Part shown: positions 1-64,000 of the stretch, piece after piece
How the letters are laid out: the number at the start of each line of letters is the position of its first letter
How positions within the stretch are numbered: the first letter of the stretch is position 1
Origin: Trichobilharzia szidati
Lineage: Eukaryota > Platyhelminthes > Trematoda > Strigeidida > Schistosomatidae
Reading direction: 5' to 3'
DNA: 64,000 nucleotides
Assembly (NCBI GenBank): GCA_944472155.2
Contig: OX235271.1
Coordinates: 105,413,256-105,477,255, forward strand
The notes under the pieces: model-generated
Databases searched by the model: none
Seen by the model: only the letters and a program-made list of their open reading frames with translations
What the model was told of the DNA's origin: nothing
Program-made: the position numbers and the translations under genes

Positions 1-316
1 TTGAAAACGTTGGTGTTCAATACATCTGGGAACATATATAAGGAATATGGTTACTTGATCACTAGAAGTGTTTAAAATTTCATGCTCTCTAGGGAACTTT
101 GACATAGTGAAATCTCGTTAGGCGTACATTGATTTGATTTTTTGTCGTTATGATTAAGTAGTATTATTCATCTTCCTGAGCACTGAATTTTCAAGATCAC
201 TCCCTTCAATTATTGAAAATATCCTCCTTAGTAGATATTATAGAAATAAATTCAACAGAATGTCATATTCAATGGATTATCAGTTGTCTCTATGTAGACT
301 TTCCTTTCAACACTAG

Positions 317-1797
317 GTTAACGCGGATCATATGCCTGAGGAAGCAGATGCAAAGAAAGAAAATATTACGAAGAATATTTATCCTTGTGATCATTGCAAT
401 CGTGTGTACAAATGCAGAACTTCTCTATACCGGCACCGAAAGGAAGCTCACTTAAAGGTTAGATAATTCTCTTTTCCACACATTTTCTGCCTGGAAATGA
501 ATAAGTACCTATTAAATTGTTCCGTAGAAATTTGATGAAATGTTTAATAACCCCAAATGATGAAACATCCAGAATATTTTGGAGGAGTTGATTATAATAT
601 AGTTTGTGCTTAACATAATTGGCTGTTAATTCAGTGGTAATAAAGGTTGCATACTTACTTGAAATCACAAATTTTAATAATCTATTCAGTGAACGCCTTC
701 TGGCAATTAGTCTACATAATCGTCGGCCTACTGATATGATTTTGAGAAATTTAAAATACTTGAGGAAGATAGAAATATGAGTCATTGCATTTTAAAGAAG
801 GGATTTGTTGCTAAGATTTACTATTTTCCCCTGCAGTATAAGTCTCATCCATAATTTGGCTGGCGAAATTAGCAGTTATTGAAGCCGCTGGAGCGGCACA
901 AAGTAGACGTTACTGCTCTATAGCTAAACTCAAGAGGTGTATACGAAGCCAAGATGTTTCTCGTCAACAAAATAAGAAATAATGTCCTTGTCATATGTAG
1001 TAGCTTAATTATGTGTTTCAGAGTGTCCAATTAACGATGTTGCATCAGATTCACCCATGCTAACAATGCCGATTTGATGGCTTTTTTAAAATTTCTACTC
1101 ATAATCGTGGAAATTGTGCAAACAAAGACTATGATGATCGTTGTATGTTCCAAAATGGTCTTCAATTCATCGTTCAGTGGTGTTAAAGTATCCTCCTAAT
1201 TACTGCGAGGTATCGTTTCATCAGACAAAAGCATTACAATTAATTCATTCATAAATAGGAAGTGAGATAACGAAGGTATTTAACTTCCATTGATTTGCGA
1301 CCGTCTTGAGGAGTTCAATAGGTTTTATACTTTCTCTAATTTAACATTAATATAACACATGTCAAGCATCTTTTGGTTATTTTCATGATTTCATTATTAG
1401 ATCCTAAGAAATTTCCCTAGATTATCTTTAATTTTTTTAATAAAATCAGTTAGTATTCAACACAAATTCATATTTTCACTGAGAAATTTAATGGATGATG
1501 CTAAGCTTATTTGGCTTTCTACATATTTTTTGAGATATGCTTTTGCAATCGTGTTGAATTGCTTTTGTATTTTCTATGATTAATTTAATGTAGGATGATA
1601 AAGTAAGAGCTGGAAGGTCATTCAATGACAGACCTCCATCAACGCCAACAGGTTTTTGGGATCTTGAGTTGGAGCAACGGAAGAGTAATGATAACGATGA
1701 TGAAAAGGAGAATGGTGTCGAGAATACCTCACCTTATGTTTTTCGTCGTCGTCGTCGTCACCCTTTAAGCTTTCGTTCAATTCAGGCTGATATGTAA
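317..1797 (+). CDS. C2H2 zinc-finger gene, last two exons (copy A, partial)
   Basis: Two exons can be read: 317-457, preceded by an AG acceptor and followed by a GT donor, and 1594-1797, ending in TAA. Both are phase 0, so they join cleanly. The first encodes one classical C2H2 finger (CX2C-X12-HX4H, within YPCDHCNRVYK...RHRKEAH), usually a DNA-binding module. The second encodes a hydrophilic tail with an acidic DNDDEKEN stretch followed by five arginines, which could act as a nuclear localisation signal. The same two exons, with seven extra codons in the last, end the complete gene at 33,635-45,767. Here the earlier exons would lie left of the window, or be absent if this is only a partial duplicate. 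Function is not identified beyond the finger. Confidence 0.75.
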
Positions 1798-1919
1798 CCA
1801 ATTTAGTTTGTTTTAATTAATTCAATTAACTGTTCATTACTACTTTACTATGTGATCCGTTTACTAAATTTGCTGTAACGGAGAATAACCAAAGATTTTT
1901 TTTCATATATTTTTTTCAA

Positions 1920-1925
1920 AATAAA
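1920..1925 (+). promoter_or_regulatory. Candidate polyadenylation signal (copy A)
   Basis: An AATAAA hexamer lies about 120 nt after the zinc-finger stop codon, a normal distance for a 3' UTR. It is conserved in copy B at 45,890-45,895. Confidence 0.5.
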
Positions 1926-2532
1926 GTCATTCACTTCATTTCGTTGTTCCAGAAAATTCTTACTAAGGGTTACCTAAAGTTTTTCGTCTTAGATAGACAG
2001 ACTGATAGAATCAACAATGTAGTACCATTCTCGCTTGAGTAACTTTCGACTGTGAAGAGACCTCTGTTTCTAACGTTTCTGTAATAAAGGATTCCATCTA
2101 TACACCTCTCTATCATATATAGATATAGGCGATTCGTCTAAATAGTTCCGAGAACTGAAGATACCATCCTTTGCTACATTGAAGTAGTCCTCATTAACTT
2201 AACGATGAGGCATTTTTATAATAGCTTCATCAGTTTGCTGTATCTACTTTGGTATATCACATCTTAGTGAAAATCCACACAGTTATTGACGAACCGTTTA
2301 CCGTTCTGTAAAATGAGGCATTTTACTAAGGTGCTATTGACTTCTTACTTGATAAATGTAGACTTTGGGAGCTCAGATTTTGAAAGGCCTTATGTAAGCC
2401 TTCCTTAAATGTAGCGGTAATGTTAGTCTCACTATGTATTGATTGGTTACTCTCAGTCTCCTGTAAGTTTATAGAGAAACTGTCTGTTAAGCTTTTTGTG
2501 GCGCTTGAATACTTGGATTTCCTTTAGGACCT
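1926..2532. other. No gene seen
   Basis: AT-rich sequence downstream of the zinc-finger gene. I see no exon, RNA gene or recognisable element before the RTE scrap at 2,533. The same stretch occurs in copy B at 45,896-46,502. Confidence 0.5.
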
Positions 2533-2960
2533 TTGATTTATTGGTTGGATGACAGTATTGCTATAGGCAACTTAGGACTCTGCAAGAACTGGCGAGGAAT
2601 TATGCTCCTGTCGACGCCAAGTAAAATTCTGAGTCACATCATCCTGGAGAGAATAGAGGACGCACTTGATGCAGAATTCCGACCAGAACAAGCTGGATTC
2701 AGCAAAGGCAAATCATGTTCTGACCGAATTGCAACTCTACGCATCATCATCGAACAAAGCATGGAATGGCAATCAAACCTCTACCCCAACTTTATAAACT
2801 TTGAGAAGGCCTTCGACAGCGTTGACCGCGAAGTAATTTGAAAACTACTCGAGTACTTATTCAACAGCTGTATGACAACGGCACATGTCAATTGATCCAC
2901 AACGGAAAACCCAGCAAGCTGAAACGAAAGAGACATTTTAAAATGGGAAGTCCTCTATAT
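2533..2960 (+). mobile_element. RTE (SR2-like) reverse-transcriptase fragment, copy A
   Basis: A 102-codon frame reads NWRGIMLLSTPSKIL, RPEQAGFSKGKSC.DRIATLRIIIEQS and NFINFEKAFDSVDRE. These are the fingers and motif A region of RTE-clade non-LTR reverse transcriptases such as schistosome SR2. The motif A aspartate position appears changed (FINFEKAFDS rather than FIDxxKAFDS). A stop follows at 2,839-2,841, and residual similarity (LIQQLYDNGTCQLI...) continues to about 2,960 with a frame change. It is both 5'- and 3'-truncated, so a dead fragment. Confidence 0.8.
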
Positions 2961-5320
2961 TAAGAAAGTAAATATTATTTATACTTCGAGTCGTCGTCAT
3001 TCCATACACAATATGAAATATGGTGTTCATGGATTTCGGAAAAGGATTGTCGGTCAGCAAAATCTAGCACTAATTCAACAATCTAAGTGTCCTTGTTAGG
3101 GGTTACTTTCAGTTTCTTAATTTTGAAAATATGCACATTGCACTGTATTTGTTGGGACATGTTATAACCATTCGGAAGCGATCTTACACCATTTAATTAA
3201 GAGAAGGCCAAATCAATGATTGGATTTCGTCTCATCAGCATATACTAGCCTTTCATAGTGGATTTATAATGTATGGAAACCCATGAATCTATGTGGATAG
3301 GAAATTATGTTGGAAAAACATTTAAATCAAGTAATAACCTTTTCTGTGGTAATAAATTTGTCACTTCCCACTATTGACCAGCGTACTTTTCCACCGAAGT
3401 CTTCACTTCCTTTAGTTTGCGCTACCTAGTGTTAGTCAAGAGCATTAGTGATGTGACTGGCTCGGATTTATGAACCCCGGCCTGAACTAAATTACGCAAA
3501 TCCTCATCTTAGCAGGATCACATGCTCTAATTCGGATTAACAAATTAGCATGAAAAGTTGATAGTCGAGATAAGCAGCCTTCTTGAACAATGGACATTCT
3601 TAACAGTGTTCACATGTATCTCATTGCAGGTAAGACCAAGAGCAGAAAACTTAGTCATGTATAAGTCCAGTACTGAATGAGACCATTTGCTTGTCACTTT
3701 TAAAAGCTTTTTTACATTTAAGTAATTAAACTTCGAGTCTGATGTACAGTAAATCCATAGTTTCAACTTTCACTTCGAAGATGATTTTTCATCACTTTTA
3801 TTATTCTACTGATCTTTGAATTGACCAGTTAGTCTTCATTGGTAAAGTGTGGTAATTGAAGCGCAACTGAAACCTCGAAGAGCCACAAACTTTGACTTTT
3901 CTCTTGTAAGTGTACGGTCTAAGAGGCATCCGAACTCAGATGGTAATCTGAGGGTTATAATTCTGTAGTGTCGCGTGCTATATCCTTTTTCAATCCTCAC
4001 AAACCATATGTATTGTATGACTTCACTAATCTGAATATATCTCATATAGTCTCAGTAGTCACTCTTAATATATTTATCAATATTAATACCTCTATGACGA
4101 GTATAGTTCGTATTATTTATCTGATGTCGTTTCATTCCTTTAGACAATTTATTAATACATCCTAGAACACATTTACTATGATCATTTTGTTGAACCTACT
4201 AGACAATAATGAAATGAAATCGTTTCCTGTTACTATCATAAATCACAACGTACAACTGTTCAAAATTCTAAACTAAACTTTTGGTACATTTAGCTGTTTA
4301 TATTTTTGGAGAAAAATTGGAATTCAAAAGGTTAGGGCTTTTGATTTGCGATGTGATGACACACTTTTGATTGTGGATATATCCAGATGACGGTTCGCGA
4401 ATAGGGTGAAATGCGTACAATGAGGCAGTAGTTCAATGATAGCATGCTCATCAGAGATAGAGTACCTCGAGTTCCAACTGCACCTCCACGCACTCAAAAA
4501 CCTCATCTAGCTATAATGGTAAAGCTGGAGAAGAGGGTAGTAGGCTGGCAACCTCCTCACCCAGCAAACATAACCCAACAACAGTACAACTGAAACTTAA
4601 CCACTTGAAACCATTCATACATATTCTACTCGAAATGTGAGGAGGGAAAAATAATTAAGCCAATATATGTATATGTAAGTATAGATGTATACTGGTTTAT
4701 TATGAAAAGATTAAAATTCACAGAAAATACTAATCAAAATGTAAATATCAAAACAATACGAAGAAAAATATAAATTCATTTTAAAAAACTATAAAAAATA
4801 AAATGATACGCATTGTATTATTACTAAGCAAGAAACAAAACTAAGCATGAAAATCACTTTTTGTCATTAGACAAACAAAGATAACAACACCATTTGTCGA
4901 CTATAATTCACACGTTATAAAGGGATTAGAGAGAAATACTGCTAACTTCATACAATTTAAAACTTCACCGGTTTCCATTAATATATATATGTATGTATGA
5001 TATTGAGAGCATTGTTTCATAGAATTCTATTTAATTTTTTTGTTTAATGCAGCATTTAAATACGAAATGGTAATATGGAATAATGAAAAGAAAACTGAAT
5101 AGTGCTTGCTTATTTGTGTAAACATCAATAACGGCTCTACATACTTAAGATTACACACATAGCAAGTAAAACAAAATCCATGAAAATAATCAGAATCCGT
5201 AAATATTATTATTATTATTATTTTAAAAACCGAACGTACATGGTATTTTTGGGAAATAAAATTAATGATACAAATACTGCTACTAACGAAAACCGTAGTA
5301 TAAATAGAAAAATAAATTTT
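2961..5320. other. Gene-poor spacer with low-complexity DNA
   Basis: No supported coding region. Short open frames here lack family motifs. An ATT/TTA trinucleotide run sits near 5,207-5,222 and AT-rich DNA surrounds 4,650-5,300. The right part is probably the 3' UTR and downstream flank of the minus-strand exon at 5,321-5,832. Confidence 0.45.
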
Positions 5321-5832
5321 TTATAAAGGTTGAATAACACTGGGCTGTTGTTGTTGTTGTGGTGGTGGTGCTGATAATGATGATGATGAGAATCCATTGT
5401 GCTGTTGTATAGAATAATTAGTACTTAGTGAATTCAAATGATGTGTAAAATGTGAATTGTATGAGGCTAATGATACTTCTGATCTACTACACTCATCATC
5501 GGATCGATTTGATTTTACTCTTTTTATTGCATTAATTGTATCTAAACAGGCTTGAATTGCACGACAATTTTGGATTACCTCTGGTGGATTAGCATCAGCA
5601 TCAAGTTTAGCCGTTAACTGTTGTATTTTATTCAATATTTTAATGAGGATATCATCTTGAATTTGATTATATAAAAATTGATCATCGTTTTGATCTGAAT
5701 TAGACATAGGAAGACAATTTGAATAAGCAGTAATACTGTCTTTGGATTGAGCTTTATTTAATGTTCCATTTGTACTAGATAGTGAAGTTGATGTGTTCTG
5801 TGGACTATAGTTTACAGATTTCCCATCGATAG
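5321..5832 (-). CDS. Terminal exon of an unidentified gene (copy A)
   Basis: Read on the minus strand, a pyrimidine-rich tract ending in AG lies just before 5,832, and the frame then runs open for about 170 codons to a stop at 5,321. It starts at phase 1. The protein has a serine/asparagine-rich start, a probable amphipathic helical core (QIQDDILIKILNKIQQL..., followed by NPPEVIQNCRAIQACLDT), a SNRSDDE acidic patch and a Ser/His-rich tail ending in Pro and Gln runs. I do not recognise the family. Copies A and B differ by one Tyr/His replacement and one Pro/Gln change in the tail. No upstream exon could be found in the window, so the rest of the gene lies elsewhere or was lost. Confidence 0.55.
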
Positions 5833-5852
5833 CTAAAAATGTTAAAAACACT

Positions 5853-7405
5853 TAATCTATTAACCAAATCTCAATTAATAACTTCCATTACAGCATGAAG
5901 AGAATATGTAAAATATGATGCTTTATGCTAATCATTTTGATTACTTTTCATATAGAAAATTAAAGGCGATGAGTCATTACATAACTTCTAATTAATTGGT
6001 GAACTTAGGCGAATAAAATGATAGAACTTGAAAATTAATCTAATGCTCACTAGTGATTCATACAGGATGAAGTTTCCCAGAGTTCTAGTGAGAAATCGTG
6101 ACAGAAGTTGACTGCAGGGTCAGGTGCTCACCGATGACATTGGCTGGTGCTGGTTCTGTATGTCACGAATTAGCACAAGTTATAACTCATGGACCACTGA
6201 GTTCTCTTCAACTGGTGGAATGGTCAACAGGATTGCCTTATAACCAAACGATCACAGAGTGCATCCTGTGAAGAGTCGCCAGCTAGGGCAAAATATCTTT
6301 CTAGTACTCACTAACTTTTCAGTAATTCTCGAAATGATGTCGATTCGTAACCTAACTTCAAATCACTCAACACCCTGCGAATGAATATTTGCAAATAAAA
6401 AGAGAGATATGTGCTTGCCTCCTATTTCTGAGTGATTTTAAAGGATATCTCAGCAACTAAATGAGTAATCAATCAGGTTTCCATTTAATTAGGAAGGAAA
6501 GCACCTATCCACAATACCGACACCTGATTGGTTATACACTTGGTGAGCGACAGGAAATCCCTCAGCATAGCGATGCTAATGCCAAATGCATGTCTGATAG
6601 CTATGACAAGTTTAGTTACCAGGGTGACATGTATATATTTAACATGCTGGTTATCAATTTTTAAGGTTAGAAACTAAAACCACCTAGTGAAGCGAGTTTG
6701 TGACATGTAAATGTCAGCAGTACATGATAAGTGGTATATAATAGCAACCATTTTGGGATGATAGCAGTTATGAATTTGAAACATGATCTGTCTGTTATAG
6801 AATGTGTATCATGAGCAGTAAATAACTTATGAGATATTACACCACTAGAATAAAAATATTTGACACTGAATATTTTACTGTTCTATTCCGGTCAGTCAGT
6901 ATTCATACCACATATTGACAGATGATAGATGAAATCAAATGTTGTTGGATGTTTGAACCTTCATAACAAGAATGAAGATTCACACGCCTGTAGCTAAATT
7001 CAAATTTAGGCTGCTTAACTCTGGCCTGTGATTGGTTATTAATTAATGTTCTAAACAGACATGATATGAGTCATTCAAGTCAATGTTATATACTACGTCA
7101 AATAAATAAATAAATAAAGGTGCTCGAGATGTCCAATGTCATTAGATTTCCTACTTAGTATGTATATTTGCATACCACTTTTATGATAAATAGATAAGCT
7201 TACAAACACAATCATTTCCCATAATACACTGATAAGTATTAGTTTTGCCTTTTATTTGTACTATTAAATACAGAAAAAAATATTCCCATCTTTTCTCTCC
7301 ATTTTAAAGGTTTTCACTTAATGAATGTAGTAGTGAAAACCATTACTACATATAAATAGGATGCATTGGAACTAGTCAAATCCTGTAGATATACCTTACA
7401 CTCGA

Positions 7406-7410
<5 letters not shown>
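5853..7410. other. No gene seen
   Basis: Presumed intron or intergenic DNA upstream of the minus-strand exon. A 67-codon plus-strand frame at 6,461-6,664 is conserved in copy B but has no recognisable motif or splice context. Short TAAA repeats occur near 7,080-7,100. Confidence 0.4.

Positions 7411-7434
<24 letters not shown>
7411..7434. repeat. (TA)n microsatellite, copy A
   Basis: Twelve TA units here against twenty in the matching position of copy B (51,381-51,420). The 16-nt difference accounts for one of the offset steps between the duplicates. Confidence 0.9.
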
Positions 7435-7436
<2 letters not shown>

Positions 7437-8139
7437 ATGATTATAGAATGAAAGACATATGCATGTAAACAAAAATGTTTTTATACATATAACTACAACG
7501 ACATACAACGTTTGCAAATATATTCCTGATAAACTAGTCATCCAACTCATGTGAACATAGACTGTATACATTAAAAAGCCAGCACCGTGGCGAAAAAAAA
7601 TTAAGCAAGAAGTATCTATAAAAACATTAAACATCATAAAAAGAGTTAATCAAACAAAACAATGAAAGAAGGGTAGGAAATGGAAGGTGTAGATTATTCG
7701 CGACTGTCAGGGTGAATGATTACATGAATATATGCAGTATAAATAATTGATAATGTTAACAGTAATGATAACAAAAAATAACAGTAACAATAATAAGGAT
7801 ACAAAGTAACATCAAAATGTATGGAATGCATCCGTGTCAAAGAAAGATTAGCACATGCAAGCATAATTCAGGAATTAGAGGAAATCAAAACTTGTTATAA
7901 CTTTAAATAAAAATTTATGCACATAATAAACAATGAGGTGGTCGTTAGCCTCTGAGAAATTCATATATAAGGAGAGATATATATATCCTTGGTGAATGCA
8001 TATGCTTGCAGTACAGTTAATAAACTACAAACAATTAGTGATAATAATATTAATAAATGTCTATGTTTATAGTGAAAGGAATGTCAACAACAATAATACT
8101 GAGGAGAATGTCTAAATAAAGGTTAACGTACTTGTTATG

Positions 8140-11100
8140 TCAGTCAATGAAATGAACATAGCGGGTAGGTTTATAGATCTGCCGACCACTGCGTGTCTGA
8201 ACAGGGGGAAGTGTGAAGAGCGGAAGTGTAGGAGTTGCATTGATTTTCTCATTATTTATCGGTACAGGCGTTGCTATTGCTTCATATTCACTGTCCATGT
8301 ACGCTGGTTTCAGACGGTCAACAGAAACAGTTTCCTGCTTACCATTTTTGTTCAGTGTGAAGTATTTGTCAGTGCGCTTGAGTACTGGAAAAGGACCTTC
8401 ATATGGATGTTGTAAGCCTTTCCTAATGGCATCGACGCGAACAAATACAAATTTGCAAGTAAGTAGATTCTTGTTAACTTGAGCTTTGTGAAATGATTGG
8501 CGAGGGGCTACTGGTCGAAGATGAAGCATTTGCTGAGTAAGACGATTGGTAAAATCAGAGATATTTACATCAGTTGAATCATTGGAAAGAACTAACTGAC
8601 CAGGCAATGTGAGGGTAGTACCATACACGAGTTGAGCAGGTGTACATCCCAAGTCTTCTTTGACAGTTGACCGGGTACTGAGGAGAACTAATGGTAGGTG
8701 TTCACTCCACTTAGATGAGTCAGCTTGTGCCATCAAAGAGCTTTTCAGTTGTCGATGGAAACGTTCCACCAGACCATTCGCTGCAGGATGATAAGCTGTA
8801 GTGGAGATGTGGTTCATTCCAAGGAGTCTCGTTAGCCCTCGAAACAGAGTTGATTGAAATTGAGCTCCTCGGTCTGTGGTAATCGTTGTTGGTACTCCAT
8901 AGTTTGATACCCAACGATCTAGGAAAACCAAAGCGGTATTTTCTGCAGATATGTCGTTGAGTGGACAAGCAATAGCCCATCAAGTGAATCGATCGATAGC
9001 TGTAAGGATATGTGTAAAACCTCTGGATGGTGGTAATGGTCCAACAATATCTATGTGCACATGTTGAAATCGTTTATCTGGTAAATTGAACTGCTTTGGA
9101 GTTGTGACGGTGTGATGATGTACCTTGGACTTTTGACATTGCAAGCATTGGAGTGCCGATCTCCGAATATCGGAGTTCATTTTTGGCCAAACGAAACGCT
9201 CACTGATTAACTTAACCGTAGCACGTACTCCAGGATGAGACAGAGAATGTAGATGTTCAAATAAAGGTTTTCGACAACTTTGTGGAACAAAAGGTCGATG
9301 AACGCCGGTAGAAACGTCGCAGATGATAGTTGTATCAGACAGAGGAATAGGTATATCCTGCAACTGTAGGGAGGACTATCGTCTACTATTATGAAGTTCG
9401 GCGTCACTTTTCTGCAACTTGGCGATATTGTCTAAGCTAATGTCTATCGAAGATAGAAGCTGATTAACATCACATCGAGACAAAGAATCGGCTACAATAT
9501 TGGAATCTCCTTTGATAAACTGGATGTCTGTCGAGAATCGTGATATATAATCCAGTTGTCTGGCTTCTCTCGAGGAGTGTTTGTCCAACGAAGTGCTAAA
9601 AGCATAACAAAGAGGCTTATGGTCGGTTAAGATAGTAAAATGTCGACCTTGTAATAAGAAGCTGAAATGTTTCACTGCTAGATAGATAGCTAACAGTTCT
9701 GTGCCAAAAGTACTGTAACGTGTCTGAGCCGGTTCTGACTTCTTCGAAAAGAAAGCAAGTGGGGGTAACGTCACCATTAATCTTCTGCTGTAACACCGCG
9801 CCACAGCTACTTGGGAGGCATCTGTGCACAAGATAAGGGATGCTTCGGGGTTGATGTGGGACAACATAGCGACTTTAGATAAAGCGTCTTTAGCGTTGCA
9901 GAAAGATTCGTGTGCTTGCTCTGACCATTGAAATTTTTTAGGATCACTTTTAAGGAGATCGGTTAAAGGTTGGACGATAGAAGGAATAAAACGTCAATAG
10001 AAATTAAACATCCCCAAAAATTGTCGGACTTTCTTCAAAGAGTCTGGTTGGGGGAAGTTTTTGATTGTATCTATCTTTTCCTCAGTAGGCCTGATTCCCT
10101 CGGCAGTTATGTAGTGTCCTAGGCATTGAATAGAAGAGGCACCGAAAATGCACTTCTTAGGATTTATAGCGACACCATACTGTTCGAAACGCTGGAACAA
10201 AGTGCTAAGATGTTTCTTATGTTCCTCTTCCGACTTGCTAGCAATTATTACGTCGTCGATATAAACGAACACAAAGTCAAGGCCCTGCGTGACTCGGTCC
10301 ATGAAGCGCTGAAAAGTCTGTGCAGCGTTTTTCAGCCCGAAAGGCATTCGTAAGAATTCAAACAAGCCAAAAGGTGTTATAATGGCTGTCTTCTCGATGT
10401 CCTCAGGAGCGACTGGTATCTGGTGATAAGCTCTGACTAAATCCACTTTGGAGAAAATAGTTTTACCTTGCAGTATTAGAGAGAAATCATGCAAGTGCGT
10501 AATGGGATAACGATCTGGGACAGTGGCGTTATTCAAATGTCGGTTATCCCCACATGGTCGCTAGTCATGCTCAGCTTTTGGTACCATATGTATTGGTGAG
10601 GGCTGAGGACTGTTGGATGGCCAGATGATGCCCAATTGCATCATGTGTTCGAATTCAGCTTTGGCTGCTGCTAACTTGTCGGGTGGTAGTCGACGAGGAC
10701 GTGCTCTGACGGGTTGACCAGTTGTGACAATTTTATGCGTGACAGAGTGAGGAACATCTTCGCTATTATAAGATGGCTTTAAAATTTTTGGGGAACAATG
10801 CAGTAATGCAGAAAACATGCAATCATCTGGCTTTTCGATGCATATGTTGTAAACAGAGTAGTTTGAGATGATTCCGTGGACTTGAAGCTGGGTGCAGTTA
10901 TCAATCAGCTTTTTCTTGTTGACCTCAACCAGCAGATTGAAACTGCTTAAAAAATCGGCACCCAGTATGGCATGACGAACGTCAGCTACTATGAATATCC
11001 ATGTAAATCGACGACGTAAACCAAGATCCAAAATAAGTGATTGTTCGCCGTAGGTCCGTATGCTAGTTTGGTTAGCTGCTCGAAGTGAAAGTTTTGCAGC

Positions 11101-11244
11101 TGTGCTAGAAGACCGCCTGGAGAGTGAAGGAGGTATTACACTGACTTCGGCTCCTGTGTCTACCAGCAATAATGTGCCTGTGGTTTTGTCCCTCACGTAG
11201 AAAAGGCGACTTGAATGGTTGCCAGTAACAGCTGTCGCCATCAC
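8140..11244 (-). pseudogene. Gypsy-1 pol: protease-RT-RNase H-integrase, with nonsense codons (copy A)
   Basis: One long minus-strand frame broken by four stop codons: TAG 10,561-10,563, TGA 9,994-9,996, TAG 9,376-9,378 and TGA 8,980-8,982. In order it shows an aspartic protease ([15 protein letters not shown]), reverse transcriptase ([34 protein letters not shown] active-site motif), RNase H (CTDAS, LTDHKPLCYA, VADSLSRC), the integrase zinc module (HLHSLSHPGV...CLQCQ), integrase core ([33 protein letters not shown]) and a C-terminal PYEGPFPVL module. Around 9,770-9,800 a short frameshifted patch lies between two opposing 1-nt indels. It cannot encode a full polyprotein. Confidence 0.88.
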
Positions 11245-11428
11245 TGTCTGGCTGGGGAGTTTCCCTGAGCCGAGTTCCTACTGCTGAAAGCACATGGTTT
11301 CAAGCACCAAATAGCTCGGTTTCCAAACTTCTATGATACTAGCAAATATTTTGAGTACTAGACGTTGAGGTCCGCTGTCTTGAAAACGACCGTCGACGTT
11401 GCCGTGACCTGGGCGGTGATCTACTACC

Positions 11429-12121
11429 TCATGCACGTAAGCTTGAAATTTCAGTTTCTAGCTTTTCCATCTTATTCGTCAATGTCGAAATCGCTGACAA
11501 TATAGTTGTGTCGGTAGCAGACGTCCCTTGAACCGGTAACCCCTGACTTGTCGGTACGTTGTATATACTGGTTTCAGGCATTACATCTAGTATTCTATCT
11601 GCCAGCTCACTTAGTGCGTCTAGGTCGACCGATTTGGAGGAGATGGTCAAAACCTGTTGGATATGTCGTGGTAGCCGTTGCAACCACATCTGGCGTAAAA
11701 CCACGTCGTCAACTTGGTGTGGGTTAAGCAGTTGACGCATGTGCCTGAGGAGCTGAGATGGAGTCCGTGAGCCTAACTCACAAGCAGTAAGTAACTGTTG
11801 GATCCGTTTCTCATCTGAAACACTCCTTCTTTGAATCAAAACTGCTTTGAGCCTATCATACTGGTGGTCTGCAGGGGCGCTGTCAATTAAATCACTAATG
11901 TCTGATAGAACCTCTGTGGGCAGTGCGGCTAAAACACATCCATACTTCGCAATCTGTGACTTGATTCCGCGGGCAGAAAAGAGGGGTTCGATGATGGCAA
12001 ACAAAATCCGCGGCTCAGTGAAACCAAATAGCGGTAGACGCAGATCGACTATTGCGTTGATTGATGAGTCTTGTGCCTCCTTAGTCTCAGTTGCAGCAGG
12101 TGAACGTGTAGGTGAGGACAT
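11429..12121 (-). pseudogene. Gypsy-1 gag (copy A)
   Basis: Gag structural protein of Gypsy-1. A likely start is the ATG at 12,121 (MSSPTRSP...). The frame reads PRILFAIIEPLF..., LGSRTPSQLLRHMRQLL and MWLQRLPRHIQQVLTI, a pattern shared with Gypsy-2 gag ([29 protein letters not shown]), and typical of retrotransposon capsid-like domains. It ends early at 11,429. A degenerate nucleocapsid zinc-knuckle region (YHR...) with stop codons lies in another frame between 11,270 and 11,360. In copy B the equivalent of this ATG is ATA. Confidence 0.75.
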
Positions 12122-13189
12122 GATTATTATGCGAATATACAGGTACACAGATATAAATACATGGAATGTGCAGTCAAAAGTAAAAATAATAACAATAAAA
12201 ATATAGAGTTTCTATAAAGCTAAGATGTTCAAACGGGCTCACCGGTTATTCTGGCGGACCTAAGACTTTGCTAGCTTAATATACCGGATTCGAATAGAAA
12301 TAAAAATACAAAATCCGTACAGTTACTGGAAGAATATGTTAAAATTTGTCACTTGGGTTATTACAAGGTCCAAAATCCACAATTAACTTAACAGACTCCA
12401 GAAGCATTGTAAGAAGACTGCTCCAATCTTAATTCTCCAATGTCGATATTGACAGAAATCGACCAAGGTAACGTAGGGAGAAATTACGGTGTCCCTGCGA
12501 AATTTTGAAATAGAAGATAGGTAATTAGAATTGACCGATGGCAGTTGAGATGGTGGAGACGACGGAGAGTTGTAGGCAGAACTATATTTTCATTCAAAAC
12601 ACGAGGTTAAGTTCAAAGTACAGAGATCTTGGTTGAAACAAAGTAGTGTACAATATGTTCATTTCTCACATAATAGTAAAAGTTGGGCTGAAATTATCCC
12701 GCATGCTCAAGGTCATTGGTGGAGTGAGACGCTCAAAGGTCATTTGCGTCCATGTTAGTCGGCCATGTTGGGTTGCAATTCTGTATCCGTTCGTTTACAC
12801 ATTGTTTTTTACGTTTATCCTGCAGCTATTCACGACTTATCTTGATGCATATTGTTCACAAATGTTGCTTTTCAACTCATTTTTGTTTCCGTTGATGTTA
12901 AAATTCGTTGGTTTCGAAAGATTTTACCACCAGATCAGTGCATACATTTCATGATAGTTGTTTCATACCTTGCTTTCATGCGTGGTTTCAGTGTTTTAGT
13001 CGTTTTTCAGCCAATAATGAAATAGTGCTGTGTGGAAGTTTTGGAAAATATGCAAGTGAACATGTTTAGCTGACAAAAGCTGTTGTTTTTAGTTCATTTG
13101 CTGGTTGCCGTTATTGATTCTGGCTCAGTTGGTTACTTAGAATGTAGAAATCTCGAAAAAACAATGTCTTTCACATTCATGTTTACAAC

Positions 13190-13360
13190 ATGCAGCAGTC
13201 TACGAGTGAATCCGGTGAGGGGAATACGACCAGGGTTGCTATTGGCAAGTTTTCCGAAGAGCATATTAAACCTGGAGATTTCAGAACGTGGTTTGAAGTT
13301 GAAAAAGCTTTGAAGCTTTTTGAGAAGCTGAGCATACCATCAGTGTATATTATCAGTTAA
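13190..13360 (+). other. Small plus-strand reading frame, possibly a gag relic (copy A)
   Basis: A 56-codon frame starting at ATG 13,190 reads VAIGKFSEEHIKPGDFRTWF then EVEKALKLFEKLSIP. It resembles the start of an LTR-retrotransposon gag (a conserved W in a charged helix), but I cannot assign it. The two base differences I see between copies A and B in this frame are both silent (GAG/GAA, ACG/ACC). It is open at 57,177-57,347 in copy B as well. It may instead be an exon of a host gene. Confidence 0.3.
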
Positions 13361-14525
13361 AGAATCAGTTATATTGTCAGAGAATCTAAATCAAACAGGG
13401 TCAAGCCACATAAGAAGTATGAATCTGTTGTGCCTGTACGAAGTTTTGGAACTGAAAGAAACTTGATAGCAATCAGAAACCCCTAAATGGTAAGTGTTAC
13501 CTATGTTTAATAATGCCCAATATACTAGATCCAAATACATGAACTAGGACCGCCTGTACCAAAGCCAGTGTTAACGGCCATTCAGTGTGTTGCAAGACGA
13601 CTTAAAAAGCGGATAACATGGTGACCTGGTGAGTGTACGAACTATCCCAGTTGAAGGTAAGACTTTAATTAGCAAGAATAACGTTTCGGGTTGTGGTCTA
13701 CAATCGGTGGTTACAACAAGCTGAGAAGCTGATTATTATTCGGGGTGAAAATATTGGCTGAATACAGATTGCTTGTTTCATTTCAAATAATGGAATTCCT
13801 ATTTTTCGGATGTTTGTGATTTCTCCGTAGCTATAAATACGGATAACCATTATTTTTAAAAAAACTAAATAAATTTTCCTAGGACAATTGGTTTTCTATT
13901 TCTTGGTGAAATATCAAATTAATACGATTAGAAGATTAGGTAGCAAAGTAGAATGTTCTGTGATTGAGAATCGTAGTCGTCGTGTTTCGGGATTAATATC
14001 GCGCTTCTAACTATTATAACCCTATGGATATAGGCTTTCCCTAATGGTACATTATGATATCTAGAAGTCATAAGCACACTATCTTCAGTAAATTTATTCT
14101 TACTTCTTAAGGGACTGCAAATAGTGAGTCATTTGAGGTGATAGGATGAATACCTGTAAACGCTTTCGTTGAGATTATGGTATATTTACTTTTTCCGAGT
14201 GGGAGACGATCTTTTTACCAAGAAGGTTCTCAGGATGTCCACTTTTACTTTGAAATTCAAAGATAACGTTAAGTTGCTCACTAAGATATTAGCGGAAACC
14301 TCTTTAAGGTAGCTATGTAGCTTTAGGTAATGCGTCATAGAAGTAAGCAACGTAGTGTCTAAATATATTAAACGTTGTATAACTGGTCAAATCGTAGCTC
14401 TTACATACTAGTTAGTCTTATAAATAATGAATGCACCGTACAAACGTTTACTTTGATTTGCATATGTAGCTCATAAGCATTATACCTGCGTGTAATATAC
14501 ATTTAAGGCTGGTACGCTTGTTTCG
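13361..14525. other. No gene seen
   Basis: AT-rich spacer between the small gag-like frame and Gypsy-2. No exon, RNA gene or recognisable element found. It is repeated in copy B. Confidence 0.45.
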
Positions 14526-14821
14526 TGTTCTATTTGACTAAATTAGCGTACACGTATTTTCTAGTACTTCTTCACGTTTATCAATGTGCGCAGACGGTGT
14601 GGCTACTCGACGCCCACAACGTAAAATCAGAAGGCACTTGTGAAGAGTGTAACCGTGTATTATAGCAGTAGTCAAATTTCAAAATTGTATCAAGGTAACG
14701 CTCAACAGTAAATTGACAAATGTTTACGAAGTACATATAAAATCGGTATGTGTAAACATATAATATGAGTATGCAAATTAGATTAAAATCGTATGTTTAT
14801 AGTTGGTACAGGGGTTCTACA
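14526..14821 (-). repeat. Gypsy-2 3' LTR (copy A)
   Basis: A 296-bp direct repeat of 19,410-19,705, running TGTTCTATTT to GGTTCTACA on the plus strand. The purine tract that would prime plus-strand DNA synthesis lies just inside it, read on the minus strand. Confidence 0.95.
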
Positions 14822-15236
14822 TAATTCCCCCACCACAACACTGAAATATAAAAAAATACATTTAAGTGTTCGACAATAACATGCATCAGCATAATATGCA
14901 GCAGAGATAGTACGTAGAAAGCGATTTATTAAGCTGAAAAATGAGCAGTTTAATGCGGTTAATAAGGTCGATAATAAATGCGATAATAAAAGAAAAAATA
15001 GGATTGATGATCGTGGTAGAATATATAAGGAATGATACAATCGGCCGGGGATCTGTAGTCTGTATACGGAAACGATACGTGAATATTAAGCGCTATATGA
15101 CAAAATGTAATAATACAGGAAATATCGATGTTAAAATAGTAGTGACGTGATTTACGTATGAAAATATTAATCAGTTAAATGAGTAGTCAAATGACAATTA
15201 CGAATAAAGATAATAAAAATGAAAATTCGTAATAAG

Positions 15237-18200
15237 TTATATATTGATGATTTGTACATAACGTTTAGGCCAATGAACTCTCCTACCAGAGCGTGTTGTT
15301 TTCATAGGTTTCTCTGGCGACGTTGAAGCTTGCGTGGATGTAGCTGTTGGCACGTCGTTCAGCTGGTCTTTATCGTTGGCTTCGAAATCGTCGATGAATG
15401 CTGGTTTGACTCTGTCGACACTGATGGCTTCTGCTTTATTCAGTCGTTCTATCGTGATAACTTTATCATTTCTATTTAGAACTTTGAATGGGCCATCGTA
15501 AGCGGGTTGAAGTTGTCGTTGTACACCCTCTCTCCTGACGAAGACGTGAGTGCAATCTGTCAGTTGTGGCGGGATGTATGACGTTCGTTCCTGCTTGCGT
15601 GGAATTGATATCTTGAGCTCGTTCATGTGTTGTTTTAGCTGGTGCACATAACCAGTCATATCTTGTGGAACTTGGTTACCTGGGGTGAAAAATTCTCCTG
15701 GTAGTCGTAATGTTGTTCCATAGACTAGTTCGGAAACACAGCAGCCAATATCTTTCTTTAGAGCAGATCGTATACCAAGCAGTACCAGTGGGAGTTTGGT
15801 TGACCAGTCGTTTTGAGTCAAAGAAGCAGCGAGCGCAGCTTTGAGTTGTCGATGAAGTCGTTCAACCATGCCGTTGGAACTAGGATGGTAGGCGGTTGTT
15901 CGTATTCGTTTAATGCCCAGTAATTCAGTTAGCTGGTGGAAAAGTCGGCTTTCAAACTGAGCATCTCTGTCTGTAGTGATAATGGATGGGACACCAAAGT
16001 TAGCTATCCAGTTTTCGACCAAAGCTTTAGCTACCGTTTCAGCGGAGACGTTGGCTATTGGAACTGCTACAGGCCAACGAGTGAATCTATCGATGCAAGT
16101 TAGAATATAGTTGAAATCATTGGAAGGAGGTAGTGGACCAACTATGTCTACATGTATATGTTCAAATCTAGAGTCGGGGTTAGGAAAGCGACCAAGTGGT
16201 GCATTAGTGTGACGGTTGATTTTGACTCTTTGACATGACAAGCAATTTCGTGTCCACTTCTTAACATCGCTATTAATGTTCGGCCATATAAATCTTTCTT
16301 TTATTAGTTTGATAGTAGCGCTGACACCGGGATGAGACAAGTTATGTAACTTCTCGAATACTGTATGTCTCATAGCCGCTGGAACGAAGGGTCGATATTT
16401 ACCTGTAGAGGTGTCGCAGATTATTTTTGTCGTGCCAAAAGGAATTGCGTCTAGTTTTAAAGATGTTGTTTTAGAAGACACGATCTTCTTTAGTTCGGCA
16501 TCATCTCGTTGTAAGTTTGAGAGACGTTCGTAGTCGCTGTCTGGGCATACAATGTTGTCAATGTGCACACGTGATAAAGCGTCTGCCACTTCATTGTTTT
16601 TACCCTTCACATGTCGCAGATCGGAGGTGAACTGAGATATAAACTCGAGATGTCGTAGTTCACGCGGAGAGTAGTTATCCTGTTTTGCTGATAAGGCTTT
16701 CGTTAGAGCCTTATGGTCTGTAAAGACAGTAAAAGCTGTACCTTCCAGCATATGTCGAAAGTGCTTGATTGCTAAATAAACAGGCAATAACTCTCTACCA
16801 AAAGTGCTATAGCGGCATTGAGTAGGATTCAGTCGTTTCGAAAAGAATGCTAGGGGTTGCCATTCGCCGTGTACCTGTTGTTGTAAAACTGCCCCAATGG
16901 CAACGTCTGAAGCGTCAGTCATGAGAGACAGGGGGAGTGATTTTGGCGTCTGACTAAGAGTGTCTTGTCATTTAACAATTGTTTGACAGTTTCGAATGCT
17001 TTAACAGCTTCTGCGGGCAAATGGGTAGAACGACTATGTCCACGTAAGCAATCGGTTAATGGTTGTAAAGCTTTAGCACAGTTCGGGATAAAACGCCGGT
17101 AAAAATTAATGAGACCCAAAAATCGTCGTAATTTCTTAAAAGAATCTGGTAATGGATAATCTTTGATAGCTTGTACGTCATCAGGGACTGGTCTGATTCC
17201 TTGGCTATCGATTAAATGACCAAGAAATTTCAGTGGAGTCTAAGTTGATAGTCATACCGTATTGGTTAAGTCTTTCAAACACAGTGTTCACATGTTTCAA
17301 ATGCTCGGCTTCGTCTGCACTTGCAATTAGTAAGTCGTCGATGTATGCGTAGGCGAAAGGGATACCACGGAGTACTTGGTCAATTAGGCGTTGGAATGTC
17401 TGAGCGGCGTTCATAAGTCCGAATGGCATGCGTACGAATTCATATAAACCGAATGGTGTGGTAATGGCAGTTTCCGGAACGTCATCCGGGTGGATGGGGA
17501 TATGATGATACGCTCGGACAAGATCGATTTTAGAGAAAACTTTAACATCTGGTAAGTTGCTAGCGAAATCGTGGATATGTGGTATTGGGTATCGATCAGG
17601 TACCGTTTGCTTGTTTAAAGCTCGATAATCACCACACGGCCGTATCTCACCAGAAGACTTTTTGGGTACCATGTGAAGCGGTGAAGACCAAGAGCTGTTG
17701 GACGGTCGAATAATACCAAGCTCTAGCATTTTATCGAACTCTGTTTTGGCAATTTTAAGTCGATATGGGTCAAGGCGTCGGGGACGTGCAAAAACTGGTG
17801 GTCCAGTGGTTTTAATATGATGAACCACATGATGCTTCGGTTCTGTTCCTCGAAAAGAAGGTTGTAGAAGGTCAGGAAACTGATTTACCAAATTGGTATA
17901 TGGAGGTGCTGGTGTGCGTGTGACCATCAAGTTCAGTGATGATGCACGGCTAATCGTACCAGCAATGTACGTTTTATTGAGCGAATCTATTAGCTTGGGG
18001 CTTATCGGATCAACTAACAGTTTGTGTTGCTGTAGAAAATCGATACCGAGGATTGGGGATGGGACGTCTGCAAAGATGAAACACCAAGTGTAGGTATTCT
18101 TTAAACCAAAATCTAAAGTCATTCGCTTAGTTCCATATGTAACAATACTGGACTGATTAACAGCTTGGAGCGTAACTGCTGGGTCAGGATGCTGACATTC

Positions 18201-18326
18201 CTGTGTAGACGGAGGGAGAACACTCACCTCTGCTCCTGTGTCAACTAAGAATGTCGTACCGGTGTTTTTATCTGTTACATAAAACAAACAACTGTTAGAT
18301 CGTAGATTGCCAACAGTAGTTTTCAC
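15237..18326 (-). pseudogene. Gypsy-2 pol: protease-RT-RNase H-integrase with two frameshifts (copy A)
   Basis: Three consecutive frames make up pol. Bases 18,326-17,205 hold the protease ([15 protein letters not shown]) and reverse transcriptase ([37 protein letters not shown]). Bases 17,119-16,919 hold the RT connection (GLINFYRRFIPN). Bases 16,922-15,237 hold RNase H and integrase (561 codons intact): [33 protein letters not shown]...CLSCQ zinc module, [13 protein letters not shown] and [14 protein letters not shown], then an AYDGPFKVL module. Gag ends in TGA overlapping the pol frame start (GTGA), so pol would need a -1 frameshift, as is usual for Gypsy elements. The two breaks, near 17,215-17,235 and near 16,955, also occur in copy B. 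Confidence 0.9.
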
Positions 18327-19129
18327 ACAGACGATATATATTTTGGTTTAGTCTGAAAGTTGCAAGGTGAACGGTACCGTCGTGCATTGCTTCCATAACT
18401 ACGGTGATACCAGCAAATACTATCGCGATGTCGTAGCGTGCTAGGGGATCGAGAAAGACGTTGACGAGACGAGCTTCTAGAACGGCTTGGTTGTGTGCGT
18501 GTAGTCAGTTTTGCTAACTGACTCAGTAAGGTGTCGACTTTGTGTTCTAGAGTCTGTATTCTATCGTGAGTGTCTGGTATTCTGCTAGTGGAAGCGACAG
18601 ATTGAGGTGTTGACCTCTCGTACATGCGATCCGCGATTTCGGTGAGCCTTTCTATGTAAATGTCGTCGTCTCCGAAAGCAAGAACCTGCTGGATGTTTGC
18701 GGGAAGTCGTCGTAGCCATATTTGGTAAAAGAGACGTTTATCGATTTCTCTTCCTGCAACTAGGCTTTGCATATGCCTCATGAGTTGCGACGGGGTTTTA
18801 TCACCTAACTCAACATTGCTTAACAGGCGATCGAGTGCTTGCCTATCCGAAAGCGAAGTGCATCGCAGTACCTCTTCCTTCAACTTCTCGTAAGGCGCTT
18901 CTGTGCTGGGTTGGACGATGTATTGCCGTACCTGCTCGGTGACTTCGTCTGGTAGTACTGTACTCAAAATGCCAAATTTAGCTGTCTGTGACGTGAGCTT
19001 ATTGCTAGCCAAATAATGTTCCAGTCGAGCAAACCAAAGATGAGGGTCTCTGGGCTTAAAAACTGGTACAGTAAGAGAAATAATACTAACAGATCCCAAC
19101 TCTAAATTATCAGAGGTATTGGAAGACAT
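18323..19129 (-). CDS. Gypsy-2 gag (intact frame, copy A only)
   Basis: A capsid/nucleocapsid precursor of about 268 residues. I take the start at ATG 19,129 ([13 protein letters not shown]) because homology to Gypsy-1 gag begins soon after it ([20 protein letters not shown]). Later segments [13 protein letters not shown] and [16 protein letters not shown] match Gypsy-1. The C-terminus is Arg/Ser-rich with a cysteine/histidine cluster ([13 protein letters not shown]...C) suggesting a nucleic-acid-binding zinc knuckle. It is absent from copy B because the duplication ends before it. Confidence 0.82.
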
Positions 19130-19409
19130 GTTACAATTCGTAAAAAATGGTTTAAGAGTAGCAAAATGGCAAAATTTGTGCACAATAAGAATATGGCAAA
19201 ACAGAAAAACATGCAATGCAGATGCTTACCACAAACTACTGCAGGTTGTGCTATGAGCAAACACAAGAATGAGTTCGAATTGTTTAATAAATATATAAAT
19301 CCGCGAAAGTTAGAGTTTTAATAATCCAGCAAGTGTAATGACGGGTCGAGGTCAAAAGTCGTCGTCGTCGGAGTCAGCAATTTGTCGTCGGGCTCACCAA
19401 TTTGTTGCG

Positions 19410-19705
19410 TGTTCTATTTGACTAAATTAGCGTACACGTATTTTCTAGTACTTCTTCACGTTTATCAATGTGCGCAGACGGTGTGGCTACTCGACGCCCA
19501 CAACATAAAATCAGAAGGCACTTGTGAAGAGTGTAACCGTGTATTATAGCAGTGGTCAAATTTCAAAATTGTATCAAGGTAACGCTCAACAGTAAATTGA
19601 CAAATGTTTACGAAGTACATATAAAATCGGTATGTGTAAACATATAATATGAGTATGCAAATTAGATTAAAATCGTATGTTTATAGTTGGTACAGGGGTT
19701 CTACA
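19410..19705 (-). repeat. Gypsy-2 5' LTR
   Basis: The second 296-bp LTR; would hold the promoter of the element. Two base differences from the 3' LTR are visible (GTAA/ATAA context near position 100 and GTAGTC/GTGGTC). The primer-binding site may be the TGGTGAGCCCGA about 10 nt inside the LTR on the minus strand; the matching tRNA was not identified. Confidence 0.93.
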
Positions 19706-19743
19706 CGCTGTGTGATGAGTTCTGCAAAACACGGTACTATCCT

Positions 19744-19960
19744 AATTAAAGCAAGAAGAACAGGTCAAGTATAGGTAAGATATACGAACTGACAAACTGT
19801 AAGAGGAGGGGATAAGTTACGCTCGAGTGCCTTAACTTCTTAATGTGAACAGTCAGACGAAATATTATTTTAGAAATCGCTAAGACATGGGAAGACCAGG
19901 ATTGGTCAGAAGAAAAATTAATCCGATACTTAACGTCCAACTTGATTTCTATATCACTAT
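19744..19960 (-). mobile_element. CR1/Jockey-like non-LTR retrotransposon fragment
   Basis: A 64-codon minus-strand frame reads VKYRINFSSDQSWSSHVLAISK, IKKLRH and YPLLLQFVSSYILPIL. This is the conserved stretch downstream of the reverse-transcriptase palm in CR1/Jockey-like elements (compare LGLKYSHNLSFSEHI in the copies at 27-30 kb). It is truncated on both sides; the Gypsy-2 LTR begins 38 bp away. Confidence 0.6.
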
Positions 19961-20945
19961 CATGTTATACGACGGTAATGGGAATTAACAGCTTCATTTA
20001 ACTTTCTTTTACATCTAAAACTGAAATTAGCAAAGTAGATATTCAAGCACTGCAGTTGTTGATCATAGAAATGACGGATATATTAGATAACATCACGTTA
20101 TTCAACAGCATATCAGAAATAAATAAAAAATTGTTTCTTAACTCGTTGCCAAGTGGACAGTCTATTTGATGATGCCACTGCATATTAACTGATTAATGAA
20201 GTAGCTATCAACTCTGATTTACTGCATTTACTTGTGCTACATACTTGGCGTTTAGCACTATACAGACTTGCAGCTGGCTAAATAGGGCGAATTTAGCGCA
20301 ACGAACATTACGAAATTATAATTCAACTTGCTACATCCTACTTAGTTTTCACAATGTGCTATTTTATAGAAACAGACTCGAAATCCTATGAATGATTAAA
20401 GTAACAGTCTCATAATACTGTAGTAAATCTCCATTCCACTAAGCTTAACATGCATTAATCAGAATTCACATATTACGAAAGCTCAAAGTATGGCGACGCA
20501 TTGAAAAAGTTCAGAAGGAGTAGAAATGAAGAATATATTAAGCATTTCATTAATTTACAAATGAAAAATCTGATGAAGGGTATTAGTGTTAGTTTGACAG
20601 ATTGACATTTCCACTGATTTCAAATTCCACAAGCTCCATATACCTAAAATGTGAAGCCCAACATGAAGTTATGAAATGTAATTTTATATATTAGTATCAA
20701 TAATAATACTGAGTAAAATTCCCATACAAATAAAAGAATAAGTAGTCCACAGCTGGTCTTTATATTGACGCCATACGCATAAATGTGCCTCATAAGTTGT
20801 CCAGCATTAGAGGATTACACGCAAATCTCAAGATAAACTCTGAAACACCCATTCTGTTGAGGCGTCATTCTCTCGTCAATTTCACACTAAATACGTCTAC
20901 GTTAAATGAGGTATTGCAAATATGAAGCTGAGAAATTGGTCCACA
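19961..20945. other. No gene seen
   Basis: AT-rich spacer between the CR1-like scrap and the chimeric BEL/Pao element. No recognisable coding or repeat structure. Confidence 0.45.
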
Positions 20946-20950
20946 ATCTC
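20946..20950. repeat. Target-site duplication, left (ATCTC)
   Basis: A 5-bp direct repeat flanking the chimeric element, matching 25,436-25,440 exactly. It shows that the two LTRs and everything between them inserted as one unit. Confidence 0.88.
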
Positions 20951-21343
20951 TGTAGGATTATTTTTTACCTACAAATTTATTCTTTCCTCAGTACTGACGA
21001 TACAGGGTCTCGGGTTAGCTATAGTTAAAAACAGGATGACTTGACTTAACTTTATCTGTTTCTAAAACATAAAATAAATCATACAATTACCCCAAGAAAA
21101 ATGTACAAATCCACTGTCATTACAAAAAGAGGACAAAAACGTACCGAACAGTATTGAGGGTACGGACAAAATGAACAGTCGATTAATTGCATGTATACAC
21201 AAATAGAGTGACAGACAAAAAAGAACACTCAAGGTCATCACGTGGTGAGAGTTACAATAAATTGACCAATAATCGCGACAAGAAGGTCACATCATATTGA
21301 TTAACTGTCTATCATATAGTCTATCTATCTGTCGCGATTAACA
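20951..21343 (-). repeat. BEL/Pao 3' LTR
   Basis: 393 bp, TG...CA. Compared with 25,043-25,435 it differs at five sites (about 1.3%) and has no indels. The last codons and stop of the chimeric frame (TAG at 21,321-21,323) lie inside it. Confidence 0.95.
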
Positions 21344-21692
21344 CTCCCCGCGAACGATCACCACGTTGACTTCTTGTACTTGGAACCATAAAGTTGTCTG
21401 CTTCTTCCAGCAAACATACGCTTCTTATATCTTGTTCCACTTCTTGAGTTGAAGTTTTCAAACACACTGTCCTGACGAGGCCATCTTGGTCATAGTACAT
21501 CTGCTTAACTATAGCCTTTCGCCAGAGACCTCTCTGTGTGTCAGCACTGTTAACTAAGACGAGATCATCAGGTTGTAGGTTGTGCTTTATATCCAACCAC
21601 TTAGATCTTGTTTGCAGCATCAGAAGATATCCACGTAGCCATTTATGCCAGAGCAAATCAGTCAAATATTTTGGAAGTAGTTGACTATAGTG
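21321..21692 (-). CDS. BEL/Pao pol C-terminal domain (DUF5641), 3' part of the chimeric frame
   Basis: About 123 codons beginning near HYSQLLPKYL. The segments LLWHKWLRGYLLMLQTRSKW, NLQPDDLVLVN, GLWRKAIVKQ and DGLVRTVCLKT...IRSVCLLEE match the DUF5641 domain that follows integrase in BEL/Pao pol (typically W..YL..LQ.R.KW...D.VLV...W..G.V......G.VR.V..KT). It marks the element as BEL/Pao and is its only surviving pol segment. It is in frame with the DPP III part upstream, and the tail runs through the purine tract into the 3' LTR. Confidence 0.85.
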   Translation of the reverse strand, partial: HYSQLLPKYLTDLLWHKWLRGYLLMLQTRSKWLDIKHNLQPDDLVLVNSADTQRGLWRKAIVKQMYYDQDGLVRTVCLKTSTQEVEQDIRSVCLLEEADNFMVPSTRSQRGDRSRGVLIATDR

Positions 21693-22604
21693 TTGGAAGA
21701 AAGCATATCCATACATAGCATTCGCTTTACCTTTGTAATATTGTAATTTTCTTAAGAATTCACCAATTGTTGAACGAGCCGCAGTTAAAAGCCCTTTTGG
21801 AACGACTACTTCATCTGTACGTACCATAAAATCGTCAGCCTCAATCAAAACTCGCAGAATCGCATAACAAGCACAGCAATGTGCTTGACACCATGATCCA
21901 ATGTCATCAGCATTTCCTGCTGGAGAATAAAACTCTATGGAAGTTACAACTGAAGGAATCATTGACAACCAATTAATATAGACTACATCTGAGACATCGC
22001 CTTGAGCACAGTTGGTATTCAAACCGAACTGCTCCAGAACAAGAGGTAAATCAGATAAATTAATTCCAACGCACTCAGTTTGACACTCTTCGATTGCGGA
22101 TGAAAGCTTTGAAAACTTGCTGTCAAACGTTTCTCTTGGTTCACACCAACCTTTTATAGGACCTCCATTTATGACATATTCAGTAGTTTTCGTGTGGAAA
22201 TTTCGTTTTCCATAACAATCACACCGAAACAGTTTACCAGAACTATATCCCATCAGCTCATGAAGTCCAACTTGTAATTTAAAGGAACTTTCAATATGTT
22301 CCACGTACATTTGCTTGTCTTCATTACGTAGAAATTCTGTTTTAGGATCCTTGAAACGAACACTAAGTACATTATCCAAAGAAACATTTTTAAATCCATC
22401 AACTTGTCGTACATCATCATAGTTAGGAATATTAGTTCCAACAGGAATTCCAGAAGTCGCGAACGTCACTACATCAATACTAGTAAAGTTTGGCTGTAAG
22501 AAATTAACTTTTTCAGACGTAGAATACCAGGGTAAACTTGTTAACAACCTTTCAGCATTATTTACAAGTCGTTGGAATTTTTTAGACACTGACCTATTTA
22601 CAAC
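21693..22604 (-). CDS. Captured dipeptidyl peptidase III fragment, active site altered
   Basis: About 304 codons matching the catalytic half of DPP III (peptidase family M49), a cytosolic zinc enzyme that removes dipeptides from peptide N-termini. Recognisable segments are SKKFQRLVNNAERLL, FTSIDVVTFATSGIPVGTNI, PNYDDVRQVDGFKNVSL, HELMGYSSGKLF, WDSKF-like FDSKFSKLSS, EECQTECVG and DVVYINWLSM. The family zinc motif is HELLGH; here the second histidine is tyrosine (TAT at 22,245-22,247), while the first His, the catalytic Glu and the EEC motif remain. The enzyme's N-terminal half and extreme C-terminus are missing. The host gene is not in this window. The part has no introns and reads in frame with its neighbours on both sides. 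Confidence 0.9.
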
Positions 22605-24839
22605 AGCGTTGAAATGACTTTCTGCAGCAAACGTGTCAGCCTTGACTTTGAATGCATCTATACGTTTACGAAGAGCAGCTACATCATATTCAAGCAAGTT
22701 GTGCCGCTTTTGTGCCTTCATCACACCGTTTAGATCACGACCGACATCCTCTGAGGCTAAATGAGCTTCAACATCATTCAACCATTACTCGACATCTTCT
22801 ACGTTGCGAGCGAACTGTTGTTACCTACTTGCTTGATCTAAATTTTTCTTCTTGTCTCCCATGACATTTACGAGATGAGACCAAGTTTCATCCAACTGTT
22901 CAATCTTTACTTTTATTTCTGGCGAGTTGCAGTGGTCTGCATTTAACAAATCCTGACCTGTCTTTTTAATATCTTCAACGCGGGATTGGTTCGCTTGTAT
23001 TTCTGCCTCAAAATTCTGGTGCTTCTGCATATTTGTTTGCAAATTCGTGGAGTCTTTGTAACTTTCATCAAGTGCGTTTTCAAGTTTTCTTGATATCCAT
23101 GACTGCATTTCATCTGCATCTCTATCGAACATTTGGTAGCGGTGGTAATCTTCAAGACGCTGACGGCGGTTCTGAGCTTTCTCCTTTAATGCATTTCGTC
23201 TATTTTGGAGACCTTCCTGAATCTCATGAACCTGTGCAGCCGCATAGTGGTTTGATTCGATTAAGTTTGCAGCGAATTCATCAAGTTGCCGCATCTTTTC
23301 TTCTTGTGCTAAAAGTGACTTTTCGAAGTCTTCATGTTTCCTTATGAGTGCTTCCACAGAATTGAGTGAGCCTCCCACATCTTTTGTTTCTAAGAGGGCC
23401 TCTTGCTTACCAATCCAAGATTCCGACTGTTCAGCGTCGCGGTAAAAATACTGAAGGCCCATACACTGTTCTAGCTGTTCACGTCTTTCCTCACACAACT
23501 GCATCAGGGAGGCTCTCTCTCTTTCAAGGGTGGAAAGTTTAGCAGCTATGTCTCCATTACATGGATGGCCAACACTTAGTAATGCCTGACCTTCTTGCAT
23601 GCATGTATCCAAACTGTCAGCTCGAGAATTTATCTCAGCGGTGTATTCCTTATGTAGCTCTACTTGGGCTTCAGCACCGGCTTTATCCTTTGCCAAATCA
23701 TCCGCCGATATTAACGTCTTCATTTCATTCATCCAGATACTCAAGTCTCTCCAGTCAGCCAAAAAGCGATGCATCTTGAATGACTCTTCCAGTTTACCTC
23801 TCCTATCTACAGCCTGACCTTTCAGCTTATCCCATGCAGTAATTAAGGCGTCATACTTGCCTTGTATAGTGTCTAACGAATCAGGATGCTTCTGTGCAAG
23901 CGCCTTAGCATCATTTCCAAGTTGAACAATCTTTTCATCTGGAGCAGTCAAATCCCTTTCTAATGCTTCGTGCTTCCTTTGTAAGGCTTGAACTGAGGCA
24001 AGATCACGACCACAGTCCTCAATGGATAAAGGAATTGACTTTTCATTCACCCACGATATAGCTCTATCTGTGTCTCTAAAGAAGCTCTGTATCTCATAGG
24101 CTTCCAGTAGCTTTTCTTGTCGTTTTCTAGCCAGACCCTTCAGACGTTCTAGAGCTTCGCGGACCTCTCTGGACTTTTCTATGACTAGGGCATCCTCAGG
24201 AAATTCCTCTTTTAGAAATTCATCTGCCTTCCGATAGATATCTTCGGCACGACTTTCTTGATACTCGAGATCCTTTGTAAACTCATCAAACCCTTTTTGA
24301 AGTGTCTCAACATGTTCCAGGTCTTGACCGAAATCCTCTGATGTTACGTAAGTTTCTTTTTCACGTATCCAGAAAAGTATCTCCTCGACTTGGCGTAAAA
24401 ACTGGACAAATATAAGCATTAGGTTAATAAGACGTGACTTTTCTCTGAAAATAGCCATAAGCCTTTCCCACAGGGCATGCAATTCATCAATACGGTTTTT
24501 GATAATATCTGTTGCGTAGTGTCCCTGACCATTCATTTCTTCTCCCGCAGAATCCAGAGCTGACAGTGTTTCAGCATGAACTGTTACTTCGAACTCAAAC
24601 TCTTGATGTTTCTGTTTCTTCACCTGAAGATTACTGAGTTCTTTAAAATCCTCATTTGCATATGTTTGCAGTTTTTTATTGATCCAACACTCAAGTTCAT
24701 CGGAATCCATTTTAAAATATTGATATCTTTTAAGCATGTCCAGAAACTTAGATATGCCTCTGGCGAACTCATCATTAAGAGATACAGCGACTTTATGAGA
24801 AGTAGAAGGTTTGTAAGGCGATTTATTGTGACAAGAACA
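22605..24839 (-). pseudogene. Captured alpha-spectrin N-terminal repeats, intronless, two nonsense codons
   Basis: About 740 codons. The clear match to alpha-spectrin starts near KRYQYFKMDSDELECWI (first repeat) and continues through successive triple-helical repeats, each with the conserved tryptophan (ELECWI, EILFWI, RAISWV, LSIWMN, SESWIG, EMQSWI, WLNDVEAHL), to ESHFNA in about the seventh repeat. In cells alpha-spectrin pairs with beta-spectrin in the membrane skeleton. The EF-hand C-terminus, SH3 domain and later repeats are not present. Two stops interrupt the frame: TAA 22,821-22,823 (apparently from CAA) and TAA 22,785-22,787 (apparently from TTA). There are no frameshifts or introns. 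About 34 codons between the gag-like leader and the first clear spectrin residues are unassigned. Confidence 0.92.
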
Positions 24840-25028
24840 TTAGCGACTACCTTGTCGTAATCTTTCTAATTCCATTTCTTTCTCTTTTTGAACTATGCGC
24901 AATCTCGCTAGCTTCAATTCTACCATATAGCGTGATTTATTCTCGTTGCTTCCAGTGAAATCAGATTCATTACTTTTTTCTAACTGTGGAGTTAACAACG
25001 GCATAGTTTCATAACTTTCGTCCGCCAT
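24840..25028 (-). CDS. Gag-like leader of the BEL/Pao chimera
   Basis: 62 codons starting with ATG 14 nt inside the 5' LTR and ending in TAA at 24,840-24,842. It reads MADESYETMPLLTPQLEKS, then a basic, heptad-like segment (ELKLARLRIVQKEKEMELERL). Its place directly after the LTR and its charged helical end suit the start of a BEL/Pao gag, but similarity alone would not prove it. It is in the same frame as the spectrin part, so a single nonsense codon separates them. Confidence 0.6.
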   Translation of the reverse strand: MADESYETMPLLTPQLEKSNESDFTGSNENKSRYMVELKLARLRIVQKEKEMELERLRQGSR

Positions 25029-25042
25029 ACTGTTCGAAGCTT

Positions 25043-25435
25043 TGTAGGATTATTTTTTACCTACAGATTTATTCTTTCCTCAGTACTGACTATACAGGGT
25101 CTCGGGTTAGCTATAGTTAAAAACAGGATGACTTGACTTAACTTTATCTGTTTCTAAAACATAAAATAAATCATACAATTACCCCAAGAAAAATGTACAA
25201 ATCCACTGTCATTACAAAAAGAGGACAAAAACGTACCGAACAGTATTGAGGGTACGGACAAAATGAACAGTCGATTAATTACATGTATACACAAATAGAG
25301 TGACAGACAAAAAAGAACACTCAGGGCCATCACGTGGTGAGAGTTACAATAAATTGACCAATAATCGCGACAAGAAGGTCACATCATATTGATTAACTGT
25401 CTATCATATAGTCTATCTATCTGTCGCGATTAACA
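25043..25435 (-). repeat. BEL/Pao 5' LTR
   Basis: 393 bp, TG...CA, matching 20,951-21,343. It should contain the element promoter. The bases directly inside it (AAGCTTCGAACAG, minus strand) do not start with the usual TGG of a primer-binding site but contain CTTCGAAC, similar to a tRNA T-loop, so priming from an internal tRNA site is conceivable. Confidence 0.95.
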
Positions 25436-25440
25436 ATCTC
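25436..25440. repeat. Target-site duplication, right (ATCTC)
   Basis: The partner of 20,946-20,950. Confidence 0.88.
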
Positions 25441-26099
25441 AGTAATGTCTAGTGGGCATAGTTTTCTGAATCCTACAGAAATTATATTCTCATATTTAGG
25501 AATCTGTAGTCATCAAATATAAGCTGAACATGCCTCATCTCTAAACAGCTATGCACAATGTTAACAACATAGAGAAATACTTAAACTATTGTAGGATACA
25601 CGGACCTGTTGTGTTGGTGAGTATAACAATGACATATAAAGCAACCTAGACACTCAATCGTGACACTGCATCTGTACTGTTTCAGGTAAATGGAAATTTC
25701 AGAAGAAATTCATCTCCACTATTGGTAATCAAAAACACTGCGGTGTTAAACTTACAGTGTCAGACGGTAGATTAATAATAATACAGCTAACTAGATTCAA
25801 TTCTCGTAATCAACACAAACCATGTGTATATTATTACTATACAGTGAATCATTGCACTAATTGAAACAGTGAGGAAAATTAAACGAGTTATTGCCTTCTC
25901 AAATGCACTGCACTTGCAACAATCACGAGAACCACCTACATTTGTTAGCCTAGCAGTCAGCTAAGCAAACAATGGCACAATATTAATACAGTTGAGATAT
26001 TTTTGTACACTGAATTCACATAACCCAGATTATACTGCGCCGATCAGTGTAAATATATATTAAATCCACTTGGAGATAACCTTTCAACTTACCATAATT
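25441..26099. other. No gene seen
   Basis: AT-rich spacer between the chimeric element and the palindromes. No coding or repeat structure recognised. Confidence 0.45.
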
Positions 26100-26137
26100 C
26101 CTGTCCATGGACAGGATGTGTGTTTGCAAACACACAT
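26100..26137. repeat. Two abutting perfect palindromes
   Basis: A 16-bp perfect palindrome (CCTGTCCATGGACAGG, 26,100-26,115) is followed without a gap by a 22-bp perfect palindrome (26,116-26,137, half-site ATGTGTGTTTG). Both could form small cruciforms. Their origin is unknown; they may be ends of an unrecognised transposon. Confidence 0.85.
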
Positions 26138-26154
26138 ACAGTGAAAGACACGGC

Positions 26155-26223
26155 TACATGATAACTTCTGTTCCCGCAGAAGGTTCTGTTAGCATTTATA
26201 GGTGATTCTCATGTACTGATAGC
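26155..26223 (+). repeat. Roughly 70-bp dispersed repeat with hairpin, first copy
   Basis: It matches 31,013-31,082 with few differences (ACATGATAACTTCTGTTCCC ... CATGTACTGATAGC). It contains the inverted repeat CTTCTG-TTCCCG-CAGAAG. Similarity stops at GATAGC, a few bases before the Merlin left terminal inverted repeat. Confidence 0.8.
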
Positions 26224-26227
26224 GGCC

Positions 26228-27365
26228 AAGTTAAACTTTAGACACCAATAACTACCAATCAGCGATGACGTCGAATTATCCAATGAGATTCACGAACGTA
26301 GTTCAATGTTGTACAGCGCTTGATTCACTTACAATGCGTGCCCTTACAAGGTTACGTTTGCAGTTCGAGGAGGATAGTGTAGTTCAGTATTGCCTAAACT
26401 TAGGCTTGCTAAGAAAGGAGAGAAAGTGTTCCTGTGGCGGTGTTATGACTCTGAAAAGCTATTCGATGTCAACTGATGGATTTGTCCATCGTTGTGGAAT
26501 ATGTTGGAAACGAGTTAGTATTAGAGAGGGTAAGCTGCTAATTTTAATATTCCGCAGGAACATTTTTGCTAGGTCACATCTCTCTCTAACCCAAGTTTTG
26601 TATATCTGCAACTATTGGGTACTGAAGCAGCCAGTGAGAGTGGCAGCTGCGGAGACGGAGAACAACCTCGTCTCAACAGTCCAATGTTATCAGCATTGTA
26701 GAGATATAGCATCATGGAAAATGGACAGAATTACTTCGCTGTTAGGCGGGGAGGACGTAGTAGTCCATGTAGACGAGACAGTGTTGATAAAGAAGAAATA
26801 CAATCGGGGTCGTCAGAGAGCAAACAACATTTGGGTTATCGGTTTATACGACACGTCCCTTCGAAAAGGGTTTGTTGAAAGGATAGGAGACAGGAAGGCG
26901 AGCACTTTGATCCCTATTATAACTCGACTTGTGAAAAGGGGATCAATTGTGCATATGGACGAGTGGAAAGGCTATGATTCCTTGTCATCTCTGGGTTACA
27001 TTCACCATGGAGTGAACCACTCGAATGATTACGTCGATCCTGTTACTGGGACTCATACCAATTCAAATGAAGGTTTTTAGGGGAGATTGAAAAATAGGAT
27101 CCGGGCTATAAAAGGGTGGCAAAAGGATCCCATTTTTAGTCATTTGGACGAATATATGTACAGAATGTGGTGCGATTCTTCTATTGACAGTCCCATCTTT
27201 TTGTCCCATGTTCGAGAAAGATAACCATTGTAACGGTTTTATACTTTTTTCTATGCATTTTTGTACAAATATACGCTTCCACTTACCATAAACGCCTCTT
27301 CAATGTGATTGGTCAGTTCAAGGTCGTTTGCTGATTGGTTGTTATTGGTGTCGGAAGTTTAACTT
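26228..27365 (+). mobile_element. Merlin-type DNA transposon
   Basis: About 1.14 kb bounded by 36-bp terminal inverted repeats (26,228-26,263 and 27,330-27,365) that match at 33 of 36 positions, starting AAGTTAAACTT. The interior encodes a Merlin/IS1016-type transposase. Merlin elements are known from schistosomes. No clear target-site duplication was found, so the exact outer ends are uncertain by a few bases. One nonsense codon inactivates the transposase. Confidence 0.88.
26265..27224 (+). pseudogene. Merlin transposase with one premature stop
   Basis: Cut-and-paste DDE transposase related to bacterial IS1016/IS1595. The ATG lies one base after the left terminal inverted repeat. An N-terminal zinc-ribbon-like module has two cysteine pairs (C55/C57 in CSCGG, C77/C80 in HRCGICW). 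The catalytic triad is D170 (VHVDETVL), D232 (VHMDEWKGY) and E269 (TNSNEGF). A TAG at 27,078-27,080 replaces the Trp expected in NSNEGFW. The frame then continues without a shift (GRLKNRIRAIKGW...FSHLDEYMYRMW) to the natural stop TAA at 27,222-27,224. Restricting the gene to the first 271 residues would omit a conserved C-terminal segment, so I call it a pseudogene. Confidence 0.9.
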
Positions 27366-27372
27366 TGCGCAA

Positions 27373-27556
27373 TTCACGGGGGAATTGTAAGATATGCGAC
27401 CAATAATGTTTGCAGATCATTTGTCATTGTAAATGGTCAAAAATGTACATTCTTTGTTCTCTTTCAAAAAGTTAAATGGAAGCTGAAATGGTGAGAGACA
27501 AAAGAAGACAAACAACAACAACAACGCAAAAGAAAGCAAGTGGAGTATTTTGGGAG
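27373..27556 (-). repeat. Dispersed repeat shared with the right end of the window
   Basis: Read on the minus strand it aligns with 63,827-64,000: GACTCCACTTGCTT-like start, GTTTGTCTTCTTTT, CTCACCATTT, CTTTTTGAA, AAAGAATGTA, TTTGACCA, GCAAAC and CCGTG in the same order. Because it sits just downstream of the minus-strand CR1-like frame, it could be the 3' UTR of that element family. Confidence 0.7.
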
Positions 27557-27615
27557 TGATTAATATGTAAATATACATTAGTATTCTGTTTAGTAATTAT
27601 AGTTATTTTGGTGCA

Positions 27616-28860
27616 CTAACTAACTATTCTCGTGATGCTTACTTTTATATTGTGTGAACTAATATTATTGTCCCGTGTAAAATTGTCTATCATGTACTTA
27701 CAATAATATAAAAATTTATAATTGTAGTTTAATGAACTTAAAATATCTATGTGGGGTGAAAAAGTGGGTGTAGGATTCAGACGCAGAAGTGCACTGTCAT
27801 CTTTGAGCAGTCTGGTGACTGAGGAGATGAACACTGCGAGTGTGTTTGCATCGCGCACATCAGCTGGTAGCCTATTCCGAATGACTGAAAACTTATTTAA
27901 GAAGAAATTATTCCGCATGTAAGTCTGACAATGCTCTATAGCAACTAGGTTGTGATGATTTCTAAGATTGTAACTGATGACAGCGGTAGGTTTAATTATT
28001 GGCTCGGAGGAGTGCACGAGCAGATTAGTTAGCTTGTAGTAAAAAATCAGGTTCAGCTTAAGACGTCTTTTCCAGAGTGGTTCTAAACTTAGTCTGTCGC
28101 AACGTTCATAGTATTTGAGGCCACTTTCTAAACCAAGAATTCTTAAGGTGAATTGCCGTTGCACTCCTTCTAACTTAAGCCTGTCATTTTGTCCGAGTCC
28201 GCTAAGAATAAGCGGGCAGTATTCTAAAATAGGTCGGACACATACTTTATTTAATAAAACCCTGGTTTCACAACAAAATAAATTGCGAGTTATGCATCCT
28301 AGGAGCCTTCGTGTTTTACGTCTCGCACAATCGGTTTGTTCAGAGAACGTTAAGTTACTAGAGTATCTGATACCGAGATCTACGACTGAGTTGAGCTTGG
28401 CTAGTTTACGCCCATTTATTTCAAGATTTAGGTCAAGGTTACTGTTTCCGATACAAATCCAGCCGCATTTATCAATGTTGAACTTTAGACAGGATTCAGT
28501 ACACCATGTTGCGAGACCACTTAGTTCAAGATGTATTTTAGTTACCATATCGCTTAGTTCATGAGCGAAGCAGGAGTAAACGACTTTGAGGTCGTCAGCA
28601 TATAGGAATGATTTACCTAAGGTGAAGCAGTTGCAAATGCTGTTGATGTATGCTGTAAATAAAAGTGGACCTAGGACACTACCTTGCACAACCCCACTTG
28701 TGATCTGCCTAAGATGAGACAATACAGATCCAACCTTGGTTATTTGTACCCTATTGCTTAGAAACGATTTTAACCACTTCAGTGATGGATTGCGAATCCC
28801 ACATGAATACAGCTTCTCAAAGGGAATACTGTCAAAACTTGTAGAAAATAAAGCGCTTGT
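27616..28860 (-). mobile_element. CR1-like non-LTR retrotransposon, 5'-truncated, intact 3' part of RT frame
   Basis: About 415 codons without a stop. It begins in the RT palm (FDSIPFEKLYSCGI, WLKSFLSNRVQITKVGS), then has SGVVQGSVLGPLLFTAYIN and the catalytic FLYADDLKV motif, and continues into the thumb and C-terminal region (KCGWICIGN, SVVDLGIRYSSNLTFSEQ, RPILEYCPLI, LNLIFYYKL). The 5' part of the element (endonuclease and first half of RT) is missing, as is usual for target-primed insertion. It meets a plus-strand relative head to head at about 28,840. Confidence 0.85.
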
Positions 28861-30836
28861 GGGTAACTCCAAAAGTCAGGAACTTTGTGGGATATTGCAG
28901 AAACGTCGAAACAGCAGTAAAGACAATATTGTGAGCAGCTTGGAACATAAGAATATAATATACAATGATCCCCAGGTTATGAGTGAACTCCTCAGTGAGT
29001 GGTTTTGCAATGACGCCAGAGTGCACCCGACCCAAAATTTCCAAATGACCTGCAAAAGTAACCACAAATTAGGCGAAATAGACTTTAATATACAAAATAT
29101 AGACTCAGCGATTAAAACGTTGAAGTCTAATGGTAGTACTGGAACAGACGACATACCATCTATCATATACAAAAATGGTAGCACGGAAATGGTAATCTTG
29201 TTACTTAGAATATCTACTCTCTCGTTGGAAACTGGAACTTATCCTGAAGTGTGGAAAACCACATACATATTACCTAAGCACAAAGCAGGGGCCAAAACCA
29301 GTGCGTGCAACTATAGACCTATCAATATAACACCGGTAACATCCCGAATAATGGAGAAAGTGGTTAAAGACCGAGTGTCAGACAACTTACTAGAACATGA
29401 ACTTATCAATCCATCACAACACGGATTTCTCAAAAAGAGATCATGTGTTACCTGTCACAGACATTTTCAACGAAGTTACACGAAGTAGGGACGACAGAGA
29501 ACTAGTAATTGTACTACATTTCGACATAACAAAAGCCTTCGACAGAGTTCCCCATAATCTGCTAGTCATCAGGTTATGCTCACTAGGGATATGTGACCCT
29601 CTCCTGAGCCGGATAAAATCATTTCTCTGTGGTCGAAGTCAGACAACGAAAGTTGGCTCGATAATCTCAAGGCCTAAACCAGTAAGTAGTGGTGTGATCC
29701 AGGGAAGTGTATTAGGCACACTCTTATTCATAATATATATAAACAGTGTCTGTGAATGCTTTAGTGAAGGTAAACCAATACTACATGCAGATGACTTAAA
29801 AGTGACCTATAAATACAAGAACACAGATCTTGGAATAACAGTAAACACCATACAGCAATAATTAGAAAAAATGGATACATGGTGTGACACCTGGCAACTC
29901 CAATTTAATGTCGAAAAATGTGGCTGGCTCTGCATAGGTTGCAACAATTTAGAACTTGACCTGACAATTCAAGGCCATGCACTTCTACGACTGGAATCTG
30001 TGCTGGACCTAGGGCTGAAATATTCACATAACTTGTCATTTTCTGAACATATCTCCAAACAAGTGTCAAAGTCACGCAGACTTATCGGCTTTCTACTCAG
30101 GAACTTCTACAGAAATGAGTCTAGAATTCTGTTGTACAAGGTTTGTGTGTGTCCTTTATTTGATTACTGGTAACTCGTGTATAGTAGTATACGCATAGAG
30201 GACAAATTGAAAGTCGAGGGAGTGCAGAGGTACTCCACGTTAAAATTACTCGGAACCGAAAATGGTGCGAACTACTCCACTAGATGTGATACCCTAGGAC
30301 TAGAAACACTATGGCTAAGACGCCTGAGACTAAACTTGACACTTTACTATAAGCTTCTAAACCACTTAGGTTTTACCTCTACTAATGGCACTCGACTTTC
30401 AGATGACAATGGCTACAAACTTAGACACACTAAGGGTACAGTAGCTATAGAACAATGTTAAACAGCCACCAGGCAAAAGTTTTACTTGATTAGGTACGCA
30501 CAGATATGGAATAAACTACCAATGGAAATGCGTCAAGCAAGTACATTTCTTATTTTTTCTATTTTGATTTACAGCTTGATTCCACACCGTATTTTCAGTA
30601 CAAGTGTGGAACTTTCAGCATGTGATATCGGTAGCCCAAATTCAGGCCGACCATAGATATCGGGTGTGCGTCGGCAGGGGATCGAACCCCGGACCATGTG
30701 CATGGTCGGCGAGAGTCCTAACCACTGTGCCTCCTTCAAAAAGGTGCTTAATGACAAACTACAAGAGTTTGCAAACGATAGTAGTTCTAGTTCCTATCTG
30801 AGAGCCTCCGAAATTATAGGTCCATTTAATGTATAA
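28836..30836 (+). pseudogene. CR1-like reverse transcriptase, second copy, broken and carrying a SINE
   Basis: A diverged relative of the minus-strand copy. It starts upstream of RT (ENKALVGNSKSQEL) and shows RT fingers (GTDDIPSIIYKNG, YRPINITPVTSRIMEK), motif A (HFDITKAFDRVPHNLL), SSGVIQGSVLGTLLF, and a mutated motif C, HADD in place of YADD. A frameshift lies near 29,455; in-frame stops follow at 29,859-29,861, 30,171-30,173 and 30,459-30,461. A SINE interrupts the coding sequence at 30,550-30,734, after which SFKKVLNDKLQEF resumes and the frame ends at TAA 30,834-30,836. It is dead. Confidence 0.85.
30550..30734 (-). mobile_element. tRNA-headed SINE inserted in the CR1-like element
   Basis: On the minus strand it starts GGAGGCACAGTGGTTAGGAC and contains RNA polymerase III promoter boxes A (GGCACAGTGG) and B (GGTTCGATCCC), then a body (GATATCTATGGTCGGCC) and tail (ACGGTGTGGAATCAAGC). 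A second copy on the plus strand is at 41,980-42,165. It splits the CR1-like coding sequence, so it inserted later. A clear target-site duplication was not seen. Confidence 0.85.
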
Positions 30837-31012
30837 GCTTAAATACTACACCTGTTATTTTTGCCTATATTTATAATTCTAGATAAAACATTAACGGTTA
30901 TGATACGTATCCTCAAACAGACAAGAAATCTCGTTTGTAAAACTACTACCCAACACAATAAGTGGAATAAAATGGACATAAACCGACAACATGCAAAAGG
31001 TGTAGCTCACTA

Positions 31013-31082
31013 CAACATGATAACTTCTGTTCCCACAGAAGTTTCTGTTAGCATTTATAGGTGATTTCCATGTACTGATAGC
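31013..31082 (+). repeat. Roughly 70-bp dispersed repeat with hairpin, second copy
   Basis: The partner of 26,155-26,223. It has an 8-bp stem AACTTCTG/CAGAAGTT around TTCCCA. Here the sequence continues past GATAGC without a Merlin element. Confidence 0.8.
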
Positions 31083-32539
31083 ATTCCTTTTGTCAAATAG
31101 TACTGTTCTTCACACGAAAATAGGCCGCAGTGACGTCCTGAGACGTGAAGTCTTCATTGAATGATACTATGCCGAAAGGTGCAGCTTTTACATATAGTAG
31201 ATTATTTGTGTAGATGACATTGCCCTTCAACTATCCAATCCTCCTCATTATAACGATATTTTGACACAGTCCGCCTGAAACACTGATCATTGCAACCAAT
31301 ATGCTAAGAGTGTGCCGCAGTCAGATTACATGACGCGGACACCATCACGACTAGTCAGCAAATGAGAATTCCTATCAATCTAGAATACATATAACACAAT
31401 TTTATTACAACGTATCGACAAAATAATTTACCATGAGGAATTTCAACCAAAGTGGCGGATAAGTTCGACTCCAGCTGTATATTTCTATCGAAAAACACGT
31501 CTGCGAAAGCCGCTTCCAAAAGCTACTTCGTTGGGAACAATCGTCATCTCACTTTGATGAGGTTATATAATGTGTGGTACACAGCCACCGAATTCATATA
31601 TTTAGCGTATCTGATGCAACATCAAGCCAAACAAGTAATTTTAGCTATACAAATTTTAAAAGATGTCCTTCAGATATAAAAATTATACCTATCAGTGCTG
31701 CTTGAATTCTTCATGTACCTTAATAATCGGGTATGTGAATTCGGGAGAATGAAGACTGCAGATGAGGATGTGATACCTTATTAAAATTTGAAAAATTCAA
31801 TTAACTGACTAGTGAACAGAGAATATTCTTTCCGACGACTTTGTGGCTTTCCTCAGTCACATGTCCATTAGATAGGGAATAGGGTGTTTATTTTAAATAT
31901 ACCAGGTGCAATGTTACAAAATCTGAGTTACAACAAAACTTAGAATTTCTTAGTGTCTCTCCTCTTACAACATGTATTACGTTTTAGATCATGACAAGCA
32001 ATAATTGTAAGGTACTTATAATTCATCTCATACATAGATGCCTTTCTAATTATTTTTGGAGTTGCAGAGTAGTCTGAATCCTGCTCGACTTTCCACAAAG
32101 TCTTCGGGATCATTGAGTATCCCTATGTTGAACTGAACAAAGAATGAGTAAAACATGTAATGCTTAAGACCATGAACTTACGTTTATTCCAAGGCTTGCC
32201 AGAGGTTTTGAACAGCACATATCGACCTGTTTCCTGAGTGTGAGCTTTGGATACATACCGAGATGATCTCTCTGCAAATAGCTGGTAGAGGAGTGACGGC
32301 GGAAGAAAAACGTTTGTATCTTAGGTTATTAATACTATAAAACAGTGGAGCGTTTTACTAATTTGCAGACATCTGGTCTGTTATTGATTTATGTGCTGTG
32401 AAAATTGTTAAAATTACATTTATCAAAGACTTAATGGGGAAATAGCCGTCAGCAAATCCGTTTCAGAATAGATACGCTCCTCTCAACAGATACAAAAAGG
32501 GCTTAGTTTACGCTCTTGTTACAACATTATAACTACAGT
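31083..32539. other. No gene seen
   Basis: Spacer between the CR1/SINE cluster and the RTE 3' end. A 75-codon plus-strand frame at 31,452 has no motif or splice context. Promoter elements of the zinc-finger gene, if any, are not recognisable. Confidence 0.4.
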
Positions 32540-33310
32540 ATAAGTCACAAAAACAAGAAGCTCTACAGTCGTATACCAGCGAGTGAGCAGAAAAAACAGA
32601 GAACACACAAGACTTCAAATAAGCATTAAGAGGACGAAGGTGATAAAGAAAGCTAACCAATACCACCAAACACCAATCACTGACAACGGGAGAAGTCCGA
32701 AGGAAGTCAGCTCTTTCACTTATTTAGGCAGTATCGGTTCAACTACGGGCGGCATAAATCAGGATGCGGAAGGCAAGATCAGAAAAGCAAGACAGACCTT
32801 CATCAGTATGTAATCAGTGCAGAAATCTGATACAGTCAGCATAAAGAACAAGATTCGGATTTTCAACACTAATTGCCATCCATTTCTTTTACATGGGTCT
32901 GAGAATTCGCGCGTCACGAAACACATTTCCAGCAGCCTACTTCAGAATTTCATCAATAGCTGTCTTCGCTTCAGAATGAAGATCAGGTGGCTGGAAGGAT
33001 AAGCGACAGAGAACCCTAGTAGCAGACTCATCGTGAAACTAATATCCAACAAATATGGCTAGGAAAGTGAAGATGGATCGGACACACACTGAAGAGACCA
33101 CTGAGTGCAATCATTTGTGTTGCCCTCGAGTGAAACCCGAATGGGAGACGACTAGCTGGGAGTCCGAGAGTGACTTGAGGGTAAACATGTGAGGAGATGA
33201 AGGACCATATGCAGTTGTGGATCCATTTGGAGACGACTACAGAGAATGGGACTAAGTGAGGATGTGCCGTTGAAGCCCTATGTTCTACTCGGAGACCCAG
33301 GAAATTGCAA
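32540..33310 (+). mobile_element. RTE (SR2-like) 3' portion, decayed
   Basis: Two frame pieces at 32,583-32,813 and 32,817-33,002 read KRTKVIKKANQ, EVSSFTYLGSI...TTGGINQDAEGKIRKARQTF and KNKIRIFNTNCHPFLLHGSE, and FINSCLRFRMKIRW. This is the conserved post-RT region of RTE elements. Decayed similarity (WRWIGHTLKRPLS-like, then NPNGRR) continues to about 33,310. Several stops and frame changes are present. It lies just upstream of the zinc-finger gene start. Confidence 0.8.
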
Positions 33311-33634
33311 AAGTATTAATCCAACGGTAACAATTCCTAACCTATTTAAATTCATCATGTGATTTCTTGAAAATTTCGCATTGCACGATATTCTTTGTGG
33401 TGGATGGTTTAGTCAATCCTTAGATATTTGTATCGAAATACGATAGTATCACATCTGCAGCCACCACTAATAATGTCTTTTAAAGCACAAGCCCTTCTGA
33501 GTTTTGGCGGCGAAATTCTGGCCAGCCACATGGAAATAACCTTTCAAATCTAAAGAATTGAAACCTAAATTATATACACTTCTTTATTTCCTCAATCGAA
33601 CTATGGGACTTAAGGTCTACTGTTGTTTTATACA

Positions 33635-36253
33635 ATGGCTTGTCAGAAGTCATACCTTGTGGCGCTGGTTATATTACTAAATATGGATGACAAATTTAAA
33701 GAGTTGGAATGTGCTTCTATCAGGTCATTGATCAGTCTACGGACTTCATTATCTAAGGAAGTTTCTGCCTCTGTTTCTAGTAAGATTTACTTGTGGTGAT
33801 ATCTAGTGCTTATAGGAATCAGAAGACAATTTCAACGAGCTCAAAATGGTTAGTAATGGAGTTCTTTTTTGATTATCCTCTAGGTGTTGACAGCGAAGTC
33901 CGTCGCCTGCAGGACGAGAACGAATCTTTAAAAAGGTAGACTCCTCAATACACTTATGTTCTTAGATCGTTAAAGCACATGGAGGATGTCATGAAAGGCA
34001 AAGAAATGGAGATATGCGGTTTGCGTAAGTCAAGTTTAAAAATACTAAGTCTCTTAGGTCGCCAAGTACAAAGCTTTTCTTCTGGGGGAGCTATGTGCAC
34101 TGTATGCTCCCGAACAGTCAATGTCACAGCTGACTTGTTGGGTGCTGAGAGATGCAAAACAAAGTCCATCTTAAATCATAAACGTCCTCATTTGAATGTA
34201 AGCTGTTTTGTCTAAATTAGTTAATGTAGTACCTTTTCTCGTTTATATGGCTATCTCCCTCTGTAAGTCTATTCATATATGTGTGAATCGGACAGAAGTT
34301 CTGTGCCACTCAAATACATCAATACGACTGCGGTAGTATTGAGTAGTGCAGATTTATAGTAACAACCGACGGTAATGTGAATCCCGTTCACATCCTTCCT
34401 TGTGCAGTGCCTGTTACACTCATATGACTAATTCTGTAGATCACCTGTGATAATCAGAAGTCGTTTCCATTATGGAACTAAGAAAAACAATGTTTCAGAA
34501 ATCAGTAAAGTGAATATCAAAATTAAGATGTAAGACCACTGTACAAAATCGATGAAATTTTCTCACCTTGAATAAGACTAAACGGAAATGCACAAAATGA
34601 TTGCAATTATAATTAGTTGAAGTAGACGTCATGAATATAGGTAGGAGGGTAGCGGAGAAAACTGCAACTAATGCCCAACTCGTATGCTTCTACTAAAATT
34701 GCAATAATTTTGTCTGATAATCCTGAGCCAACTTCTAAAAAACAGTTCTTAAAATGAACCTGGAGGCCTTGCTGCTTTTAATTTTCAACTTAAGTTGAGG
34801 TTGTTTGTCAAACATCCCTTCAATATGCGGATAAACAGGTGACAATTGTATTGTTTCTAAGATCGAGTTGAATTCTTCCTCTAAGCAGCTTGTTTATTTT
34901 ACAATCTCTTCTCTTGCAAGGGGACTTTGACCCATGTTGCTAACCCTTAGTTTTCTAACTTTCTTAGTAACTGAATTGACTTTGTGACCTTACTTGCGCT
35001 GCATTTTTCATTTCTTTGGTTTTCCCTATTTACAATCTGCGTTTATAAGTTGTTTTCAGCCTACAACTAACCTGCCCTATTACTTCATTGTCATCTAAGC
35101 TTACAGAAATACATTTTTGTATCTGCTGCTTCTCAAGAAGATGCAGAAATAGGTGTTATTTAGCTATTTTTGGAAGACGAGAAACAGTAGACGGAGTAAT
35201 GCTAGACTTCTCCAAGACCAATAACTGTTGTGTCTCACCACTGATCGTTTCTTCGAATCCAGTATTAATATTCATTTTATCAAAATAAGCCCATTCGAAC
35301 TTCTCATCTGTTTTTCTGTTGTGTGCACTTGGGTGAGAATAAACGTTCGTAGTAACTAGTGCATGAGAACTGCCTACGTATGCCCCAGGAAAATATGTAG
35401 TTATTTTCATAACAGTTGTGATCTGACAAGTTGCATATTTTGAAAATTATGGCTGAACTGTGCTCGTAAATTTTTCCTTGATATTTGAAAGACTTCAGCA
35501 TCAGATGGTGCATCCGTTTCGACCTCGAGCAGCAGTATCAAGCAACCAATCAAGAAACGCCCATGTGTCCAAGACACTGTGACGGAGAGTATCCTGGACA
35601 ACCATGTCAACACAACACCTACTGGTAAGTACTTTACTCATACGCATTATTGTTTACTGTATCAGATATTCATTCGAACAGAAACTTCATTACACTCTAC
35701 ATTACTGACTTTCGATAACTACTTCCTCGGCAGTTTTCTGTGGTTTTCCACCTTTCTCGCAGTTGGATAACAAGACTGAAATAACTAGTCTGGTGAGAGC
35801 TTTCTAAACTAATTTAATGTGATCGCATGCAGGTGATTATTTCCTGTAAGCCCTGATATTTGCTAAATAAACAAAGCCTACGACTTAACATTACAGAATG
35901 TCGTGGTGTTCAGTTTCATTTCTATCAGAACCAGCAGAATTAAGACGAGTTGACTCATCAGCGCGAATCCATGCACAAAATCGCACACTCTAGAAAAGTA
36001 CACATGAAACTAAGGAAAAAGTGTATTTCAGCTAACTTTGTCAGGAAAGTTAGTGACTCGAGCTCTTTGACTTCATTGGAGGACTTTCCCTTCTTACCTA
36101 ACACTACGCGTAGCCTCATTATGACTAACCATGTTGCTCCGCCCAAAATGATTGTGAATGTGGTCCTCTTGTTAATAACTGCTTGTCATATTTTACCTCC
36201 CGCTTTCAGCGACACCTCAGCTGATGGATGACTGGATATCACGCTTACGCCAG

Positions 36254-36285
<32 letters not shown>

Positions 36286-39200
36286 GCGCAGATATACATA
36301 TATGTAGTGTAACTGTATACATGTTACTGTATAAATTTCCGCTGCTTTCCCTCCTAGATCAGAGATGGCTTTTGCGACTTACGCTACACTAAGAGGAAAC
36401 TCAGACGGGGTTTTGATGGCGGGCAGTTGTAGTACAGCTGCTTACTAATCGTCTGCATACTGCACGATGTTCCAGCTTTCTCATCTTAGGTATTAGTTCT
36501 CCATCGTCCTCTAATCTCACTCCACTTCCCATGAATGAAGAAAGGAAATATTATACAACTTCCACTTGCGTTTCCATGCAGTTGGCATACCCCTATTGTA
36601 TGACGACTAATCATACTACCTTCCTGCTCAAGCCTCTCTGTGGGCTGCGGGATTCAAATTCGCGACTTAGTGGTTGCTAGTCGGGCGCCTAAAACAGTAA
36701 ACAACAGCTTAACTGACTATAGGTATTTTAGTGCCCATTTCCCTAAATGAGCTTAGACGGTTAACGGGTATTACCTATCGCTGATGCCGTTTCTATTTCC
36801 TACACTTTCCTCATCCACCAGTACCAGCAGTCGTTACGAAAACTTTTCATAAGGTTTCATTTGATAAGCTGTCGACGCTCTTCAACGTCCGGAGCCTACA
36901 GGAACCAGTCAGTCCAGGCAAAGCTTCAGATACCTAGTGACATTCTCTACTTTTTGCCTACAGCTTACCAGCAGCCTTTAACATTCTCTGAAGTAATCTA
37001 GGTATGATATCTGGATTCCTGAGGCACGTAAGAGTCTCTCAACTGCTTGTTTTCCGTGTCCGTTCATCCACCGACATATATGTGCACGGATGAACAAATG
37101 ATTGAGGTTCAAGCTTATGTTTTAGAATGAACGGCAATCCTCTTCACCTACAGATGGTTTACTTCTTGCCGTCGTTAGCCTAATATGGGTGGTCGCCAGA
37201 TGAAATACTGTCTGTGCATGATATTATTGCTGACCAGTGATAAGTAGTCATCTGAATAAATTTGAAAAAGACAGTCACCATTGATTATTCCTCAGTACAA
37301 GCCGTAACAGATGCTCCGGTATACTTTTCGAGGAGGTTCAAATTTCCTTTTTCAGTGTTTCGGCTTTGGCAACAAAGTAGGCAGCTTCTGATAAAACTCA
37401 TCGTTCCCTTCCGAAACTGCTGTTAGTTCGTGGAAAGATGTCCATGGAAAGCACTATCTTATCAGTATAGATTCATTAAGCCAGACGACGTGCACACAGC
37501 TATCCAGTGGGATGCAGTCGAGTAGGGAGTTTTCAGCTTGCGATCGCAATACTATCACATTAGCAGCAAGTCTGCGAGGACTAAGTAGAGAATCAACTAA
37601 TCCCCATAAGATATCATGAAGATTAAATTAGGTTGCAAATAGAAATCTTGTTCACTTATGTTGTTACTTCCTAGCTGCTGACACAGCAGATGATTTCTTA
37701 TTGAATTATCTAAATGAGAGAAAGCACTAGTGTTGTGTGATCACATAGTCCAGGTAACTGCTGTAGACCAATCATGCGCCCTGTTTTGAAGCGTTTGTAA
37801 AGTTGCATCCATTAAGAATATACTTGTAACTGTTGACCGTTATGAGATATGTTGTGTTGACCTTTTCTAATGCTTTTCGAGAGTGAGGAACCAGCATAGC
37901 TAGCTGCCTAGCAGAAACACCAATCTTTTGATACACTGCAATTTACCAACAGGTCTGTCTCTAACTAAGACCCGTATACGAAAAGAAAGACAAGTCTTCC
38001 TTTGATAATCATAGAGGGATTGGCTTGACTAGTATGGTATCTAAGGTTCTAGGCCCAATATTCATACGTAGATTAGGGGGTGCTCGGGAGAAACAAACAC
38101 GAGTAAACCAGTGAAGAGGTTATATTGGTCAGATTTTCGCCTTTCGGGAGATTATGGAACATGGGCCGTATTTCTTGACCCGAAGGCTGAATTTGATTCT
38201 GTCAGTCGAGCGGTATAATGACAGTGTTTGCCAGTGAAGGGATTGCGAAGGAAGTACATCATACCGCCCAAGGTACTCTGCTCACACTCATGCAGCTGTG
38301 TGAGGATTCATGGAGAGTTTTCATCTGAAGTGAAGACAACCAGTGGTGCCCGTGACAGGTGACCACTGTCCCCATTCCTATTTAAATTCATCATAGATGT
38401 ACTAACATAGTCATGGTCGGATGCATTCACTCTTTGTGATTTATCACATCTTCCATATTACTCCTCTTTTCCCCTCACACTTCTCTTTACTGTCTTCTCT
38501 TGCATTGTGTGCTACATGGAGTGTGGCAACTCGAACTGGTGCACATCTGTGCAAAGTTCTACGTTGAAGTCAGTGAGTATCTGTCATGGATATTACTTTA
38601 ACCAACAGAGACAATCTGGGTTTGATCACAGGTAATATTATGGTATCCATAAAATATCGTATCGATTTAGTCCCGTAAATTGACAAGATGGCGTTTTTCC
38701 ATTTCTGAACTAAACAGGATTCTCATTGCCTTGAAACTTACTTTCAAACGAGATTTTAATGACCTGGGAATTTGTATTTCTTCTCGATTTCAAGTCGTTT
38801 GGAAAATGATTTTAGCACTTCATATGAACTGCTTTTACATAGTGGTTTGCAATGCGTATTTTCTTCTCAAGTTTGAGTTTGTTATTGTACATCGAAAGTG
38901 TGTAGTTTTCCTATCAGAGGTAAAGACGATTTTTTCCTTGTAGGCACTCGTAAATCCCCATCTGGGGAAGCTGATCAAAGTCAGCATGATGAAACATCTA
39001 ACACCGAATCAACAACACTAACGAATAGTGTGTTTCCCGTAGGCTCACTCAGTCCACCTTCAGAAATATACGATGCCTCCTTAGCGATTAAAAATGCCGT
39101 AAACCACAATGATTTGGCAGATTACGATGTTACATGTCGAGATTCTTCTATGCAAGACCAACCACAATTGCCAAAAAAGCTGAATCCGTAAGTTTTATAT

Positions 39201-42200
39201 TGCACGAAGCATTTTTCTTTGGTTAAATAGGATGTCAGAATTGTAAAAGTTTGAGGTTTGAAAATCAAACAAGATATGGCTATTGCGATTACTAGTTTGT
39301 AAGTTAGTGCAGATGTAAATATAGTCGTTCCCAACTGAGACTTCAGGGAATCTGCACTCATCGAGGACAATCTAGAATCTGTGTTCAGCGGAAAATGTAT
39401 GTAGACGAAAAAACATTTACTCATCAACACTTATACAACTAATCCTACCTTCTAACAACATGGATTGTAGTTGTATATCTTGATTTATTGCACCATACGA
39501 TTTTGAATGAATCTTGTTTGTTTGCCTGAATAGGTGTATTTAATTGGGAGGTAATGATGTTTGGAAAGTGTTTGATTTAATTGTCGTTATGAAATTTCAC
39601 ATTGAAAGGAATAATTAAATTTCAGGGAATGCCAAAGGAAGAACGTGAAATTATATGAATACATTAATTGGCTATTTGGATGTAACCAATGTTGTTTGTC
39701 TAATACTTTGTGTTGGTGCTGACTGAATTCTCTCAGTCGGGTTTGCAGTATGGTCACCAAGCTGGGTGACCTGCAATTACCGTGCACTTCTAGTTGATAT
39801 CAGTTGACTTGTGTCGCTGTGTGTGCCTTTCTTGTGCGAGGTGTATTTTCTACCAAAATGTTATGTAAGGAAATTTTCGTGATAATTTCAAAAAAAAACT
39901 TTTATTCGTGTTTCGCCTACTAGATTCGTTTCTGCGTGTAAGATTACGGTATTTTGGCTACACCATTGAAACGAATTACAACAGTTTCCAACCTACACTC
40001 CTAAATCCATAAATCCCTATTCTCTGTGTAAATACTTTTGTGAAAATATTTCATATATATTTTACTCGGGTGTAGTTACATTTCATTGGAACAATTTACC
40101 CAAAATTTCGAAAAAAATTTAAATCCTTTATTAAAATGGGTTCCTGTTCGTTCCTAGGCACCAGCTTTTATACAAAAGACGAAGCAGGCCCGTCGGCGCT
40201 GAGTCTGCCCCACAGAAAATTATTAACAAGCTATCGGCAAGTGGTTTTAAGGCGAAACACAAACACCGACCTTCCTGTCGTCACTTTCGCCCTACTGTTG
40301 GAACCAAGCCGAAGTGCGACGATACAGCTGACGACGTAAGTTCTCCATCTGCCTTTCTGGAGACAGAAGGATCTGAAAATCCTCTTCCTTCGACGTCTGT
40401 AACCAACGGTAAGTTTGTTTGGGAATGCAGATAACTTGATCTTCCAGTGAATTAACTTGGTATGTATACATATTTATTTTCTCAGTGGCGTATTTTAATA
40501 GTTGGGCTATTTCGTTCACCTATTCCCCTTTATGAATTTGAGTGAAGCAAACAACGGTTTCAGTCGAATAAGATAATTTTGTTTCGCCCGTTTCTTGACA
40601 GCTGGATACAGCCTGAAAAATTATTAGGCATGTATGCAGAGGGGTTTTAACGTACTTGCGAAGGCAATATGATGTCAGTTTATAGAAGGCTGTAATCACA
40701 GATTGTACTCCAAGGCATTTAGAAGACAAATGCATTATTCAAATTTATCAAAGGGACTAATTTTTTTAACTTATATATAACTTTAAAAAATCAGATGCTT
40801 CGTTCATTAACCTGCAAAGAAGATTCCTAATCATTCGTTAACGACTGACTGCATATACTGTGAATGATAAATTTTAGTTAGTTGAAAGCCTGGGCCATAA
40901 TAACGTTTCCAATCAGTTCATATTGTTATTTGTTGTAACTCTGGATCATAAGCATCCTGATTCATGAGACCATCTTTATTATTTGTTAGCATTTTGGACT
41001 TCTTCTTGTACAAGTGCTGGAATTTAAACCCCTACTAATTGATGTGTAACAAGGATGTGCTATTCCGATTTGATAATACTGTCTACAGTCAAGTAGATGA
41101 TATAGCTATGGTTAATTCACTAGGTCCTGCATTAACAAACACCATGTTTAATTTAAAGAGAACAAAGCTTAAATGTGCAATCGACGAAACAGCTTATCGT
41201 CGATGTGTTGATAACACATTCGTGACAATGGAACCTATGCATCCTATCTACTTGGACTATTCAGTGATACACATGGAAATACTGAGTTTACTGTGGCACA
41301 TAAAGGTAATGGGAAGTTGCATTTTCTTGACTTTGCCGTGCAGTGCTTGAGAGATCCGTTCAGTGAAAGTCTGCGTGGAATGAACAATTTATAAGTCTCA
41401 CTAGATTTTGTTGGGTGAACTGTAAACTAGCATATGTCAAAACCGTGTTTTGCAGAGTGAAGATTATGCTCCATTGAAAAATTGGAAAAAATAGTGGATT
41501 TTGAGATATAACGGTTATTCACAGGAATTCATTAATAAGTAAGGAAGGTCTGAAGATATAACTGCAAGACATCACGGTGATTTTAAAGGTGATAATTTTA
41601 TTGGGCCAGTCAAGAGAAGATTGAACACTTCACTAGTCATAACATAAACTAATCTACAGCTGAGTTGGATCCTGTTTACCAAGGGACATGCTCTTTGGTG
41701 CAATCACAGGTCAGTAGTTAGTCTCCCCATGTTAATTCTAACTTTGTATTCAGATTTACTTGTATTTTTAGTAGAGGTTATATTGTAGAAAAGAAAGATA
41801 GCACACTTTAGGTTCCCTGAATGTTTACTGAAAAGCCTACGACTCAAGGGAGGTAACGCTTTCAACAGTCATGAAGTAAATATCTCAAAGTTATCAGGTC
41901 TGTCGAAGCTACTGCTATCAAATGTTCAAAACCTGCTTTGCGTTCAGAAAGAAGCAGTAATCAGTCTTTCTTGTGCGTCGGTGGCACAGTGGTTAGGACT
42001 CTCGCCGACCATGCACATGGTTCGGGGTTCGATCCCCTGCCGACGCACACCTGATATCTATGGTCGGCCTGCAAAATTTGGGCTACCGGTATCACATGCT
42101 GAAAATTCCATACCTGTACCAAAAAAAATACGGTGTGGAATCAAGCTGTAATCAAAAATATTAAAATATATATATATATATATATATAAAATTCTTCGCC

Positions 42201-45200
42201 CTGGTAACTCAAATTCTTAACTCTGTTATATTTGATTACGTAATCTTTTGCTTTAACTTCTTCGGTTTTGGTATACTATAATTGGTTTTCTTTTTGTAAT
42301 ATTATTTGAGTTGAACTCATCACATTACGCAATATAACAGTCACGTATCATCAACTTATCCATCCTTTACCTTTCTTACGTAACCCCCTTATTAAAGTAT
42401 CCAGATTTAAAAAAAGTAAATGTTACCATCTTATTTTACTCAAACCGTTGTTTTTAGGTTAGAACACTTCGCGTAAGACTATAATGCTACCTTTAAGTTT
42501 CCTATGGTTGAGGTGATTTTTTAATATTTTTCTTACTTCATGAATTCTCTTTATGCATATTCATCCAGAGCATTTCTCAATGAACAATACTGATCAGGTT
42601 ACACTTAGGTTGAAGAAAAGCAATTCTAAAGAAGGCTTGACAAACATAGCAGTAATCCATGAAGTGTCTAGCTGCTAGTTTTAGCTACGTAATGAAGTTC
42701 CGGATATCTTTGTGGCATCTTAAGCCAGGCCTAGGTTATGTGATTGCTCCTTGGATTATTTGACAGTCAGTAGTAAGAGAATCGTAGTATAAGGTTTCAA
42801 AATCCATCAGTCTAAATTTTGTTTTCTACACATGTTTGTTCGTCGTCGTATCGGTACACTTCTCCTCATTTCTTGTGTTGTTTGCAGTATAATGACACAC
42901 TTTTCAATAATCTGTGTTGATTTGGTTATCCGTCTGTCTTATTTTACGTGACGACGGGTGATGCACTCAAAATCGAAACAATAGACCACAGGTGCCTAAT
43001 CTTATTTGCCTGAACAATTAGTATAAGACATCATATTAAGTGTAACCCATAACTTATGAGATGAGCTTTGGCCAGATGATTGAATTTCACGTTTTCCTAA
43101 TATTTCCTGAATAATTGATACCAGCAGGCTGAATGTAAGGAGTAATACTCTGTCTTTCGGCACCTGAATCTGTAAACACAGTTTGTGTATTTCCCAGCAT
43201 CTGTTCGCCTAAGGTACATGAATGTAAATAGTGCCAGTGCCTTACTCAAAACTATTCGGAAAGAATTAACCTAGTTCGTTGCAAAACTGTAATATATATA
43301 TGTATATGTGGTGATGTTACTGCATTGAACGGTAAACACCAAAAGGAAATTGAAGTGTTTTTTATTCACGCAAAACCCGAGCAGTTGATTAGGCACTTGA
43401 CCCTAGATAGGATTTATAGTTGAAGTGATGTCACATTCACATCTCTTTCCTATACATTTGCAGAGTCCCCAATGAAACTCAAGTTGAAAATTCATTTACC
43501 TTCCATTGGTGGTTCTCCCACTCGTGACGATGCATGTTTCAAGTGTCCATTACCCGTAAAATGTGGAAATCTCGCGGACAATATACTTCACTCTTCCTCG
43601 AATATTAATGCCAAAGTAAGCTGTCTTATTCTTTAGTTTTCGAAATTAATATCCCTGACAGGGTCTGGAAGTGGCGACAGAATGAAAACCTATTATGTTT
43701 TAACTGTGGTTTGAACTACACCAATACCTTGGTTACCCCTTGACAACAACAAATACACATATTTTTATTCCAAAATGAGGACGATGATCTTGTTGGCATA
43801 TTTTTCGTTTTTTCTGAATCACCTTTATTTCTCATGCAGTGTTCCTACGTTTTAATTCCAATGGTCGACCTCGTACATTGCGTCTTCTTTGGTCTTCGGA
43901 CTAGATATTTTCTAACAAAAGGAAAAAAGCGACGTAACTGCAGATGATAACATTGAAAACGTTGGTGTTCAATACATCTGGGAACATATATAAGGAATAT
44001 GGTTACTTGATCACTAGAAGTGTTTAAAATTTCATGCTCTCTAGGGAGCTTTGACATAGTGAAATCTCGTTAGGCGTACATTGATTTGATTTTTTGTCGT
44101 TATGATTAAGTAGTATTATTCATCTTCCTGAGCACTGAATTTTCAAGATCACTCCCTTCAATTATTGAAAATATCCTCCTTAGTAGATATTATAGAAATA
44201 AATTCAACAGAATGTCATATTCAATGGATTATCAGTTGTCTCTATGTAGACTTTCCTTTCAACACTAGGTTAACGCGGATCATATGCCTGAGGAAGCAGA
44301 TGCAAAGAAAGAAAATATTACGAAGAATATTTATCCTTGTGATCATTGCAATCGTGTGTACAAATGCAGAACTTCTCTATACCGGCACCGAAAGGAAGCT
44401 CACTTAAAGGTTAGATAATTCTCTTTTCCACACATTTTCTGCCTGGAAATGAATAAGTACCTATTAAATTGTTCCGTAGAAATTTGATGAAATGTTTAAT
44501 AACCCCAAATGATGAAACATCCAGAATATTTTGGAGGAGTTGATTATAATATAGTTTGTGCTTAACATAATTGGCTGTTAATTCAGTGGTAATAAAGGTT
44601 GCATACTTACTTGAAATCACAAATTTTAATAATCTATTCAGTGAACGCCTTCTGGCAATTAGTCTACATAATCGTCGGCCTACTGATATGATTTTGAGAA
44701 ATTTAAAATACTTGAGGAAGATAGAAATATGAGTCATTGCATTTTAAAGAAGGGATTTGTTGCTAAGATTTACTATTTTCCCCTGCAGTATAAGTCTCAT
44801 CCATAATTTGGCTGGCGAAATTAGCAGTTATTGAAGCCGCTGGAGCGGCACAAAGTAGACGTTACTGCTCTATAGCTAAACTCAAGAGGTGTATACGAAG
44901 CCAAGATGTTTCTCGTCAACAAAATAAGAAATAATGTCCTTGTCATATGTAGTAGCTTAATTATGTGTTTCAGAGTGTCCAATTAACGATGTTGCATCAG
45001 ATTCACCCATGCTAACAATGCCGATTTGATGGCTTTTTTAAAATTTCTACTCATAATCGTGGAAATTGTACAAACAAAGACTGATGATCGTTGTATGTTG
45101 TAAAATGGTCTTCAATTCATCGTTCACTGGTGTTAAAGTATCCTCCTAATTACTGCGAGGTATCGTTTCATCAGACAAAAGCATTACAATTAATTCATTC

Positions 45201-45767
45201 ATAAATAGGAAGTGAGATAACGAAGGTATTTAACTTCCATTGATTTGCGACCGTCTTGAGGAGTTCAATAGGTTTTATACTTTCTCTAATTTAACATTAA
45301 TATAACACATGTCAAGCATCTTTTGATTATTTTCATGATTTCATTATTAGATCCTAAGAAATTTCCCTAGATTATCTTTATTTTTTTAATAAAATCAGTT
45401 AGTATTCAACACAAATTCATATTTTCACTGAGAAATTTAATGGATGATGCTAAGCTTATTTGGCTTTCTACATATTTTTTGAGATATGCTTTTGCAATCG
45501 TGTTGAATTGCTTTTGTATTTTCTATGATTAATTTAATGTAGGATGATAAAGTAAGAGCTGGAAGGTCATTCAATGACAGACCTCCATCAACGCCAACAG
45601 GTTTTTGGGATCGTGAGTTGGAGCAACGTAACAGTAATGATAACGATGATGAAAAGGAGAATAACAAAGACGTAGGCAAAAATGATGTCGAGAATACCTC
45701 ACCTTATGTTTTTCGTCGTCGTCGTCGTCACCCTTTAAGCTTTCGTTCAATTCAGGCTGATATGTAA
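33635..45767 (+). CDS. Nine-exon gene for a C2H2 zinc-finger protein (about 524 aa)
   Basis: Exons: 33,635-33,779; 33,884-33,935; 33,966-34,197; 35,492-35,624; 38,944-39,187; 40,158-40,408; 43,464-43,615; 44,269-44,409; 45,543-45,767 (TAA). Every junction is AG/GT and every phase matches, which makes the model strong without transcript data. The start ATG at 33,635 is the first after an in-frame TAA; ATG 33,683 is an alternative. Residues about 48-100 are charged and leucine-rich (EVRRLQDENESLKRSL), probably a coiled coil. A CX2C pair follows (C110, C113). The middle is Ser/Thr-rich and basic, and the single C2H2 finger is C427/C430/H443/H448. The tail has an acidic stretch, then five arginines. 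Probably a nuclear DNA- or protein-binding factor; I do not recognise a named family. Exons 8-9 lie in duplication copy B. Confidence 0.82.
36254..36285. repeat. AT-dinucleotide microsatellite
   Basis: A TA-rich run, interrupted by one C, in intron 4 of the zinc-finger gene. Confidence 0.8.
36286..37985. other. Intron DNA without identified elements
   Basis: The middle of intron 4. It includes a possible degenerate tRNA-like stretch near 36,640-36,710 (GGGATTCAAATTCGCG resembles a box B) that is too weak to call. Otherwise no supported feature. Confidence 0.4.
37986..38425 (+). mobile_element. Non-LTR reverse-transcriptase remnant in intron 4
   Basis: A degenerate frame reads NHRGIGLTSMVSKVLGPIF, IRRLGGAREKQTRVNQ, GYIGQIFAFREIMEHG and, after frame changes, SPHSYLNSS/SPFLFKFIIDVLT. 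These match the fingers-to-palm order of non-LTR reverse transcriptases common in flukes (NHRGISLT.., REKQTRENQAGFRPGRG.IDQIFTL-type and SPFLFNF.ID). Multiple stops; no functional potential. Confidence 0.7.
41039..41400 (+). mobile_element. Penelope-like element reverse-transcriptase fragment in intron 6
   Basis: A frame of 103 codons reads NKDVLFRFDNTVYSQVDDIAM, NSLGPALTNTMF, ERLKCAIDE-like KLKCAIDETAYRRCVDNTFV. Penelope-like RTs have F.FN...Y.Q.DG.AMGNPLGP.LAN followed by ..Y.RYVDDTF. Here YVDDTF has become CVDNTF and DGIAMGN has become DDIAMVN, so catalytic residues are lost. In other frames GNTEFTVAHKGNGKLHFLDF continues the similarity to about 41,390. A dead fragment. Confidence 0.75.
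41401..41979. other. Intron DNA, possible Penelope-like 3' remnants
   Basis: Scattered residual similarity to the Penelope-like fragment may continue, but stops and frame changes prevent a firm call. Confidence 0.35.
41980..42165 (+). mobile_element. tRNA-headed SINE in intron 6
   Basis: Starts GGTGGCACAGTGGTTAGGAC. Box A (GGCACAGTGG) and box B (GGTTCGATCCC) are correctly spaced for a polymerase III promoter. The tRNA-like head ends in TGCCGACGCA, and the body and tail match 30,550-30,734 in reverse. A TA repeat (42,166-42,188) follows the A-rich tail. Confidence 0.87.
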
Positions 45768-45889
45768 CCAATTTAGTTTGTTTTAATTAATTCAATTAAC
45801 TGTTCATTACTACTTTACTATGTGATCCGTTTACTAAATTTGCTGTAACGGAGAATAACCAAAGATTTTTCTTCATATATTTTTTTCAA

Positions 45890-45895
45890 AATAAA
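45890..45895 (+). promoter_or_regulatory. Candidate polyadenylation signal of the zinc-finger gene
   Basis: AATAAA about 120 nt downstream of the stop codon, identical in position to 1,920-1,925 in copy A. Confidence 0.5.
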
Positions 45896-46502
45896 GTCAT
45901 TCACTTCATTTCGTTGTTCCAGAAAATTCTTACTAAGGGTTACCTAAAGTTTTTCGTCTTAGATAGACAGACTGATAGAATCAACAATGTAGTACCATTC
46001 TCGCTTGAGTAACTTTCGACTGTGAAGAGACCTCTGTTTCTAACGTTTCTGTAATAAAGGATTCCATCTATACACCTCTCTATCATATATAGATATAGGC
46101 GATTCGTCTAAATAGTTCCGAGAACTGAAGATACCATCCTTTGCTACATTGAAGTAGTCCTCATTAACTTAACGATGAGGCATTTTTATAATAGCTTCAT
46201 CAGTTTGCTGTATCTACTTTGGTATATCACATCTTAGTGAAAATCCACACAGTTATTGACGAACCGTTTACCGTTCTGTAAAATGAGGCATTTTACTAAG
46301 GTGCTATTGACTTCTTACTTGATAAATGTAGACTTTGGGAGCTCAGATTTTGAAAGGCCTTATGTAAGCCTTCCTTAAATGTAGCGGTAATGTTAGTCTC
46401 ACTATGTATTGATTGGTTACTCTCAGTCTCCTGTAAGTTTATAGAGAAACTGTCTGTTAAGCTTTTTGTGGCGCTTGAATACTTGGATTTCCTTTAGGAC
46501 CT

Positions 46503-46930
46503 TTGATTTATTGGTTGGATGACAGTATTGCTATAGGCAACTTAGGACTCTGCAAGAACTGGCGAGGAATTATGCTCCTGTCGACGCCAAGTAAAATTCT
46601 GAGTCACATCATCCTGGAGAGAATAGAGGACGCACTTGATGCAGAATTCCGACCAGAACAAGCTGGATTCAGCAAAGGCAAATCATGTTCTGACCGAATT
46701 GCAACTCTACGCATCATCATCGAACAAAGCATGGAATGGCAATCAAACCTCTACCCCAACTTTATAAACTTTGAGAAGGCCTTCGACAGCGTTGACCGCG
46801 AAGTAATTTGAAAACTACTCGAGTACTTATTCAACAGCTGTATGACAACGGCACATGTCAATTGATCCACAACGGAAAACCCAGCAAGCTGAAACGAAAG
46901 AGACATTTTAAAATGGGAAGTCCTCTATAT
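46503..46930 (+). mobile_element. RTE (SR2-like) reverse-transcriptase fragment, copy B
   Basis: The duplicate of 2,533-2,960 with the same truncations and the same stop codon. I see no base differences in the coding part. Confidence 0.8.
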
Positions 46931-49290
46931 TAAGAAAGTAAATATTATTTATACTTCGAGTCGTCGTCATTCCATACACAATATGAAATATGGTGTTCAT
47001 GGATTTCGGAAAAGGATTGTCGGTCAGCAAAATCTAGCACTAATTCAACAATCTAAGTGTCCTTGTTAGGGGTTACTTTCAGTTTCTTAATTTTGAAAAT
47101 ATGCACATTGCACTGTATTTGTTGGGACATGTTATAACCATTCGGAAGCGATCTTACACCATTTAATTAAGAGAAGGCCAAATCAATGATTGGATTTCGT
47201 CTCATCAGCATATACTAGCCTTTCATAGTGGATTTATAATGTATGGAAACCCATGAATCTATGTGGATAGGAAATTATGTTGGAAAAACATTTAAATCAA
47301 GTAATAACCTTTTCTGTGGTAATAAATTTGTCACTTCCCACTATTGACCAGCGTACTTTTCCACCGAAGTCTTCACTTCCTTTAGTTTGCGCTACCTAGT
47401 GTTAGTCAAGAGCATTAGTGATGTGACTGGCTCGGATTTATGAACCCCGGCCTGAACTAAATTACGCAAATCCTCATCTTAGCAGGATCACATGCTCTAA
47501 TTCGGATTAACAAATTAGCATGAAAAGTTGATAGTCGAGATAAGCAGCCTTCTTGAACAATGGACATTCTTAACAGTGTTCACATGTATCTCATTGCAGG
47601 TAAGACCAAGAGCAGAAAACTTAGTCATGTATAAGTCCAGTACTGAATGAGACCATTTGCTTGTCACTTTTAAAAGCTTTTTTACATTTAAGTAATTAAA
47701 CTTCGAGTCTGATGTACAGTAAATCCATAGTTTCAACTTTCACTTCGAAGATGATTTTTCATCACTTTTATTATTCTACTGATCTTTGAATTGACCAGTT
47801 AGTCTTCATTGGTAAAGTGTGGTAATTGAAGCGCAACTGAAACCTCGAAGAGCCACAAACTTTGACTTTTCTCTTGTAAGTGTACGGTCTAAGAGGCATC
47901 CGAACTCAGATGGTAATCTGAGGGTTATAATCCTGTAGTGTCGCGTGCTATATCCTTTTTCAATCCTCACAAACCATATGTATTATATGACTTCACTAAT
48001 CTGAATATATCTCATATAGTCTCAGTAGTCACTCTTAATATATTTATCAATATTAGTACCTCTATGACGAGTATAGTTTGTATTATTTATCTGATGTCGT
48101 TTCATTCCTTTAGACAATTTATTAATACATCCTAGAACACATTTACTATGATCATTTTGTTGAACCTACTAGACAATAATGAAATGAAATCGTTTCCTGT
48201 TACTATCATAAATCACAACGTACAACTGTTCAAAATTCTAAACTAAACTTTTGGTACATTTAGCTGTTTATATTTTTGGAGAAAAATTGGAATTCAAAAG
48301 GTTAGGGCTTTTGATTTGCGATGTGATGACACACTTTTGATTGTGGATATATCCAGATGACGGTTCGCGAATAGGGTGAAATGCGTACAATGAGGCAGTA
48401 GTTCAATGATAGCATGCTCATCAGAGATAGAGTACCTCGAGTTCCAACTGCACCTCCACGCACTCAAAAACCTCATCTAGCTATAATGGTAAAGCTGGAG
48501 AAGAGGGTAGTAGGCTGGCAACCTCCTCACCCAGCAAACATAACCCAACAACAGTACAACTGAAACTTAACCACTTGAAACCATTCATACATATTCTACT
48601 CGAAATGTGAGGAGGGAAAAATAATTAAGCCAATATATGTATATGTAAGTATAGATGTATACTGGTTTATTATGAAAAGATTAAAATTCACAGAAAATAC
48701 TAATCAAAATGTAAATATCAAAACAATACGAAGAAAAATATAAATTCATTTTAAAAAACTATAAAAAATAAAATGATACGCATTGTATTATTACTAAGCA
48801 AGAAACAAAACTAAGCATGAAAATCACTTTTTGTCATTAGACAAACAAAGATAACAACACCATTTGTCGACTATAATTCACACGTTATAAAGGGATTAGA
48901 GAGAAATACTGTTAACTTCATACAATTTAAAACTTCACCGGTTTCCATTAATATATATATGTATGTATGATATTGAGAGCATTGTTTCATAGAATTCTAT
49001 TTAATTTTTTTGTTTAATGCAGCATTTAAATACGAAATGGTAATATGGAATAATGAAAAGAAAACTGAATAGTGCTTGCTTATTTGTGTAAACATCAATA
49101 ACGGCTCTACATACTTAAGATTACACACATAGCAAGTAAAACAAAATCCATGAAAATAATCAGAATCCGTAAATATTATTATTATTATTATTTTAAAAAC
49201 CGAACGTACATGGTATTTTTGGGAAATAAAATTAATGATACAAATACTGCTACTAACGAAAACCGTAGTATAAATAGAAAAATAAATTTT
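46931..49290. other. Gene-poor spacer (copy B)
   Basis: The duplicate of 2,961-5,320, differing at a few bases (for example around 48,054-48,079). No gene seen. Confidence 0.45.
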
Positions 49291-49802
49291 TTATAAAGGT
49301 TGAATAACACTGGGCTGTTGTTGTTGTGGTGGTGGTGGTGCTGATAATGATGATGATGAGAATCCATTGTGCTGTTGTATAGAATAATTAGTACTTAGTG
49401 AATTCAAATGATGTGTAAAATGTGAATTGTATGAGGCTAATGATACTTCTGATCTACTACACTCATCATCGGATCGATTTGATTTTACTCTTTTTATTGC
49501 ATTAATTGTATCTAAACAGGCTTGAATTGCACGACAATTTTGGATTACCTCTGGTGGATTAGCATCAGCATCAAGTTTAGCCGTTAACTGTTGTATTTTA
49601 TTCAATATTTTAATGAGGATATCATCTTGAATTTGATTATATAAAAATTGATCATCGTTTTGATCTGAATTAGACATAGGAAGACAATTTGAATGAGCAG
49701 TAATACTGTCTTTGGATTGAGCTTTATTTAATGTTCCATTTGTACTAGATAGTGAAGTTGATGTGTTCTGTGGACTATAGTTTACAGATTTCCCATCGAT
49801 AG
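49291..49802 (-). CDS. Terminal exon of an unidentified gene (copy B)
   Basis: The duplicate of 5,321-5,832, with the same acceptor site, phase and stop. The only protein changes I see are His for Tyr in ITAHSN and one more Pro and one fewer Gln in the C-terminal PPPPQQQQ run. Conservation of an open frame in both copies supports a real exon. The upstream exons would lie to the right, but none was recognised before the window ends, so any intron would have to span both Gypsy elements. Confidence 0.55.
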
Positions 49803-49822
49803 CTAAAAATGTTAAAAACACT

Positions 49823-51375
49823 TAATCTATTAACCAAATCTCAATTAATAACTTCCATTACAGCATGAAGAGAATATGTAAAATATGATGCTTTATGCTA
49901 ATCATTTTGATTACTTTTCATATAGAAAATTAAAGGCGATGAGTCATTACATAACTTCTAATTAATTGGTGAACTTAGGCGAATAAAATGATAGAACTTG
50001 AAAATTAATCTAATGCTCACTAGTGATTCATACAGGATGAAGTTTCCCAGAGTTCTAGTGAGAAATCGTGACAGAAGTTGACTGCAGGGTCAGGTGCTCA
50101 CCGATGACATTGGCTGGTGCTGGTTCTGTATGTCACGAATTAGCACAAGTTATAACTCATGGACCACTGAGTTCTCTTCAACTGGTGGAATGGTCAACAG
50201 GATTGCCTTATAACCAAACGATCACAGAGTGCATCCTGTGAAGAGTCGCCAGCTAGGGCAAAATATCTTTCTAGTACTCACTAACTTTTCAGTAATTCTC
50301 GAAATGATGTCGATTCGTAACCTAACTTGAAATCACTCAACACCCTGCGAATGAATATTTGCAAATAAAAAGAGAGATATGTGCTTGCCTCCTATTTCTG
50401 AGTGATTTTAAAGGATATCTCAGCAACTAAATGAGTAATCAATCAGGTTTCCATTTAATTAGGAAGGAAAGCACCTATCCACAATACCGACACCTGATTG
50501 GTTATACACTTGGTGAGCGACAGGAAATCCCTCAGCATAGCGATGCTAATGCCAAATGCATGTCTGATAGCTATGACAAGTTTAGTTACCAGGGTGACAT
50601 GTATATATTTAACATGCTGGTTATCAATTTTTAAGGTTAGAAACTAAAACCACCTAGTGAAGCGAGTTTGTGACATGTAAATGTCAGCAGTACATGATAA
50701 GTGGTATATAATAGCAACCATTTTGGGATGATAGCAGTTATGAATTTGAAACATGATCTGTCTGTTATAGAATGTGTATCATGAGCAGTAAATAACTTAT
50801 GAGATATTACACCACTAGAATAAAAATATTTGACACTGAATATTTTACTGTTCTATTCCGGTCAGTCAGTATTCATACCACATATTGACAGATGATAGAT
50901 GAAATCAAATGTTGTTGGATGTTTGAACCTTCATAACAAGAATGAAGATTCACACGCCTGTAGCTAAATTCAAATTTAGGCTGCTTAACTCTGGCCTGTG
51001 ATTGGTTATTAATTAATGTTCTAAACAGACATGATATGAGTCATTCAAGTCAATGTTATATACTACGTCAAATAAATAAATAAATAAAGGTGCTCGAGAT
51101 GTCCAATGTCATTAGATTTCCTACTTAGTATGTATATTTGCATACCACTTTTATGATAAATAGATAAGCTTACAAACACAATCATTTCCCATAATACACT
51201 GATAAGTATTAGTTTTGCCTTTTATTTGTACTATTAAATACAGAAAAAAATATTCCCATCTTTTCTCTCCATTTTAAAGGTTTTCACTTAATGAATGTAG
51301 TAGTGAAAACCATTACTACATATAAATAGGATGCATTGGAACTAGTCAAATCCTGTAGATATACCTTACACTCGA

Positions 51376-51380
<5 letters not shown>
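49823..51380. other. No gene seen (copy B)
   Basis: The duplicate of 5,853-7,410. Confidence 0.4.

Positions 51381-51420
<40 letters not shown>
51381..51420. repeat. (TA)n microsatellite, copy B
   Basis: Twenty TA units, against twelve in copy A. Confidence 0.9.
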
Positions 51421-51421
<1 letters not shown>

Positions 51422-52125
51422 TATGATTATAGAATGAAAGACATATGCATGTAAACAAAAATGTTTTTATACATATAACTACAACGACATACAACGTTTG
51501 CAAATATATTCCTGATAAACTAGTCATCCAACTCATGTGAACATAGACTGTATACATTAAAAAGCCAGCACCGTGGCGAAAAAAAATTAAGCAAGAAGTA
51601 TCTATAAAAACATTAAACATCATAAAAAGAGTTAATCAAACAAAACAATGAAAGAAGGGTAGGAAATGGAAGGTGTAGATTATTCGCGACTGTCAGGGTG
51701 AATGATTACATGAATATATGCAGTATAAATAATTGATAATGTTAACAGTAATGATAACAAAAAATAACAGTAACAATAATAAGGATACAAAGTAACATCA
51801 AAATGTATGGAATGCATCCGTGTCAAAGAAAGATTAGCACATGCAAGCATAATTCAGGAATTAGAGGAAATCAAAACTTGTTATAACTTTAAATAAAAAT
51901 TTATGCACATAATAAACAATGAGGTGGTCGTTAGCCTCTGAGAAATTCAAATATAAGGAGATATATATATATCCTTGGTGAATGCATATGCTTGCAGTAC
52001 AGTTAATAAACTACAAACCATTAGTGATAATAATATTAATAAATGTCTATGTTTATAGTGAAAGGAATGTCAACAACAATAATACTGAGGAGAATGTCTA
52101 AATAAAGGTTAACGTACTTGTTATG

Positions 52126-55100
52126 TCAGTCAATGAAATGAACATAGCGGGTAGGTTTATAGATCTGCCGACCACTGCGTGTCTGAACAGGGGGAAGTGT
52201 GAAGAGCGGAAGTGTAGGAGTTGCATTGATTTTCTCATTATTTATCGGTACAGGCGTTGCTATTGCTTCATATTCACTGTCCATGTACGCTGGTTTCAGA
52301 CGGTCAACAGAAACAGTTTCCTGCTTACCATTTTTGTTCAGTGTGAAGTATTTGTCAGTGCGCTTGAGTACTGGAAAAGGACCTTCATATGGATGTTGTA
52401 AGCCTTTCCTAATGGCATCGACGCGAACAAATACAAATTTGCAAGTAAGTAGATTCTTGTTAACTTGAGCTTTGTGAAATGATTGGCGAGGGGCTACTGG
52501 TCGAAGATGAAGCATTTGCTGAGTAAGACGATTGGTAAAATCAGAGATATTTACATCAGTTGAATCATTGGAAAGAACTAACTGACCAGGCAATGTGAGG
52601 GTAGTACCATACACGAGTTGAGCAGGTGTACATCCCAAGTCTTCTTTGACAGTTGACCGGGTACTGAGGAGAACTAATGGTAGGTGTTCACTCCACTTAG
52701 ATGAGTCAGCTTGTGCCATCAAAGAGCTTTTCAGTTGTCGATGGAAACGTTCCACCAGACCATTCGCTGCAGGATGATAAGCTGTAGTGGAGATGTGGTT
52801 CATTCCAAGGAGTCTCGTAAGCCCTCGAAACGGAGTTGGTTGAAATTGAGCTCCTCGGTCTGTGGTAATCGTTGTTGGTACTCCATAGTTTGACACCCAA
52901 CGATCTAGGAAAACCAAAGCGGTATTTTCTGCAGATATGTCGTTGAGTGGACAAGCAATAGCCCATCAAGTGAATCGATCGATAGCTGTAAGGATATGTG
53001 TAAAACCTCTGGATGGTGGTAATGGTCCAACAATATCAATGTGCACATGTTGAAATCGTTTATCTGGTAAATTGAACTGCTTTGGAGTTGTGACGGTGTG
53101 ATGATGTACCTTGAACTTTTGACATTGCAAGCATTGGAGTGCCGATCTCCGAATATCGGAGTTCATTTTTGGCCAAACGAAACGCTCACTGATTAACTTA
53201 ACCGTAGCACGTACTCCAGGATGAGACAGAGAATGTAGATGTTCAAATAAAGGTTTTCGACAACTTTGTGGAACAAAAGGTCGATGAACGCCGGTAGAAA
53301 CGTCGCAGATGATAGTTGTATCAGACAGAGGAATAGGTATATCCTGCAACTGTAGGGAGGACTATCGTCTACAATTATGAAGTTCGGCGTCACTTTTCTG
53401 CAACTTGGTGATATTGTCTAAGCTAATGTCTATCGAAGATAGAAGCTGATTAACATCACATCGAGACAAAGAATCGGCTACAATATTGGAATCTCCTTTG
53501 ATAAACTGGATGTCTGTCGAGAATCGTGATATATAATCCAGTTGTCTGGCTTCTCTCGAGGAGTGTTTGTCCAACGAAGTGCTAAAAGCATAACAAAGAG
53601 GCTTATGGTCGGTTAAGATAGTAAAATGTCGACCTTGTAATAAGAAGCTGAAATGTTTCACTGCTAGATAGATAGCTAACAGTTCTGTGCCAAAAGTACT
53701 GTAACGTGTCTGAGCCGGTTCTAACTTCTTCGAAGAGAAAGCAAGTGGGGGTAACGTCACCATTAATCTTCTGCTGTAACACCGCGCCCACAGCTACTTG
53801 GGAGGCATCTGTGCACAAGATAAGGGATGCTTCGGGGTTGATGTGGGACAACATAGCGACTTTAGATAAAGCGTCTTTAGCGTTGCAGAAAGATTCGTGT
53901 GCTTGCTCTGACCATTGAAATTTTTTAGGATCACTTTTAAGGAGATCGGTTAAAGGTTGGACGATAGAAGGAATAAAACGTCAATAGAAATTAAACATCC
54001 CCAAAAATTGTCGGACTTTCTTCAAAGGGTCTGGTTGGGGGAAGTTTTTGATTGTATCTATCTTTTCCTCAGTAGGCCTGATTCCCTCGGCAGTTATGTA
54101 GTGTCCTAGGCATTGAATGGAAGAGGCACCGAAAATGCACTTCTTAGGATTTATAGCGACACCATACTGTTCGAAACGCTGGAACAAAGTGCTAAGATGT
54201 TTCTTATGTTCCTCTTCCGACTTGCTAGCAATTATTACGTCGTCGATATAAACGAACACAAAGTCAAGGCCCTGCGTGACTCGGTCCATGAAGCGCTGAA
54301 AAGTCTGTGCAGCGTTTTTCAGCCCGAAAGGCATTCGTAAGAATTCAAACAAGCCAAAAGGTGTTATAATGGCTGTCTTCTCGATGTCCTCAGGAGCGAC
54401 TGGTATCTGGTGATAAGCTCTGACTAAATCCACTTTGGAGAAAATAGTTTTACCTTGCAGTATTAGAGAGAAATCATGCAAGTGCGTAATGGGATAACGA
54501 TCTGGGACAGTGGCGTTATTCAAATGTCGGTTATCCCCACATGGTCGCTAGTCATGCTCAGCTTTTGGTACCATATGTATTGGTGAGGGCTGAGGACTGT
54601 TGGATGGCCAGATGATGCCCAATTGCATCATGTGTTCGAATTCAGCTTTGGTTGCTGCTAACTTGTCGGGTGGTAGTCGACGAGGACGTGCTCTGACGGG
54701 TTGACCAGTTGTGACAATTTTATGCGTGACAGAGTGAGGAACATCTTCGCTATTATAAGATGGCTTTAAAATTTTTGGGAAACGTTGCAGTAATGCAGAA
54801 AACATGCAATCATCTGGCTTTTCGATGCATATGTTGTAAACAGAGTAGTTTGAGATGATTCCGTGGACTTGAAGCTGGGTGCAGTTATCAATCAGCTTTT
54901 TCTTGTTGACATCAACCAGCAGATTGAAACTGCTTAAAAAATCGGCATCCAGTATGGCATGACGAACGTCAGCTACTATGAATATCCATGTAAATCGACG
55001 ACGTAAACCAAGATCCAAAATAAGTGATTGTTCGCCGTAGGTCCGTATGCTAGTTTGGTTAGCTGCTCGAAGTGAAAGTTTTGCAGCTGTGCTAGAAGAC

Positions 55101-56135
55101 CGCCTGGAGAGTGAAGGAGGTATTACACTGACTTCGGCTCCTGTGTCTACCAGCAATAATGTGCCTGTGGTTTTGTCCCTCACGTAGAAAAGGCGACTTG
55201 AATGGTTGCCAGTAACAGCTGTCGCCATCACTGTCTGGCTGGGGAGTTTCCCTGAGCCGAGTTCCTACTGCTGAAAGCACATGGTTTCAAGCACCAAATA
55301 GCTCGGTTTCCAAACTTCTATGATACTAGCAAATATTTTGAGTACTAGACGTTGAGGTCCGCTGTCTTGAAAACGACCGTCGACGTTGCCGTGACCTGGG
55401 CGGTGATCTACTACCTCATGCACGTAAGCTTGAAATTTCAGTTTCTAGCTTTTCCATCTTATTCGTCAATGTCGAAATCGCTGACAATATAGTTGTGTCG
55501 GTAGCAGACGTCCCTCGAACCGGTAACCCCTGACTTGTCGGTACGTTGTATATACTGGTTTCAGGCATTACATCTAGTATTCTATCTGCCAGCTCACTTA
55601 GTGCGTCTAGGTCGACCGATTTGGAGGAGATGGTCAAAACCTGTTGGATATGTCGCGGTAGCCGTTGCAACCACATCTGGCGTAAAATCACGTCGTCAAC
55701 TTGGTGTGGGTTAAGCAGTTGACGCATGTGCCTGAGGAGCTGAGATGGAGTCCGTGAGCCTAACTCACAAGCAGTAAGTAACTGTTGGATCCGTTTCTCA
55801 TCTGAAACACTCCTTCTTTGAATCAAAACTGCTTTGAGCCTATCATACTGGTGGTCTGCAGGGGCGCTGTCAATTAAATCACTAATGTCTGATAGAACCT
55901 CTGTGGGCAGTGCGGCTAAAACACATCCATACTTCGCAATCTGTGACTTGATTCCGCGGGCAGAAAAGAGGGGTTCGATGATGGCAAACAAAATCCGCGG
56001 CTCAGTGAAACCAAATAGCGGTAGACGCAGATCGACTATTGCGTTGATTGATGAGTCTTGTGCCTCCTTAGTCTCAGTTGCAGCAGGTGAACGTGTAGGT
56101 GAGGATATGATTATTATGCGAATATACAGGTACAC
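52126..56135 (-). mobile_element. Gypsy-1, decayed Gypsy/Ty3 retrotransposon (copy B)
   Basis: The duplicate of 8,140-12,148 with the same domain order: gag 56,135-55,416, protease and start of RT 55,231-54,548, RT 54,523-53,981, RNase H 53,854-53,362, integrase 53,349-52,126. It shares all four pol nonsense codons with copy A. In addition the probable gag start ATG is ATA here, and RNase H is frameshifted between 53,763 and 53,790 because the copy A single-base deletion is absent. No LTRs found. Confidence 0.88.
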
Positions 56136-57176
56136 AGATATAAATACATGGAATGTGCAGTCAAAAGTAAAAATAATAACAATAAAAATATAGAGTTTCT
56201 ATAAAGCTAAGATGTTCAAACGGGCTCACCGGTTATTCTGGCGGACCTAAGACTTTGCTAGCTTAATATACCGGATTCGAATAGAAATAAAAATACAAAA
56301 TCCGTACAGTTACTGGAAGAATATGTTAAAATTTGTCACTTGGGTTATTACAAGGTCCAAAATCCACAATTAACTTAACAGACTCCAGAAGCATTGTAAG
56401 AAGACTGCTCCAATCTTAATTCTCCAATGTCGATATTGACAGAAATCGACCAAGGTAACGTAGGGAGAAATTACGGTGTCCCTGCGAAATTTTGAAATAG
56501 AAGATAGGTAATTAGAATTGGCCGATGGCAGTTGAGATGGTGGAGACGACGGAGAGTTGTAGGCAGAACTATATTTTCATTCAAAACACGAGGTTAAGTT
56601 CAAAGTGCAGAGATCTTGGTTGAAACAAAGTAGTGTACAATATGTTCATTTCTCACATAATAGTAAAAGTTGGGCTGAAATTATTCCGCATGCTCAAGGT
56701 CATTGGTGGAGTGAGACGCTCAAAGGTCATTTGCGTCCATGTTAGTCGGCCATGTTGGGTTGCAATTCTGTATCCGTTCGTTTACACATTGTTTTTTACG
56801 TTTATCCTGCAGCTATTCACGACTTATCTTGATGCATATTGTTCACAAATGTTGCTTTTCAACTCATTTTTGTTTCCGTTGATGTTAAAATTCGTTGGTT
56901 TCGAAAGATTTTACCACCAGATCAGTGCATACATTTCATGATAGTTGTTTCATACCTTGCTTTCATGCGTGGTTTCAGTGTTTTAGTCGTTTTTCAGCCA
57001 ATAATGAAATAGTGCTGTGTGGAAGTTTTGGAAAATATGCAAGTGAACATGTTTAGCTGACAAAAGCTGTTGTTTTTAGTTCATTTGCTGGTTGCCGTTA
57101 TTGATTCTGGCTCAGTTGGTTACTTAGAATGTAGAAATCTCGAAAAAACAATGTCTTTCACATTCATGTTTACAAC

Positions 57177-57347
57177 ATGCAGCAGTCTACGAGTGAATCC
57201 GGTGAAGGGAATACCACCAGGGTTGCTATTGGCAAGTTTTCCGAAGAGCATATTAAACCTGGAGATTTCAGAACGTGGTTTGAAGTTGAAAAAGCTTTGA
57301 AGCTTTTTGAGAAGCTGAGCATACCATCAGTGTATATTATCAGTTAA
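57177..57347 (+). other. Small plus-strand reading frame, possibly a gag relic (copy B)
   Basis: The duplicate of 13,190-13,360, with the same predicted peptide; the two differences seen are silent. Confidence 0.3.
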
Positions 57348-58512
57348 AGAATCAGTTATATTGTCAGAGAATCTAAATCAAACAGGGTCAAGCCACATAA
57401 GAAGTATGAATCTGTTGTGCCTGTACGAAGTTTTGGAACTGAAAGAAACTTGATAGCAATCAGAAACCCCTAAATGGTAAGTGTTACCTATGTTTAATAA
57501 TGCCCAATATACTAGATCCAAATACATGAACTAGGACCGCCTGTACCAAAGCCAGTGTTAACGGCCATTCAGTGTGTTGCAAGACGACTTAAAAAGCGGA
57601 TAACATGGTGACCTGGTGAGTGTACGAACTATCCCAGTTGAAGGTAAGACTTTAATTAGCAAGAATAACGTTTCGGGTTGTGGTCTACAATCGGTGGTTA
57701 CAACAAGCTGAGAAGCTGATTATTATTCGGGGTGGAAATATTGGCTGAATACAGATTGCTTGTTTCATTTCAAATAATGGAATTCCTATTTTTCGGATGT
57801 TTGTGATTTCTCCGTAGCTATAAATACGGATAACCATTATTTTTAAAAAAACTAAATAAATTTTCCTAGGACAATTGGTTTTCTATTTCTTGGTGAAATA
57901 TCAAATTAATACGATTAGAAGATTAGGTAGCAAAGTAGAATGTTCTGTGATTGAGAATCGTAGTCGTCGTGTTTCGGGATTAATATCGCGCTTCTAACTA
58001 TTATAACCCAATGGATATAGACTTTCCCTAATGGTACATTATGATACCTAGAAGTCATAAGCACACTATTTTCAGTAAATTTATTCTTACTTTTTAAGGG
58101 ACTGCAAATAGTGAGTCATTTGAGGTGATAGGATGAATACCTGTAAACGCTTTCGTTGAGATTATGGTATATTTACTTTTTCCGAGTGGGAGACGATCTT
58201 TTTACCAAGAAGGTTCTCAGGATGTCCACTTTTACTTTGAAATTCAAAGATAACGTTAAGTTGCTCACTAAGATATTAGCGGAAACCTCTTTAAGGTAGC
58301 TATGTAGCTTTAGGTAATGCGTCATAGAAGTAAGCAACGTAGTGTCTAAATATATTAAACGTTGTATAACTGGTCAAATCGTAGCTCTTACATACTAGTT
58401 AGTCTTATAAATAATGAATGCACCGTACAAACGTTTACTTTGATTTGCATATGTAGCTCATAAGCATTATACCTGCGTGTAATATACATTTAAGGCTGAT
58501 ACGCTTGTTTCG
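57348..58512. other. No gene seen (copy B)
   Basis: The duplicate of 13,361-14,525, with scattered substitutions around 58,009-58,094. Confidence 0.45.
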
Positions 58513-58808
58513 TGTTCTATTTGACTAAATTAGCGTACACGTATTTTCTAGTACTTCTTCACGTTTATCAATGTGCGCAGACGTTGTGGCTACTCGACGC
58601 CCACAACGTAAAATCAGAAGGCACTTGTGAAGAGTGTAACCGTGTATTATAGCAGTAGTCAAATTTCAAAATTGTATCAAGGTAACGCTCAACAGTAAAT
58701 TGACAAATGTTTACGAAGTACATATAAAATCGGTATGTGTAAACATATAATATGAGTATGCAAATTAGATTAAAATCGTATGTTTATAGTTGGTACAGGG
58801 GTTCTACA
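58513..58808 (-). repeat. Gypsy-2 3' LTR (copy B)
   Basis: 296 bp, matching 14,526-14,821 with about one difference (GACGTTGTG for GACGGTGTG). Confidence 0.95.
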
Positions 58809-61800
58809 TAATTCCCCCACCACAACACTGAAATATAAAAAAATACATTTAAGTGTTCGACAATAACATGCATCAGCGTAATATGCAGCAGAGATAGTAC
58901 GTAGAAAGCGATTTATTAAGCTGAAAAATGAGCAGTTTAATGCGGTTAATAAGGTCGATTGATGATCGCGGTAGAATATATAAGGAATGATACAATCGGC
59001 CGGGGATCTGTAGTCTGTATACGGAAACGATACGTGAATATTAAGCGCTATATGACAAAATGTAATAATACAGGAAATATCGATGTTAAAATAGTAGTGA
59101 CGTGATTTACGTATGAAAATATTAATCAGTTAAATGAGTAGTCAAATGACAATTACGAATAAAGATAATAAAAATGAAAATTCGTAATAAGTTATATATT
59201 GATGATTTGTACATAACGTTTAGGCCAATGAACTCTCCTACCAGAGCGTGTTGTTTTCATAGGTTTCTCTGGCGACGTTGAAGCTTGCGTGGATGTAGCT
59301 GTTGGCACGTCGTTCAGCTGGTCTTTATCGTTGGCTTCGAAATCGTCGATGAATGCTGGTTTGACTCTGTCGACACTGATGGCTTCTGCTTTATTCAGTC
59401 GTTCTATCGTGATAACTTTATCATTTCTATTTAGAACTTTGAATGGGCCATCGTAAGCGGGTTGAAGTTGCCGTTGTACACCCTCTCTCCTGACGAAGAC
59501 GTGAGTGCAATCTGTCAGTTGTGGCGGGATGTATGACGTTCGTTCCTGCTTGCGTGGAATTGATATCTTGAGCTCGTTCATGTGTTGTTTTAGCTGGTGC
59601 ACATAACCAGTCATATCTTGTGGAACTTGGTTACCTGGGGTGAAAAATTCTCCTGGTAGTCGTAATGTTGTTCCATAGACTAGTTCGGAAACACAGCAGC
59701 CAATATCTTTCTTTAGAGCAGATCGTATACCAAGCAGTACCAGTGGGAGTTTGGTTGACCAGTCGTTTTGAGTCAAAGAAGCAGCGAGCGCAGCTTTGAG
59801 TTGTCGATGAAGTCGTTCAACCATGCCGTTGGAACTAGGATGGTAGGCGGTTGTTCGTATTCGTTTAATGCCCAGTAATTCAGTTAGCTGGTGGAAAAGT
59901 CGGCTTTCAAACTGAGCATCTCTGTCTGTAGTGATAATGGATGGGACACCAAAGTTAGCTATCCAGTTTTCGACCAAAGCTTTAGCTACCGTTTCAGCGG
60001 AGACGTTGGCTATTGGAACTGCTACAGGCCAACGAGTGAATCTATCGATGCAAGTTAGAATATAGTTGAAATCATTGGAAGGAGGTAGTGGACCAACTAT
60101 GTCTACATGTATATGTTCAAATCTAGAGTCGGGGTTAGGAAAGCGACCAAGTGGTGCATTAGTGTGACGGTTGATTTTGACTCTTTGACATGACAAGCAA
60201 TTTCGTGTCCACTTCTTAACATCGCTATTAATGTTCGGCCATATAAATCTTCCTTTTATTAGTTTGATAGTAGCGCTGACACCGGGATGAGACAAGTTAT
60301 GTAACTTCTCGAATACTGTATGTCTCATAGCCGCTGGAACGAAGGGTCGATATTTACCTGTAGAGGTGTCGCAGATTATTTTTGTCGTGCCAAAAGGAAT
60401 TGCGTCTAGTTTTAAAGATGTTGTTTTAGAAGACACGATCTTCTTTAGTTCGGCATCATCTCGTTGTAAGTTTGAGAGACGTTCGTAGTCGCTGTCTGGG
60501 CATACAATGTTGTCAATGTGCACACGTGATAAAGCGTCTGCCACTTCATTGTTTTTACCCTTCACATGTCGCAGATCGGAGGTGAACTGAGATATAAACT
60601 CGAGATGTCGTAGTTCACGCGGAGAGTAGTTATCCTGTTTTGCTGATAAGGCTTTCGTTAGAGCCTTATGGTCTGTAAAGACAGTAAAAGCTGTACCTTC
60701 CAGCATATGTCGAAAGTGCTTGATTGCTAAATAAACAGGCAATAACTCTCTACCAAAAGTGCTATAGCGGCATTGAGTAGGATTCAGTCGTTTCGAAAGG
60801 AATGCTAGGGGTTGCCATTCGCCGTGTACCTGTTGTTGTAAAACTGCCCCAATGGCAACGTCTGAAGCGTCAGTCATGAGAGACAGGGGGAGTGATTTTG
60901 GCGTCTGACTAAGAGTGTCTTGTCATTTAACAATTGTTTGACAGTTTCGAATGCTTTAACAGCTTCTGCGGGCAAATGGGTAGAACGACTATGTCCACGT
61001 AAGCAATCGGTTAATGGTTGTAAAGCTTTAGCACAGTTCGGGATAAAACGCCGGTAAAAATTAATGAGACCCAAAAATCGTCGTAATCTCTTAAAAGAAT
61101 CTGGTAATGGATAATCTTTGATAGCTTGTACGTCATCAGGGACTGGTCTGATTCCTTGGCTATCGATTAAATGACTGAGAAATTTCAGTGAGGTCTAAGT
61201 TGATAGTCATACCGTATTGGTTAAGTCTTTCAAACACAGTGTTCACATGTTTCAAATGCTCGGCTTCGTCTGCACTTGCAATTAGTAAGTCGTCGATGTA
61301 TGCGTAGACGAAAGGGAGACCACGGAGTACTTGGTCAATTAGGCGTTGGAATGTCTGAGCGGCGTTCATAAGTCCGAATGGCATGCGTACGAATTCATAT
61401 AAACCGAATGGTGTGGTAATGGCAGTTTTCGGAACGTCATCCGGGTGGATGGGGATATGATGATACGCTCGGACAAGATCGATTTTAGAGAAAACTTTAA
61501 CATCTGGTAAGTTGCTAGCGAAATCGTGGATATGTGGTATTGGGTATCGATCAGGTACCGTTTGCTTGTTTAAAGCTCGATAATCACCACACGGCCGTAT
61601 CTCACCAGAAGACTTTTTAGGCACCATGTGAAGCGGTGAAGACCAAGAGCTGTTGGATGGGCGAATAATACCAAGCTCTAGCATTTTATCGAACTCTGTT
61701 TTGGCGATTTTAAGTCGATGTGGGTCAAGGCGTCGGGGACGTGCAAAAACTGGTGGTCCAGTGGTTTTAATATGATGAACCACATGATGCTTCGGTTCTG

Positions 61801-61871
61801 TTCCTCGAAAAGAAGGTTGTAGAAGGTCAGGAAACTGATTTACCAAATTGGTATATGGAGGTGCTGGTGTG
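58513..61871 (-). mobile_element. Gypsy-2, 5'-truncated by the duplication breakpoint (copy B)
   Basis: Holds the 3' LTR (58,513-58,808), RNase H-integrase (60,877-59,192, open), RT connection (61,074-60,874) and most of RT (61,871-61,160, with the YIDDLLIAS motif). The protease start, gag, leader and 5' LTR present in copy A are missing. It shares both pol frameshifts with copy A, lacks 32 nt present at about 14,967-14,998, and has one integrase zinc-module change (LIKGRFIWP for LIKERFIWP). It cannot transpose. Confidence 0.92.
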
Positions 61872-62295
61872 AAGGGGCTAATATTAGAGAAGGATTATAA
61901 TTGATTAACATTTCGGCCTGTGTCGTGCTCTGCGGAGCTAATTTTGTGAGGTTTGTGATGTTTGAGAGGGGAGAGGCTATGAGTTCTATCATATTGGTCT
62001 TGGGTTTATCTATTTCGGTGACTTGAGGTGCCTTGCCATTGAGTTTAGTGAGCTGATTGCAAACACTCCTTCCAGTCACCGTCTTATCTGCTACAACATT
62101 TATTTTTTTGTAGCTATCTTGTATCCTGCAACAGGATACGTTGTGTAATAGTGAATTTCTTAGCCTCTGTCTGTGTTTCAAACTTGAGGCGTATAGGGCA
62201 GCAATGGTAGTGCTGACTCTTTTCAGTCTCTGACATTTTGTTTGGGAGTTAAGCATTTTTGCCACCCTAAGTAAGATATTTTGAACCTTCTTCAA
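61872..62295 (-). other. Unidentified reading frame at the duplication edge, possibly Penelope-like
   Basis: About 140 codons open on the minus strand, running across the breakpoint (to 61,840) into Gypsy-2 sequence in a non-coding frame. Segments include KLNGKAPQVTEIDKPKTNM, LSNITNLTKLAPQSTTQAEM and INYNPSLIL. The NLTKL...E.LINYNPS pattern is faintly like the region before the RT domain in Penelope-like elements, but I cannot confirm it. No start or splice evidence for a host gene. Confidence 0.3.
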
Positions 62296-63826
62296 CCCCT
62301 AATTATCCGGTATATTATAGACTATCGTACTTAATTTTGCATTTGGTCTTTTGATGACTTCTGTTGTGATGGAGTCTATCAGGTTGTCTACCTAGATGCA
62401 TACAAAGACTTAGTAGAAATAAATATTTGTTCACTAAATTACAATGTACAACGAATATAAACATATCTGTCCCACTCCACATACTTTTTCTCTGCCCTCT
62501 GGCACTTTTCTGCTCGCCTGTTCTGTTGTATTTGCCCTGTAGTAGAAGTTGCACTGATCTGCATCCAGACTGAAGCTGAGAAACAATTGAAGTCACTCAC
62601 TCATATATTATCCCTCAAGTTTTGACTAGCAATGGCTCTGCATCCTTGATGAAATCCGCTGTCACCATAACAAGACGCTGTACAGCATCTTATACAAGCA
62701 CTGTCAATGATCTAAAATGGCTTTTATATAGCTTTCGACGTGTTTATCAACTTACTCGTACGGACTTACCATGCAGTGACGAATGGCGGGCTCTGGGTGA
62801 CTTGGGTGCAGTAAAACAAATCTGCTTGACAATGACCAATATTAATCTGCATTCAGTTGGATCCACATCTGGTATTACTTGCAATAAAAATGATGTCAAA
62901 ATCATACAAATAAATCACTGATTTCAAATTAATACCCAATTTGAACATAAAACAGGAACAAGATACGATGCCGCACACAACAATGTTATATGGAGGAATT
63001 GAGTTCAAGCTTTATTTTTTTCCCAAATATTGGTAATTTATCCGACACATACTTGGGTTTTTTGTTAATGCGAAGACAATATTTCTATATTTCTTTATGT
63101 GCTCCATTGAACGACTAGCTATCAAATTGTACTCACTAACTAGTGTCAGAGAGGACAGCAACCATGTAATTTCACTATAAATCAAATTCATGTAATTTAA
63201 ATAATACTTATCCATGCCTGTACAACTGGTGTGTCCCACATAGATAGGAAATATATATTATTATTACCTCGGTTACCGATTATGTGTCAAATTCGCCAGG
63301 GTTTATGGTTCTGTTCAGGATGCTCAGAGGTGTAGGTTCACAGACCGGCTATTTTATGCCACTCACCTGTGTTGGTAGTTAAGATATTCTGCTCATGTTT
63401 TCTGAATATATCTTCCATTCATAGACTCACTACACCTTACTTCCCGAAGCTCAGTCTTCATCTCTTCTACAGACAGCTTTGGTCATTCAATTTCTGAAGT
63501 AAGTGTTGAAGCTGAACTTCGTGTCTGAAATTTTGTGACACGTGCATAAGTTGTAGTGAATAGGTCTATGTCAGGACCAGGAGCTGAGTTTGTAGAAGCG
63601 ATGCGGCTTCTAGTAGTAAGCGTATTCTTGCTCTCAGTTCCAGCTCCGTTAGAAGGTAGTGAAAAAGTAGTTCGGTGCTTCCGGCGTACTGGTGAGCAAC
63701 GTGACTCACCACTATATTTTGTGGGAGGTGTGCTGCCTGTTGTAGGAAGCTGAGATGTGCTATCAGTTAGCAGGTGAGTGAGTTGGCGGTTTTGTATTTA
63801 TATATATAATTTTAATAATCACTCTT
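62296..63826. other. Flanking DNA, nothing identified
   Basis: Non-duplicated sequence right of copy B. Short open frames (62,622-62,921 + and 63,556-63,753 +) have no recognisable motifs, signal sequence with cleavage context, or splice structure that I could support. Confidence 0.4.
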
Positions 63827-64000
63827 CGAGGACTCCACTTGCTTCCTTCTGTGCTGCTGTCGTTTGTCTTCTTTTTTGTCTCACCATTTTAGCTTATAAA
63901 TGACTTTTTGAATGAAAATAAAGAATGTAGATATTTGACCACTCACAACGACGAGTGATCCGCAAACTCTACTGATTCTATATCCCACAAGTGCCTCGTG
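63827..64000 (+). repeat. Dispersed repeat shared with 27.4 kb (runs off the window)
   Basis: Aligns in reverse with 27,373-27,556 from GACTCCACTTGCTT through TTTGTCTTCTTTT, CTCACCATTT, AAAGAATGTA and GCAAAC to CGTG at the window end. Divergence is moderate, so it is an old family. It may be the 3' UTR of a CR1-like element. Confidence 0.7.

Follow-up and report, generated by a model that had tools for sequence, protein, structure and literature searches.

How did pieces of two host genes, alpha-spectrin and dipeptidyl peptidase III (DPP III), come to lie between the long terminal repeats (LTRs) of a BEL/Pao retrotransposon in the bird fluke Trichobilharzia szidati? We address this question for an element in a 64,000-nucleotide stretch of that genome (the window). 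It is highly probable that the element is a broken copy of a multi-copy T. szidati BEL/Pao family, in which spectrin residues 46-785 and DPP III residues 225-647 lie between a gag start and a pol end, in one frame in unbroken copies. This chimera likely arose when template switching onto host mRNAs took place twice in succession, and it is probably moved by an intact BEL relative in the same genome.

Architecture of the window element

The features of the element, which is read on the minus strand, are as follows.

25436..25440, no strand: target-site duplication (TSD) ATCTC, 5' side of the element; the same 5 bp flank L047-L050
25043..25435, minus strand: 5' LTR
24732..25028, minus strand: gag leader from its own ATG, about 95 residues of the BEL gag N-terminus; a stop in the window copy, open in other copies
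22605..24731, minus strand: intron-free alpha-spectrin piece, starting at residue 46 of the native T. szidati protein P0241, its end cut by a 381-bp deletion
22604..22605, minus strand: secondary spectrin/DPP III joint, made by the 381-bp in-frame deletion, with the original fusion point lost
21666..22604, minus strand: intron-free DPP III (M49) piece, up to residue 647; zinc motif HELLGH changed to HELMGY
22349..22350, minus strand: site of native DPP III intron 1, exactly removed
22146..22147, minus strand: site of native DPP III intron 2, absent in the element; the native evidence is a 5' splice site
21321..21665, minus strand: BEL/Pao pol C-terminus (DUF5641), its stop codon inside the 3' LTR
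20951..21343, minus strand: 3' LTR, preceded by a short purine tract
20946..20950, no strand: TSD ATCTC, 3' side of the element

The two LTRs, 393 bp each, start with TG and end with CA on the minus strand and differ at 5 positions (K2P 0.013); TSDs of BEL/Pao elements are short, 5 bp. The matching LTRs and the ATCTC duplication, together with the purine tract, the gag-like leader and the DUF5641 pol tail, were found where a sequence-only reading of this locus had placed them. Both host genes that it named between the LTRs were also recovered, since the open reading frame (ORF) at 22821-24737(-) matched spectrin repeats (Pfam, E 8.6e-122), and the ORF at 21321-22781(-) holds, in order, the spectrin tail, DPP III (Peptidase_M49, E 2.6e-95) and DUF5641 (E 1.5e-20). 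Chance is excluded as the source of these LTR and domain signals. The claim that the two genes share one frame holds for unbroken copies, but in the window copy the spectrin part is interrupted by 2 stops and the leader by 1.

Neither the frames of the window nor the gag-bearing frame examined yielded a reverse transcriptase (RT), RNase H or integrase core domain, and the chimera is therefore a non-autonomous BEL/Pao derivative rather than an autonomous member. The earlier proposal of a non-autonomous element that took up parts of two host transcripts and went back into the genome with its LTRs is supported. A gag-bearing form of the family matched DUF1759 (E 4.1e-15) and, weakly and below the curated cut-off, an aspartyl protease, and the form in the window keeps only about 95 gag residues. 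The interior of the chimera is a long coding frame, which sets it apart from LARD and TRIM elements with their non-coding interiors. ARAGORN found no tRNA in the 64-kb window.

Dispersed copies and donor genes

A probe for the spectrin-DPP III junction, the search that the sequence-only reading had suggested, was answered at all 40 scored places: 4 carried the window deletion, and 36, located on C1, C2, C3, C4, C6, C8 and C588, had both halves about 365-380 bp apart, one of them being L047, the window's own insertion. At 150 of 150 scored places spectrin was contiguous and began at nearly the same position, in a set that is score-ranked, favours less decayed copies and counts spectrin, with a minority of places also read for DPP III. 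Both pieces were present in 21 of the 23 loci L031-L053, some of which are non-independent. LTR divergence ranged from K2P 0 to 0.029 across 16 pairs, of which 9 were perfect in the TG...CA and TSD test, representing five separate insertions; the perfect 5-bp TSDs were GGACA, AGGTA, GTGGG, CCGGC and ATCTC. The T. szidati chimera family thus occupies dozens of sites, and the full number is likely well above a hundred.

The dispersed copies rule out a one-off insertion and correct the earlier picture of a single element. An assembly artefact or collapsed repeat is extremely improbable; near-identical copies and tandem LTR-internal arrays may mislead assemblers, but identical joints recur dozens of times, across several large contigs and with distinct TSDs, and also in separately assembled T. 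regenti proteins. A LINE-like frame lies inside the L031 copy, and RT fragments are present in the window.

The original fusion joined spectrin residue 785 to DPP III residue 225, and the same point is found in T. regenti (P0009). Because L047 is the same insertion as the window copy without the 381-bp deletion, the window joint at 22604/22605 is secondary. This deletion is common to the segmental duplicates of the window copy, and comparison of the copies indicates that it arose after insertion and was then copied by segmental duplication. At the one junction examined, on the DPP III side only, a possible microhomology, GATGC, at the spectrin/DPP III joint matches DPP III.

As for the donors, the spectrin of L034 and L035 shares 92-96% identity with the native alpha-spectrin of T. 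szidati (P0241), and their DPP III shares 86-87% with that of T. regenti (P0003). Identity to the host genes is mostly lower in other copies. Native DPP III has exon 1 (codons 1-407), a GT-AG intron and exon 2 (codons 408-476), followed by a GT splice site. The element is continuous at both splice points, and intron 1 was exactly excised. The native spectrin gene was not among 150 contiguous matches for spectrin residues 10-200, which implies, indirectly, that it has introns missing from the element piece. The absence of introns claimed for both pieces is thus borne out directly for DPP III, and by implication for spectrin. Additionally, the last His of the DPP III zinc motif HELLGH is Tyr in all 20 readable copies.

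LINE-made processed copies of both genes could have landed by chance in a BEL element, and LINE-like frames do occur nearby, as noted above. We consider this very improbable, since both pieces are internal, truncated at both ends and in frame with BEL and with each other, and DPP III ends at residue 647, short of its own C-terminus. No poly(A) was found at the spectrin-DPP III joints examined, and the DPP III-DUF5641 joint is an in-frame read-through.

Probable order of the captures and the candidate helper

Several forms carry DPP III without spectrin. T. regenti P0125 combines gag, pre-RT pol, the DPP III 5' UTR and start, and DUF5641, and its UTR-derived residues closely match the native T. 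szidati DPP III 5' UTR. T. regenti P0014 has the same pol-DPP III joint behind a spectrin fragment. In T. szidati, the DPP III N-terminus comes about 480 bp after the protease at C6:56523223 and about 710 bp after it at C3:35407922, both loci being spectrin-less as judged from match positions. Because these two loci and P0125 lack spectrin there, DPP III was likely captured before spectrin. In trees, each piece stands beside its Trichobilharzia native gene, with a stem of 0.085 for DPP III and 0.010 for spectrin, a comparison that presumes similar rates in both pieces and in which T. regenti P0009 covers 47% of the spectrin columns.

Alternatively, both genes could have been captured in one reverse-transcription event, with spectrin-less copies arising afterwards by recombination with host DPP III or with other elements. 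The identical fusion point in P0009 and the T. szidati copies would fit, and recombinants do exist, as gag-protease-spectrin forms with two different junctions. However, the DPP III 5' UTR and N-terminus are attached to BEL pre-RT pol in P0125 and P0014, protease precedes the DPP III start at the two T. szidati loci, and the DPP III stem is far longer than that of spectrin, which makes a single event quite unlikely. The sequence-only reading had both transcripts taken at once at 22,604/22,605; that junction is a post-insertion deletion, and the spectrin-less forms point to two captures.

In the two-capture reading, RT copying BEL RNA would first have moved over to a packaged mRNA of DPP III, taking in its 5' UTR, and would have returned to the BEL template ahead of the pol tail, so that DPP III took the place of RT, RNase H and integrase. 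A second switch, to alpha-spectrin mRNA, would have replaced the DPP III N-terminus and the upstream pol, with most of gag and protease also lost in the commonest form. The RNA would have retained LTRs, primer and packaging signals, and been mobilised in trans.

The proteins for this mobilisation may come from the same genome. Among 53 places with the protease, RT follows at 21 (within about 0.4 kb at 17 of them), and 17 of the 53 are without a partner among the matches listed. Two of the RT-following places lie in a 1780-aa open frame, with 96-98% identity in the protease region. This RT-bearing BEL lineage is likely the candidate helper or parent, and the chimera family probably spreads with proteins of such an intact relative. 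The suggested search for donors and parent located the two donor genes and, in the same genome, a lineage that is likely the autonomous parent.

Frame openness and comparison with known elements

Frames of at least 1340 aa were found at 50 of 121 places, and long open frames at 43 of 150 in the spectrin set. Nonsense changes were depleted, with 0 among 194 shared changes against 10.5 expected (P 2e-5) and 14 among 539 singleton changes against 29.2 expected (P 1e-3). The frameshift that L032, L035 and L036 have in common falls within a GA repeat, may reflect recurrent slippage, and was left out of the analysis.

The open frames and missing nonsense changes would fit co-option, in which the fused spectrin-DPP III polypeptide is useful to the element or the worm and under protein-level selection, as would the uncorrected pN/pS among copies (0.61 and 0.70) and an element-native dN/dS of 0.28-0.41. 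However, this dN/dS mixes the element branch with a constrained host branch, N/S among copies was 0.84-0.88 of neutral once corrected for a mutation spectrum that those same copies supplied, and no readable copy retains the zinc motif. We regard co-option as unlikely, and the near-neutral corrected N/S and the lost motif led us to reject it as the main reading. Instead, the frames seem to be kept open while the amino acids drift near neutrality. RNAs without an open frame would not have been propagated, for example through RNA decay or a need for translation to the pol tail, and the encoded host sequence would have drifted meanwhile. We tentatively suggest that the captured host cDNA could be open-frame filler, in that a BEL/Pao satellite twice replaced enzymes with host mRNA and outgrew its helper, under selection for translatability from gag to pol tail, whatever the protein. 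The family offers a way to test whether selection can act on the openness of a frame and not on the protein sequence.

What is known of LTR elements capturing host genes comes mainly from retrocopies, the maize element Bs1 and the oncogenes of retroviruses. In oncogene transduction, host mRNA is recombined into an LTR genome, which then needs a helper. In comparison, the chimera implies no envelope or infection, and its two genes are unrelated and non-signalling. In animal LTR-mediated retroposition, as outlined from Tan et al. (cited in PMC5408686), mRNA packaged in particles undergoes template switching at short similarity, and the chimeric cDNA is inserted with LTRs; the products described there are retrocopies, whereas the T. 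szidati chimera is a dispersed transposing family with two likely serial captures. Sinbad, a schistosome Pao/BEL element, is described as having 386 bp LTRs, a Cys-His gag and a protease (PMC554778), and the chimera family resembles such elements, by description, in these three traits. Its gag-protease shares 53-54% identity with BEL/Pao proteins of S. rodhaini and S. bovis. Unlike Sinbad-type elements, the chimera has host sequence in place of RT, RNase H and integrase.

The closest precedent is maize Bs1, described as an LTR element with transduced pieces of three host genes fused to gag (PMC13317346, PMC8616336), an arrangement that the chimera shares in having several host gene pieces fused to gag. 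Unlike this plant element, the chimera is a BEL/Pao element in an animal, is scattered in many copies and shows one and the same fusion in two species; its genome also contains intermediates and the likely parent lineage. The novelty first claimed therefore stands in part: several host genes in one LTR element are already known from Bs1, while no BEL/Pao host-gene capture was reported among the matches listed from openly licensed papers, and no openly licensed paper was found linking a retrotransposon, spectrin and dipeptidyl peptidase III. What is new against Bs1 is a BEL/Pao capture in an animal that is serial, at high copy and with its stages preserved.

Since the likely parent, one-gene form, two-gene chimera, recombinants and donors occur in one genome and partly in the sister species, serial capture becomes measurable in its order, its age and the selection involved. 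If the filler reading is true, an animal retrotransposon here has a natural pipeline, still at work, that makes new multi-domain frames, joins them and distributes them, with the parent, one-gene, two-gene and recombinant stages all kept in one genome. For annotation, P0147 and P0002 of T. szidati, and P0001, P0007, P0009, P0014 and P0125 of T. regenti, are likely element copies and not genes.

Copies of the chimera and the joint in the window

The window copy of the chimera (20951-25435 of the window, on contig C1, minus strand), a non-autonomous BEL/Pao element with pieces of alpha-spectrin and dipeptidyl peptidase III (DPP III), has two LTRs of 393 bp each, with 5 differences between them and the target-site duplication (TSD) ATCTC on both flanks. 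Between them lie a gag leader, spectrin repeats, partial DPP III and the BEL/Pao pol C-terminus (DUF5641), and each of these parts had been correctly recognized from the sequence alone. The earlier claim of two host genes in one BEL/Pao element also stood, but the single unbroken frame did not, as stops interrupt the window copy once in its leader and twice within spectrin.

When 30 loci cut around LTR matches were searched by tblastn, gag leader, spectrin, DPP III or pol tail adjoined the LTR in all 30, and 27 had spectrin or DPP III; L014, L023 and L029 had leader or pol tail only, within the short flanks searched. Both host pieces were present in 21 of 23 longer loci (L031-L053), which are partly dependent (L033/L034 are one array, L047-L050 one insertion); L043 had only a pol-tail piece, and in L053, within the stretch retrieved, spectrin alone was seen. 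Of 297 candidate matches to a 501-bp probe spanning the spectrin-DPP III joint of the window, 40 were scored, and 4 of the 40 were contiguous, namely the window and three duplicates of its insertion. The search for further insertions with both host pieces was successful, since both halves were found, about 365-380 bp apart, at the other 36 places, L047 among them. All 150 scored matches (of 1511 candidates) to spectrin residues 10-200 were contiguous, with starts between residues 33 and 45, most of them at 41 or 42; these places are counted by spectrin, with DPP III presence checked at a minority of them. The chimera is a multi-copy family.

Among 16 LTR pairs compared, nine, representing five insertions, had perfect 5-bp TSDs (GGACA, AGGTA, GTGGG, CCGGC and ATCTC). 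The TSD of L035 had one base mismatch, none was seen at the LTR pairs of L036 and L042, and four pairs were tandem-array units, with ATTCA flanking the array on contig C4 as a whole. K2P distances between LTRs ranged from 0 (L031) to 0.029 (an array pair), thus movement was recent. The chimera is a real, recently mobile retrotransposon family. Tandem LTR-internal-LTR-internal arrays were observed at L041 (C721; parts of three units), L033/L034 (C4) and L045 (C2). L031, whose LTRs are identical, has a 763-aa LINE-like frame within the chimera copy (3504-5795, minus strand).

The window copy and L047-L050 share their TSD and have flanks 98.6-99.4% identical, and are thus segmental duplicates of a single insertion. 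The window, L048, L049 and L050 have in common a 381-bp in-frame deletion, absent from L047, whose joint is window 22604/22605, the position that the sequence-only reading gave for the spectrin-DPP III junction. L047 could have lost the deletion through gene conversion, a less simple possibility; the 22604/22605 joint arose secondarily. Copies without the deletion join spectrin residue 785 to DPP III residue 225 at GATGC, which native DPP III also has, and the fusion point of T. regenti protein model P0009 is identical. The surrounding region is one of recent segmental duplications, with more copies at C1:105.28, 105.38 and 105.53 Mb and on C695; window 1-17916 (17.9 kb) recurs 44 kb downstream at 43953-61871 with about 99.35% identity.

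Architectures, donor genes and order of capture

Architectures of the chimera and related forms
Common form: leader (about 95 gag residues), spectrin 46-785, DPP III 225-647, DUF5641
Gag-protease form (L032, L033, L034): gag and protease (about 616 residues), then spectrin 282-785
L031 form: gag-protease/spectrin joint different from L032-L034, most of spectrin lost
T. regenti P0125: gag, pre-RT pol, DPP III from 5' UTR and start, DUF5641; no spectrin
T. szidati C6:56523223 to 56524180 (match positions): protease then DPP III N-terminus, about 480 bp apart
T. szidati C3:35407922 to 35407212, minus strand (match positions): protease then DPP III N-terminus, about 710 bp apart

One frame of the gag-protease form contained, by Pfam, DUF1759, a weak aspartyl protease, spectrin, M49 and DUF5641. 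Protease identity to that of the chimera was 90% at C6:56523223 and 87% at C3:35407922. In P0125, the residues derived from the UTR are very similar to the 5' UTR of native T. szidati DPP III. Its pre-RT/UTR/DPP III joint recurs behind a spectrin fragment in T. regenti P0014, which could reflect recombination or a joint made in the gene model.

Both donor genes, sought in the genome, were found. Native DPP III (L054), read up to the GT splice site after codon 476, has codons 1-407 in exon 1, a short GT-AG intron and codons 408-476 in exon 2. The chimera is continuous and intron-free across both splice positions, and its DPP III piece comes from a spliced transcript. Native alpha-spectrin matches at C1:210.95 and 212.21 Mb begin at residue 811. 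It was absent from the best 150 of 1511 matches to residues 10-200, where an uninterrupted native exon would have ranked; this indirectly suggests spliced origin for the spectrin piece as well. The two loci (210947036-210951585 and 212208773-212213736), 1.26 Mb apart and of equal identity, are either a duplication or a retained haplotype.

In trees with one native Trichobilharzia sequence each, captured spectrin and captured DPP III both grouped with the Trichobilharzia gene, after the split from Schistosoma, and T. szidati DPP III copies formed a single clade (100/100). The stem was 0.085 for DPP III (support 100/100) and 0.010 for spectrin (91/83), where P0009 fills 47% of columns. These stem lengths and the spectrin-less forms favour capture of DPP III first and spectrin second, and the chimera was likely built serially. 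Both captures probably preceded the split of T. regenti and T. szidati; horizontal exchange is also possible.

With the S. rodhaini BEL RT region as query, the 150 scored matches included a T. szidati group with 63-80% identity, two members having an uninterrupted 1780-aa frame. The protease-region piece of the chimera gave 53 rows at at least 80% identity: RT followed on the same strand in 21 (at a distance of up to about 0.4 kb in 17 and of 1.5-2.6 kb in the other 4), spectrin in 13 and the DPP III N-terminus in 2, leaving 17 with no listed partner. The chimera's protease region is 98% and 96% identical to those of the two 1780-aa RT-bearing copies, and such copies are likely candidates for its helper.

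Bs1 is an LTR element with three host genes (PMC13317346, PMC8616336), LTR-mediated retroposition is described in PMC5408686, and Sinbad in PMC554778. No host-gene capture by a BEL/Pao element was found in the openly licensed papers searched. What is unusual in this chimeric family is the completeness of the capture stages preserved.

Reading frame and encoded protein

Selection was examined in 14 copies, with each known duplicate group represented once, excluding multi-base codon changes. Changes in at least two copies comprised 136 nonsynonymous, 58 synonymous and 0 nonsense, against 10.5 nonsense expected (P = 2e-5; 0 against 9.4 when two uninterrupted-frame copies were dropped), and singletons 363, 162 and 14, against 29.2 nonsense expected (P = 1e-3). 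N/S relative to neutral was 0.88 for shared changes and 0.84 for singletons; pooled pN/pS without spectrum correction, window copy included, was 0.61 for spectrin and 0.70 for DPP III. The last His of HELLGH is a zinc ligand; the motif is intact in native DPP III, and this His was Tyr in all 20 readable chimera copies (2 of 22 were not covered). Because nonsense changes are depleted, N/S is near neutral and this His is replaced, the frame seems to be kept and the encoded protein not.

Frames of at least 1340 aa were present at 50 of 121 spectrin-match places, with 6 entries left out (native spectrin and two other spectrin-like matches); of 14 listed rows outside this tally, 13 lie on counted places and one elsewhere (C8:9695367, 936 aa). 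A manual count gave 43 of the 150 best spectrin 10-200 matches, one of which has a stop within the matched stretch. The two lists, each ranked by score, overlap.

Other elements near the window copy
8140-12148: set of frames resembling, as frames, that at 15237-19216; the downstream duplicate contains both sets
15237-19216: LTR-type element with RT, RNase H, integrase and a DUF7041 frame
26265-27080, plus strand: 271-aa frame with ISXO2-like (IS1595) transposase domain, adjoining the chimera
27616-29488: two reverse-transcriptase fragments on opposite strands, the second under Pfam's cut-off, LINE-like by reading
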